Assembly (NCBI GenBank): GCA_030141605.1
Contig: JAQGDQ010000356.1
Span: 63,346-127,345 of the forward strand
Source of the DNA: Tubiluchus corallicola
Lineage: Eukaryota; Priapulida; Priapulimorpha; Priapulimorphida; Tubiluchidae
Length of the DNA stretch: 64,000 nt
Direction: 5' to 3'
Positions within the stretch are counted from its first letter, which is position 1; each line of letters opens with the position of its first letter. Below the pieces are notes generated by a model. It had not been told where the DNA came from and did not search any database. It saw nothing but the letters and a program-made list of their open reading frames with translations. A program made the position numbers and the translations under genes. Below, piece after piece: positions 1-64,000 of the stretch.

Positions 1-269
1 TGTTCTTGAAAGTAGCAAACCTAAAAGTATAGAAAATTGAAGATAATGTGTGCAGTGACTGGTGACAGTTTGTGATGGCATATCTCATGCATCTCTGCAA
101 AAAAACTTGTCTTCGGCTTCCGCGTTATGCCATTTCGTAAGTAAGGGATGATTAATGGTGTGTAAGCAAATCAAAGCTAGCTGCATAATAAAAAAACTAC
201 TGAGTACTCTTTACAGTTAATATATAACATAATTTTAATTTGCGATATCTAACTTTTTGCATGTGAGTT
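1..269. other. Non-coding, presumably hydin intron
   Basis: No exon, RNA gene or repeat is recognisable. It lies upstream of the first visible hydin exon and is probably intronic, because that exon begins at an internal acceptor in the middle of the protein. Confidence 0.5.
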
Positions 270-1672
270 GTGACAGTTGAGTTAGTTGTGACCTTACATG
301 GTTTCACTACTCTGTGTGCTTTTGCTGTTGAGTTAGTTGTGACCTTACATGGTTTCACTACTCTGTTTGCTTTTGCTGTTGAGTTAGTTGTGACCTTACA
401 TGGTTTCATTATTCTGTTTGCTTTTGCTGTTCAGTTAGTTGTGACCTTACATGGTTTCTTTATTCTGTGTGCTTTTGCTGTTGAGTTAGTTGTGACCTTA
501 CATGGTTTCACTACTCTGTGTGCTTTTGCTGTTGAGTTAGTTGTGACATTACATGGCTTCATTACTCTGTTTGCTTTTGCTGTTGAGTTAGTTGTGACAT
601 TACATGGTTTCACTACTCTGTTTGCTTTTGCTGTTGAGTTAGTTGTGACCTTACATGGTTTCATTATTCTGTGTGCTTTTGCTGTTCAGTTAGTTGTGTC
701 CTTACATGGCTTCACTACTCTGTGTACTTTTGTTGTTCAGTTAGTTGTGACCTTACATGGTTTCATTATTCTGTGTGCTTTTGCTGTTCAGTTAGTTGTG
801 TCCTTACATGGCTTCACTACTCTGTGTACTTTTGTTGTTCAGTTAGTTGTGACCTTACATGGTTTCACTACTCTGTGTGCTTTTGCTGTTGAGTTAGTTG
901 TGACATTACATGGCTTCATTACTCTGTTTGCTTTTGCTGTTGAGTTAGTTGTGACCTTACATGGTTTCACTACTCTGTTTGCTTTTGCTGTTGAGTTAGT
1001 TGTGACCTTACATGGTTTCACTACTCTGTGTGCTTTTGCTGTTGAGTTAGTTGTGACCTTACATGGTTTCACTACTCTGTGTGCTTTTGCTGTTGAGTTA
1101 GTTGTGACATTACATGGCTTCATTACTCTGTTTGCTTTTGCTGTTGAGTTAGTTGTGACCTTACATGGTTTCACTACTCTGTTTGCTTTTGCTGTTGAGT
1201 TAGTTGTGGCCTTACATGGTTTCATTATTCTGTGTGCTTTTGCTGTTGAGTTAGTTGTGAGCTCACATGGCTTCATTACTCTGTTTGCTTTTGCTGTTGA
1301 GTTAGTTGTGACCTTACATGGTTTCACTACTCTGTGTGCTTTTGCTGTTGAGTTAGTTGTGACCTTACATGGTTTCACTACTCTGTGTGCTTTTGCTGTT
1401 GAGTTAGTTGTGACCTTACATGGTTTCACTACTCTGTGTACTTTTGCTGTTGAGTTAGTTGTGACCTTACATGGTTTCACTACTCTGTGTGCTTTTGCTG
1501 TTGAGTTAGTTGTGACCTTACATGGTTTCACTACTCTGTGTGCTTTTGCTGTTGAGTTAGTTGTGACCTTACATGGTTTCACTACTCTGTGTGCTTTTGC
1601 TGTTGAGTTAGTTGTGACCTTACATGGTTTCATTACTCTGCGTGTTTTTTGTTGAGTTAGTTGTGAGCTTAC
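270..1672. repeat. 51-bp minisatellite, about 27 copies
   Basis: The unit begins GTTGAGTTAGTTGTGACCTT and ends with TGTGTGCTTTTGCT. Copies differ by single substitutions. Because 51 is a multiple of three, long open frames appear on both strands; they are artefacts of the repeat. The array ends about 65 bp before the hydin e1 acceptor. Confidence 0.97.
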
Positions 1673-1737
1673 ATGGCTTTGTTACATCTATTTTCTACTC
1701 TCGTTGATTTTAATTCTACTCGTTATTTTACTGCAAG

Positions 1738-4700
1738 GTTGAAGTGACAGAAAAGTCGGTGAGAACGTTGTACATAACCAACACCAGTGACTATGAATTG
1801 GATTATGAATTCTATTTACCTCGTCCGTCTGATTGGATCTCGATCACTGATCAGCAGGGAAGCATTGCTACCGGTGCAGTAAAGACGTGTACGCTTTCCT
1901 TTCAACCTGGAACTGATACTGCGCTTAAAGATTGCAAAGTTATACTCAAGGTAATACATTTACTTATGTAATCATTTACTTCATTGATTAGTAGTTGTAT
2001 TTCATATTTACTTTCTCATTACAAGCGCTTTTCACACCTCAGCACATTGCAAGCCGAAAACATGCTTGTGGCAAGACAGGAACTTTGCACACTGTCAAGA
2101 ACTACACTCTAAGAGGACACGGAATTGGTGGAGGAATGTTAGTTCAGATGAATTATGTACATTCTGTCTTTCGGAGATAAACAGTCAAGTCAGTCACGAA
2201 TGAAACCACCGAAAACAAGTATTGAACCCAAGTGGTCAAGAGCTCTTCGCACTAAACCTGCGCACGCATCCACTCGGCTATATACGCTCCTCAATTTCTG
2301 GAAAGCATTAATTAGGTTATAACTGCGAATGTTTGTAAACCGGTGTGGGTTACCTCCTGATGATTTTTACCCTTGTGGATAGTGAGTTGAAGAAAGAAAG
2401 GAGATGCTGAAAAATTCTGAACCGGTCTAGACTTGAACCCGCGACCTGAGATCGGAACTGCCATGCTCTGGACAGTTTTTTCACTATTAATCTTCTCTAT
2501 GATCTTTGAATGCTTTTCCCTGAATGTTATTAAGAACGGCTGTCATTATAAGTTTTTGGTGCATTGCTTATCCTTAATTATCCCTTAAATTATCTTAGCA
2601 AATAATCTTTGTTATTTTCTTCGTTCTTTTCCAATTTGCCTTTTCACAGTTTCATTGTGCGCATGCGCAGTTGCTGTAGGTTAAAGGCCAAATGTACCAC
2701 AGCAACGTATCTTAAGTACAACTGTCACACATGTGTGTAAAGTAAAGCAAAGACGTCTTCTGCTGCATCAGTTCAGTAACTTTAGTTGTTTCACGTCGAC
2801 TTTACTTAATTATGCAATATTCTGTGCATAGAGTGAGTTACTGGCAGGATCTTGCTTGGGAACAAGAAAAAATGAACTAGGTAAGGTTCTAGCTAGCTGT
2901 GAAAGCTGTTACTATTACAATAGCATGGGCTGTGAGGCATTGTCAAGTGTACACAAATGTGTTGTCCGGTACACTTGACCTTTGACCTTTTCATGATCAT
3001 CATCAATTACTGGAACTGTGAAAAGGCTTATTCTTTAAAGTACTTTAAATATGCATCTCTGCTGTATATGTCAGCTCTCTTAGGATTATAACATAAAGCG
3101 ATTAATACGTATTTTTCTTTAGATCACTAACGGACCCAAGTTTGTGATTTCGGTCCACGGAGCTGGACGACTTCCCCGGGTGCATCCTTCTTTTGCGAGA
3201 CACGACTTTGGCACGTGTTTTGTGCACAAACCAGGTATGCCTATGCATACGGTGGAACTCACTCTCACAAACAAGGACGGTAACAAGTCTACTGGGTAAT
3301 TTACCTTTTTTCTATTGTGAACAAGTTGTAACTTACTTGCGGTATTAGCTCTACAAGGGTGCCAAATTTGAAAATAATTATTTAATTTTTAAGTTTAACT
3401 TTAGTATAGGTAATAATATAGTGTATGTGTAATTCAGGGGTGTGCAAATTATCTGACTAGCCGGGCCACATTAAACTTTCCCGCAATTCCTGTGGGCCAC
3501 AGGCAGTTTGATCAAGGAGCCAAGTACAGAAAGGCCTAATAATGTTTTTTTTACATCCGGCCTGCGTACATCATTAATACTACACTCAAGAAACTATTTT
3601 AGAAGTTATTAAAATTTATATTACAAACCATATATTTCTACTTTCAGGACAGATAGTGGTAATTTCATTACAATGCATATTAGTAATGTGTATCACACAG
3701 TCTGTGTAGTACAGTGACATTAAGCTACAACCGTCTTGTAAGGGTTAATGGCATCCGATCTAGCAGAAAAAACTACCCGCACTATCTTTGGGATCGTGGC
3801 ACGAACTTCAGCTGGATACACTCAATAGGTTGACAAATCTCTTCGCGGGCCGCATAAATTCTCTCGGGGGGTCACAATTTGTACACCCCTGGTGTAATTG
3901 TTTAAGTACACAACATTAATTTAATAAACCAGCTGCTTGTGCTACTTTCCTTTCAAAATATAGATTCATCGGCGCTAACACGGAGCTGTCTTCCCTTTGC
4001 TTCAGTCGTCTTTCTAAGATTACATCATTGTGTGCTCTCAGGACTGAGGTTTTCATTTTCTTGCATTAGCAGGCTAATTACAGTAGCTAAATCTATAAAA
4101 AACGAAGCATTTAGGAGCTTAACACAGGAAACAAAAGTTAAAAACACCTCACTGACACCGCGCAGCAAAAATGTTTGCTAATGAATCATTTGCAATCAGG
4201 TTAAAGTTATATTTGTGAAGACGATGAAACTAGTGAAATGTAAGTATGTGAAAAACTATGAGTATGAGTTAAAATTCTCTGATAAAAAGTCAAGTGAAAA
4301 TCTAGTCATGAGTGTGTATATTAAAAGTAACACACTGAAATTGTAGAACTTTTGAAGACCAAGGATGTTTCAATTTGTCATAAATTCAATTTCATATCAA
4401 ATCAGCTCAAACTGTACATAGACAGGTAATTAATATACAGGGCCCCTTATAGTTTTGAAAACATTATATAATTAAACAAAGTTGAAACAATGTCATACGC
4501 TGACATGCTGTACGACAAGTTCATTTCAGTGAGCATGCATGTGGGCCTTAAGCCAATGGCCTGCTGCATGACAAGTTCATTTCAGTGAGCATGCATGTGG
4601 ACCCTAAGCCAATGGCCTGCTGTAGGGCAAGTTCATTTCAGTGAGCATGCATGTGGGCCCTAAGTCAATGGCCTGCTGTACTGCAAGTTCGTTTCAGTGA

Positions 4701-6781
4701 GCATGCATGTGGGCCTTAAGCCAATGGCCTGCTGCATGACAAGTTCATTTCAGTGAGCATGCATGTGGGCCCTAAGTCAATGGCCCGCTGCACGGCAAGT
4801 TCATTTCAGTGCGCATGCATGTGGGCCTTAAGCCAATGGCCTGCTGTACGACAAGTTCATTTCAGTGAGCATGCACGTGGGCCATAAGCCAATGGCCTGC
4901 TGTACGACAAGTTCATTTTAGTGAGCACGCATGTGGGCCCTAAGCCAATGGCCTGCTGCACGGCAAGTTCATTTCAGTGAGCACGCATGTGGGCCCTAAG
5001 CCAATGGCCTGCTGTACGGCAAGTTCGTTTCAGTGAGCATGCATGTGGGCCCTAAGCCAATGGCCTGCTGCACGACAAGTTCATTTCAGTGAGCATGCAT
5101 GTGGGCCCTAAGCCAATGGCCTGCTGTACCACAAGTTCATTTCAGTGAGCACGCATGTGGGCCCTAAGCCAATGGCCTGCTGTACGACAAGTTCATTTCA
5201 GTGCGCACGCATGTGGGCCCTAAGCCAATGGCCTGCTGTACGGCAAGTTCGTTTCAGTGAGCACGCATGTGGGCCCTAAGCCAATGGCCTGCTGTACGGC
5301 AAGTTCGTTTCAGTGAGCATGCATGTGGGCCCTAAGCCAATGGCCTGCTGTACCACAAGTTCGTTTCAGTGAGCATGCATGTGGGCCCTAAGCCAATGGC
5401 CTGCTGTACCACAAGTTCATTTCAGTGAGCACGCATGTGGGCCCTAAGCCAATGGCCTGCTGTACCACAAGTTCGTTTCAGTGAGCACGCATGTGGGCCC
5501 TAAGCCAATGGCCTGCTGTACGGCAAGTTCGTTTCAGTGAGCATGCATGTGGGCCCTAAGCCAATGGCCTGCTGTACCACAAGTTCGTTTCAGTGAGCAT
5601 GCATGTGGGACCTAAGCCAATGGCCTGCTGCATGACAAGTTCATTTCAGTGAGCATGCATGTGGACCCTAAGCCAATGGCCTGCTGTACGACAAGTTCAT
5701 TTCAGTGAGCACGCATGTGGACCCTAAGCCAATGGCTTGCTGCATGACAAGTTCATTTCAGTGAGCATGCATGTGGGCCCTAAGTCAATGGCCTGCTGTA
5801 CTGCAAGTTCGTTTCAGTGAGCATGCATGTGGGCCCTAAGCCAATGGCCTGCTGCACGACAAGTTCATTTCAGTGAGCATGCATGTGGACCCTAAGCCAA
5901 TGGCCTGCTGTACGACAAGTTCATTTCAGTGAGCATGCATGTGGGCCCTAAGCCAATGGCCTGCTGTACCAATTGGTAAAACGTATTCTGATTGTTGATA
6001 ATATTTTCCATTGAATTTTAACTAGAAATTCGTACTGATCAAATTGAAATTGTAAATGTACGAATATATATTCACATCTCGGTTTGCCAGACCTCGCTTT
6101 TACAGACATCGGAGCTGACTGCTAGTTGGTGGGCCGTCACTTTGTTTACATACAAACAACGTGTAACGACATGTGTGTAGCTTGTATATCAGCGTGTGTA
6201 AGTAGTTTAGAGTCAATTATGTGGAGTTATTTGAGTCAATTACCGACAGTTTTTACATACTTTTGCATACGAGTGACTCGAACTAGACGTTTTTGAGACA
6301 ATTAGGGGGTTGATTCGACATTATCGTGAGTTTAATACACGGACAGCGCCTACTGTATTAGCTTAGTATCAGTAAATACAGGCAAATTCAGACCGACGTC
6401 TCCCTGCTTTTGTCTGTCAAACCGAGACATGAGTGTAAATGCATCTGTTTAATAAATTTTGAATAAAACTCTGCATGGAAGATAATATATATGTAAGAAT
6501 ATTTTATCATCATATGTAATCAATAATATATAATCATATTATTTAGCTTCCTGTATTCAACACAAACTTTTTCTGTTTACAGAATTGATTGTTTGTATGT
6601 AAATACGCCACACCTGGAAGTGAGTTTTCAAACTCAAGTTCTGGAACCCGGTCAGTCGTGTACGGCCTTGTTCACATTTCATCCAACCAAACCAATATGT
6701 ATTAGTGAAATTGTCCAGTTTGAGCTGAATAGTTTGTCTCACTTCTCTGTGCGCATTCTCGGAAAAGGTGTTGAGATAAAG
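1738..6781 (+). CDS. hydin: hydin exons e1-e3 of this window
   Basis: e1 (1738-1950, 71 codons) begins VEVTEKSVRTLYITNTS and ends in phase 0. e2 (3123-3295) continues ITNGPKFVISVHGAG and leaves two bases. e3 (6583-6781) completes a glycine and reads IDCLYVNTPHLEVSF, then a typical ASH strand (EPGQSCTALFTFHP), ending GVEIK in phase 0. The intron between e1 and e2 holds tRNA-like SINE remnants and a MITE. The intron between e2 and e3 (3.3 kb) holds the hAT element and the 56-bp minisatellite. Confidence 0.92.
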
Positions 6782-9700
6782 GTGTGTACAGTTCTATGAT
6801 TACTTTAGCGAGTCTAAAAACTAGAGTTAGTTGTATTGAATTTGTGTAGTGTACTGGATGAAATTTGATCATACGTATTTATACAACGTACTCTTACCTG
6901 TTATTTTGTAGTCACTTCACGATGGTTGCCGTAAAGTGATATCTTCTATGATTTCACTGCAGTGTTGTTTAATAAACACTGTCTCCTGTACACTTACTAC
7001 AGTATTATGTAATAATATTTCACGCTGTATCGTGTGATAATAATATCTTGTGTGGCTTCACTGCAATATCGTGTGATAATAATATCTTGTGTGGTTTCAC
7101 TGCAGTGTCGTCTGATAATAATACCTTGTGTGGTTTCACTGTAGTGTCGTCTGATAATAATACCTTGTGTGGTTTCACTGCAATATCGTGTGATAATAAT
7201 ATCTTGTGTGGCTTCACTGCAGTATCGTGTGATAATAATATCTTGTGTGGCTTCACTGCAATATCGTGTGATAATAATATCTTGTGTGGCTTCACTGCAA
7301 TATCGTGTGATAATAATATCTTGTGTGGCTTCACTGCAATATTGTGTGATAATAATACCTTGTGTGGTTTCACTGCAATATCGTGTGATAATAATACCTT
7401 GTGTGGCTTCACTGCAGTATCGTGTGATAATAATATCTTGTGTGGCTTCACTGCAGTATCGTGTGATAATAATATCTTGTGTGGCTTCACTGCAATATCG
7501 TGTGATAATAATACCTTGTGTGGCTTCACTGCAATATCGTGTGATAATAATACCTTGTGTGGCTTCACTGCAATATCGTGTGATAATAATATCTTGTGTG
7601 GCTTCACTGCAATATCGTGTGATAATAATATCTTGTGTGGCTTCACTGCAATATCGTGTGATAATAATATCTTGTGTGGCTTCACTGCAATATCGTGTGA
7701 TAATAATACCTTGTGTGGCTTCACTGCAATATCGTGTGATAATAATATCTTGTGTGGCTTCACTGCAATATCGTGTGATAATAATATCTTGTGTGGCTTC
7801 ACTGCAATATCGTGTGATAATAATATCTTGTGTGGCTTCACTACAATATCGTGTGATAATAATACCTTGTGTGGCTTCACTGCAATATCGTGTGATAATA
7901 ATATCTTGTGTGGCTTCACTGCAATATCGTGTGATAATAATACCTTGAGTGGCTTCACTACAATATTAAGTAATAATAAATAATAATCTGTTACATGGCT
8001 TCACTACAGTATCGTCTATACATTGCAGATTGAGGTTGCTGAAAAAAGATTTAAAACCATAGACATGGGAGTGTTACGCGCCGGTCAAACTAGCAGAAAA
8101 CTCGTTCCTCTCATTAACAGAAGCATGGTACCTGTAACGTTTCACATCGTTAAATGCCTTTCAACTGCTGCACTAGAGGATCGAGGAGTTTTGAAAGTGA
8201 ACCCGTCTACACAGATCACGTTGAGACCTCGAGTTGTCATAAATGCTGAGGTTCTGTTTGCTCCAAAAGCTAGATGCACTCTAACATCTGAAGAGGTAAT
8301 GAACGATGGAACGAAGTTCGTTAATCTCACAAGATGAATGAGATGCTTGAGATTTTCCAATCAGTTAAATTATTATTATCATGGAATCGTATATATTAAT
8401 TTCAGTGTGATAATTAATTTATTTATATTAATATATAAATAAATAAATTTATTATATCATCTTTGAGATTAACGAACTTATATATATATATATATATATA
8501 TGTATGTACATAAGATGCGAGGCTACAGCTCCGATGACGGCACCATTTGCAGCGATCTATATGTCAAATGAAAGGTCTCAATCTAGTTTCTTCTCATTGG
8601 AGGTTGTTTCAAATCAGGCCCATTGGGTGAAATGGGGGGAGAGGGGGCAAAAAACCTTTAAAAATGGCTGTTTTTTGCAAAACTTATACCTCTTATTTCT
8701 GGAGAACGGGAATGGACCAGGAGTGATGCCAGTAATGGTTATATAGGATGTTCAACGATGGGTGTAGTAGGCATGTTTAGAATTCCCGCAAGGGCCACGG
8801 CGTCTTGTAACAGACAATTTCCCGGACCCAACTCCCGATTTTTTCGAAATTTTGACTAAACAGCCTGTAGAAAAAACCTTCTAGTGGCGCCTGGTGGGAC
8901 TCTTGGAAGGAGGTATATAGCTCTTTAGATAGAAAGAGCAGGAACGGGGCTAAATGACGGTGTTTGTCACGTTTAAAGACACCTCCATCGTAAGCAGCTG
9001 CAATGAGTTGAATAGGGGTTCCATTTTCGGCAATTCGTGCTTGGAAAACTAGCAAAGCGATTACGATTGCTAAATTCTTCAAGTTATTGAAGATTCGTAA
9101 CAGTTCGTTGCTCATTGTAATTTCAGGTTGCTATGGAAATGCACGGCGTGTATGAGCCATTGTTCTATGTGTCTGGTACTTGTCAGGGTCTTGAAATAAG
9201 CCTGGATACGTATTCAATTCCGTTTGGAGCAATAGTGCCGGACAATTGCAGTTCTCGTATGCTTTACATGCACAACACTGGTGAACTTGGTGCAAAGTAT
9301 GCATAATGTATTTAGTATATGTGTTTAGTGTTAAAGGAAAACCGCATGATTGTTTAGACATTAATTCAAAATAATGTATGCTCTAAAATATTGAAAACTA
9401 CAACAGCTTTTTTAAATCAAAGCTTACATTAAACAGTAATTACCTCGGATAGTTAAATTTTGTTACATTTTCAAAGCTACAAGTATAGGTTGGCCTAGGA
9501 CAGTTTATTCCCGGGGTATAGTTTAACCTAGGACAGTTTATTCCTGGAGTATAGTTTAGCCTAGGACAGTTTATTCCCGGGGTATTGTTTAGCCTAGGAC
9601 AGTTTATTCCCGGTTTATAGTTTAGCCTAGGACAGTTTATTCCCGGGGTATAGTTTAGCCTAGGACAGTTTATTCCCGGGGTATAGTTTAGCCTAGGACA

Positions 9701-12194
9701 GTTTATTCCCGGGGTATAGTTTGGCCTAGGACAGTTTATTCCCGGGGTATAGTTTGGCCTAGGACAGTTTATTCCCGGGGTATAGTTTGGCCTAGGACAG
9801 TTTATTCCCGGGGTATAGTTTGGCCTAGGACAGTTTAATCACGGGGTATAGTTTGGCCTAGGACAGTTTAATCACGGGGTATAGTTTGGCCTAGGACAGT
9901 TTATTCACGGGGTATAGTTTGGCCTAGGACAGTTTATTCCCGGGTATAGTTTGGCCTAGGACAGTTTATTCCCGGGGTATAGTTTAGCCTAGGACAGTTT
10001 ATTCCCGGGGTATTGTTTGGCCTAGGACTGTTTAATCACGGGGTATAGTTTGGCCTAGGACAGTTTAATCATGGGGTATAGTTTGGCCTAGGACAGTTTA
10101 ATCACGGGGTATAGTTTGGCCTAGGACAGTTTAATCACGGGTATAGTTTGGCCTAGGACAGTTTAATCACGGGGTATAGTTTGGCCTAGGACAGTTTAAT
10201 CACGGGGTATAGTTTGGCCTAGGACAGTTTAATCACGGGGTATAGTTTGACCTAGGACAGTTTAATCACGGGTATAGTTTGGCCTAGGACAATTTATTCC
10301 CGGGGTATAGTTTGGCCTAGGACAATTTATTCCCGGGGTATAGTTTAGCCTAGGACAGTTTAATCACGGGTATAGTTTGGCCTAGGACAGTTTAATCACG
10401 GGGTATAGTTTGGCCTAGGACAGTTTAATCACGGGGTATAGTTTGGCCTAGGACAGTTTAATCACGGGGTATAGTTTGACCTAGGACAGTTTAATCACGG
10501 GTATAGTTTGGCCTAGGACAATTTATTCCCGGGGTATAGTTTGGCCTAGGACAATTTATTCCCGGGGTATATTTTGGCCTAGGACAGTTTAATCACGGGT
10601 ATAGTTTGGCCTAGGACAGTTTAATCACGGGGTATAGTTTGGCCTAGGACAGTTTAATCACGGGGTATAGTTTGGCCTAGGACAGTTTAATCACGGGGTA
10701 TAGTTTGACCTAGGACAGTTTAATCACGGGTATAGTTTGGCCTAGGACAATTTATTCCCGGGTATAGTTTGGCCTAGGACAATTTATACCCGGGGTATAG
10801 TTTGGCTGGTCTAAACTATATTCGGTTTGAGTTATCTATTAGTTTTAATATGTAAATGTGCGGCTTATCAATTCTGCAGCGTCATAGATACTCAATAATG
10901 TTGGTGTGCTTCACAAAGTTATTGAACTGTAATTATTGATGAGTAATTATTAGTAATCGAATGATAAATTGGAAGTTAAATTAACGAAGGTGGCCATCTT
11001 GCATTATCAATTGATTTTTCTCGCAGGTTTAAATGGAATGCAGCTAAATTTGAACCAGATTTCTCTATAACACCAGTGAGCGGGTATATCTCTCCAGGAA
11101 TGGAAGTCTGTTTTACTGTTACATTCCATCCCAAAGTTGTGTCAGCGGATATTAGATACGAGGTTCGGGTTCAAATTGTTCAAGAAATTGCTCAAATTGT
11201 TCAATAAATTGCTCAAATTGCTTGTTTTATTGATTGTTCAAATTGTTCAGTAGATTGCTCAATTGTTCAATAGATTGCTCAAATTATTTAACAAATTGTT
11301 CAAGAAATTCCCCAAATTGTTCAATAAATTACTCAAATTGTTCAATAGATTGCTCAAATTGTTCAATAAATTCCTCAAATTGTTCAATAGATTACTCAAA
11401 TTGTTTTATAAAATACTCAGATTGTTCAATAAAATACCCAAATTGTTCAATAAAATACCGAAATTTTTCAATAAAATACCCAAATTGTTCAATAGATTGC
11501 TCAAATTTTTTATTTGATTCCTGAAATTGTTCAATAAAATTCCGAAATTGTTCAATAAAATACTCAAATTGATCAATAATTTACTCACATTGTTTTTATA
11601 GCTTTCTGCTGATTTTCACATGTTTAAATAACTTCTCAAAATTGATTTTTTTTTTTACTATTTCTCACCAGGGTTTAAAGTGCAGTATTGAAGGTGGCAA
11701 GTATTTAGAGGTGACACTGACGGGAACATGTGTTAATATTACTCCTTGGAGAGAAATTCAACATTTTACTACACCGGTAAGACAGACAGACGTGCGTACG
11801 ATACTCATCTCAAACAAGTACGTATCTCAGAATTTCATCTTTCTTAAACACATTACTACTTGATTATTCACAGTTTTATTTGTAAGATTTTAAAATAATG
11901 TTGGAGTCAAAATCCAGGTTGGTTTTAATTTCATGTTGTTTTTATCTTCTTTTTTTTTATCTGAAAATATGGTGATTATACTGTGATCACTTGTACAGGT
12001 AGTTGTTGACTTATGACCACGATACGTTCTGCCTGATTGGTCATTACGTGATTTTGATACAAATCAGACCTGTACGTTAAAGTGGTGCATTTGTACGTGC
12101 AAGATGTTGTGTGTGTGTGTGTGTGTGTGTGTTTGTGTGTGTGTGAGTGTGTGTGTGTGTGCGTGTGTGTGCGTGTGTGTGTGCATGTGTGTGT

Positions 12195-12271
<77 letters not shown>

Positions 12272-14362
12272 TGTGTGCATGCATACGCGCGTGTATGTAC
12301 GCCAGTGGCGGCTCTTGTGTAGATTTTGTGTAACTGCAGCACCCCCTATTTTCACTTACTTTTATCCATAATATTCAATACAATAAGTCTTTTTCTTTAG
12401 TTCTTTCTTTATACTTGTACGTAACCAGAGCACGTGAGGGTAGTAATGTCCACTTCACAGCCCAGCACAGTGCGCTCGAGTGGTGTTTGGGCTGTTGTGC
12501 ACATGCGCACATGTGTGAGCCCAGGTAGAGAAAGTACTGTCACTCACACAGTTTGTTGTCAGTTGTCACGTGCTTACCGTGAATATATCAAGCTACAACT
12601 GCGATAATTTAGGTTAATGGTAAGCAAAAAAAATCTTTTTTGTTTAAGATTTTATCAACTTTATGTATAAACTTTCACATGTTTGTTTGTTTACAATTAC
12701 AAATTACAACATTAAGATTACAACTGTTTGTGTCATTTTACACGGTATTAAGACAATGGAGAAAAATTTTCTGAAGCAGCACCTCCCTTAATTTTAGTTA
12801 CAAATTGCCATTGTTGTACGGACATTAAAAATTAGCAGTACCCACGATAGTGCCCTCTATCGAAGCTGATAGCGATTTAAAGTTAATTTGTTTAAAAAAG
12901 TGAAAGGAAGTACGTGTCATAGTTGGTTTTGTATATTTAATTAGTTAATTAATTTTTTGATCGGATCGCAAAGTCGTAAGTCACGTAGGTTGTTAAGTCA
13001 ACAACTAGGTGCATACATTAGCATCGATCTTTGGATGTAGCCTCTTGAGTACTCGATAATTTAAATGTTTTTACTGGATTTGTTTATTTATTTAGACTTA
13101 GTGTAAGAACATTAGAAAAACGTGTAAATTGTTTATACTAAATGAAGCCATTACGATTAGCCGTGGTACATCATAACACAAAGTTTGAACGTTTTTCTCC
13201 TAATAGGACTAACACTATATGGAAAGTAAAGCCAATTATTGACGGTGACCACTGGTCAGGACCAGATTTGTTTATAGTTGAACCGGATCAAACTAGTTCA
13301 TATGAACTAGCGTACCATCCGGTCACCATGACAACCGTAAATAAACATACAGTGAGTTGACGAATTGATATTTTTTATGTTAATGTTGTATTTGTTTCCT
13401 GAATGTGATAATCTACATGACATTATGTTGATTTATGATAAGATCTTGCAATGAATGTGTTATAGTTTTTGAAACTACAAGAATGGTTCTTTGTGCAGGG
13501 ATCTGTGTTCTTTCAGTTTGTTCTATTTTACACAACACGGATTGTTGAAAGTACAAGAACGGTTCTTTGTGCAGGGATCCGTGTTCTTTCAGTTTGTTCT
13601 ATTTTACACAACACGGATTGTTGAAAGTACAAGAATGGTTCTTTGTGCAGGGATCCGTGTTCTTTCAGTTTGTTCTATTTTACACAACACGGATTGTTGA
13701 AAGTACAAGAATGGTTCTTTGTGCAGGGATCCGTGTTCTTTCAGTTTGTTCTATTTTACACAACACGGATTGTTGAAAGTACAAGAATGGTTCTTTGTGC
13801 AGGGATCCGTGTTCTTTCAGTTTGTTCTATTTTACACAACACGGATTGTTGAAAGTACAAGAACGGTTCTTTGTGCAGGGATCCGTGTTCTTTCAGTTTG
13901 TTCTATTTTACACAACACGGATTGTTGAAAGTACAAGAACGGTTCTTTGTTCAGGGATCCGTGTTCTTTCAGTTTGTTCTATTTTACACAACACAGATTG
14001 TTGATAGTACAAGAATGGTTCTTTGTGCAGGGATCTGTGTTCTTTCAGTTTGTTCTATTTTACACAACATGGATTGTTGAAAGTACAAGAATGGTTCTTT
14101 GTGCAGGGATCCGTGTTCTTTCCATTGCCGGATGGTACGGGTTTGTTATATAACCTTTCCGGTACTGCGGAAGCTCCGAGAATGGCAGGCAAGGTTCATA
14201 GAGATGTACCATGTAAAACAGCTTACGTTGAGCTCCTACAAGTTGAAAATTGGTTGAAACGGTCACAGCGGTCAGTATCTAGTTTATGAGTTAACTTCCA
14301 GTTGAAAAATAGATTTTGTGGATTACGAACACGAAAACAAAACAATGGCGGTATTGATAACG

Positions 14363-14402
<40 letters not shown>

Positions 14403-17400
14403 TAATGCACTTTTAACAGATTCAAAGCTATTATTGAACTGATTCGTCCAGAGCGACTTGATCAAAGCACTACACTAAAAGGACTGGAGTACATTGATGT
14501 TCCAGGAAGTTCCACAAAGGAATATAAACTCACATTCCATGCATATAAAGAGGGAGCCATCCTAGCTAAAGTTAGTAGCTGAAAATTATCTACATTAAAA
14601 TAAAAAAATTAAAGTTTAGGAGTTTTTAAAATTCGTCTATTTTTACGTTTCAAGAAGCATGATTTTTGTTTGTTTTTGAAGAACTACTTTTAATTGTTTG
14701 CTGATTCTAACATCGATTACCAAAGTTATTGACGTCAGCAACAATTAGTCTTTTCACACTTTTCAGTGATTGATGATGATTGTAAAAAGTTCAACGGTTC
14801 AGTGTACCAGACAACACATTTGTGTATGCTTGACAACCCATGCTATTGTGATAGTAACAGTTCTCACAGCTAGCTAGAACCTTACCTAGTTCATTTTTTC
14901 TTGTTCCCAAGCAAGATCCTGCTAGTAAATCAAGTCTACGTACAGACTAGTGCACAATTAAGTAAAATCCACGTAAAACAGCTGAAGCTACTGAACTGAT
15001 GTGGCAGACGGCTTTGTTTTGCACACATGACACATGACAGTTGCAGTTAAGACGTGTTGCTGTGGTGCATTTAACCTACAGCAGCTGCACGTGCGCACAA
15101 GAAAACTGTGAAAATTAGCAAAGCTGTTTATTTCACTTGAATTTGTTTCAGGTAATCTTCAAGAATGAGCAAACAGAAGAATACGAGTTCTTTGAAGTCT
15201 CGTTCAGATCAACAAAAGCAGGAGTTTTTCAAACGATCGAGTTGTCGGCTCCAGCGAGACAGAGTGTTACCCACACTTTGACCATAGATAATCCTCTTAA
15301 TTGCATCGCCTTGTTCACGAGTCAGAGCAGCATTCCTGAGTTGCTTATGCCACCTCAATTCTCCATTCCACCAAATTCAGAGGTAAGAGATATGTTATTA
15401 TATTTTGCAATAACTTTTTTGTAAATATGTTATTTAGGGTAGCGTAGTATGTTATTTAAGTATGTAACATATTTTTTTCTCTCGGTCCCTATTAAAGGTA
15501 AACTGGATCCAATCCTTATATAACAAGGATATCAATATTTTTTCAGGAATAACTTACGTGAAAGAATTATTAGCTCAAAAACGTGATTTCATGTTCGTGC
15601 CATTAGTTCTTCGCTGTTACATGCATTTCACCATTCTTTAGTTAGACGGGCACTAGTGCCTATATTTCGGAAATGCGTTGGACAGAAAGCTGATGCTGTA
15701 CCTTTCAGTTCAGATATGTTAGTTTGTGATGTTTGCATGAACACAGCAGTAAATTTAGAAATGATTATTAAACTTAAACTTAAATTTTACCGAGTTTTAG
15801 TGCAACACACTGAACGTTGTACAGCGGTGCTGTACTTCAATTTTCGCTTTCACAAACACGTGCAACATACTCATGGAATATTTTTGATGTTGAAAATTAT
15901 GTTAGTTTGTGATGTCATCAGTAGTTGTACTCACCCGGTATTAATTAAGTTTTTACCATATTATTTAATTATCAGAAATAATTTGGTATTATTATAGCTG
16001 TTAAAATGTATAGCTTTCAAAATGAAGTAGAGTATGAAATAATGCTGTTTTACTTTAATGTTTAGCTTATAAGACCATTATTCCTGGGTATAGGACCATC
16101 TTGAACCAAGGCATGTAGAGGCTTTGTGGAAGTGGTGCTTACATGTGAAATTTGCTTGGTACTTTTACTCATATTGTGTTTTTAGGGAACATTCCGAATC
16201 GAGTATTTGCCAGTTAAACAAGGGGATGCTAAGGGAAGACTTGAGCTTATCAGTCAAGAGCTCGGCACGTATTTATATGAACTAGTACTGAGTTGTACAG
16301 CACCCATTCCGGAGAAACCGCTACAGTTCAGCACCTGTTTGGGTTCAAGTCAAACATTGCCGGCGCGTTTTATTAACTACGTCAGACAAAGAACAGAATA
16401 CGTTTGTAAAGTGAGTATCAGAGCTTAACTCTTTCAAGACCGACTTTTCTGCTACTGTATGAGCACAGACATAACTAAATGATTACAAATTTGGTACTGT
16501 TCTATTCAGGAGCTTCTCAGCTATCCAATCATGCTATTCGTTTAAACATTTATAAGTGATTTAATTAGATAAAATTAAGAAAAACTCGTCCTTTTCAAGA
16601 ACTCCAAGTTAGCTTATCGAGTAGCTTAGTCTGGTGTACACTTGTGTGATTGTACATACTAATTTATTGATCACCTGCTTTCTACAGCCCAAGAGAACTG
16701 TCTGCTGTACAGACTTCTACGAAAGCCAACTGATCAGCAAAAGAGAAATTAAGGTCGTTTCATCTTTTAACAGAAATTTCCCCTTAAAAATAAAGTAGAT
16801 TTGAGACCAAAGTGTATCAGAGTGTTGTGTCTGGATAGTTGAAATTTTCTGCATTAGCTGATTTCACACAAGTGATACTGTACATTGTTACAGTGCAAAT
16901 ACTGCAGTTACTGAAATTTAATTTATTTTCTTCAAAAATTGATTTTTAATTTGTCTAATGTAAGAAAATGCATTTCATATATAATTTTGCTTGAAAATTC
17001 ATTATGTGGGGAGTAAAAACTCATAAAAATTATCAAATATAATGTAATTGCTGCTTAGTAAAAGCAGTTTTTCATGAATTCATGCGTTGGTCATATTGTG
17101 TACGTTTTGTTTACACACACATGGCAGCAATTTTCTTAAGATTTATTGATTTTTTTTCAGGTTAACAACAACGATTTTTTGGTTGATAAAGCGATTAACA
17201 CAACAGCTGCTGCCCTCTCTGGTTCAGAAGTTACACTAGACGTTACGTATGAACCGTCACAGTTGGGAGAAACTACAGCCTTACTTCAACTTGCGTCTTA
17301 TCTTGGTGGTGAATACAGGTTCCCACTGATTGGAATGTGCTTACCTCCCAAACCACAGGGACCCGTCGTCGTAAAAGGCAATACTACAGTTGGTGAGTAA

Positions 17401-20400
17401 TGTTCAATAGCGGTAATCTTGTAATACAGTAAACTATGTATGGTGCGTAGTGTTCAATAGCGGTAATCTTGTAATACAGTAAGCTATGTATGGTGCGTAG
17501 TGTTCAATAGCGGTAATCTTGTAATACAGTAAACTATGTATGCTGCGTAGTGTTCAATAGCGGTAATCTTGTAATACAGTAAGCTATGTATGGTGCGTAG
17601 TGTTCAATAGCGGTAATCTTGTAATACAGTAAACTATGTATGGTGCGTAGTGTTCAATAGCGGTAATCTTGTAACACAGTAAGCTATGTATGGTGCGTAG
17701 TGTTCAATAGCGGTAATCTTGTAATACAGTAAACTATGTATGGTGCGTAGTGTTCAATAGCGGTAGTCTTGTAATACAGTAAACTATGTATAACCTGAAC
17801 ACCTTGAGATTGTAAAACATATTTGAGTTATACGAGGATATGAATAAGACAATGTTTGTAAGAAAACAAGATTGAGTCACTCATCAACGTTGAACAATGC
17901 ACTAGTAACACTGCAGACTGCGAAAATGACAAACTGAGAGGTTTTAATCAAATATTAAACAAATAGTTTTTATGAATAATCAAAAGTAAAATGGCTGATC
18001 CACCTCTATTATAGTCTGAGTAGCATAGTTAATAGAATTTGGCAATAATAATATTGTGATCTACATTAAACCACGTTCGTTAAGCCATGTTGTGTGCAGC
18101 GTTCTGCTAAGGTAATGCAAGAAATCTTAGCATTTTTGCTGAAACTAGCAGTTAAAATCGTAATTTGGTGCACACTTTCGTGTAGGATTTCTCGTTTACG
18201 AGGTTATTCCAGATAGAAGAGGTAATTTCAGTTAGATTCATATAAATTGTACCAGTAATTCGGTTTGAGTTACAGGATAATGCGAGTTACAGATTTTTAG
18301 TTATGCGATGTTTGGTAAAGTGAAAATTGAAAGGGAAAATCCGTTTCAGGAGATTTGTTCGAGATTCTCAATAATACAGTTTGAGTTATACATTGTTTAC
18401 TGTAGTAAGTTTCTAATAAATAACGTTCTGTTTACATTGCTATACAAACAGTATTTATTAGTTAAATTATTAATAAAGCTGTAAATAAAAAACTTCTAAA
18501 AATGTAACAGCTATAAAGATTTAAACTAATAAGACACGTGTAAATTCTTTGATTGTGTTACTATGGTTACGAGACAGTGTGTTTGTGCTATTAAGAAAGA
18601 TGATTTATGCCCAAAGGCAACTCTCCATACATGTGCCCCAATATTTACATTAATTTAAAAACTTTGGTTTACCTCACAAGTTTTGTGTATAGATATTTTT
18701 CCAAAAAATATTCGAACAGAATCTTCACAAATTTGTGTCATTACATTGAATTTAACTAGTTTATGTACGCATAAAACTTTTGGTGTTTCTTATAAAAGCT
18801 TTTTTAATGGACGTTCTGTTTCAGTATTCCGCAATGTTTTACCGGAACAGACCACGTTTACATTTCAAGTTGACAAGCCGTGCTTCACTCTAGCAAGAAG
18901 CAGTGAGAGTTTAAAACCTCGCAGAGATTTCAGGATTCTGATCGCCTATGATTCTGGTATGTTACGCTTTGCAGAATTTACACTAATGACGACTTACTAA
19001 TAATGACCTATTGTTATTTTGATGCATAACGGTTGGCATCTTTTGACCTCCTACGTATCAATGGTCCTTGGAAAGTTTGCAATAAAACTTGTAAAATACA
19101 TTATGATTAATTTGTACCAAAGTATAATATTCTGAAGCATTAGTATCATTGAAAGACAAAATTAGTTTTGAACCACTTTACGTGATTGGCAATGTGTAAA
19201 AGTGGAGACGTCGTCTCCAGTTAAAGAGTGGAGATGTTGTCTCCAGTTAAAGAGTGGAGATGTTGTCTCCTGTTGAAGAGTGGAGATGTTGTCTCCTGTT
19301 GAAGCGTTGAGACGCTGTCTTCTATTGAAGAGTTGAGACATTGTCTCCTGTTGAAGAGTGGAGATGTCGTCTCCAGTTGAAGAGTGGAGACCTGTCTTCT
19401 ATTGAAGAGTTGAGACATTGTCTTTTGTTGAAGAGTGGAGATGTCATCTCCCGTTGAAGAGTGGACACGTCGTCTCCAGTTGAAGAGTGGAGATGTCGTC
19501 TCCAGTTGAAGAGTGGAGATGTCGTCTCCAGTTGAAGAGTGGAGATGTCGTCTCCTGTTAAAGAGTGAAGATGTTGTCTCCTGTTGAAGAGTGGGGACAT
19601 TGTCTCCAGTTGAAGAGTGGAGATGTCATCTCCAGTTGAAGAGTGGAGACGTTGTCTCCTGTTGAAAAGTGAAGATGTTGTCTCCTGTTGAAAAGGGAAG
19701 ATGTTGTCTCTAGTTGAAGAGTGGAGATGTTGTCTCCTGTTGAAGAGTGAAGATATTGTCTTCTGTTGAAGAGTGAAGATATTGCCTTCTGTTGAAGAGT
19801 GGAGATGTCATCTCCAGTTGAAGAGTGGAGACGTTGTCTCCTGTTGAAAAGTGAAGATGTTGTCTCCTGTTGAAAAGGGAAGATGTTGTCTCCTGTTGAA
19901 GAGTGGAGATGTTGTCTTCTTTTGAAGAGTGGAGACCTGTCTCCTGTTGAAGAGTGGAGATGTTGTCTCCTGTTGAAGAGTGAAGACGTTGTCTCCTGTT
20001 GAAGGGTGGAGATGTCGTCTCCAGTTGAAGAGTGGAGATGTTGTCTCCTGTTGAAAAGAGAAGATATCATCTCCCGTTGAAGAGTAGAGATGTTGTCTTC
20101 TTTTGAAGAGTGGAGACATTGTCTCCGGTTGAAGAGTGGAGACCTGTCTCCTGTTGAAGAGTGGAGATGTCATCTCGTGTCTAAGTTACTGGTACCTGTA
20201 AACACTCTAAACCTCTGGATGAATAATATTTACTAAAAGTGAATTATTGATGATTTTTCTCTGATTTTTATTAAGATCATTTTAAAGTCTCTTATTTTTC
20301 TAGGTACCAAGAAATCAGTAGCTGGTAAACTCACCGTTTCAACTGCATACCGTCACGGGACTCTGCCCAATATAAAATGGGTTTACTATCTTAGCGGGGT

Positions 20401-20410
20401 GCCACAGTGA
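1738..20410 (+). CDS. hydin: hydin, 3' part of the gene (15 exons, C-terminal 896 codons plus stop region)
   Basis: HYDIN is a giant structural protein of the C2 projection of the axonemal central pair, needed for ciliary bending. Exons seen: 1738-1950, 3123-3295, 6583-6781, 8029-8295, 9127-9296, 11027-11162, 11672-11817, 13207-13351, 14107-14270, 14420-14570, 15152-15382, 16186-16410, 17161-17392, 18825-18956 and 20304-20410 (TGA at 20408). All junctions are AG/GT and phase-consistent, and the lengths sum to 2691 nt. Recognisable blocks in family order are TPHLEV, FKWNAAKFEPDFSI, FFPLPDGTG, LKGLEYIDVPG, LGSSQT, LPPKPQGP and the terminal IKWVYYLSGVP. The proline- and hydrophobic-rich strands are ASH/MSP-like immunoglobulin folds. 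The 5' part of the gene, including most of the roughly 5000-residue protein, lies before the window. The donor after 11162 (GTTCGG) is weak. Identity is secure; exact boundaries are inferred. Confidence 0.95.
2218..2288 (-). repeat. tRNA-like SINE head or tRNA pseudogene
   Basis: On the minus strand TAGCCGAGTGGA resembles a Ser/Leu-type tRNA A box. GGGTTCAATAC about 40 bp later resembles a B box. There is no complete cloverleaf with a paired acceptor stem, so a functional tRNA is unlikely. Confidence 0.4.
2400..2480 (-). repeat. Second tRNA-related SINE fragment
   Basis: Minus strand: AGAGCATGGCAGTTCCGATC is followed by GGTCGCGGGTTCAAGTC, which looks like the anticodon-to-T-arm half of a tRNA with a B box. 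I see no matching A box. Confidence 0.35.
2637..3032 (-). mobile_element. MITE family A, copy 1
   Basis: About 395 bp, bounded by GCCTTTTCACAGTT and AACTGTGAAAAGGCTTATT, which are inverted versions of each other. The interior is shared with the copies at 14.7, 21.1, 26.0, 29.9, 35.5, 41.5 and 44.6 kb. There is no ORF, so it is non-autonomous. Confidence 0.8.
3435..3891. mobile_element. Non-autonomous hAT-type element with perfect target duplication
   Basis: The 457-bp element starts CAGGGGTGTGCAAATTAT and ends ACAATTTGTACACCCCTG, giving terminal inverted repeats of about 17 bp with few mismatches. It is flanked by identical 8-bp GTGTAATT at 3427-3434 and 3892-3899, the target-site length typical of hAT transposons. 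There is no transposase ORF inside. Confidence 0.88.
4487..5970. repeat. 56-bp minisatellite, about 26 copies
   Basis: The unit contains AAGTTCATTTCAGTGAGC, then GCATGCATGTGGGCC and AAGCCAATGGCCTGCTG. Every copy carries a CCAATGG motif and an acceptor-like TTTCAG. It lies inside the 3.3-kb intron between hydin e2 and e3, far from either junction. Confidence 0.97.
6060..6440. repeat. Interspersed repeat family B, copy 1
   Basis: Shares CTAGTTGG, GGCCGTCACTTTGTTTACAT, GGAGTTATTTGAGTCAATT and ACAGTTTTTA-TACTTTTGC with 23240-23430. Its tail (from GAGACAATTAGG) resembles 25325-25400. No inverted termini were identified. Confidence 0.6.
7010..7980. repeat. 39-bp minisatellite, about 24 copies
   Basis: The unit contains TCGTGTGATAATAATATC, then TTGTGTGGCTTCACTGCAATA. 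The last degenerate copy (TTACATGGCTTCACTACAG) ends only about 20 bp before the hydin e4 acceptor at 8028. Open frames in the array result from a 13-codon period. Confidence 0.97.
8029..11162 (+). CDS. hydin: hydin exons e4-e6 of this window
   Basis: e4 (8029-8295, 89 codons) starts IEVAEKRFKTIDMGVLRAG and ends LTSEE. e5 (9127-9296) starts VAMEMHGVYEPLF and carries GLEISLDTYSIPFGAIVP. e6 (11027-11162) carries FKWNAAKFEPDFSITP and SPGMEVCFTVTFHPK. The e6 donor is GTTCGG and is followed within a few bases by a 21-bp tandem array, so this donor deserves RNA confirmation. Phases are 0, 2 and 0 at the three exon ends. Confidence 0.92.
8315..8479. repeat. Inverted repeat flanking an AT-rich core
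   Basis: The left arm 8315-8337 (GTTCGTTAATCTCAC...) is the reverse complement of 8457-8479 apart from one position. The core is almost pure A/T, and the right arm is followed by a TA microsatellite (8480-8502). It starts 20 bp after the hydin e4 donor. It could be a tiny MITE or a cruciform. Confidence 0.6.
8777..9115 (-). CDS. Antisense 112-codon ORF inside a hydin intron, unrecognised
   Basis: It begins ATG, reading MSNELLRIFNNLKNLAIVIA, and ends PWPLREF. It has a mixed, protein-like composition with a hydrophobic N-terminal stretch (LAIVIALLVF) and charged middle, unlike the low-complexity frames nearby. It is on the opposite strand to hydin and ends about 20 bp before the e5 acceptor. 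There is no family match and no visible introns. It may be a fragment of a mobile element; 8570-8776 upstream has a similarly higher GC content. Confidence 0.25.
   Translation of the reverse strand: MSNELLRIFNNLKNLAIVIALLVFQARIAENGTPIQLIAAAYDGGVFKRDKHRHLAPFLLFLSKELYTSFQESHQAPLEGFFYRLFSQNFEKIGSWVREIVCYKTPWPLREF
9491..10806. repeat. 33-bp minisatellite, about 40 copies, with higher-order structure
   Basis: The unit contains GGCCTAGGACAGTTTATTCC, then CGGGGTATAGTTT. Variants carry ATTCCCGG or AATCACGG, and some lack one G. The variant TTTGACCTAGG recurs at about 10246, 10476 and 10706, so a 230-bp block of seven units is itself tandemly repeated. Confidence 0.97.
11163..11600. repeat. 21-bp minisatellite starting at the hydin e6 donor
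   Basis: The unit is approximately TTGTTCAATAAATTGCTCAAA, about 20 degenerate copies. It begins within ten bases of the e6 donor and fills most of that intron. Confidence 0.92.
11672..15382 (+). CDS. hydin: hydin exons e7-e11 of this window
   Basis: e7 (11672-11817) reads GLKCSIEGGKYLEVTLTG. e8 (13207-13351) carries TNTIWKVKPIIDGDHWSGP. e9 (14107-14270) carries GSVFFPLPDGTGLLYNLSG and PCKTAYVELL. e10 (14420-14570) carries FKAIIELIRPERLDQSTT, LKGLEYIDVPG and a conserved KEGAILAK end. e11 (15152-15382, 77 codons) carries VIFKNEQTEEYEFFEVSF and RQSVTHTLTIDNPL. The acceptor of e9 sits in the last unit of a 76-bp minisatellite whose units all repeat the same acceptor. Confidence 0.93.
11996..13014. 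mobile_element. Candidate 1-kb inverted-repeat element in hydin intron
   Basis: AGGTAGTTGTTGACTTA at the left and TAAGTCAACAACTAGGT at the right are inverted versions of each other. The interior has no transposase ORF but contains the TG microsatellite. No clear target duplication was found. Confidence 0.5.
12106..12290. repeat. (TG)n microsatellite
   Basis: About 180 bp of TG dinucleotides with occasional GTGA, GTGC and TTTG interruptions. It produces Cys-Val and His-Thr open frames that are not genes. Confidence 0.98.
13467..14118. repeat. 76-bp minisatellite containing the hydin e9 splice acceptor
   Basis: The unit runs from GAAAGTACAAGAATGGTTC through TTTGTGCAGGGATCCGTG and TTCTATTTTACACAACACGG, about 8.6 copies at an exact 76-bp spacing. 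The real e9 acceptor (AG at 14105-14106) and the first ~14 exon bases are the last unit, after which the sequence diverges into FFPLPDGTG. The other units are copies of the same acceptor. Confidence 0.96.
14367..14402. repeat. (AAT)n microsatellite
   Basis: About twelve AAT/ATA units in the short intron between hydin e9 and e10. Confidence 0.95.
14746..15118 (+). mobile_element. MITE family A, copy 2
   Basis: Family interior (GTGATTGATGATGATTGTGA, then CTAGCTAGAACCTTACCTAG) with decayed ends, between hydin e10 and e11. It ends about 33 bp before the e11 acceptor. Confidence 0.78.
15535..15995 (+). repeat. Interspersed repeat family C, copy 1
   Basis: Contains AACTTACGTGAAAGAATTAT, GCCATTAGTTCTTCGCTGTTA and GTTAGTTTGTGATGT. 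The same order is found on the minus strand at 52105-52625 and 54490-55020, and partly at 56525-56765. Confidence 0.75.
16186..20410 (+). CDS. hydin: hydin exons e12-e15, C-terminus
   Basis: e12 (16186-16410) carries EYLPVKQGDAKGRLEL, EKPLQFSTCLGSSQTLP and RQRTEYVCK. e13 (17161-17392) carries VTYEPSQLGET and the strongly conserved FPLIGMCLPPKPQGP. e14 (18825-18956) reads VFRNVLPEQTTFTFQVDKP. An alternative upstream acceptor at about 18692 also gives an open frame, but it does not fit the family. e15 (20304-20410) reads GTKKSVAGKLTVST and ends IKWVYYLSGVPQ-stop, as HYDIN proteins do. Confidence 0.93.
16411..17160. other. hydin intron, no feature
   Basis: About 750 bp between e12 and e13. Nothing beyond AT-rich unique sequence is visible. 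Confidence 0.6.
17393..17795. repeat. 50-bp minisatellite containing the hydin e13 splice donor
   Basis: The unit is GTGCGTAGTGTTCAATAGCGG followed by TAATCTTGTAATACAGTAA, about eight copies. The first copy carries the real donor (GTTG/GTGAGT). The others carry GTGCGT at the same place. Confidence 0.96.
17810..18370. repeat. Interspersed repeat family D, copy 1
   Basis: Shares, in inverted orientation with 48060-48400, TTGAGTCACTCATCA, AATCAAAAGTAAAATGGCTG, CACCTCTATTATAGTCTGAG and ATATTGTGATCTACATTAAA. It follows the 50-bp array in the hydin e13-e14 intron. Confidence 0.7.
19200..20178. repeat. 26-bp palindromic minisatellite, about 37 copies
   Basis: The unit is GTTGAAGAGTGGAGAYGTYG followed by TCTCCT. 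Most units contain the near-palindrome GGAGAC-GTC-GTCTCC, so each copy can form a small hairpin. It lies in the last hydin intron. Confidence 0.95.
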
Positions 20411-20678
20411 TTCACGTGTTCCGTTATCCTAATTTGCTGATTTATGTGCATAGAAATGTTTATTCTTTAATTGATGTGTTTATTCTATTCTGGTTCTATT
20501 CTTCGCTTAGTATATCACAAAGTGTTTGTTAGATCTTCACTATAGCCAACTGTGCCAATCTTTTAAATACTTTTATGTTTTTGTATGATATTTATTTAAA
20601 CAAACGTATTATACCATCTCATGCTGTGATAAAGTTTGCCGTGTGTAATCTGCAATGTGTTATTCCGTCCAAAATAAA
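20411..20678 (+). other. hydin: hydin 3' UTR with candidate poly(A) signal
   Basis: AT-rich sequence follows the TGA. The first good AATAAA downstream of the stop is at 20673-20678 on the + strand. The end of the transcript is an inference from this motif only. Confidence 0.4.
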
Positions 20679-21129
20679 TGCATTATTTATGTTAATATTA
20701 CGTTCACCTTCTGTGTTTTCCGTGCGGTTGAAACTTGTTCATAATATCCGTCGTGGCTTGCAAACAGTTCTGGTTTTTCTAGTAGTTTTTTCCGTGCAAA
20801 GTACGATTGTTACTTGGGTAAGTATTTATTTTAGATCATTTTTGCCATACGTAGTAGCAATTTTCAAACAAGTCTCTGATCTGAGTTAAAAACATTTAAG
20901 AAAATTAAATGCCCATTCTTGTGTTTAATCATGGCTACTATAATGTGTAATTCAAATTACAGATATCAATTTTTCTTTGTTTCTGACTACTAGTTACACC
21001 ATGCCTTATACTCTTACATGTAACAACATGTAGATCCTATTTACTTAGATAGCGACAGTGTAAATTCTACTGCTTTCAGGATTTTACTGTTTTTTACACC
21101 CGATGTAAAAGCTCCTTGCAATTAAAGTA
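20679..21129. other. Intergenic, no feature
   Basis: AT-rich unique sequence between the hydin 3' end and MITE copy 3. The short frame at 20575-20889 shows no family features. Confidence 0.5.
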
Positions 21130-21513
21130 ATAAGCCTTTTCTTAGTCCCAGCGATTGATGATGATCGTGAAAAGGTCAAAGGTTAGGAGTACAAGACAAC
21201 ACATTCATGTACACTTGACAACGTGTCCCAGCCCATGTTGTTGTAATAGTAACAGCTAGCTAGAACCTTTTCTAGTTCATTTTTCTTGTTCCCGAGCAAT
21301 ACCCTGCTAGTAAATCAAGTCTACGTACATACTAATGCATAACTAAGTAACGTCCATGCGAAAACAACTGATGTTACTGAACTGATGCAGCATATGACTT
21401 TGTTTTACCCACATGTTACGTGACGGTTGTAGTTTACACGCTTTGCTATGGTACACTTAACCTTTGACCTAGATCAACTGTGCATGCTTGCAACGAAACT
21501 GTGAAAAGATTAT
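21130..21513 (+). mobile_element. MITE family A, copy 3
   Basis: Starts TAAGCCTTTTC and ends AACTGTGAAAAGATTATT, with the family interior including GATCGTGAAAAGGTCAAAGG. It lies between hydin and the receptor locus. Confidence 0.8.
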
Positions 21514-22297
21514 TTTTGTTAATCTGGTGTGTTTAGGTACCGGTCCGGTGACCAGTGTAAACACTAGACTTTAATCTCTGCAACAATCTGTATTCAAAGA
21601 ACAGTGGCAGTTTTGACTCTGCACATTTTTGTTGTTTATTAAGAAGCCATATTGTATACACACGCTGTATATTAAAAAGCCAATGCATTACAAAATCTGA
21701 AAGGTAAGTTATGTTATGAAGGCTTACTATGTTTAGGCATTGTTGAAAAATTTCTCCATTAAGAGACTCGTAAATTCTCACTTGTGTGATGTTCTGACTA
21801 TTCTATTTTGACATATTATCTTTCGAAAGTAAAAACTGGCTTGCTCTTTCAAATGCCCAATGGCTTGCTCTTTCGAGTGCCTGATGGCTTGCTTGATGCA
21901 AAAGACTCGTTATTGACATAATTAACTGTTATGGCAGCTGCGTTTAACACGTCTTGAATATGCTTTGTATTTGTATCATGGTTTCACGGCTAACGTTTTG
22001 TTTGTATATTTACTGCACTGTGTATCAATGCAACACTATATATGGACATGTATGATGTAATATCGACTGTCCATTGTCTGCGGCAGTTTTGAATTTGTTT
22101 GTCCAGTATAGCCGCTCGGTAGCGACCAATAGACACGTCTATTTCACTGTTCCGTTTGTGCTGCGAATGATAAACGTTCAAACGTCTTATTGTGAATTGT
22201 ACTTGTGAATTGATCCAGCATACAAGCTCGATAAACTACATCACATATTTACACACCTGCTTCTTGAATCATTTTCAATGCTGCCGATATAATAGAA

Positions 22298-25200
22298 ATG
22301 AAAAGAATAGCAACTGTTTTCAGTGCATGTTGTGTGAAGCATACGTGTAAGATGGAGCGGATTTTTACTATAAACCAAGAAGCTATAAGAAAATTTGTAC
22401 CTAAACAGGATGATAAGAATCAGAAAGTATCTCACATCTTAACGCCCGTTTTCTTTGCCGCAAAACTCACAGGTCTGTTGCCGCTTAAGCGTAATGCTCG
22501 TACGCATGTTTACGAGGCAAAAAAATGTAGTGCTGTTTTTATTTACTCCGTAACCATGGTGATATTTTATTGTTTCAGCACGACAAGATATTTGTACAGC
22601 ATGATTCGCTTTCCGTCTCACGTAACGATACCGGTGTTTTCCGGATTCATTTTGATGCAGTTAAGCATCGCTACGATAGCGCTGATAAATGTGTGGTCGG
22701 CGAGTCGTTACCCGCGGTTACTCAAGTTCTGGGACGAAATCACTAGTATTGATTGGAATGAAGCAAGGAAACTTAGAAAAAAATTAACCTCGATGGTATC
22801 GGCGGCATTTTCGTTGGTGATCATCGTGATTTTTGCTCTTTTTCTGTTTGGTATTTTTATGCAAGACGTGTTTATGTTGGCACCATGGAATGAAATGTTC
22901 AATCTTGATTATCGTAACGTCACGTTTGGAGTTTTTGCTTATTCAATTGTGAATATGGGACACATTTGGTCGGGATCTTGCTATTTCATTAATATCATCT
23001 GTTTCGTATCTTACTGCACGGTAAGTGATTAAGTTTTCTTTTTCTTGGAATTTTCTTCTTGTTGTTTATCTTTTATATTAAATCATTGAATTCTTTCTTA
23101 ACACTCATAGTTTACACAGTAGCAGGGATGAGAATTTTCCGCAGATACGAGTTTTTCGAGTTTTTGGAAGACCAGTAGTGCCATTTTTGTAAATCTCGTA
23201 AATTTGTTGAGAAAATTTTTACGGACCCAGTACATTATCTCACAAGCAGGCCGCTAGTTGGCAGGCCGTCACTTTGTTTACATCACGTACATCAGTGTAA
23301 CCATGTGTATATCTCTATGTATAAAAATATAGAATCAATTGTGAGGAGTTATTTGAGTCAATTGCAGACAGTTTTTATATACTTTTGCGTAGGAGTGGCC
23401 AGTACTTAGGCGTTTTTGAAACAATTAGGTATCATGTATCCTTGATAGTTGGGCATTTTAAATTATGCATGAAACAAGGTAACTGATATTTTGAGTCCAC
23501 TTAGAGGCTCTCTATGGTCACAAAATTGCAATTTGTTACTGGCTCGAAGGGGACTTCACCCCCCTTGAACCCCATTGGGGGAGGCCCCAAACCTCCCGGC
23601 CCGTTTCAGAGTTTTTTGCAATTTGTCATTCTCATCCCTGCAGTAGGCAGCGCTTAATAGACTCACTTTGGGATGGAAGTATTTTGATCCGATTAACCAA
23701 CTGAATCTATTAGCCGACGGATGTTGTGTCACTAATCCAGACATATGAGTCGTTGCTGTTCAGTTTAGTAAAGCACTGCAAAGATTGTGAGAACTTGAAA
23801 TGTTAAGTGTTTATGCTTATGCTCTACTTTTATGCTTATGCTCTACTTTTATGCTTATGCTCTACTTTTATGCTTATGCTCTACTTTTATGCTTGTGCTC
23901 TACTTTTATGCTTATGCTCTACTTTTATGCTTATGCTCTACTTTTATGCTTATGCTCTACTTTTATGCTTATGCTCTACTTTTATGCTTGTGCTCTACTT
24001 TTATGCTTATGCTCTACTTTTATGCTTATGCTCTACTTTTATGTTTGTGCTCTACTTTTATGCTTATGCTCTACTTTTATGCTTATGCTCTACTTTTATG
24101 CTTATGCTCTACTTTTATGCTTATGCTCTACTTTTATGCTTGTGCTCTACTTTTATGCTTGTGCTCTACTTTTATGCTTATGCTCTACTTTTATGCTTAT
24201 GCTCTACTTTTATGCTTGTGCTCTACTTTTATGCTTATGCTCTACTTTTATGCTTATGCTCTACTTTTATGCTTATGCTCTACTTTTATGCTTATGCTCT
24301 ACTTTTATGCTTATGCTCTACTGTTTATGCTTATGCTCTAAAAATACAAAAAAACTATTTATAGTTTCAAAAAGTACTTGAAAAGGACCATTTTTTATTC
24401 ATACGTATAATACAAGTTCAATGCTTCCATGTCTCATGCAGTCGCAATATATGGCCTCCAATCAATTATAATGCTATTTTACTATACCTCTATGTAAATT
24501 CAACATACACTGTGGTCGTTTTTTCTCCTCTTTTCCATCTTCCTATCCCTAATCTTACTATTTTTTTCCATTCCATCATGTCTACTAACCCTAACCATTC
24601 TTTCATTCACTCATCCTCTCCTCTCTTCCTTCTTCCTATCCCTAATCTTCCTATTTTTCCATTCCATCATTTCTTCTCACCCTAACCATTCTTTCATTCA
24701 CTCATTTGTGCCACCTTAACAAGCCAATCTTTCAAGGTGTCTTACAGCAACTCTTTTATTTGATTAATTGACTTCAGCAACGTTTTTTTACCTATACCAT
24801 TTCTTTTTGTTTCAATAATATTGTATGTTGATGTATTGTATATGTATTGCTGGAGTTAAATAAATTGATTGATTGATTGATTGACTTTTCAAAATGAACC
24901 CTATACTCTTTGTTGCTCTACGATGTTTACGCTCATAAAGTCACAAAGATTTCTGCTGCTGTAACAATGGCATAACAGCTCAAGTTTACTGATTAACTTA
25001 ACTATTGCGATATGCAACAAGAGCTTCATTAAGAAACTGCTAGGCTAGTGATTAAAAGTTTAACTACCATAAATACTTGCACAACCAGGTTAATTACAGC
25101 AGACGAACCAGTGACAGATTCAAAGCAAAAATGATACGCCAGCATATTAGCGTATGACAAATGTACTGATCCTGCGTACAAACAAAATAGTTCTTAATAT

Positions 25201-26617
25201 GATTGTTTCTATGTATATTATAATTCACAAAGATGACATAAAAGTAGTAAAACCTCTTTGATCAGGCACAAGTGTATTATTTTTTAAAAGTATCTAATGG
25301 AAAAATGTTCAGTAAGTTATGCGGAGATATTTGAGACAGTTCGGCGACTGATTCTATTAACTGTGAGTCTAATAAACAGCGTCTACTCTATTAAGCAATC
25401 AGATGTTTTATGATTAACCCAAGATGACATAGCACAGCCTATTTAGCTATGACATTTATAATTTTCAGGTTGCTTGTGTAGAGTTTGACATCATCAATGA
25501 AAAGCTAAAAGATGTAGTAGCCAATGAGGGAAAAGATTTAAGAACACTTAGACTACAGCACAATAGGTAACGTTTGATTTTGCTTTTGTTTCTTAGATAG
25601 ATTTTATATGAAACCCTGCACACGGTGAAACCGGCCGCTAAATGAGTTACTGATTACAAAAGCAGTAATTGTTCACCACTAGGTAGCTCTTGTGGTGGCT
25701 GAGAACACTGCCTGGGCTGTTGTGTTATGCATCAGGGATGACCATCACCCCTACAGAATATTTTTGCGTTAATTAAGTTTAAATTAAATTAACCACATTT
25801 CATTCGACATCAGAAACATTCATTATTTATTTATCCCAGCATGAGTAGCAAGATTTTATAATGTCACACTAAAACCTAAAACCACTTTAGTTGTAAACAA
25901 TCTAGATACTAGAAACTTATGAAACTTATCGTGCATTTTGTACCAGCTGATACAAGCTATTTAGTGCTGTTGACTGTTGCACTGACCACTCCTTACTTCT
26001 TTAAGTGAGATTTATGTAAAAAGTGGCTAACAGTAAGCCTTTTCACAGTTTTGTTGAGCACACGATCAGTTGCTGTTGGTCAAAGGTTAAGTGTTCCACA
26101 GCAACACATCTTAACTACATCCGTCACATGACATGTGGGTAAAGCAAAGCCATCTGTCGTGTCAGTTTGGTAACTTCAGTTATTTCAACTGGACTTTACT
26201 TGATTATGCATTAGTCTGTGCGTAGAGTGACAAGTGTACACAAATGTGTTAACTGGTACACTTAACCTTTGACCTTTTCACGATCATCATCAATTGTTAG
26301 AACTGTGAGAAGGCTTATTATACCCAAGTGCATATAGTTCTGAGTTAGAATCAACAGGACAGCAGGTTCTTATGACTTGATGTTAATTTTTCAGATTGTA
26401 TCAGCTGATTGGCATGTTAGACGGAGTGTCTAAATACATGCTGCTAACTAATTTTAGTTTTGCGTTCATTTCCATTTGCTTCTGTGCATACCTCATCATA
26501 TTCGACGCCATGTTGAATCTACCACCGTATGCAACGCCTTTCTGTGCCGGTTTCATACTCCTGAAGATAATTGCTCTGGTCTCGTTGACAACTTACGCAG
26601 CAAAGGTTAACACTAAG
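22298..26617 (+). CDS. Gustatory-receptor-like cassette 1 (three exons, 348 codons)
   Basis: Exons 22298-23020, 25469-25566 and 26395-26617 have consistent phases (0, 2, 0). Residues 45-60 (ILTPVFFAAKLTGLLPL) match the N-terminal motif of invertebrate gustatory receptors, just before TM1. Hydrophobic segments follow at about residues 78-98, 108-129, 165-190, 210-240 and, in exon 3, two more. Exon 2 (DLRTLRLQHNR) with exon 3 (LYQLIGMLDGVSKY) matches the intracellular loop before TM6. The protein stops short of the last membrane segment and the TY-x5-QF signature, so it needs further exons. I propose the shared exons at 34148-36581, which would give 422 aa. An alternative ATG is at 22352. The 2.4-kb first intron holds an 18-19 bp array and a LINE tail. 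Ligand unknown. Confidence 0.75.
23040..23804. repeat. Intron with family B copy 2
   Basis: 23240-23430 matches family B (GGCCGTCACTTTGTTTACAT, GGAGTTATTTGAGTCAATT). The flanks 23130-23220 and 23510-23640 (GGGACTTCACCCCCCTTGAA) look repetitive, but no second copy of them is in the window. Confidence 0.55.
23805..24338. repeat. 19-bp minisatellite, about 28 copies
   Basis: The unit is ACTTTTATGCTTATGCTCT. There are no stops in any of the three forward frames, which creates three overlapping Cys/Leu/Tyr-rich pseudo-ORFs. It lies in the first intron of receptor cassette 1. Confidence 0.97.
24490..24885 (+). mobile_element. 5'-truncated non-LTR retrotransposon 3' end
   Basis: A pyrimidine-rich stretch with an internal ~130-bp duplication (CCTATCCCTAATCTT...) leads to GGAGTTAAATAAATTGATTG and a (TTGA)n tail, the usual form of a LINE 3' UTR and tail. 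No reverse transcriptase remains. Confidence 0.45.
24886..25468. other. Intron, little feature
   Basis: Unique sequence except 25325-25400, which resembles the tail of family B (GAGACAGTTCGGCGACTGATT versus GAGACAATTAGGGGGTTGATT at 6295). Confidence 0.45.
26034..26318 (-). mobile_element. MITE family A, copy 4, internally deleted
   Basis: Ends TAAGCCTTTTCACAGTT and GAACTGTGAGAAGGCTTA. About 100 bp of the family interior is missing. It sits about 75 bp before exon 3 of receptor cassette 1. Confidence 0.8.
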
Positions 26618-27289
26618 GTGACGTAATTAATCTTCGTATATCAGGCAGTCATAGGGTTGCCACCCCGTTATGAACCAAAGTCATCAGTCAAAAGCTCGGT
26701 AGGAGCCTGCAAGCTCCCCCATTGAGCCCCAGGATCGAGCCCCGAAAGCCAAGCATTTTAGATGTTTCGTGGGGTCTTTTTCAGAAACTAAAATGAAAAA
26801 ATTCAAACTACAAAGTAGTAAAATTATTGATTTTAAACTCCAGAAATCGCTAAAATTCTAAAACTTACAAAAGTTCAAGCAGTCTACATCAATTTCTGGA
26901 GTTTCTTCCCAGTCACATTTCTCACGTTTGCTGAGGATTCTGGGATTGGGTTTAGTCATGAAATTATTAAACACTTTATGTTATGTGAATTAAAGCAGAA
27001 GAATACTTGATTTGCAGCATTTCAACAAAAACTGATGAAAAATGTAGAGGGCATGAAATGATGAAGCCATGCTATCGATTAAAGTTAATTTAATAAGTTT
27101 ACTGTCACCTTAATTAACAGAAACTCAGCTGCTTTTTGGCTTAATCTTTTGCAAAGTGTCAATATCATGTAACTTGTATTTCTGCTTAAATTTCAATGTG
27201 ATGGTCAAAATCATGAGATTTCATAATTTTTCAAATGTCCAACCGTACTACGAATCTATGACTGAATTTTACGAGACTCTGTTCCAAAT
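26618..27289. other. Between receptor cassettes, no coding feature
   Basis: I searched for a receptor C-terminal exon (TY-x5-QF) specific to cassette 1 and saw none. Confidence 0.5.
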
Positions 27290-27727
27290 CAGGCATGATG
27301 GCAACCCTAGACTCTGGGCCAAATCAGGTGTGGCGGCAACCCTACACTCTGGGCCAAATCAGGTGTGGTGTCAACCCTAGTCTCTGGGCCAAATCAGGTG
27401 TGGTGTCAACCCTAGTCTCTGGGCCAAATCAGGTGTGGTGTCAACCCTAGTCTCTGGGCCAAATCAGGTGTGGTGTCAACCCTAGTCTCTGGGCCAAATC
27501 AGGTGTGGTGTCAACCCTAGTCTCTGGGCCAAATCAGGTGTGGTGTCAACCCTAGTCTCTGGGCCAAATCAGGTGTGGTGTCAACCCTAGTCTCTGGGCC
27601 AAATCGGGCATGGTGACAACCCTAGTCTCTGGGCCAAATCGGGCATGGTGACAACCCTAGTCTCTGGGCCAAATCAGGCGTGGTGGCAACCCTAGTCTCT
27701 GGGCCAAATCAGGTATGGTGGCAACCC
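27290..27727. repeat. 35-bp minisatellite, about 12 copies
   Basis: The unit contains TCTGGGCCAAATCAGGTGTG then GTGTCAACCCTAG. It lies between receptor cassettes 1 and 2. Confidence 0.97.
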
Positions 27728-27844
27728 TGTACAGTTATTATACTGACACGAGTTGGAATGTGTGTACATCATCTTGCAAGTAGAATTTTCATTATTCTTT
27801 TATGTTACTATTGTTCAGTTGTATTAGTCAAAGAAAAATTCTTA

Positions 27845-27962
27845 CAGTTTCATGTTGATCAAAAGATGAAAAAGTGAAAAACTAGGACGGAATGTAGATT
27901 TGAACTAGGAACCTTTAGTTTGCAACCTCAATGCTTTTACCTTCAAACCACCCAAGTACTTT
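27845..27962 (-). mobile_element. tRNA-derived SINE head
   Basis: On the minus strand GGGTGGTTTGAAGG resembles an A box and GGTTCCTAGTTCAAATC a B box, about 40 bp apart. They are followed by a non-tRNA body (GTCCTAGTTTTTCAC). One copy only in this window. Confidence 0.5.
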
Positions 27963-28738
27963 ATTTTCAAAGCAGGTCTTAATCCTAGTATCTACCAACA
28001 TTTTCAGCAATTTTGAATCTCATTAGAATAGATTATTTCTTTACTTGGGCAGTTAGGTCAAAAATTGCACAGAAAGACAGACAATTACAAAAAAAAACAT
28101 TTACAAATCTGGGAAATGAAATAACACAGATCTGCAGAGACAGGAGAAATTCCAAGATGCAATTTTGCTAGTGGTCATCTATCCAATTTTTGATCAGGCT
28201 TGGGGTTGCACAACTTTGGTTGTAAAACAAACTCATCAGTTAATATATTTTGAGCTCCTTTGTTTGTGATGTTATAAAGATTGGTTAACCAGTTAAAAAT
28301 AATAATCGTTTAATTTCTGTTTAATAGGCGCCAGCACTAGAAACAAGGTAAAATATCACACCTCAGTAACTTTGTGTTGTGTTCTATTTCTTGTTTACCT
28401 TTCACTTATAATGGCCTTTCTCTAATGTTTATATTCCATTAGTATAGTAAACAAATGAACAGACATTAAGCTACTAATATGTGGTTTCAGTCTGTTGTTT
28501 TTGGCAAGTTACGAACCTGGTGGTTTAGTTCTTGTACTGATTATTATCCTATATAGTAAAAACTGCATACAGGGGGAAGTGAACTAGTGGATAGTGTGCT
28601 TGGCATGTGGTTTTATGTTCTGATGGATTTTGATTATTTTAAGGCTTGACATTGTTTTAGCAATTGTCAGAAGTCAAACTCATCCCGTGTGCTGTTACCT
28701 GAAATACTCAATTCTGATCACACAGACGTTATTTTACT
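27963..28738. other. Between cassettes, no coding feature
   Basis: Unique AT-rich sequence. A 20-base candidate exon at 28328 (APALETR) was considered and rejected. Any promoter for cassette 2 should be here, but no clear core element is visible. Confidence 0.4.
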
Positions 28739-29890
28739 ATGAGAATACAACAACAGGATAGAAAGGCTGATCACGATTTTCCGGATGAAGAATCTCAGTT
28801 TGAAAAGACAAATGTCTATAACGTTTTGCGTCCACTGTTCTTTATATGCAGTTTCTTTGGGTTACTGCATTTACGCTACGATGTTTGCAGTCGGCAGCTT
28901 CACGTCGCAAATGGCAAATCTTATTTTTACTGCCTTTTCGTCATGGCTGTTTATTTATTCAGTTTGGTACGGTTTATTTGGGGCTTAGTGGAAATGCAAT
29001 TTCAGCTTAAAGGAGGGAATCATACTGTGCAAGAAACAGAAAGTGAAGGTTTCACCATCGTTTACGTGTCTTTTCTCTTATTACAATCTCACGTGCTTCT
29101 ACTTGCTTATTGTAGCATGAGTACCAACCATCTCTTCCCGGAGATCATTCACACGTGGAACGACTTGACTAACATATCCGCAGAACGAGGTCGACACTTG
29201 AGAAAGCTCGTGTTTGTGATCACCGTTATTCTTTGCTTGGGTGTTCTTGTGGTGAGTTTGGTGATCTACATCCCGGGCTGGTATAATGATACTGTTCTTA
29301 AAGCACCACATTCGTATTTCTTCTTCTACTATTACGATACTTCCTGGTGTATGATTCTGTACACTGTGAGTGTAGTCATCTACACCTGGCAGCTTGGAAC
29401 TTCTACTTTCTTTAGTGCTCTCTTTGTTTGCTCTTGTAGAATTCTAGCCGTAGAGTTTCGGCTACACAATTCCTGCCTCTCAGCAGTTGTTGATTCGCTG
29501 TCAAACCGGACACGCTGTTCCGATACGTTGGCCATGTACGAGACATGTTTTTATTTACCCGCTTTAGAATCCAATTCCGTTACTTACGAGAAATACAAGG
29601 TTTATGATGGACATTTGAAGACCGAGTCGCTACCAAGCTTTCGCAGCATCCGTCTGCATCACGATCGTCTCTGTCAGCTTTTAAGCAGTTTGGACAACAT
29701 CTTCAGTGGAATGCTTTTCTCTCATTTTGCTTTTGGCATGCTTATCATTCTCTTTTGCTTCTATTTTATCATCTTTGAAAGAGAATTGTCTCTTCCGGAT
29801 TTCGTATCATACATTGCCGTGTTTCTAGTTGTTCTTGATGCACTGGTTTTAAGCTTCGGTTCACACAATGCTACTGTCGTTTCAAAACTG
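28739..29890 (+). CDS. Gustatory-receptor-like cassette 2 (single exon, 384 codons)
   Basis: ATG at 28739 opens a 384-codon exon ending VVSKL at a good GTGAGT donor in phase 0. Residues 25-45 (YNVLRPLFFICSFFGLLHL) carry the family's N-terminal motif. Six hydrophobic segments follow (about 57-77, 98-121, 157-179, 206-230, 320-345, 353-375). The loop before TM6 reads SIRLHHDRLCQLLSSLDNIF, the usual receptor pattern. Like the other cassettes it lacks TM7 and TY-x5-QF, and no private C-terminal exon is seen before cassette 3. Joined to the shared exons it would be 458 aa. A MITE begins 28 bp after the donor; reading through gives a short tail and a stop at 29971. Confidence 0.78.
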
Positions 29891-29918
29891 GTGAGTGCGA
29901 AACTTAAGTATATGTCAA

Positions 29919-30312
29919 TAAGCCTTTTCACAGTTCCAGCGATTGATGATGATTGTGAAAAAATCAAAGGTTAAGTGTACCAGACAACGTCTCGCAGCCC
30001 ATGCTGTTGTAATAGTAACAGTTGTAACAACTAGCTAGAACCTTACCTAGTTTATTTATTTTTTGTTCTCAGGCGTGATCATGCTAGTAAATCATTCTAC
30101 GCACAGACTAATGCATAACTAAGTAAAATTCATGTAAAACAACTGAAGTTACTGGACTGATGCAGCAGACAGCTTTGCTTTACACACATGTCACGTGGGG
30201 GTTGTAGTTAAGATGCCATGCTGTCGTAGTCTAAGATGCCATGCTGTGGTACTCTTAACCTGTGACCTACATCAACTGCACATGCGCTCCGTGAAACTGT
30301 GAAAAGGCTTAT
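29919..30312 (+). mobile_element. MITE family A, copy 5 (best-preserved ends)
   Basis: Starts AATAAGCCTTTTCACAGTT and ends AACTGTGAAAAGGCTTATT, giving 19-bp perfect terminal inverted repeats. The flanks are compatible with a TA target duplication, which is ambiguous because the ends are themselves TA-containing. Confidence 0.88.
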
Positions 30313-31181
30313 TAGTAATAGCCTTGATCGAGTTAAATGTCATTTTGTGAGTAGATATTAGCAATGCGAGTCATGTAAGTAGAATTGCAGTGGTCTGATT
30401 GAAGACTGTGAAGTTTAAATGTGTTTAGCTAAAGAGGATTAGAAGCAAGGGGAGTAATAATCCTGTTGTACCTTACAACTGCAGTTAAGCATAACCAAGC
30501 CTGGCCAGTTATTGGGTGGGTAAGCACCCATGAAAATTAATTCTGTTCCGTTTCTTCTGCTACATGGAATGTCCCCATTAATCACCTTATTGGAGAATGG
30601 CGTGTACAAGTCCAAACAGTGGTTAATTCATCTCTGTCTAGTGTCCCATCTTAGATGATTGTCTGTGATAATGAGTTAAGTGCTGCACCTGTTACAACTA
30701 TCTGCATTAACTAATACACTGCATGCCATGAAATGCTTGATTACAGCTTGCAGTGTACACAGCTGTCCAAGCAGTATGTATGTGTGTGTGTGAAGGTCTA
30801 CTAATCCAATCACAAGTAAATGTATGCAATTACACAAATAAAGCTTTGGCTACAATTTTATCACATGAAATGTTTGCATTGTTGACAGTTTATCTAATGT
30901 GTTTATTGCAGCTGTAATGACAATAGCACCAACATCATATACAATGTCAGCAAATGGAGGCAAATGCTCTCAAATCAATAATCCTTTTGGCTTCCAGTTT
31001 TCACTAATGCTTCTGTATAATTAGCTGCCTTGCCAGGTTTCTCATCACAACAGTCTAAGTCAGTCCAGCGAGATGCTTGTTGAATCATCCTATGATGATT
31101 GTCTCGCATTCAAATTTGAATTTCAATTATAATCTGTTATAGCTTAGCTGTTAAGTAGAGGATTTTTCTCGTACATCGACA
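30313..31181. other. Between cassettes 2 and 3, no coding feature
   Basis: Unique sequence with a short TG tract near 30780. No receptor exon, repeat or core promoter could be supported. Confidence 0.45.
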
Positions 31182-34100
31182 ATGTTCAAATCATGTAACT
31201 CTGTGAGCACCGTGTGTACACTTACCAAGGATACCACTTCCGGCAAAATCCATGCCACTGAAGAAGCGGATGATATGGAAAATGTTGAGATTACCGATAT
31301 TTATAATATAATAATTGGCTGTGGAAAGTGTTTTGGGCTGTTTCCTTTAACCAGGGATAAGAATACCAACAAGTACTTTTACAAGAGGTGGTCGTTTGCT
31401 TGGGTCTACAGCCTTGCAGTGTTTCTATTGTCTTTGTTTCATCTTGCACACTATGTGCACGCCGCATTGCTGACTCGGTTGCCAAACTACGCTGCTCTTT
31501 GCAGTGTGTTCCTCTTCTTACAAATTCACATTGTGATCAGTGTCACGGTGACTTTTATAAATGGAAGACACATCCCTGGAATTCTGAGCGAATGGGAGAA
31601 GGCCTCGTTGTTGCCAAAGCCTAAGCTGAGAAAACTGAAGAGGCATTTTGTGTTTGGTTTTGCTATAGTGTCGACTGGAACACTTGTGTTTTACTTAAGT
31701 TTATTCTACTCCTCGCTTACGTCTACTGTGGTGAGAATGAGTCCAATGCACTTTGTATTTTTCTCCAGTGACGAAGAATTTACTTCTTTTCAGCAAAATT
31801 CAACGAATTACCTTCGCTCCACGATTTTCTCTGCTACCGTTTCCCTATTGCGGGTATATTCCTTTGCCGGAGAGTTGATTACCGTTCTATTGTTCCATGT
31901 ATCGTGCTGTATCATTGTAAAAGAATTCCATACTTGTACTAGCAACATGGAAGATGACATCGGGCATAACGTGTTTAGAATCTGCAAATGGAGACTGTCT
32001 CACTTACGATTGTGTCACGTTCTTGAACAGCTGAACGGTTTGTTTTGCTGGTACCTGTTGACCACTTACGTAATTATACTTTTCGGTTTGATCTCTTCAT
32101 GTTACTTCATAATATTTCGACCAGAAGTTGGCTACAAATATGATCATTCAATATTTATCACAGCTGTAACTCTGGTTGTTCTACTTGCTGTTTTGTTTGT
32201 GTTTACAACGAAGTCTGCATCACAAGTATCACAGCAGGTAATGTTATCTTACAAAATACACCCATAAACGTTCTTCTAGATGAAAATTGGCACCAATCTG
32301 TTGCTTGATTATCACTTAACCAGCTAACAAGGTCCCCACAAAGCATTTGCGACAAAAATCGGTTGGGACTTAATTCGGACAGCAACGGTGTCATCATTTT
32401 TACCGTTTTCATTGTCATCCCAATGATTCCGGGTTTCGTTTTTGTCTGCTTCATTTTTATCACCATCTCTAAAAACAGCAGTGGCGACAAGCGTAACAGT
32501 TTTTAACAAGAAAAGCAAAATAAACAAAAACGCTAGCAACAGCAAAAACAACAACAGCAGCAGCAACAATACAGATGCATCATTGGCACAAATCAATTGT
32601 TGTTTTGAACTTAAAAGCTTTACAAAAACATATTCACACATTATTAGGTTTAATTTGAAATCATTATGAATAATGCACAGCAATTTCACATAGTGTCTTA
32701 GTAGCTTTACTGTGTATACACTAGTAAGTTTTTCTTGCAAAGTAATAATTATAGCCTTCTGTACTGCAGTAAGGCAGCAATGGGTAGTAATAGCAAGACA
32801 ATTCTGAATAGTAAAACCATCAAAGCAATTACTGTTTCAAATAGTGCATATTGGGTATTGAAGAAGAACTTTGAAGTAGACCTTCCCAGTTTCGTTAAGA
32901 GGATATCACTTGTAAACTATTTTTTTCTTTCCTGGAGAGTAGTTGTTTTTTCCAAGATTCCCACAAATTGCAAAGATCGACTTTTCCTGGAAGGCTGATT
33001 GTGAATTTTTCCCATAATTTCCATAGTTGGTTTCTGAAAATACGAATTGTTGCAAGGCCTAGACGTCCCATACAAGTTAAAACCTACTGTACCCAACAGC
33101 AAATAACCCATTAAATCAGGGGTTGATTTGTGATGACAGGATTGTACAGTAAACAGCAAACAAAACCAGATACAAGTGATTATGTTCAAGTCTCCATTGA
33201 TTATCCGAAACCAGTACAACAATGAATGTGCGTTCAAACTATGGCTCTAAACCAATTATAACATTGCAGTGCCATCTACAGTGATTTATATGAAGTATGA
33301 TTAATGAGTAAACTATTCAAATAGCAAACCATCATTGAAGAGACACAAATTTAACAAGGAATCAAAACAAATTGATCATGTATGTGTTATTTTCCAATCG
33401 AAATGAGTGATTCTAGCAAATGTCTTCCCGTGGAAAAACACTTTCTGTTTTTGCTATTTCTGTTTTCCCAAGATTATGTCATTTCACACAGACATTACCG
33501 ACTTGTTACCCTGCATTACTGACTTGTTACCCTGCATTACTGACTTGTTACTCTGCATTACTGACTTGTTACCCTGCATTACTGACTTGTTACCCTGCAT
33601 TACTGACTTGTTACCCTGCATCACTGACTTGTTACCCTGCATTACTGACTTGTTACCCTGCATTACTGACCTGTTACCCTGCATTACTGATTTGTTACCC
33701 TGCATTAATAAGAAATTAATTACCCTGCACTTAACTGACTATAGCAGATAAACCTATCAGAAGTTTTCAAGACAGCTGACAAGTCATAGAGTACAGTAGG
33801 GTAATAAATTCAATTTCAAATTCAATCATTATGATAGGTAATCATAGATAGGTAATTAACTACACTTGATTAGTACACTATAATACACGCAGAAGCCTAA
33901 CACACGCGTTACACTTTATTATAATATTATGCAAAAAAATTCAACATTGGGAATGTAGTGGCCGACGTTGAAGAGGAGGCTCGTCATTGAGGAGGGAGCG
34001 TTAAGATTCCTAGGGCATCAGAATACCCAGAGCCAACTTTGTACATATATTTATATAATTATAATTATGGAATATTAACATATTTTGTTACATATTAGAT

Positions 34101-36581
34101 GTTATTGACTATTTTATCACATGTTGATATAATTATTGTTTTTACAGGCTCACGCTCCATTGCAGATACTTCACAAGTTAGAAAGTTTGCCTATTGATGA
34201 TGATTCTCAGGTAAACAGAATAAACAAAAATTAAAAATAATGAACATATATGATTACTCAAATATTTTACTCAGATTTCGTCATAAACATATATATATAT
34301 ATATATTTTTTTTGTTTTTTTTTGTTTTTGTTTGTTTTGGTTTGTGTTGTTTTTAACATGACATGGTTTTTGTAAATCATTCAAAAGAAGAATGTGTAGT
34401 TCTAAATGAAATGAAGCAAATTGGTGTAGCGATGCCAAATAATGTAAGAATATAACCAGATGTGCAAGCAGACAAAGAAACTATGAACTTTGAAAACCTT
34501 CGAGTGAACAAACCATGGAGGGTTTCAGTTGTAAGATTCTGTGTTGTGTAAAAGATGAATGAATGAAATATTAAAGAAAACGATAAGTCACTTAGCATTT
34601 TTGTAATATTTTACTGCTATTGCTAAAACTTTAAATTTTTTGTTGAAGACTTATTACACTTTGGCGGAAACTTGGCAGCGTGCTGGTTTTCTTCACTCAC
34701 GCTTGGGTGTTCACATTTTTCCACCAATGACGTCACTCATCGGTGGAAGAATATGAGTGCCCAAGCATGAGTGACGTCATTGGTGGAAGAATGTGAGCAC
34801 CCAAACATGAGTGATGTCATTGGTGGAAAAATGTGAGCGGCCAAGCACGAGTGACGTCATTGGTGGAAGAATGTGTGTGCCCATGCATGAGTGACGTCAT
34901 TGGTGGGAAAATGTGAGCGCCCAAGCACGAGTGACGTCATTGGTGGAAGAATGTGAGCGCCCAAGCACGAGTGACGTCATTGGTGGAAGAATGTGAGCGC
35001 CCAAGCATGAGTAACGTCATTGGTGGAAGAATGTGAGCTACCAAGCATGAGTGATGTCATTGGTGGAGGAATGTGAGTGCCCAATCGTGAAATGATCGCA
35101 ACTTTAAAGTGATTTTACTAATTACACGAGGTGCTCATCACGCTTTTGTTACTAAATCCTTCTACCATTTTTTTGCAAACATTGAAATAAGCTTAACTTC
35201 CCAGAATATTTGACTTTTCCTTTAATGGCAGGAAGCTGAAAACAACAACATTTAGCTTCAGAAACGTTTCAAAATGCTGTATGGAAACATATCACTCTAA
35301 GACACATATGACATCTTCTTCATTGTTTTCTACGTTGATGTGTTTTTTACTGATCAGGTTGCTTCTTGAAGATAATATACTTACAGTAAGGGTCAACATA
35401 CATTTTCAGTATGATATGATGATGACACATAGAAAAGTCTAAAGTTATTGTGTTGCATTGACTGCATTATTTATCAGATAAGGGTGTCGTGTAATATGTA
35501 ATAAGGTTTTTCACAGTTCTAATGATTGATGATGATTGTGAAAAGGTCAAAGGTTAAGTATACCAGACAACACATTTGTGTACACTTGACAACCGTCTCA
35601 CAGCCTATCCTATTGTAATAGCAACAGTTTTAACAGCTAGCTAGAACCTTTCCTAGTTCATTTTTTCTTGTTTCTAACCAAGATCCTGCCAGTAAATCAC
35701 TCTATGCACAGACTAATGCATAATTAAGTAAAGTCCACGTAAAACAACTGAAGTTATTGAACTGATGTGGAAGATGGATTTGCTTTACCCAAGTGTTGTG
35801 ATGGTTGTAGCTAAAATGCGTTGCTATTGTACACTTGACCTTTGACCTATAGCAACTGTTGATGCACACAACGAAACAATTATTAATGTACTGCAAGAGC
35901 ATATTTGGTGTCTGATGAGCAACCCGAAGATGCTGATGAAGATGCTTGAGATACGAGTGTTTCTCATAAAATGTTTGATTTTGCAGCTTCAACTATCACT
36001 GTACTTGAGCAAGGTTATGGGTCCTGCTATTGGCTTCACTGGTGGAAATTTGTTTGTCATAAACAATACCATGCTTCTTACGGTATGACACTTTTTATTT
36101 TGCCATCAAAGGGACATGAACTTAATCCAGATCCAATAACGGAATCTAATCTGCTTGAAAAAAATTACACCCAATTTTCTTAGACCGAATAGCTTAATGC
36201 TTAACTTTCAACAAAAACAAATCAATTTTAGCATAAAATCTTCACCGGGTGACATTAGAGCCTAATACTAATGGCTTCGTAGTTACACTAATTTCGCTAT
36301 GTTACTAATCTGTTACAAGGCATTTTATTTTGTTACATGCTGTTTTACTGTGTTAAATTTTCTTTTGCTATATTATGTGTTCTTTTGCTGTGTTACGTGT
36401 TATTTTACTGTGTTACATGCTTTTTCACTGTATTACATAATACACACTTTACAGATAAATTACTTGTTTTTATTACACATTGTTTTATTTCATTACAAAG
36501 TGTTTTTTATTACAGGTTACAAGTGTAATTACAACTTACATAATAGTGATGGTTCAGTTTAGGCTAGGAATGTCAGATTAA
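31182..36581 (+). CDS. Gustatory-receptor-like cassette 3 with C-terminal exons (426 aa)
   Basis: Exons 31182-32237, 34148-34210, 35987-36082 and 36516-36581 (TAA) are all phase 0. The large exon carries IYNIIIGCGKCFGLFPL (N-terminal family motif), hydrophobic segments, and SHLRLCHVLEQLNGLF before TM6. The short exons add APLQILHKLESL, then LYLSKVMGPAIGFTGGNLFV, then TTYIIVMVQF, the canonical C-terminal TY-x5-QF signature, followed by RLGMSD. Length and topology fit seven-transmembrane gustatory-receptor-like cation channels of chemosensory cells. Alternative ATG at 31275. Cassette 3 is the nearest to the common exons. Ligand unknown. Confidence 0.85.
32238..33497. other. Intron of cassette 3, no strong feature
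   Basis: Includes a short CAA/CAG-rich stretch at about 32515-32575. The frames here are low-complexity. Confidence 0.45.
33498..33712. repeat. 21-bp minisatellite, about 10 copies
   Basis: The unit is TGTTACCCTGCATTACTGACT, in the intron of cassette 3. Confidence 0.97.
34148..36581 (+). CDS. C-terminal receptor exons, proposed common to all three cassettes
   Basis: Three exons of 63, 96 and 66 nt encode 74 residues: a loop, TM7 and the TY-x5-QF tail. All junctions are phase 0 and match the phase-0 donors at 26617, 29890 and 32237. Each upstream cassette is missing exactly this part. In Drosophila Gr39a and Gr23a, alternative large 5' exons join shared small 3' exons in the same way (established). 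That it happens here is inference. Confidence 0.65.
34290..34350. repeat. AT and poly-T tract
   Basis: (TA)n followed by T-rich TTTTTGTTT repeats just after the first common receptor exon. Confidence 0.85.
34640..35235. repeat. Interspersed repeat family E carrying a 40-bp CRE/CCAAT array
   Basis: 34697-35082 holds about nine 40-bp units with GTGACGTCATTGGTGG, i.e. TGACGTCA (CREB/ATF palindrome) directly abutting ATTGG (inverted CCAAT). The flank 35083-35232 matches 63430-63610 (CGACTTTAAAGTGATTTT, TACACGAGG, CTTGACTTTTCCTTTAA), so the array sits inside a dispersed element. Confidence 0.85.
35502..35884 (+). mobile_element. MITE family A, copy 6
   Basis: Family interior with a decayed left end (AAGGTTTTTCACAGTT) and truncated right end. 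It lies about 100 bp before the second common receptor exon. Confidence 0.78.
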
Positions 36582-37440
36582 CAGCAAATATTCCAGAGAA
36601 TGGATAAGGAGCATCAAAGCTCATATTTCTTCAGTAGAACTGTAACGTCAGTGATATTAGACATGATAGAAGACATTGGAACGTTGACAAGACAATTGAA
36701 TTTGCTCTGAATTCCTTGCGAATTGGTGAAGAAAACGATTATTACAGTGATAAGTTGTTCTTTCACAACATTTTGTGGTACTTTATTAGTTACTGCTGTA
36801 GATTTGCACATTTTATGACATGAATATGAAATGATGACAATTATTTGTTGTTTTTCATTTTCAAAAACTTCCCCTCTAGTATAATAATATTTTTATTACT
36901 TCCCACCCGTATTTATATTTGTATATATTGTAATATTGTATCTAATTCTAGTAGCCTAGCATAAGCTAGCTTCTTGGGTCTCTAGTGCAAAATTCATGAA
37001 TTGTATCATATTTTTATATTAACAGAAACTGATTATCGATGCACATGTAATGTATATGTATATGTTTATTGTGAAATAAATCTAAATCTATTATTGTGAA
37101 ATAAATCTAAATCTACTAGATTTATTAAATCTAAATCTAATATTATAATTATGTGTGACTATGTGAATTAGTGTTATTTTATGAATGTAAAAAGACATGC
37201 TTAAACATGACTTGAAATAAACATGTAGTATGATTTGTTATCTATAATAAATTGTTTAACATTTACTGTGCTTAAAGACTGTTCAATTGTTAACACTGCA
37301 TACCAGAAAACATTGCATAATCATGCTTTCTTCTAGAATTTACAAACTTGGTTATTAAAATTTCTTTGATACAAATTTAGGTTAAATGAAGTATTAAAAT
37401 GTCATCACAACTTGATTAGTCTCTGAGTAACAGCATTAAT
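36582..37440 (+). other. Receptor 3' UTR and LINE-like tail
   Basis: AATAAA motifs near 37075 and 37100 could end the receptor transcript. 36900-37145 ends in repeated AAATCTAAATCT units, as a non-LTR retrotransposon tail would. No coding sequence. Confidence 0.35.
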
Positions 37441-40368
37441 TTTAAAACTGACCACAACTACAGTCATTTGGTTGGTTGCAAAACTCGTTATGCTGCTTCT
37501 CATATCGAGTGCACACTTATATATTACCTTATGTGGAAGTTGGAATTGTACATTATAATTAGGTGCTGCCATCTATGGGCTAATCCTTTTACATTCTACC
37601 ATCCTGTTACATTCTGCATAGGTCACCTATACCTATATATACTGACTGGTTTTGCTTTCTAGTCACTCTCAGTGTTCAACGCAGGAGACTCTCACTCTCA
37701 GTTCAGTGCAGCAATCATGCTACTCATGTGTCTGTAGGTTTAATAAACACTTCTCTGTTGTGTGCAGTGCAAATGTGTATTCTAGATTTTTTATTCTTGT
37801 TCATACTTCTGTGCCTAAACTCAATCATAACAAAGTGAGTGATCTACAACTTTAAACATGACTTTCACACCTTACATTGCCAGTATTGTACATCAAAGTC
37901 AACAGTTTTATAAAATACTATTTTAATTGTAAACAAAGAAGTAACACTATTGTTAAGTTTGTGGCAAACTAATCTCAGTTCACCGTTAAATCAGCAATGG
38001 GTTTTAATTTACAACATACGCGTAAATGTTGCACATTGAACTGTAGTACTCATCGGTTAGAAAATGGATATTTTGGCAAGGAGATCAGTGAGCCAAAAAG
38101 CTTTGACAGGAAATCAATATGGTTTTGAATTAAGCAATGAAACCAATAAGCATTGAATGTAATGATTTTCATTTCTCATGTTAATTTGCAAGAAATTGTA
38201 CTGCTTCTATCTTTTAGCAGAAATACTAGGTCAATTAATTCTTTTTACTGTAGTTATGTTTGTTTTATTACTAATCGTGTAAATCATCTTCACTGATAAA
38301 ACTTTTTTTTATTAAATGCTTATGTAAAGTGTTTGAAATAAAATGATTTTAATAATAAAAATAAAGTTTCTGCTTTACGGAGAAATGAATCACAAAACTT
38401 TGTTACACGAAAACTTCCAATACGACTGCCATTATAATGGACAGCAGACTAGGTGACTTTATAGTCTATTCGCTATACTTTCTCTAGTTCTAGATCTATT
38501 TATACATTTTAACCATTCTTCAAAACTTATTAGAGATTCTTTTATTAATCATGTTTTATTGTAGAGATTCATTTATTAATCATTATAGAGATAAATAAAT
38601 TAAAATTGAATTGAAATTAAATTGAATGTCTCATTGTTTCATGACTGTTTTCCTTTGCTAGCAAGTTGTGTTTTAGCAATAAATAAATAAATAAAATCAG
38701 CCATGTTAAACTGTGAACAAAAAACTGAAATCTCATAGTATCAATGTAATTATACAGTTTTATTATGAATAAAACAAAAAGCGCATATATATATATAAAT
38801 CTGTTACCTTTTCTCATATTTATGACATTATTCACTAAATAAAAACTATAAAACAAAGACAACCAAAGTACGCCTCAACTAGTGGAATTATACCATAGGC
38901 ATGATCACGAACATTATTCATGTTCATATTCATAAAGGAAGCAAGACATAATTCTCGGAGAAACACAACACATATCATAAGAGTATGCATTACAATGTAA
39001 CTAGAAGCATGATTTTGTTCATAAAATAAATAAACTATTAAAACACTGTAACTAAAAATGTAGGATTCGTTACAACACTCGGTTGTACGAGGATGTAGTT
39101 TCCTATACAACAAAGAACACGCATCTAATTAAAACAGGTAATGAAACTAAGCTTACACGGGAAAAGTATGACGACTTTCACCCGGTGACACATGTTCAAC
39201 TTTAGTTAAATATGAGTTTAAACAACAGATGGATTTTAACAAGGTTGGCATTACAATAATCGTGCTAAAAGGCACACTAGTGGGTACACGAATGTCTGTG
39301 CCCTTTGTTATTAAAGCACAAAGGATAAAACAGAAGCTATCGACACATTACCAATAGGAGGCACACGACTGTTTTTACAATTTATACAATTCGAACGGTG
39401 AAAATAATTCTACTTACAAGGTCGTATCGTTGATATGTGCAGCCAGCCGACCAGAACGTCGTTAAACTTATTCTTAAAGCATGTCATTTTTTGTATTTTG
39501 TTAAAGTTGCTTGACTTGCAAATAAAAAGCACGATTACTATTATTTTGTTTACCATAATATCATAATTTACTTGGTTTTACCTTCCATGATAAAATTTTG
39601 CAACAAAAAACGACTCATACTTAAGCACATGCAGAAATTACAGTGTATGAGCTCAGAACAGATAGACAATCAAACCAGTAAAACAATTTCTCAATACGTT
39701 GACTAAAATTTACGTATAGCACGTTAAAAATAGATCTTAATTTAAGTAAAATCACTTTACAATTTCGCAGGACATACGGTGCTAAAAACCTCTCAATTAA
39801 AACTGTAACGAATTTCAATTATATATATATTTATGTACATGTGTCATATTCATTTAATACCCTTTCCTCTGATGGGCTTGTAGCTCTTTGCTAAACAGTA
39901 ACAGTAAAACACGTGAAAAGCGAATAAGCATCTATTTCATTAAAGTAATTTGTCACTAGATGGCAGGAAGCTGTGTGGATCTTGCTCTGAACCCTTTAAC
40001 ATTGCACAAGCTCCGAAATAATTAGCACATTACACTACTGATGGCGCCACAAGTCCAAAAATATACTATACTAAACTACCTTGCAGCACTCTAACTAAAA
40101 GTTGGACAGACGCTTCTTGTCGCTGTCACAACGCAACCACTTAAAAACAATTGCTACTTTGTATTCAAATTAAATACCACAACCAAAAATACAACAAACG
40201 AGACCGAAAACACTGCATTCTGAGCACAACAACACAAATGAAATTTCCCAAATAACAAGACACGGTGAAGATATTTCATTTTTACAAACGTACTATGTGA
40301 ACAACAGCATTTTTTACATTCGTGTTTATGCACACGTTTAATTACAGCAAACGATGATGAAATGGCGG
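37441..40368. other. Intergenic between convergent receptor and scrib 3' ends
   Basis: No exon on either strand. 37600-37830 has a TATA-like stretch, an AATAAA and a pyrimidine-rich end reminiscent of a solo LTR, without proven termini. 38460-38625 ends in AAATTGAATTG repeats, like a LINE tail. On the minus strand this region must include the scrib 3' UTR. Confidence 0.35.
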
Positions 40369-43300
40369 TTAACTTTGACTTCCGTTTGTTTCCCCGGTTT
40401 GTACGTTCACTTCAACTATCTGCTGCTTTCTTGTCTCAATCTGGAAAAAAAACATACAAATTTGATATACAGCAGACGGCTTTGCTTTACACAAACGTCA
40501 GGCAACGGTTGTAGTTAAGACGCGTTGCTGTAGTACACTTATTGTACTAAAAGTATAACAAAATTGCGAGTTAGTTTATATACTGACAGCTTATTAACAC
40601 CGAAACCCGATACAATAAAATCATCCGAGTTGAATATACTAAAGATTTCCACTGTAAACACAGTTCAATTAGAGACATTCTTGTCCATTTTGCCACAACA
40701 CAATCAATGAATTGCGATTCGAACAGCGTATCAATTTACATACTTCTTACATACGTTTCCATCGACTTTGTGCGCTCATTAAAAGTTTAAAATTAATGAC
40801 TTTTTTCTAAGCACAACTTTCTTCTTTGAATTTAATTACTATTAATTATTAATATTATTTAACTACTATTAATTAGCTACTTTTATTGCTAATACATATG
40901 AGAGTATTTTAGACACCCTGTCTCATATCTACGATGCTTAGCAACAAATTATCTTGCAACCTACAAATCGTGCAAACATGGTTACAACCGTCGCTAATTA
41001 TTACAAATTATTATTGTTACAGCATAGAGATGGCGCCACCTGCTACTTATGGCTGCCTTTTAGGTTTCTTAGCAAACTGTTAATGAAATTTAACTGAAAG
41101 GATACAAAATATAAACAACTGCTTATTATTTTATTTTATATTATTTAAATTCCTAATTGTAAGTCGTACACAGGATAATGCATTTGTCATTTCTTTAGTA
41201 AATCAGCAATAATAGTTATTCTCATTTCAAAGGATCCTGAATTTGCAGCTCTTAGAGGTTTTGTCCGGAGCAGAAATGAAATCACCGGGGGTCACAAGCC
41301 GCGAATGAACTGAAGCCGTTTAACATTACACACAATTTTACAATAGTGTGACATTATTCACACCATTAATGCATTTTCAATTCTACTCTTAATAAAGCCA
41401 CAATTAATGAATTAAAACCAAATTCTTCTGCAACTTACGACCGAATCTTCACTCAAAACAATAAGTCTTTTTACAGTTCCAGTGATTGATGATGATCGTG
41501 AAAAGGTCAAAGGTTAAGTGTACCAGACAACGCGTTTGTGTACACTTGACAGCACCTTGCAGCCCATGCTGTTATAATAGTGACAGTTTTAACAGCTAAC
41601 TAGAACCTTACGTAGTTTATTTTTTCTTGTTCCCAAGCAAAATTCTGCTAGTAAATCACTCTACGCACAGACTAATGTATAATTAAGTAAAGTCCACGTA
41701 AAACAACCAAAGTTAGCTAACTGATGCAGCAGACGGCTTTGCTTTACACAAATGTCACACGACGGTTGTAATTAAGACGCGTTGCTGTAGTACACTTAAC
41801 CTTTGACCTGCAGCACGTATTGAAACTGTGAAAGGGCTTATTAATGTAACTGGATGATTTTAAGACGTCGTCACAATGCGATTACGTAGCATATTGTATG
41901 CGAAAAGCAAGTCTGGTGTTAAAAAATGCTTGCGAATTAATAGAGCAAAGCAAGTTTAACATGCAATGATATTCATCAGATTTTACAGACAGTTACAAAG
42001 TTTGTATTATAAGTCATCAGATTTCACAGGCAATTACAAAGTTTGTATTATAAGTACTTCAAGAAAGTTTCTCAGATTCTTACAGAATAGAACAATGAAA
42101 CCATTCTTTCTTGCAAAACAACGTAATTCCATTTCATCAAATCAACGTATATCAAACCAATAATAAAATGATTCAAAACAGGAAGGCAGGTTCCAGTTCA
42201 ATTCACATTCAGATTACAGTTCAAGTGAAGTTTTTCACAGGGCAGTGAGAAGGGTGGTGGGTCACTAAGAACTAACCCAAAATTTTTGAAAAAGCCTTTT
42301 GCCTCCCCCATTATTATACTGCTCTAAGATTAGGCAAAAATTCACTTGGAAAACAAAAATCTGCAGAAATCAGTTTTCGAAACAATACAGACCACGTTTG
42401 CAACTATATTTTATGCTACTTTTCAAAATTTCAGGTACTGCTTCTTACGACAACGATAAGTTCTGTTCATAAATTGTGTGCTTGCAAACCAAAACTGTCC
42501 ATAAGTCGGCATAGTTAAAATTATGTAGAAGTAGAAAGCACCAAAAATTTAGTCAAATGTCAAATTGTGAAAACTTGTTTTTTCAAATCAGAAGTAGCTC
42601 ATTGAAGCAGTCATTTTGCTTCTGCTTTTTCTGTTGCCAAGCGCAGATCTTCTACAGGAAGAGGCATCTACTGAATTTAAACATAACTTCAATGTGTTCT
42701 TGTAAACTCCATAGCAACCAACTTTTGTACGGTAGCTAAGTATTTTGTAGAAACGCGACGAAAACAATGGCTAACTTTAACAGTGATTTTCTCAAGATTA
42801 TGTTTTTCAGTGCACAGCCTGCATCTCAACTTCAATGTGGATTATCTCAGCTTAGAAATAACATAGAGCGATGAACTTGGTATCAGAATGATCCTCGTGA
42901 AATGGAGATTCAGGATGTGTGAATAACTAGAAAAGCTTAAATAATGACTTATGGACTATATTGCTATGCAAGCACACACATGATGGCTTCATACTGTCAC
43001 CTGTAATTTGTTTGTTGTCGGGGTCAGTACAAATGCTTATACGTTGTTTCACAAATGTCATGCATTCATTGATGACAACAGTTCTAGACTGATATGATGA
43101 TAAAAAAACACCGACTAACCATAAGCGCTGATAGTGATTCGTGGTAAATAAACAATAATAAATTGAATTACTATAGCAACGAAGAAGTCAGTTTTATCCA
43201 GAACAAAGCGGAGAGAATTTCACATAGAAAAATAGCAAAGTGGAATTTAAAAATGCAATATACAAAAGTGAAACTTGTGCAAGAGAAAGAATTTCGGATA

Positions 43301-46300
43301 CTCGGTGAATCTGTGAATGCATAAGCTGTGATAAGCAATCTAGCATAGGGGCTGACACCTTCGACAACTATTTAAGCAGCTCCCAGTAAAATGCTCGTAT
43401 GTAAACCAACACATGTCAGCCATGCACTGAGGTGCACTCGTCTGCTCGGACTCTGCAGCTTCTTGCAATCGCATGCACTCAGTGTACAGTTGCAGAGATG
43501 TACTGTCAGCCATGCACTGAGGTGCACTCATCTGTTCGGACTTTGCAGCTTCTTGCAATCGCATGCACTGAAGTGCACTCGTCTGCTCGGACTCTGCAGC
43601 TTCTTGCAATCGCATGCACTGAGGTGCACTCATCTGCTCAAAATTTGCAGCTTCTTCAATAATCGCATGCACTCAGTGTACAGTAGCAGAGACGTACTGT
43701 CAACCATGCACCGAGGTGCACGCAACTGCTCTGACCTGCAGCTTCTTGCAATCGCGTGCATTCAGTGTACAGTAGCAGAGACGTACTGTCAGCCATGCGC
43801 TAAGGTGCACTCATCTGCTCGGAATTTGCAGCTTCCTGCAATCGCATGCACTCAGTGTACAGTTGCAGAGACGTACTGTCAGCCATGCACTGAGGTGCAC
43901 TCATCTGCTCGGACCTGCAGCTTCTTGCAATCGCGTGCATTCAGTGTACAGTTGCAGAGACATACTGCCAGCCATGCGCTAATGTGCACTCGTCTGCTCG
44001 GACTTTGCAGCTTCTTGCAATCACATGCACCCAGTGTACAGTTGCAAAGATTTACGCTATTGAATAAACACCGAAGATGAAAACACGAACAACAACCTCG
44101 TCACGTTTGATTACCTCCCGCTCAACAACTTTTTCTGTACACTCAACGGTGCGTATCGTGTAATCACCGGTTGTTTCGTCATAAAATTCCTCGGTTTTAC
44201 ACGTCCGTTTTTCGTCTAGTACCCGAATTGATTCTTTTGTTTTTGTTTCGCCGTCCGTGGCTTTAAACGAGATATGGGCAAAGTCCTCCATCGGAGGCTG
44301 CTTAAAAAGAAACATTAGTAGCAGGTTAACTAAGAGAATCAGTTACAGTTAGTGAAGTTAGGCAGGGCAGCGGTTAAACAAACGCAAACAGAAACAGATG
44401 CAAGTTTTCATAGCAAATATAAAAAAGCAACAATGCAAACTAAAGAAACTTACAACATTTGCTGACTGACTGTCTCCATTGTCATGAACAGAATTATGCT
44501 CACCATCTGAAAACACAAGAACGTCAAATAGATGAAGGGTCACACTAACTCGAGATGTCCAAGCTCAGTAGAATAAACTACAATAAGCCTTTTCACAGTT
44601 TTATTGTATGCATGCACAGTTGCTGTAGGTCAAAGGTTAAGTGTACCACAGAAAGGCATCCTAACTACAATCGCCACGGTAAAGTCAAGCCATTTGCCGC
44701 GTCAGTTCAGTAACTGTATCAGTTTTATGTGGACTTTACTTACTTATGCATTAGTCTGTGTGTAGAGTGATTTTACTACCATCACTAACATGTGTAATAC
44801 AAACATGTGTAAAGCAAAACTGTCTGTTGCATCAGGTCAGTAATTTCAGTTGTTTTGCATGGACTTTACTTACTTATGCATTAGTCTGTGCTTAGAGTGA
44901 TTTACTGGCAGGATCTTGCTTGAAAATAAGAAAAAATGAACTAGGTAAGGTTCTAGCTAAGTGTTAAAACTGTTACTATCGCAATAGCTTGGGCTGTGAG
45001 GCATTGTCAAGTTACACAAATGCGTTGTCTGGTACACTTAACCTTTGATCTTTTCTTGATCATCATCAATTGCTGGAACTGTGAAAAGGTTTATCAACTG
45101 GAGCATAAAGCTTCACTAAAGAGTCTGATTGTTTGAGCTCAATATACAAGTTACTGTTCATTTACTGCAAAGATGAAAATGAAAAGTGCAAATACAGTGA
45201 TGAAATTCAAGCATTTGTTATAATCAAACGTTTCCAGAATAACTTCCCGAATCCTCAGCTGGAACGAAGGTCTGACAAACAGCTGAGTGCAAAGAGTACG
45301 AATGTGAAATATTACCGAAAGTATTTAATTCAGTGAATTTTATTTACATGTAAGACTTTGCCTTACTAAATTTGTTTATTTTAATAAATGCACGAATTTC
45401 ATCATTTTACAAGATCTGTGCCAGTAATGAGATGCAAGAATGAAGAGGAATGTGTCAGCTCACCTCCGATATTGATATCTACAGCTTTATTACTATCACT
45501 AGACTCTCTTGAAATGATCATCTGTGCTTGTATTGCATCGTTCTCTAAAGACTTGAGCCTGAAATGTACCAACTGTTAATAATAACGATACATAACCTCA
45601 TTCATAAGCCATGATTTCTTGTCGTATTTTGACGAAGCCATGATGTGTGTAATCGTGAAACCACAAGCAAAAGATTAAGCGTAATAATCACATTATACTT
45701 ATAAAACTGAATTTTGCCTACAAAATCCAACATTGAGAAATTACGTCAGATATAAAAACTTGATAAAGACTAGAATGCGTGCTTCTTGAAAACCAAAAAC
45801 GTCTATAAGTCGGATTAGTTAAAACTGAGTTACTTTCAAAGTAGAATGCACCAAAAATTTAGTCAAATGTCAATTTTTTGCTTTTTATCAAAACAAATAC
45901 TAAATGTATTGGACTTTTATATCCTAGCACATTTAACATGGATTATCTCATAGCTGAAAGAACATAGAGCAATGAGATTAGCATCAAAATGATCCTCATG
46001 AAATGGAGATTCAGGATATGTGAATAACTAGAAAAGCCGACTTATGAACGATTTTGTTATGCAAGCACACAAACAAGTGTTGAACAAAGAGCGGTACATG
46101 TTGTATATTCATAGAAGTTGACCTGCCACTGCACAAATCCCTCACATATCACACCACACCTCAACAAAGCCGTATTCTCACCTGGCTCACACCATACCTT
46201 TCCACTACACCTCAACAAAGCCGTATGCTCACCTGGCTCACACCATACCTTTCCACCACACCTCAACAATGCCGTATTCTCACCTGGCTCACACCATACC

Positions 46301-49300
46301 TTTCCACCACACCTCAACAAAGCCGTATTCTCACCTGGCTCACACCATACCTTTCCACCACACCTCAACAAAGCCGTATTCTCACCTGGCTCACACCATA
46401 CCTTTCCACCACACCTCAACAAAGCCGTATTCTCACCTGGCTCACACCATACCTTTCCACAACACCTCAACAAAGCCGTATTCTCACCTGGCTCACACCA
46501 TACCTTTCCACCACACCTTAACAAAGCCGTATTCTCACTGGCTCACACCACACCTCAACAAAGCCGTATTCTCACCTGGCTCACACCATACCTTTCCACC
46601 ACACCTCAACAAAGCCGTATTCTCACCTGGCTTGACGCCACGCTGCTCTTTTCTCTGCATCGAGCGCTCGTTGTTCGGCATTTGATAGCCGTCGTTCCAC
46701 CTCCGCGGGTGCCGTATCGCTGGCCGACCGGCTCTGTTGACGACGCTCTGCCTTGGCCGTTCGGACGGGAGTTGTCGTCCCGTGTGCAGCAACGTGTTGA
46801 AGACCGCCCTTGACGAGTCCGCTCATCTCTTGCTCTTCTCGCTGGTCGAGTGGGATGCTCTTGTATTTCAAGAGTTCCTCTTGAGAACACCTGGCGATCT
46901 TTCGTTCCTCTTCGGCTCGCATTCGCTGTATCTCGTCTTGTGAAAGGTAGCTAAATCTTTTTCCTGTGTACAACAAAACAAGGTGTGTCTAGAAGGATGA
47001 AAGGTAGCTAAATCTTCTTCCTGTGTGCAACAAAAGAAGGTGTCTCTAGAAACCTGAAAGGTAGCTAAATCTTCTTCCTGTATACAACAAAACAAGGTGT
47101 GTCTAGAAAGATGAAAGGTAGCTAAATCTTTTTCCTGTGTACAACAAAAGAAGGTGTCTCTAGAAACCTGAAAGGTAGCTAAATCTTTTTCCTGTGTACA
47201 ACAAAACAAGGTGTGTCTAGAAAGATGAAAGGTAGCTAAATCTTTTTCCTGTATACAATAAAACAAGGTGTGTCTAGAAAGATGAAAGGTAGCTAAATCT
47301 TTTTCCTGTGTACAACAAAACAAGGTGTGTCTAGAAACATGAAAGGTAGCTAAATCTTTTTCCTGTGTACAACAAAACAAGGTGTGTCTAGAAAGATGAA
47401 AGGTAGCTAAATCTTTTTCCTGTGTACAATAAAACAAGGTGTGTCTAGAAACATGAAAGGTAGCTAAATCTTTTTCCTGTGTACAACAAAACAAGGTGTG
47501 TCTAGAAAGATGAAAGGTAGCTAAATCTTTTTCCTGTGTACAACAAAAGAAGGTGTCTCTAGAAAGATGAAAGGTAGCTAAATCTTTTTCCTGTGTACAA
47601 TAAAACAAGGTGTGTCTAGAAACATGAAAGGTAGCTAAATCTTTTTCCTGTGTACAACAAAACAAGGTGTGTCTAGAAAGATGAAAGGTAGCTAAATCTT
47701 TTTCCTGTGTACAACAAAAGAAGGTGTCTCTAGAAAGATGAAAGGTAGCTAAATCTTTTTCCTGTGTACAACAAAAGAAGGTGTCTCTAGAAAGATGAAA
47801 GGTAGCTAAATCTTTTTCCTGTGTACAACAAAAGAAGGTGTCTCTAGAAAGATGAAAGGTAGCTAAATCTTTTTCCTGTGTACAACAAAACAAGGTGTGT
47901 CTAGAAAGATGAAAGGTAGCTAAATCTTTTTCCTGTGTACAACAAAACAAGGTGTGTCTAGAAAGATGAAAGGTAGCTAAATCTTTTTCCTGTGTACAAC
48001 AAAAGAAGGTGTCTCTAGAAAGCCTATCTCGAACAACCTCCTAAGTGAGAAATCCCAAACAAAAGGGTGCACCACATTACGATTTTAACAAAGATACTAA
48101 GATTTCTTGTATTACCTTAGTACACAGCATGGCTTAACAAACGTGGTTTAATGTAGATCACAATATTATTATTACTGAATTCTATTAACCATGCTACTCA
48201 GACTACAATAGAGGTGGACCAGTCATTTTACTTTTGATTATTCATAAAAACTGTTATTTAGTATTTGATTAAAGGCTCAATTTGTCATTTTTACAGGTTG
48301 TAATCTTACTAGTGTATTGTCTGAGTTGATGAGTGACTCAATCTTGTTTTCTTACAAACATTGTCTAACTCGTGATGAGTGACTCAATCTTGTTTTCTTA
48401 CAATCATTGTCTAACTCGTGATGAGTGACTCAATCTTGTTTTCTTACAAACGTTGTCTAACTCGTGATGAGTGACTCAATCTTGTTTTCTTACAATCATT
48501 GTCTAACTCGTGATGAGTGACTCAATCTTGTTTTCTTACAAACGTTGTCTAACTCGTGATGAGTGACTCAATCTTGTTTTCTTACAAACATTGTCTAACT
48601 CGTGATGAGTGACTCAATCTTGTTTTCTTACAAACATTGTCTAACTCAAACTATCGCCTAACTTTCCCGCTCCAAGGTGTTATAAGTAGTTTAATATAAA
48701 CCTATGAATGCATGTTTTGAACAGTACCACTTACACGTTGCTTTTTACAAAAGCTGTAAGAAGAAATGAAAAAGATTTATCAAAAAAAACTTCATTACCT
48801 TCAGCCTCCTTTGGCGTTTCATTTGAAGCTTGTTTAATTTCCTCCTCAAAATGTTTCTGTTTCTCTTTGAATGAGAGAAGTTCCGGAGTTTCCGATTCAC
48901 CCGTCTGCAACACAACCAAATCTCAATGAATATTCCTCAGCTGCAATCAGGGAAAGCTTTTGATTTTGTCGGCCCCTGGGTCACAGATACTATGAGCCCC
49001 CCCCAGTGACAATTAACAAAAGCATGAATGTTGGATTCTTCAAATCAGTTTATTCAACTTCTACAACATAATGTCAACATTAGGCCCACAGTGACAATTA
49101 GCAAAAGCGTGAATGTTGGATTCTTTAAACCACTTTATTCAACTCCTACAACATAATGACAACATTAGACCCACAGTGACAATTAGCAAAAGCGTGAATG
49201 TTGGATTTTTCAAATCAGTTTGTTCAATTTCACCAACAATGGCAACATTAGACCCACAGTGATAATTAACAAAAGCATGAATGTTGGATTCGTCAGGTCA

Positions 49301-51775
49301 GTTTATTCAACTTCTACAACATAATGCCAACGTTAGACCCACAGTGACAATTAGCAAAAGCATAAATGTTGGATTCATATTTATTCAACTTCTACAACAT
49401 AATGTCAACATTAGACCCCCATAGGCGGGTGCAAGTCTTACACAAGAAAAAGGGACGAAATAATCCGATATTTACAAAATTAAAATAAGTTTTTGAAATA
49501 TTATATATAAGTAAAGTAAATTACTGGTATGTTAACATGTATCATAAAATCTACTGTCACTAGTACCAATTAAATTTCATTCTCCAACTGACTCTTTGAA
49601 GCTACTATAAATCTATGTATTTATTATACTGTAACTATAGACAATTCACTGTTTACCTATAACTAAAAACATTTATCTTTAATAGTGTGGCAGTACTGGT
49701 ACCGGTTGGAATAACGGACAAGAAAACAATTTCAGTGTATCATTGTACAGTAAATTATTCAATTGAGCCGTTTTTAAAGAGATCATTCAGCAACCTTCTG
49801 CTCTCATTCTGTAATAACTTTTCACAATAAATAAATTTCACTTAAAACTCTGGAGGACCCTCAGCTGGCGGAGGTCCCTCGGCTACCCACAGCCCATGCT
49901 TTAATCCAGCAGGCATCAGTATACTTCTACTCTCATTCTGTAATAACTTTTCACAGTAAATGAATTTCACTTAAATCTCTGGCGGTCCCTCAGCTGGTGG
50001 AGGTCCCTCGGCTACCCACAGCCCATGCTTTAATCCACCACTGCCTGCTGGCTTAAATTCAGGCTAAAATTCGCCGTATAATTTCATTTACAAGGTTTCA
50101 ATACACTAAGTTGATTTGGCCAGTTTCTGTTGAATAATAGAAGAACCAGGCAATTTGTACGATATATACATTGATCAAATAAAGAATGAGAAATGTCAGA
50201 GACACGTGCGTAGCAAACCAACATGGTCTGAGTTTTCTCTAATAAAATCATAATTCAGTTTGAGATCACGAAAATGTTCATCCTCGCTCGTTTGAAAACA
50301 TAAAAAATCAGAGAGAGAAAGAAATTTACTAAACCCAACCCTGTAAAGTGACACCTGGGCAGCTAATACATGCAAACTGATTCATAATAAAACTAGATCA
50401 ATTTTCAATATTTCAAGGATTATTCCCGAGAGATAGGGTAAAAAACAAGGATTAATTTACGAAACCGCAACCGAGCTTGAAAACAATGATACAGATTTGC
50501 AAAGTTAATGCCAAGACTGGAAGCGAACGTGCAGAATTCCACAGAGTAAGATGCACAAGGCAACACTAGGCAAGCTAATGCAGTTCACAAGGCAACACTA
50601 GGCAAGCTAATGCAGTTCACAAGGCAACACTAAGCAAGCGAATGCAGTTCACAAGGCAACACAAGGCAAGCTAATGCAGTTCACAATTGAATTTGGTGAA
50701 ATTTCCCAGTGGCACAACAGCAAAACAAGCAGCAGTAATGGACAGTAAGCATTTACAGATGGATTTTACTAGGGAAACTGTCAAAAACAATACAGTATAG
50801 GAAGTGTTACAGCCACGAGGGGCTAATTGTAAGTAATTTGTCGAGCATGCGCAATACAGCATAAGCAAATTATTGGAAAATTTATAATGTTACATCTGTG
50901 ATGTTACTGTGATTAGTAAACGCCATTATAAAACACAAGTAAGAAAAAGAATCAGTTGCATGTTTCTAAACCAAGCAAAGTTATATACATGTATAATCAA
51001 ATAAATTCCACAACGAAGCAGTCTTGGAAAATCTGTGATAAATAAATTACTAAAACGAAGGAGTTCTATGTTTCTGACCAAACAAAGCTATATACATGTA
51101 TAATCAAATAAATTCCACAACGAAGCAGTCCTGGAAAATCTGTGATAAATAAATTCCTAAAACGAAGGAGTTCTATGTTTCTAACCAAACAAAGCTATAT
51201 ACATGTATAATCAAATAGATTCCACAACGAGGTGGTCCTGGAAAACCTAGGATAAATAAATTCCACAACGAAGCAGTCCTGGAAAACCTACGATAAATAA
51301 ATTCCACAACGAAACAGTCCTGGAAAACCTACGATAAATAAATTCCACAACGAAGCAGCCCTGGAAAGCCTACGATAAACAAATTCCACTAAAGAAGCAG
51401 TTGTATGTTTCTAAACCAAAGAGATTTTGTCGGTTCTTTGTCATGAAAATGAAGCCATAGATTCAGGTGTTTTTACTGAACAAAAGACACTGTACAAGGA
51501 CAGTAATGTACTTCAGTTTTGTACTTCCAGAAAAAGAAAAAATGTATTAAATGTACGTTTCCTATCAAAAAAACATGGTACATAACAGATATTAACTAGC
51601 TATGAGATGATAACGATTGTTTAAAGCGAAGAAACCACACGGATTAAAAAAACGAATCTTATCAATATCGCAAGTCAATATGAATCTAATGAAACAAAAT
51701 AAGTTGAACTGAATTCGCAAACAAAAAACCTCTTGCATGTATATAAGTAAGCACAAAGCGACTTACCACCACCAT
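40369..51775 (-). CDS. scrib: scribble C-terminal tail region (7 exons, 285 aa)
   Basis: Scribble is the LRR-PDZ scaffold of the basolateral polarity module. Minus-strand exons: 51775-51767 (ATG GTG GTG), 48904-48799, 46963-46627, 45558-45464, 44506-44454, 44300-44115 and 40440-40369 (TAA). Phases agree throughout and sum to 286 codons with stop. Matches to the SCRIB tail after PDZ4 are LSFKEKQKHFEEEI, KRFSYLSQDEIQRM, TPVRTAKAERR, ALDAEKRAAWRQA and RLKSLENDAIQAQMI. Later exons (MEDFAHISFKATDGETK; VEVNVQTGETNGSQS) fit by phase only. The start of exon 44300 could be 44297. No LRR or PDZ exon is seen in the 12 kb upstream within the window, so this is either a long intron of the full gene (with the first exon then a microexon) or a short transcript starting here. 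The introns hold arrays that duplicate its splice sites. Confidence 0.85.
40474..40553 (+). mobile_element. MITE family A fragment
   Basis: About 80 bp of the family's right interior (CAGACGGCTTTGCTTTACAC; TAAGACGCGTTGCTGTAGTA), without ends. Confidence 0.7.
40554..41460. other. scrib last intron, no feature
   Basis: AT-rich unique sequence. A CACCCTGTCTCA motif near 40915 resembles transposon ends but has no partner. Confidence 0.4.
41461..41842 (+). mobile_element. MITE family A, copy 7
   Basis: Starts ATAAGTCTTTTTACAGTTCC and ends GAAACTGTGAAAGGGCTTAT, with a full-length interior. It lies in the last scrib intron. Confidence 0.82.
42476..42980. mobile_element. MITE family F, copy 1
   Basis: GTGTGCTTGCAAACC...GTCCATAAGTC at the left is inverted at the right as GACTTATGGACTA...TGCAAGCACAC. 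No ORF of note. The second copy is at 45777, and the left third of a further copy is at 61700. Confidence 0.75.
42981..43390. other. scrib intron, no feature
   Basis: Unique sequence with no exon or repeat recognised. Confidence 0.4.
43410..44052. repeat. Complex minisatellite, ~40-140 bp units
   Basis: Variable units built from TGCAGCTTCTTGCAATCGCA, TGCACTCAGTGTACAGTTGC, AGAGACGTACTGTCAGCC and GCACTGAGGTGCACTC. Some units lack the middle block. It begins 63 bp from the end of scrib exon 44300-44115, in the last intron. Confidence 0.92.
44583..45093 (-). mobile_element. MITE family A, copy 8, with internal duplication
   Basis: AATAAGCCTTTTCACAGTT at one end and AACTGTGAAAAGGTTTAT at the other. 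The block around TGGACTTTACTTACTTATGC is present twice, making this copy about 120 bp longer than the family. It lies in a scrib intron. Confidence 0.82.
45777..46072. mobile_element. MITE family F, copy 2, internally deleted
   Basis: Matches 42476-42980 at both ends (GTCTATAAGTCGG; GAAATGGAGATTCAGGATAT; TATGCAAGCACAC) but is about 200 bp shorter. Confidence 0.75.
46145..46640. repeat. 51-bp minisatellite containing a scrib splice donor
   Basis: Plus-strand unit: CCTCAACAAAGCCGTATTCT, then CACCTGGCTCACACCATACC, about 9.5 copies. On the minus strand every unit reads GCCAG/GTGAGAATACGG. The unit next to the exon is the real donor of exon 46963-46627. Confidence 0.96.
46939..48022. repeat. 57-bp minisatellite containing a scrib splice acceptor
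   Basis: Plus-strand unit: GAAAGGTAGCTAAATCTTTT, then TCCTGTGTACAACAAAACAA, about 18.5 copies. On the minus strand each unit reads TTGTACACAG/GAAAAAGATTTAGC, identical to the acceptor and first 22 exon bases (encoding KRFSYLS) of exon 46963-46627. Confidence 0.97.
48060..48650. repeat. Interspersed family D copy 2 with a 46-bp array
   Basis: 48060-48350 is the inverted counterpart of 17810-18130. 48305-48650 then repeats GATGAGTGACTCAATCTTG then TTTTCTTACAAACATTG, about seven times. Confidence 0.88.
49000..49420. repeat. ~86-bp minisatellite, about 4.5 copies
   Basis: The unit contains CCCACAGTGACAATTAGCAA, GCGTGAATGTTGGATTC and ACTTCTACAACATAATG. Confidence 0.92.
49842..49937 (-). CDS. Candidate alternative terminal exon T2, duplicate of T1
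   Basis: Minus strand: acceptor TTATTACAG at 49938, then NESRSILMPAG-LKHGLWVAEGPPPAEGPPE-F and TAA, phase 0. In the shared 20 codons before the stop there are four substitutions relative to T1: three silent (CCA/CCG, GGA/GGT, CCG/CCT) and one ATT/TTT. The surrounding non-coding sequence is duplicated too. Confidence 0.33.
   Translation of the reverse strand, partial: NESRSILMPAGLKHGLWVAEGPPPAEGPPEF
49971..50063 (-). CDS. Candidate alternative terminal exon T1 (scrib first intron)
   Basis: Minus strand: acceptor TTTTAG at 50064, then 30 codons PEFKPAGSGG-LKHGLWVAEGPPPAEGPPE-I and TAA, phase 0. It follows in phase the 51775-51767 exon donor. I do not recognise the peptide in any family. It is duplicated next door with mainly silent changes, which is the reason to think it is coding. 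Confidence 0.35.
   Translation of the reverse strand, partial: PEFKPAGSGGLKHGLWVAEGPPPAEGPPEI
50550..50690. repeat. ~31-bp tandem repeat, 4 copies
   Basis: The unit is CACAAGGCAACACTAGGCAAG then CTAATGCAGTT. Confidence 0.92.
50985..51395. repeat. Nested ~120-bp and ~43-bp tandem repeats
   Basis: Units contain TATATACATGTATAATCAAA, ATTCCACAACGAAGCAGTCC and TGGAAAACCTACGATAAATA. The short unit is amplified at the 3' side. Confidence 0.9.
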
Positions 51776-52030
51776 AGTGACTGCTAATTAAAACAGAAAT
51801 GTGAAGAATTCAGTGTTTATTCACTGAAGAAACAAATTCACTCCAAACACATAAGCTGATCAGCAATAACATCTGGTGGAGGTGGTAATCCGAGTGGCGT
51901 GGGGGTGACAATCAGCACTGCTCACTCGTCCGATAAATCAGCATCTCAGATGATGTGACTCATCAGCATCAGGACCACCTCCTGTCGCAGTTATAACCCA
52001 ACCAATCACGTGCTCTATTAATCTCTTGCT
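51776..52030 (-). promoter_or_regulatory. scrib: Candidate promoter and 5' UTR of a short scrib transcript
   Basis: Upstream of the ATG at 51775 on the minus strand is a less AT-rich block. It has an E-box CACGTG (52007-52012) next to an ATTGG/CCAAT motif (52002-52006) and a TATA-like GTTATAAC (about 51990). No core promoter can be proven by eye. An acceptor-like TTTTAATTAG just before the ATG leaves open that this is an internal microexon. Confidence 0.3.
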
Positions 52031-52069
52031 GCCAGCATAACAATGAGCAAGTGCCTATTCAATTTCTCC

Positions 52070-52865
52070 TACGCTCGTCTCAAGTGTTTAACACGTTAAA
52101 TTTTAAACGAAGAAATGAGGATTTTTCATACACTACCCAATTTTCAAATCCGATAAAAAGTTTACATTTTAAGACAACTAATACTGCAAAAGCGTTTCTG
52201 ATAATTAAATAATAGATTAAGATCTTATTTAATGGCGGACGAGCCCAACTATTGATGACATCACAAACTAACATAATTTTCAACAGCAGAAATATTCCAC
52301 GAGCGTGTTACACGTGTTTGAAAATTGAAGTACAGTGCTACTGTAAGATATTCAGTGCGTTGTACTAAAACTAGGCAAGTTTTAAGATAAAATTCAAATT
52401 TCAAATTTACTGCTGTGTTCACGTATGAGCTGTCGAACGTGTGCAATGCGTCACAAACTATCACATCTGAACTGAGAGATACAGCACCTGTTTTGTGTGC
52501 AATACGTTTCTGAAACGCACGCGTTAGTGCCCGTCTAACTAGCAAATGGCGAAACGCATGTAACAGCGAAGAACTAGTGGCGCGAACGTGAAATTGTGTT
52601 TGTGAGGTAATAATTCTTTTATGTAAATCATTTTTGAAAAAATAATTATGTTTCCTTTCAATATTTTAAAGAGTAGATAGTTTTGACCTGCAGCTTAGCA
52701 TTGGGTCTAGTTTTGCTCTAATTGTAGCTTGTGTTCATTATTACTGGGTATCTATTGCATAATTGATGAAGTAGCTACATATACAATTTGTGTGGTAAAA
52801 TATCTTCCCAGCTGCCTGGCAGAACTCACAATAGCATCTCCGCTTTTCTCCATGAATCATAATAA
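52070..52865 (-). repeat. Interspersed family C copy 2 plus flanking block
   Basis: 52105-52625 matches 15535-15995 on the opposite strand. 52625-52865 (CTGCAGCTTAGCATTGGGTC; CAGCTGCCTGGCAGAACTCA) matches 56295-56530 in inverted orientation. Confidence 0.75.
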
Positions 52866-53225
52866 TTGTTTCACGTAAGTTATTTTTCAAATCCTTTCAA
52901 TTCTTTAAAGAGTAGGTTGTTTTGAGCTAACAGTTTAAGATTGAGGGCCGCTTTTGCTATAATAAAACTGTAAAAAATTGAGATTCAAACTGATAATTTG
53001 CAATATGTTCACAAACAGCAATGACTCATACACAGAGAAGCCATACTCGTCCTCCTAGTCACCTCAAATTAACGACAGGCAGGACAAATAAGCACAGGCA
53101 CAGATTGCTTTGATGCAACGCATGGCACTAGCCTCTGATTCAATATCTGATTCTTCTAGAATCTTAGACTAATCTCAGAACATTAATCAACTGTGAACGT
53201 TACACGGCGCCCTCTTACATGTACT

Positions 53226-53765
53226 AGTGACATCACTTAGCCAATAATAAATAGCTTGTATGACTCATACTGACTGGACAATATCTCATCATCTAAACTC
53301 AAATCTGGTTTTCGTCAACAACAGATTTCTCCTACGTGACAAAAACAGCTGCTGTATAGATTCTACAGACAAAAATGTACCGTTACTCTTTGAATAAACA
53401 GCCAAGAAAACAACACTACAAGTGTAAACTAACTTTTGACCAATACGAAAAAAAGCTTTAACTAAAGCCGTGTTCACATTCATTATTTTTGTGCTAGTGA
53501 CATCACTTAGCCAATAATAAATAGCTTGTATGACTCATACTGACTGGACAATATCTCATCATCTAAACTCAAATCTGGTTTTCGTCAACAACAGATTTCT
53601 CCTACGTGACAAAAACAGCTGCTGTATAGATTCTACAGACAAAAATGTACCGTTACTCTTTGAATAAACAGCCAAGAAAACAACACTACAAGTGTAAACT
53701 AACTTTTGACCAATACGAAAAAAAGCTTTAACTAAAGCCGTGTTCACATTCATTATTTTTGTGCA
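53226..53765. repeat. Recent 270-bp tandem duplication
   Basis: CTAGTGACATCACTTAGCC starts both copies (53226 and 53496). I see no difference between the two. The 3' part (AACAGCCAAGAAAACAACAC) is repeated twice more up to 53970. Confidence 0.93.
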
Positions 53766-54489
53766 AGAAAAACAGCCAAGAAAACAACACTACAAGTGTA
53801 AACTAACTTTTGACCAACATGAAAAACGCCTTAACTAAAGCCGTGTTCACATTCATTATTTTTGTGCAAGAAAAACAGCCAAGAAAACAACACTACAAGT
53901 GTAAACTAACTTTTGACCAATATGAAAAAAAGCTTTAACTAAAGCCGTGTTCACATTCATTATTTTTGTGCAGGTAAAAACATTAATATAAATGCTGGCT
54001 TGTGCACAATCGTTACTAACTAAAGTTTTTGTTTCACACCTATAGAATATGACGATTATGCAAGGTAAATCTTCAGCATCAGCAACACAATTTCTCAACG
54101 TGATAAACGCCAAAGCGTTGCTTTAACAGCACAAGCAGCACTGCAAATTACTGCAAATCACTTTGAAAAAACCGATAAGTGTTTGAGGTTGTAATTTCAA
54201 CGTTAGACCCTCGAGCTTGAGTGCTAGAAATTCCCAGTGCAGTCTGATGACTCAACCAAGCCTAGGAGCGGTGCGTATCAGACAAAGAGAAGTCACATTC
54301 ACTGAAAGTTGAAATCTCTTTAATATTGGTAACATCAATAAATGTAAGATGAAGATTTCTTCAAGTAAAAATTCAAAATGATGATCATACGCAATGAAGC
54401 AATACTGCCGAGTGTCACCAGTGCAATACTGATTAATTGTTACAATTGTAAACAAACAAATAAACACAACACGTACATACATACTAATA

Positions 54490-55020
54490 AATTTAAAGGA
54501 AAACATAACGATTTTTCACATCCTACCCCATTTTGAAGTACGATAAAAAGTACACACATTTTAACACTTATAATAATGCCAAAGCGTCTCTGGTAACTAA
54601 CTAATAGGTTAAAAGCTTAGTTAACGGTCGGCACCCGCAACTTGTGATGACGTCACAACTGCACATAATTTTCAGTACAGCACAAACATTCCAAGAGCGT
54701 GTTGCACATACTTGCAAAAGCAAAAATTGAAGTACAGTGCTACTGTACAACATTCAGTGTGATATGCAATATGCAAAACACCACAAGATTTAAATTTACC
54801 GCTGTGCTCATGCATGAGGAAAGTGTGCACTACGTCACAACTGAAAAATTCCGACGGGATCTTTTTCATTCAACGCATTTCGGAGCTGCAGGAGCTTGTG
54901 CCCTTCTAACAAACAAATGGCAAAATGCATGTAGCAGCGCACAACTGGCCCCACGAACACGAAGTTACGTTTCTATGGATATAATTCTTCACGTTAAGTC
55001 AGTGTTGAAAAGATGGTATG
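54490..55020 (-). repeat. Interspersed family C copy 3
   Basis: Shares AAGTACAGTGCTACTGTA, TGATGACGTCACAA-type and GAAGAACTAGTGGC-like blocks with copies 1 and 2 in the same order. Confidence 0.7.
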
Positions 55021-55540
55021 TTTCCTTTAAATATTTTATAGATTATAATGTTTTGAGCTGCATTTTACATAACAGCAACAGCATCTCCCTTAGCTAATTA
55101 GCTGCATTTAATTAAAAAGTTTTAATGAAGAAATCGTCAGCCGAGCTACGTGAAAGTAACTCTTGCCATCACGAGACTAGATTCTAGACAGTGAAGTGAC
55201 GTGCTTCAATATTGCATAACAAGCGAACGTCCATTAAGCAAATTAATATGATTGTGTAAAAGCGAATGTTTGCCTTTAATCTGAGGAACAATGAATCCAC
55301 ACTGTAATGGTGTGAATAACAGCTGTGTTGTAACTACATAATTGAACTTCTTTCGTTTTTGGTCTTCTGTTTTCCAACTGGGACATTGTGAGGTCTTTTT
55401 CCCCTAGATCGAATAATCTAACCCTTTATATAGCAGTCAAGCAGTGCTAAACGTGGTTAGTAAAAGAGTGGATGACTGTTCAATTATCAAAGAAACATTC
55501 TGAGTCATATCCGCGTTACTGTACAGTACATTTGATAATA
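55020..55540. other. No feature
   Basis: Unique AT-rich sequence with no exon recognised on either strand. Confidence 0.4.
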
Positions 55541-55565
55541 ATAATAATAATAGTAACAGCAGCAG

Positions 55566-55600
<35 letters not shown>

Positions 55601-55690
55601 ACAACAACAAAACAGCAACTATAACAGCAGCAGCAGCAGCACCAGCAACAGCAACAGCAACAACAACAACAACAACGACAACAACAAACA
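55536..55690. repeat. AAT/CAG/CAA microsatellite
   Basis: Mixed trinucleotide tract giving poly-Leu and poly-Cys frames on the minus strand; not coding. Confidence 0.95.
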
Positions 55691-56289
55691 TTGTAATAAT
55701 ACTGCAAATTATTTGTGAAATGAGATGAGATAAAGAGAGAAACAGAATATTTAATTCAATTCCAAACACGTAGAGTTTAGTTTAGTAAACTTTGTGCAAA
55801 ATAAACATAAAATCTAATAAGGTTTTAACGAAACACTGGCTTCGTTGAGCGCGTAGTTAATTTCTTTATCTATTCTCTCATAAACAATTATTCATTTCAA
55901 TAAACTGCAATATAAACGCACGAGTTTTCCAGCAAATGAATCAATTTAATAATAATTTAGTTTTTATTACAACATGGCGTGTAATTTTAAACATTGTAAC
56001 ACAAGAAACTCGTGTAATAACGTTAATTAGACACGCGATAAAACAGAATTCATTACGGGACGCTGCAACATCAGTTTGCTTCGCATGTTTAAGCAATTAA
56101 AGTTGCAAGAGTAAGAACAACGATCCTTTTATGCGAGTCAATAATGTCTGCAACAAATTGCTTCAATAAACTTTCAATAAACACGTCTGAACTCGTGTGA
56201 ACGTTTACAAGCAGTAATAAAGAACTTCAGTGTTTTGGCTCGAAAATCTTCCAGGACTGGATGAAATCCCAAATCCTATTATCCTACCG

Positions 56290-56770
56290 ACAGCTAAATA
56301 ATTCATGGAGAAAAGCGGAGATGCTATTGTCAGTTCTGCCAGGCAGCTGGGAAGATATTTTACCACACAAATTGAATATGTAGCTACTTCATCAATTATA
56401 CAATAGATATGGTACCCAGTAATAATGACCACAAGCTACAATTAAAACAAAACCTGGGCCTATGCTAAGCTGCAGGTCAAAACAATCTGCTCTTTAAAAT
56501 ATTGAAAGAAAACAAACTATTTTTTCAAAAATGACTTACGTGAAAGAATTATTACCACACAAACACAATTTCACGTTCGCGCCACTAGTTCTTCACTGCT
56601 ACATTCACTAGCGCCTTCATTTCGAAAACGCATTACAGAAAAAGAAGTGTTGTATCTCTCAGTGCAGGTATTTTAGTTTGTGACGTATTGCACACGTTCG
56701 ACAGCTCATGCGTGAGCACAGCAGGTAAATTTGAAATTTGAATTTTTATCTTAAAATGCTGTGATTGTTT
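56290..56770 (+). repeat. Family C copy 4 with flanking block, inverted relative to 52.1-52.9 kb
   Basis: The flanking block 56295-56530 and partial family C 56530-56765 (CTTACGTGAAAGAATTATTA; CGCCACTAGTTCTTCACTGC) face the copy at 52105-52865. Confidence 0.72.
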
Positions 56771-57284
56771 GTTAGACTTTATGCAATTTCATCTAAACTT
56801 GTTTCAAAGGTGCTAACACGCAAGCCCAGTATGCAGTAAGACACCATGGAAGTGACGCAAACTTATGAAGGGCGTTTTCTTGTGCTTTACTGATCCATTC
56901 AAGCAATATCATACCAGTAGTATGAATAAAAAATCTGATTATTGTCAAAACAACACAACTTTTATTAAAATTTTAATTTGGAATTGTTTAAAAACATGTA
57001 CAAGCGTTTCAACAGAAATCAGCTGTCATCATCAGTGGTACACTATACAAACAACAATCAGTTTATATAGCCAGAGCCTACAGTTTAGAAAATTGTGCAG
57101 TAATTATGTATTTACAAAGAAGCCAAAGTAATGAATAAACAGACCTGTAGAAAAGAAATTGATACAGTAACAGGTAGCTAAGTGTTTGAAAATAAAGTTA
57201 ATGGAATTGAACTACTTTGCTTCGAAGTGACTGTATAAACTGACCAAGATTCATTATATGCAAAGTTATGAATAAACATTTTAC

Positions 57285-58010
57285 GACAATATTGTGTGTA
57301 AGTTACTGTGTGTTACTGACATCACTCACTGGGCTAGTATTTTCAAGTTACTGTGTCTGTGTAAGTTACTGTGTGTTACTGACATCACTTACTGTGCTAG
57401 TATTTTCAGGTTTACTGTGTCTGTGTAAGTTACTGTGTGTTACTGACATCCTCACTGTGCTAGTATTTTCAAGTTACTGTGTGTCTGTGTAAGTTACTGT
57501 GTGTTACTGACACCACTCACTGTGCTAGTATTCTCAAGTTACTGTGTGTCTGTGTAAATTACTATGTGTTACTGACATCACTCACTGGGCTTGTCTTCTC
57601 AAGTTACTGTGTCTGTGTAAGTTACTGTGTGTTACTGACACCACTCACTGTGCTAGTATTTTCAGGTTTACTGTGTGTCTGTGTAAGTTACTGTGTGTTA
57701 CTGACATCCTCACTGTGCTAGTATTTTCAGGTTTACTGTGTCTGTGTAAATTACTATGTGTTACTGACATCACTCACTGGGCTAGTATTTTCAGGTTTAC
57801 TGTGTCTGTGTAAATTACTATGTGTTACTGACATCACTCACTGGGCTAGTATTTTCAGGTTTACTGTGTCTGTGTAAGTTACTGTGTGTTACTGACACCA
57901 CTCACTGTGCTAGTATTCTCAAGTTACTGTGTGTCTGTGTAAATTACTATGTGTTACTGACATCCTCACTGTGCTAGTATTTTCAGGTTTACTGTGTGTC
58001 TGTAGGGGTT
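57285..58010. repeat. ~62-bp minisatellite, about 11 copies
   Basis: The unit contains GTTACTGTGTGTTACTGACA, TCACTCACTGGGCTAGTATT and TTCAGGTTTACTGTGTCTG. Confidence 0.95.
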
Positions 58011-58866
58011 AATAAACAGTAATGAGCTACAGAGATTGCAAATATAATATCTCATTCACACACGAATCATCTCACACTGCATCCTCTTGGCTCAGCAACA
58101 CTGTGTTAGTTTACTCAGTCACATTACCCCAAAGAGAGCCTTTGTTACTATGGAAACGAAATTTTTCCATTTGCAAGGAAAGATTAGATTGTGAGCTGAG
58201 TTTAGATGATTTTTGAGCGAGTTTTGTGACGCAGGGGGACCACACGTCATGATTAGCGTCATTTACACGGGGCTCACAGCAGTTTGTAAAGGCAGTGGAT
58301 TCTTTGATATAAATGACGAGTTTCACTAAAGTAACAAGGTGGTTTAGGGACCTTTAGTGGCTCTAGGGAATGCTTACATAGTTCAAATTAACGGAAAATC
58401 AATGAAAAACATGCCTGCATACATATGAGTTTTTCAAAGTACCTGCTCGATGGTTACTATATAAAAAACCTTTACGGTGGTTACTATGCAAATCACTACA
58501 TTGCTTTTCGTGTGATGGTGCTCTGAATTACTACTGACCTTCAGTTGATGATTGTCGTCATCTCATTTAGCATCTCAATGTCGTCGCCATAAGCAACAGG
58601 GATCGAGTGAAAAAATGGATAAAAAGAATTGCGAAATGCTCCTTATGACCCTTTTAATTCAACTAAGAGCTCGACGAGATTGGAGAAAAATTAAAAATCA
58701 AAGTGCACAGTACTTTTGAGACGCCCTGTATATACGCCTTGTAAACACAGGAAATGTGTAATTATGAACATTACACAAATACTCACTTGTGTAATTATTA
58801 ACATGGTTACATGGTATCCATGTTTACAGAATAAGCACCGTCAAATGTCTATAAAATACGCAACAT
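58011..58866. other. No gene recognised
   Basis: Unique sequence. Near 58720 the motif GAGACGCCCTGTATATACGC resembles ends of Tc1/mariner-type repeats, but no partner end was found. Confidence 0.35.
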
Positions 58867-59531
58867 CGGGGGCGTAGTCAGGTTCAAAACTTAGGGGGAG
58901 CAAGCACACAGGAGCGCAGCCAGGTTCAAAACTTAGGGGGAGCAAGCACACAGGGGCGCAACCAGGTTCAAAACTTAGGGGGAGCAAGCACACAGGGGCG
59001 CAGCCAGGTTCAAAACTTAGGGGGAGCAAGTACACAAAGAAGGCGTCACCGAACTTAACAAACAATTTTTAACGCATTGATTGTACATTTTAATTTTGTG
59101 TTTAAAATCAAAGCACGAGAAAGATACAGTTTTAAACAAAGTAATTAATTGTTATTTTGTATTTAAAACTAAAACATTAAATTAAAAATGTTACATAAAC
59201 CTTATAAATCTTGAAACATAATAAAACACGTGTGTTATTTAATTATTTTAATTTTAAATTTAAAATGAAAACAAAATGAATCATTGTGAAACATGTGTCA
59301 TGAAGGAACTACAACAGTCTCTTTCATCTAGGCTTCATTCTAACAAAGTAATTTGTAACTTTATTATAATCAACATCAGTAACCACTCCCTTTCAATGGA
59401 GAGCAAAAGTAACCCAGGTAATCTATCCTCCCCCATTGTAAAACGAAGGTAAGACTTTGTCTGTTTTAAACGATTAAAGGATCGGGAAGCAGTAGCTCCC
59501 CTTGTTTCCCCCGTTAGTTACGCCACTGACT
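58867..59531. mobile_element. Candidate hAT-like element with tandemly amplified left end
   Basis: The left end GGGGGCGTAGTCAGGTTC and right end GTTAGTTACGCCACTGA (reverse complement TCAGTGGCGTAACTAAC) resemble the CAGTGGCGTA-type hAT termini. The first ~42 bp (GGTTCAAAACTTAGGGGGAG, then CAAGCACACAGGGGCGCAGC) is repeated about four times. Confidence 0.45.
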
Positions 59532-59734
59532 ATATTAGGAAATGCGGGTGAACACACAAACACGACTATACTACTCACAAGTCAACAATTATGCTATAAT
59601 TCATTCAATGATTAACAAAGTTAATCTGTATTCACTAGCAGTAAGTATAACAGCTAATCAAGTTTGTACAGTAATTACCTTCGCTAAGGATCAGGTGGCT
59701 GCTGATGTAAGACAGAAAAAATAATAATGAAGCA

Positions 59735-59823
59735 AAAACAACAGCAGCAGCAGTAGTAGCAGCAACAGCAGCAGCAGCAGCAACAGCAAAAGCAACAGCA
59801 ACAAAAGCAGCAACAGCAGCAGC

Positions 59824-59855
<32 letters not shown>

Positions 59856-60135
59856 AACAGCAGCAGCAAGAGCAACAGCAGCAGCAGCAGTAACAGCAAC
59901 AGCAGCAGCAAGAGCAACAGCAACAGCAGCAGCAGCAGTAACAGCAACAGCAGCAGCAGCAAGAGCAACAGCAACAGCATTAACAGTAACAGCAACAGCC
60001 ACAACAACAACAACAATAACAGCAAGAGCAGCAACAGCAAGAGCAGCAGCCGCAGCAACAACAACAGCAAAAGCAAAAACAACAACAACAGCTACAGCTA
60101 CAACAGCAACAGCAACAGCAGCAACAACAACAACC
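59735..60135. repeat. 400-bp CAG/CAA microsatellite
   Basis: Irregular CAG, CAA, TAG and AAG triplets. On the minus strand they read as poly-Leu, poly-Val/Ala or poly-Cys; there is no start context or splice structure. Confidence 0.97.
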
Positions 60136-61435
60136 AATTAATAAACAAAAATAATAAATTTATTATGAAAGTATAGTTAATAAATTCAGTGCCCAATTAT
60201 TGCAATTTTACTTTTTTACTGGAAGGTTCTGAATGCTGATAGTTTTGATTTCTATGCAAATTATGGTTTTGATCAGCTGTGAAAAACACTAGAAGAACTT
60301 CAAAGATTTGAAAGAGAAGGCAAATTTAACAAAGGTCATTGTTTACAGAAAGACAAAAGAGCAGCTTCCAAATCAATACAGCAGTTATATAGGGGGCGTT
60401 TTAATAATAAATGTGATAAATTGCCCGCATAATCAACCCAGCTACGTATTGGCAAAGTGCCAAATCGTTTATGCAAACAACAAAAGATGAAATCAATAAT
60501 GACGTCCACTTGTTCACGTGCACGTAATTACCAACATGTTTGGTTTGTCCAATTACATGCAGGAATAGACATGAATTTTTTATATAATTCCACTTGATTT
60601 GAATGTTTCTCACGTTTATTAGTCACACAACTGAATGAGTTGAAACAGGCGAATTGCAAAAGCCAAACAAACAGAATTCTAGATTTTATCAATTTAACTA
60701 GTTAATAAAACATCGATGAATCGACTTGAAAGAGCCAAAATGAAACACGAAACCAGGCGGCTTTACTACCTAACGAAATGAAACTGAAACTTAGTCACAT
60801 TTCACAGCGAGGACGTGTGGCAAACTTCCTCGGGAGGAATTCTGCTGTCAGCTAGAAGTTATGCGTCCTCCTCGTGAGAAATTTTGCCGCGTGTTAGAAA
60901 TACTGCATGTTCCATTTTCGTAAGGAATCCTAGCGGAATTCGGTCTTAAATTTAACTAGTCAATTACTTCTTTCTTATTTAAAGAACAACAATTAACATA
61001 TTTTAGCATAAAATTATAAGATTTAATCTCTATTTTAGCAGACTGATGATTTTAGATTTTATTAATGCATCATGGATGGCTATATTCATGAAAAAGAAAA
61101 ATAACGCATATATTTATTTTGTACATGAATAAAATTTCAGATTTTGCAGTGGTTAGTAGAACTTTACTAAAAAAACAGTCAGGTTTGACATTGACTAACA
61201 TTATTTATTGTGCTTTGTATATGAGAAATACAGCAAGTATAAGTTAATTTAGACGAGGTTATACAGTATAAAACTCATAAAGTAACTGAAGGTTAAATGA
61301 ACAAAAATCGCGCTGTTTCACTGTGAAATAAACTTACTTGCTGCATAGGATTTCGAGATAAATTGGATTTTTTTTTAATTTTCTGACAGCAATTCTGTTC
61401 GTCACGTTTCCTTGCATCCTCAGACCGACCGAGGG
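60136..61435. other. No gene recognised
   Basis: About 1.3 kb of unique AT-rich sequence. Short frames have no family features. Confidence 0.4.
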
Positions 61436-61439
61436 AAGA

Positions 61440-61675
61440 GCCAAGCGGGTTGCATGAGAGGCCCACAAGCCAAACGAGGGTGTCGCCCGGGGGTCCATGA
61501 GAGGCCCACAAGCCAAACGAGGGTGTGGGTCGGCGCCCGGGGGTCCATGAGAGGCCCACAAACCAAACGAGGGTGTGGGTCGGCGCCCGGGGGTCCATGA
61601 GAGGCCCACAAACCAAACGAGGGTGTGGGTCGGCGCCCGGGGGTCCATGAGAACCCCACAAGCCAAACGAGGGTG
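61440..61675. repeat. 50-bp GC-rich minisatellite, about 5 copies
   Basis: The unit contains GGTCCATGAGAGGCCCACAA, ACCAAACGAGGGTGTGGGTC and GGCGCCCGGG. It is much richer in GC than its surroundings. It gives open frames on both strands. Confidence 0.95.
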
Positions 61676-61694
61676 TACCTTAAGCAAGGCAAAC

Positions 61695-61858
61695 AATGCG
61701 TGCTTGCAAACCAAAACCGTCCATACATCGGCATAGTTAAAACTACGTTATTCTGCTTCAAAACAAAATGCATCATAAATTCTGTCGAATATCAATTTTT
61801 TGTTTTTTTATAAAAACAAATGCTAAACATATTGGACTTTTACATTCCGTAAAAGATT
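61695..61858. mobile_element. MITE family F, partial copy 3
   Basis: CGTGCTTGCAAACCAAAACC and CATCGGCATAGTTAAAAC, then ATATTGGACTTTTACATTCC, as in copies 1 and 2; the right end is missing. Confidence 0.65.
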
Positions 61859-61913
61859 GTCGATGAGATCGTCTTGGAAAATTTTCAAAAAATTGTTTCA
61901 AAGAAGCTGAAAG

Positions 61914-62282
61914 ATGTTTTCTAAATCACAATCCAATTCATTTTCAGTTGCTAATTCCTTGCTTATGACACATCGTGGTGGACTTAGTTTGACTATCATT
62001 ATTTGGAGAATTAGAGGAGGCGGGCCAAGTTTCCTCTTCTCCTGGAGCAGCCCTGTGCGTCCTCGCCGTGAAATGGGCCTTAAGCTATTTATGAACTCGA
62101 CAAAACGAAACGGAAGCTTAGTCTATCCACAACTCCAAACCTCTACTGAAACGGAAGCTGAGTCTAATTCCAAACCTACACGCTTAGAGGTGACGTCTCG
62201 TAGATATTCGATTTCCAATGCTTTTCAATACACGTTCCATATACAGCTCTATTTGTACTCGTATTGTGAGAGCGCAGTATGA
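61914..62282 (+). other. 122-codon ORF, unrecognised
   Basis: Open from 61914 with a mixed Ser/Thr-rich composition. The opposite strand also has an open stretch (HRAAPGEEETWPASSNSPNN) with acceptor-like CACAG upstream. Neither strand matches a family I know, so coding status is unresolved. Confidence 0.15.
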
Positions 62283-62544
62283 ATTCTGTATTCTATTCGC
62301 CACCCAATTGCTTTACTGATGAAATTCCTGATTGCTTTACACTTGGTAAACCAGCTCCATTGGTCATATCTTACAAGCGTATTGAGTTCTCATTTACTTG
62401 TAATTGTACACATTCCTAGTATTATAGCAAGCTTATTCAATGCAATAGAAATATTAGGCAAAGACATATCGATGCTGTAGCATAAAATGAATTTTTTACA
62501 GCTGCCAGAGGAGAAAATATTTTGCAAAGTTTCACTTATTAAAA

Positions 62545-63103
62545 GAAAGAACAAGTCACTTACTATGTTGGGTTTATTTTACTGTTAACACTTAAACTGT
62601 TTGTGGTGTGCTAAAGGAAAGAACATGTCACTCAGTATGTTGGGTTTATTTTACTGTTATCACTTAAACTGTTTGTGGTGTGCTAACGGAAAAAACAAGT
62701 CACTCAGCATGTTGGGTTTATTTTACTGTTAACACTTAAACTGTTTGTGGTGTGCTAAAGGAAAGAACAAGTCACTTAGTATGTTGGGTTTATTTTACTG
62801 TTATCACTTAAACTGTTTGTGGTGTGCTAAAGGAAAGAACAAGACACTCAGTATGTTGGGTTTATTTTACTGTTATCACTTAAACTGTTTGTGGTGTGCT
62901 AGAGGAAAGAACAAGTCACTCAGTATGTTGGGTTTATTTTACTGTTATCACTTAAACTGTTTGTGGTGTGCTAAAGGAAAGAACAAGTCACTTAGTATGT
63001 TGGGTTGATTTTACTGTTATCACTTAAACTGTTTGTGGTGTGCTAAAGGAAATATCAAGTCACTTAGTATGTTGGGTTTATTTTACTGTTATCACTTAAA
63101 CTT
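62545..63103. repeat. 72-bp minisatellite, about 7.6 copies
   Basis: The unit contains GTCACTTAGTATGTTGGGTT, TATTTTACTGTTATCACTTA and GTTTGTGGTGTGCTAAAGGA. Confidence 0.96.
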
Positions 63104-63389
63104 AGAAAAATGTAATAAAGAAATTTGCATAGAACTGCCTATAAAGCATAAACTTAAAATAAACACATCTGAATAGAAATTTTCAGACGTGGTGGTTGCC
63201 GCCATTCACTTGAAAATCATGACGTAATTAGGAGATTCCGTAACTTTCCGTAAGCGCGCGCTGCTTAAACTAATTCAAATTTCCGTAGTTTACTTAATGT
63301 TCATGCAAAATATTACAAAATTAGTTATTTAATTCTTTTGCAAAACTTATTATGCTCTTGGTAAAAATTAATATTGGCCAAGTTTTCTT

Positions 63390-63615
63390 AAAGGTGAATG
63401 ACGTCATTGGAAGAAGACTGGACATTGAAAATGGGAGTGTCCAAGTACGAAGTGATCGCGACTTTAAAGTGATTTTGCTAATTAATGTGATTTTACAATT
63501 TAAGTGATTTTACACGAGGCGCTTATTGCAGTTTTATTACTAAATCATTCCAACATTTTTCGTAAATATTGAAATAAGCCTAGACTCCCAAAAAGCTTGA
63601 CTTTTCCTTTAAGTT
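63390..63615. repeat. Interspersed repeat family E, copy 2
   Basis: Single AATGACGTCATTGGAAG unit, then the same flank as 35083-35232. There is no array here, so the family's ancestral state had one CRE/CCAAT unit. Confidence 0.72.
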
Positions 63616-64000
63616 GTTATTCTGATCAGATAGCGACAAATTTCCTAAATTTGAATTTAATTCAATTAGTTGGAACTAACGTCTGGTTAGACTAATTACA
63701 AGCGCATAATTTTTCCTAAAATGCAACAACCACAACTATTAAAACGTTGAATTGATATGAATTCTGCATTAAATTCACATTAAATCCACATCTATTCCAC
63801 GAAGCGCAAAATTGTTTGAAAAAGCGACGTTTAATAATTCATTAGTCGTGCAGTTCAGAAAATGTGAAATTAGAGACAAGCTGATACGATCTTCACAGAA
63901 ATTAATGCTACTGGGAAAGTGAGTTTCTGTTTTCTTTGAAGAAGAGAAGATTTAACGAATCAATAATTTTACACATAATTTTTTTATTCTTCTTTCTTCA
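63616..64000. other. No feature
   Basis: AT-rich unique sequence to the window end; nothing recognised on either strand. Confidence 0.45.

Follow-up and report, generated by a model that had tools for sequence, protein, structure and literature searches.

Alternative 5' exons spliced onto a common tail are a known and frequent plan in insect chemoreceptor genes (PMC2204066, PMC6175461, PMC6080948). In Drosophila Gr39a, as described in PMC2204066, four or five large 5' exons, each a complete unit encoding TM1-6 and carrying a donor only, precede three small common exons for TM7 and the C-terminus, and the first acceptor is found at that block; Gr23a and also Gr28b are listed there as alternatively spliced. 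Gustatory receptor genes of the cockroach Blattella germanica such as Gr60a-m are likewise reported as alternatively spliced, with up to 13 long first exons as units and RNAseq support for some junctions (PMC6175461). Ors and Orco-like genes of the firebrat Thermobia domestica have tandem first exons on common C-terminal exons, four short ones behind a phase-2 intron, and TdomOrco and Or1-8 show the intron phases 0-2-0-0-0 (PMC6080948). Among the Daphnia pulex Grs, most genes have three terminal phase-0 introns, the last of them six codons before TYhhhhhQF, and 49 genes have a mid-gene phase-0 intron; the mentions of splicing found in that paper refer to splice-site prediction programs and not to alternative splicing (PMC2680840). 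A literature search over the main texts of largely open-access papers found no report of the plan outside insects, nor was it found in passages on centipede (PMC4244043), mite (PMC6275457), Daphnia (PMC2680840) or unicellular GRL proteins (PMC7746228).

The locus described here lies in a window of 64 kb, the whole stretch of DNA analysed, which contains only A, C, G and T and no ambiguous letters. Three receptor bodies (C1, C2 and C3; 348, 384 and 352 codons) are followed by three small exons (Table 1). The initial annotation had placed the body ends at phase-0 donors (26617, 29890 and 32237) and predicted products of 422, 458 and 426 aa; exon ends and phases were reproduced exactly, as were the lengths when each body was joined to the small exons in silico. 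C1 consists of three exons, so that introns of phases 0 and 2, the former after codon 241 of 422, precede the shared phase-0 introns. The terminal introns have phases 0, 0 and 0, the last one lying six codons (VTSVIT) before TY, as in most Daphnia genes (PMC2680840). Counted by hydropathy only, each body has six transmembrane segments and the tail one, and C1, like C2, has a weaker extra hydrophobic segment at the N-terminus.

Table 1. Exons of the receptor locus and candidate polyadenylation signal (window coordinates).
Feature	Position	Strand	Remarks
C1 exon 1, N-terminal part of body	22298..23020	+	first ATG 22298; second in-frame ATG 22352; phase-0 donor
C1 exon 2	25469..25566	+	98 nt; followed by phase-2 intron; 35.3 bits with body HMM (built including C1)
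C1 exon 3, body end	26395..26617	+	last two hydrophobic segments before tail; phase-0 donor AAG/GTGACG; 113.3 bits with body HMM (built including C1)
C2, single exon	28739..29890	+	six hydrophobic TM-like segments and a weak N-terminal one; phase-0 donor CTG/GTGAGT
C3, single exon	31182..32237	+	six hydrophobic TM-like segments; phase-0 donor CAG/GTAATG
Shared exon 1, AHAPLQILHKLESLPIDDDSQ	34148..34210	+	phase 0 on both sides; 21 codons
Shared exon 2	35987..36082	+	phase 0 on both sides; 32 aa
Shared exon 3, TM7 end, TYIIVMVQF, stop	36516..36581	+	starts six codons before TY; 21 codons
First AATAAA 3' of stop	37075..37080	+	putative poly(A) signal common to the products, from the hexamer alone

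The anatomy matches that of Gr39a, the insect precedent that had been proposed, in gene plan: large 5' exons for TM1-6 end in donors, and three small exons supply TM7 and the C-terminus behind the first acceptor of the block. It departs from Gr39a in having three cassettes and in the splitting of C1 by phase-0 and phase-2 introns. C1 plus tail has the same list of phases as TdomOrco and Or1-8 of Thermobia (PMC6080948); unlike in Thermobia, three exons would be common, and the common part starts after the first of three phase-0 introns at the gene's end. The upstream phase-0 intron of C1 recalls the mid-gene one of 49 Daphnia genes.

The Pfam family 7tm_7 (PF08395) matches the joined C1, C2 and C3 products over nearly its full length (E between 1e-28 and 1e-22; profile positions 3-368, 1-368 and 4-368), with 97.9, 84.1 and 81.4 bits, all above the curated cutoff of 26.6 bits. 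On their own the bodies score 54.8, 42.5 and 31.9 bits, their matches ending at positions 279, 287 and 295 of 370, while the tail alone covers 303-368 with 38.9 bits, which bears out the earlier claim that none of the bodies encodes TM7 or TY-x5-QF. C1 also matches 7tm_6 (PF02949) at 33.2 bits, above the cutoff of 25.8, yet 7tm_7 is by far its better match; the Pfam search gave no 7tm_6 match for C2 or C3. The products thus do not show the preference for 7tm_6 expected of the insect OR family. Judging from these profiles, the products are members of the animal GR/GRL branch of the insect chemoreceptor (7TM ion channel) superfamily and putative channels. Other comparisons added little: gustatory receptors in the PDB matched a profile of the three products at E 0.02, 0.18 and 0.31 only, and modelling the C2 body with only C3 alongside it in the alignment gave a structure too poor to use (mean pLDDT 41.2, pTM 0.25). 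No relatives were found for the C2 product at E 0.001 among 4712 candidates or for the three-product profile at E 0.1 among 3755, which is weak evidence given a search that needs shared exact words; no relative thus speaks for conservation of the array.

Pairwise identity of the bodies is 21-27%, and change at fourfold sites is near saturation, with agreement at 9/27, 9/26 and 12/28 of them against about 26% expected by chance. Codon position 2 is the most conserved, and yet all three bodies are open throughout, more than chance would give: in 200 simulated 15-kb intron-like sequences no stop-free run exceeded 196 aa. The three bodies are under long-term constraint.

The initial annotation had held that exactly one set of C-terminal exons exists and had proposed a profile search of the gaps for private ones. 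A splice-aware scan of the three gaps detected no private last exon, the best candidates scoring 8.5, 9.0 and 11.5, where an insect Gr43a-type exon used as benchmark scored 38 and the null maximum in 54 bins was 17. Across six frames of the 64 kb, the pattern T[YFHW]x5[QVM][FYM] matched 11 times and looked receptor-like by eye only at 36534, where the TYhhhhhQF motif of TM7 is found; a looser pattern gave many more matches and left this verdict unchanged. Among 2795 stop-to-stop ORFs of at least 15 aa, the shared last exon ranked first, if weakly, with an insect-only TM7 profile (10.5 bits, iE 0.077). The scan has little power over private counterparts of shared exons 1 and 2, whose insect benchmarks (0 and -1; 13.5 and 12.5) stay below the null maxima of 25 and 16. 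That a single TM7 exon set lies downstream is firm for the last exon, but weak for the first two shared exons considered by themselves. Two candidates were discarded: a 20-nt exon between AG and GT at 28328-28347 (reading APALETR; acceptor 2.59), whose length breaks the frame between phase-0 sites, and a TYx5VF-like match at 35304 with a stop codon two codons upstream.

Scored with a home-made approximate matrix, the donors of C1, C2 and C3 rank in the top 2.1%, 0.1% and 1.5% of 970 GTs at 22-37 kb, and the shared acceptor at 34148 in the top 1.2% of 777 AGs. Against the shared-tail reading, on the same approximate scale, four AGs between 26618 and 34148 score above 34148, the best (30073) within a dispersed repeat, and use of a slightly weaker site at 31794 (4.01 vs 4.51) would splice an upstream donor, in frame, into mid-C3. 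Between 300 nt upstream and 50 nt inside, C2 has no acceptor scoring above 1, C1 has one and C3 has four; acceptor-like sites 128-270 nt 5' of C3, four in number, also count against that reading. The later exons of C1 carry acceptors by nature.

Profile complementarity, the lack of a detectable private last exon, intact near-saturated bodies and good donors together make a C-terminus common to the three bodies the best-supported reading of the sequence, with splicing as its predicted means; this much of the original interpretation stands. We consider it likely that this is a Gr39a-type gustatory-receptor locus with three alternative 5' cassettes and one constant pore-forming 3' tail. It is improbable that C3 with the three small exons is the sole working gene and that C1 and C2 are tandem duplicates turned young pseudogenes by recent loss of their 3' exons. 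C3 is closest to the small exons, the joining of C1 or C2 to these is a prediction from sequence, and chemoreceptor arrays do contain pseudogenic genes and isoforms (PMC6175461). But C1 and C2 are both fully open, with good donors at the same place, near-saturated fourfold sites and a conserved protein, and two independent losses at one intron are less simple than a shared plan known in the family. A recent separate loss of the C1 and C2 tails would give an identical picture.

Three ordinary genes, whose private C1 and C2 C-terminal exons are too divergent to detect or lie outside the window, are a very unlikely explanation. At insect-level divergence the scan would hardly pick up counterparts of shared exons 1 and 2, and a profile of insect and shared sequences gave 7.2 bits (iE 1.2) at 25783-25845; this candidate, however, sits within the second intron of C1, 5' of its last body exon. 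The last exon, by contrast, is detectable at such divergence and was found neither in the gaps nor in receptor-like form elsewhere in the 64 kb, and same-strand exons past the window would lie beyond the shared exons anyway. We give still less credence to C1 and C2 as truncated six-TM proteins made by intron read-through or early polyadenylation. The C2 frame stays open for 27 codons beyond its donor (stop 29972-29974) and AATAAA occurs at 30837 and 32519, but the donors are high-scoring for the region and proteins that end before TM7 would have no equivalent of the BmGr9 pore helix (PMC11062906).

Under the shared-tail reading, each cassette most likely has its own promoter, and primary transcripts would extend to one 3' end near 37 kb. 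Should C2 and C3 act as first exons, a transcript from further upstream would skip them and join its own last donor to 34148. Each product would then carry a private TM1-TM6, the part expected from homology to insect receptors to hold the ligand pocket, joined to the same TM7, which bears the pore-gate motif TYhhhhhQF. For this locus we infer promoters, transcripts, skipping, channel function and sensing alike. In BmGr9 the motif Gln and Phe contribute to the S7b pore helix, and replacing either one by Ala abolishes activity (PMC11062906), so that bodies without the tail should, by analogy, form no channel. With three receptors of deep divergence on a single, invariant pore helix, the locus would be a clean case for asking whether conduction is set by the tail and sensing by the body.

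It is possible, at slightly less than even chances in our estimate, that the host is not an insect and that sensor swapping at the conserved terminal phase-0 intron is an old or repeatedly invented device of the GR/GRL family. With a non-insect host, swapping on a constant pore-forming tail would be no insect speciality, and the C1 phases 0-2-0-0-0 would be consistent with an ancestral gene structure that gave rise to the intronless C2 and C3. Outside insects the locus would date, or multiply, the origin of the splicing plan; in an insect it would be nothing unusual.

In the window as a whole, the body profile finds C1, C2 and C3 only; minus-strand matches at 52083-52307 (12.1 bits, iE 0.012) and 38838-39128 (10.5 bits, iE 0.034) were judged not credible as bodies. 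Pfam matched nothing at E 1 in the ORF at 20533-20886. The adjoining ciliary HYDIN gene was confirmed, but it does not show the reach beyond insects that the initial annotation had suggested. Drosophila is without a HYDIN ortholog (PMC6367277), and a literature search on HYDIN in insects gave no usable report. Among 18 HYDIN relatives, which do not place the host, the best alignments were to octopus (41% identity), three mammals (34-44%) and the EukProt entry Opistho-2 (37%); a snake protein reached 64% identity over only 16% of the query.

The receptor locus comprises three divergent bodies (C1, C2 and C3, candidate alternative 5' cassettes) followed by one set of three small exons, the tail, which encodes the TM7 C-terminus. 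Each body ends in phase 0, and C1, with 348 codons in total, is interrupted by two introns of its own (phase 0 and phase 2), a split on which the initial annotation is silent. Joining each body to the tail in silico at the named splice sites gives products of 422, 458 and 426 amino acids, reproducing the lengths in the initial annotation and confirming its observation of phase-0 body ends and a single three-exon phase-0 tail.

Features of the receptor locus and its surroundings (receptor exons by splice-site location and in-silico joining)
Feature	Position	Strand	Remarks
HYDIN gene, 3' part	1700-19000	+	last exons towards receptor locus; minisatellites between exons
C1 exon 1	22298-23020	+	
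C1 exon 2	25469-25566	+	
C1 exon 3	26395-26617	+	
C2, single exon	28739-29890	+	384 codons
C3, single exon	31182-32237	+	352 codons
Shared exon 1	34148-34210	+	21 codons, phase 0
Shared exon 2	35987-36082	+	32 codons, phase 0
Shared exon 3	36516-36581	+	21 codons, phase 0; ends in TYIIVMVQFRLGMSD and stop
Dispersed repeat copies	26034-26320, 29917-30311, 35500-35796, 40467-40541		terminal inverted ends, AATAAGCCTTTTCACAGTT-like
Tandem repeats in introns of receptor locus	23810-24340, 27277-27728, 33493-33707, 34737-35084		TRF
Scribble C-terminal-like exons	44055-48922	-	VRTAKAERR and LKSLENDAIQAQMIIS motifs

The joined products of C1, C2 and C3 all match the Pfam 7tm_7 profile (PF08395, 370 positions) over nearly its full length (9.8e-28, positions 3-368, 97.9 bits; 1.5e-23, 1-368; and 1e-22, 4-368, respectively). 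The bodies alone score 54.8, 42.5 and 31.9 bits with matches ending at profile positions 279, 287 and 295, while the 74-residue tail alone covers positions 303-368 with 38.9 bits, so that body and tail complement each other within a single family model. By hydropathy, each body has six segments and the tail one, with an additional, weaker N-terminal segment in C1 and C2. The C1 product also passes the 7tm_6 odorant-receptor cutoff (33.2 versus 25.8 bits), far under its own 7tm_7 score; it is the only one of the three to do so, the Pfam search returning no 7tm_6 row for the C2 and C3 products.

The search for private C-terminal exons pointed to a single tail. Across the six frames of the 64 kb, the pattern T[YFHW]x5[QVM][FYM] has 11 hits; judged by eye, the hit at 36534 is the one that resembles a receptor. 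When a profile built solely from two insect receptor C-termini was run over 2795 ORFs, the shared last exon ranked first (10.5 bits, iE 0.077); ranks two (7.9 bits) and three (6.4 bits) are on the opposite strand, and rank four (25783-25845, 5.4 bits; 7.2 bits, iE 1.2 once the shared tail was added to the profile) falls within C1 intron 2, upstream of the last C1 body exon. A splice-aware scan of the three gaps between the bodies and before the tail, covering phase-0 AG-to-GT and AG-to-stop exons between 12 and about 40 codons long and scoring them against the shared exons, found no private last exon (best scores 8.5, 9.0 and 11.5; null from 54 two-kb bins, 95% at 13, maximum 17). Since an insect Gr43a-type exon (n=1, cut by eye) scores 38, a phase-0 private last exon of that divergence would be visible. 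Insect benchmarks fall short of the null maxima for shared exon 1 (0 and -1 against 25) and shared exon 2 (13.5 and 12.5 against 16), and the scan therefore says little on these two exons alone.

The best explanation is probably the one proposed in the initial annotation, a constant tail with three alternative heads; its core is supported, and its splicing step is predicted. Among the GTs of 22-37 kb, the donors at 26617, 29890 and 32237 rank in the top 2.1%, 0.1% and 1.5% when scored with an approximate, home-made matrix, which puts the 34148 acceptor among the best 1.2% of AGs. Counting against tail sharing, the AGs at 30073, 31355, 31769 and 29487 outscore 34148 on this matrix. Of these, 30073 lies within a dispersed repeat and leads from a phase-0 donor to a stop after one codon; the others lie inside C2 or C3, where joining would be out of the C2 or C3 frame. 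What lowers our confidence is the AG at 31794 (4.01 versus 4.51 for 34148), which may be used and would join an upstream donor in frame to mid-C3. Between a point 300 nt before C2 and one 50 nt into it, no acceptor scores above 1, but C3 is preceded by four such sites and C1 by one. If the tail is shared, promoter choice would decide which receptor is made: from a start before C1, the C1 exons would be spliced and C2 and C3 then skipped in joining to 34148, and starts before C2 or C3 would lead to the same joining across shorter introns. Promoters, transcripts and function are all predicted here.

The bodies share 27.4% (C1-C2), 21.2% (C1-C3) and 24.2% (C2-C3) identity. In the same order, agreement is highest at codon position 2 (0.56, 0.49, 0.50) and lowest at position 3 (0.31, 0.28, 0.28), with fourfold sites (9/27, 9/26, 12/28) slightly over the 26% expected by chance. 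The stop-to-stop runs of C2 and C3 reach 418 and 370 aa; in 200 simulated 15-kb stretches resembling intron DNA, no stop-free run exceeded 196 aa. Deep divergence combined with open frames and family-wide conservation means that purifying selection has long acted on C1, C2 and C3 alike, which is compatible with function having been lost very recently.

This plan is already established for insects, and the present locus would be a further case of it; the literature searched, covered in part, contained no report of it outside insects. As the initial annotation states, Drosophila Gr39a has the same plan, with donors on the large exons and the first acceptor at the small-exon block (PMC2204066), an arrangement in which promoter choice would decide the product. 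Cockroach Grs are described with up to 13 first exons, with partial RNAseq support, and the same paper describes three terminal phase-0 introns, as found here, throughout the GRLs of other animals (PMC6175461). The last phase-0 intron lies six codons before the TYhhhhhQF motif both here and in almost all Daphnia Grs (PMC2680840). The phase list of C1 plus tail, 0-2-0-0-0, equals the list given for firebrat TdomOrco and Or1-8 (PMC6080948). The Gln and Phe of the TYhhhhhQF motif in BmGr9 form part of the S7b pore helix's gate region, and Ala at either inactivates the receptor (PMC11062906); with this plan, three distinct sensing parts would thus be set on a gate common to all of them.

The gene upstream of the receptor locus on the same strand is HYDIN, which bears out the ciliary neighbour claimed earlier: its exon translations match named HYDIN proteins and, in the PDB, Hydrocephalus-inducing protein (403 bits) and Hydin (223 bits). 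These chains are presumably mammalian and Chlamydomonas. PMC6367277 lists no HYDIN ortholog for Drosophila, which favours a species outside Drosophila-like flies but would still be compatible with an insect, a literature search having turned up no survey of HYDIN across insects. The minus-strand exons at 44055-48922, tentatively likened to the C-terminal part of Scribble by their motifs, had no match in a PDB search.

The dispersed-repeat copies are about 79-89% alike in aligned pieces, and that at 26.0 kb has the opposite orientation to the 29.9 and 35.5 kb copies. Long stems enclosing C1 exon 3 and C2 could therefore fold in a C1 pre-mRNA; an effect on splicing is speculation. Tandem repeats are very abundant in the window (68 TRF rows, overlapping rows counted). 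Three further segments, 15587-15997 (+), 52083-52665 (-) and 54604-54964 (-), are similar by eye (..HAF..L.VRRA.., ..ALYFNF..), perhaps because they belong to a single dispersed repeat family.
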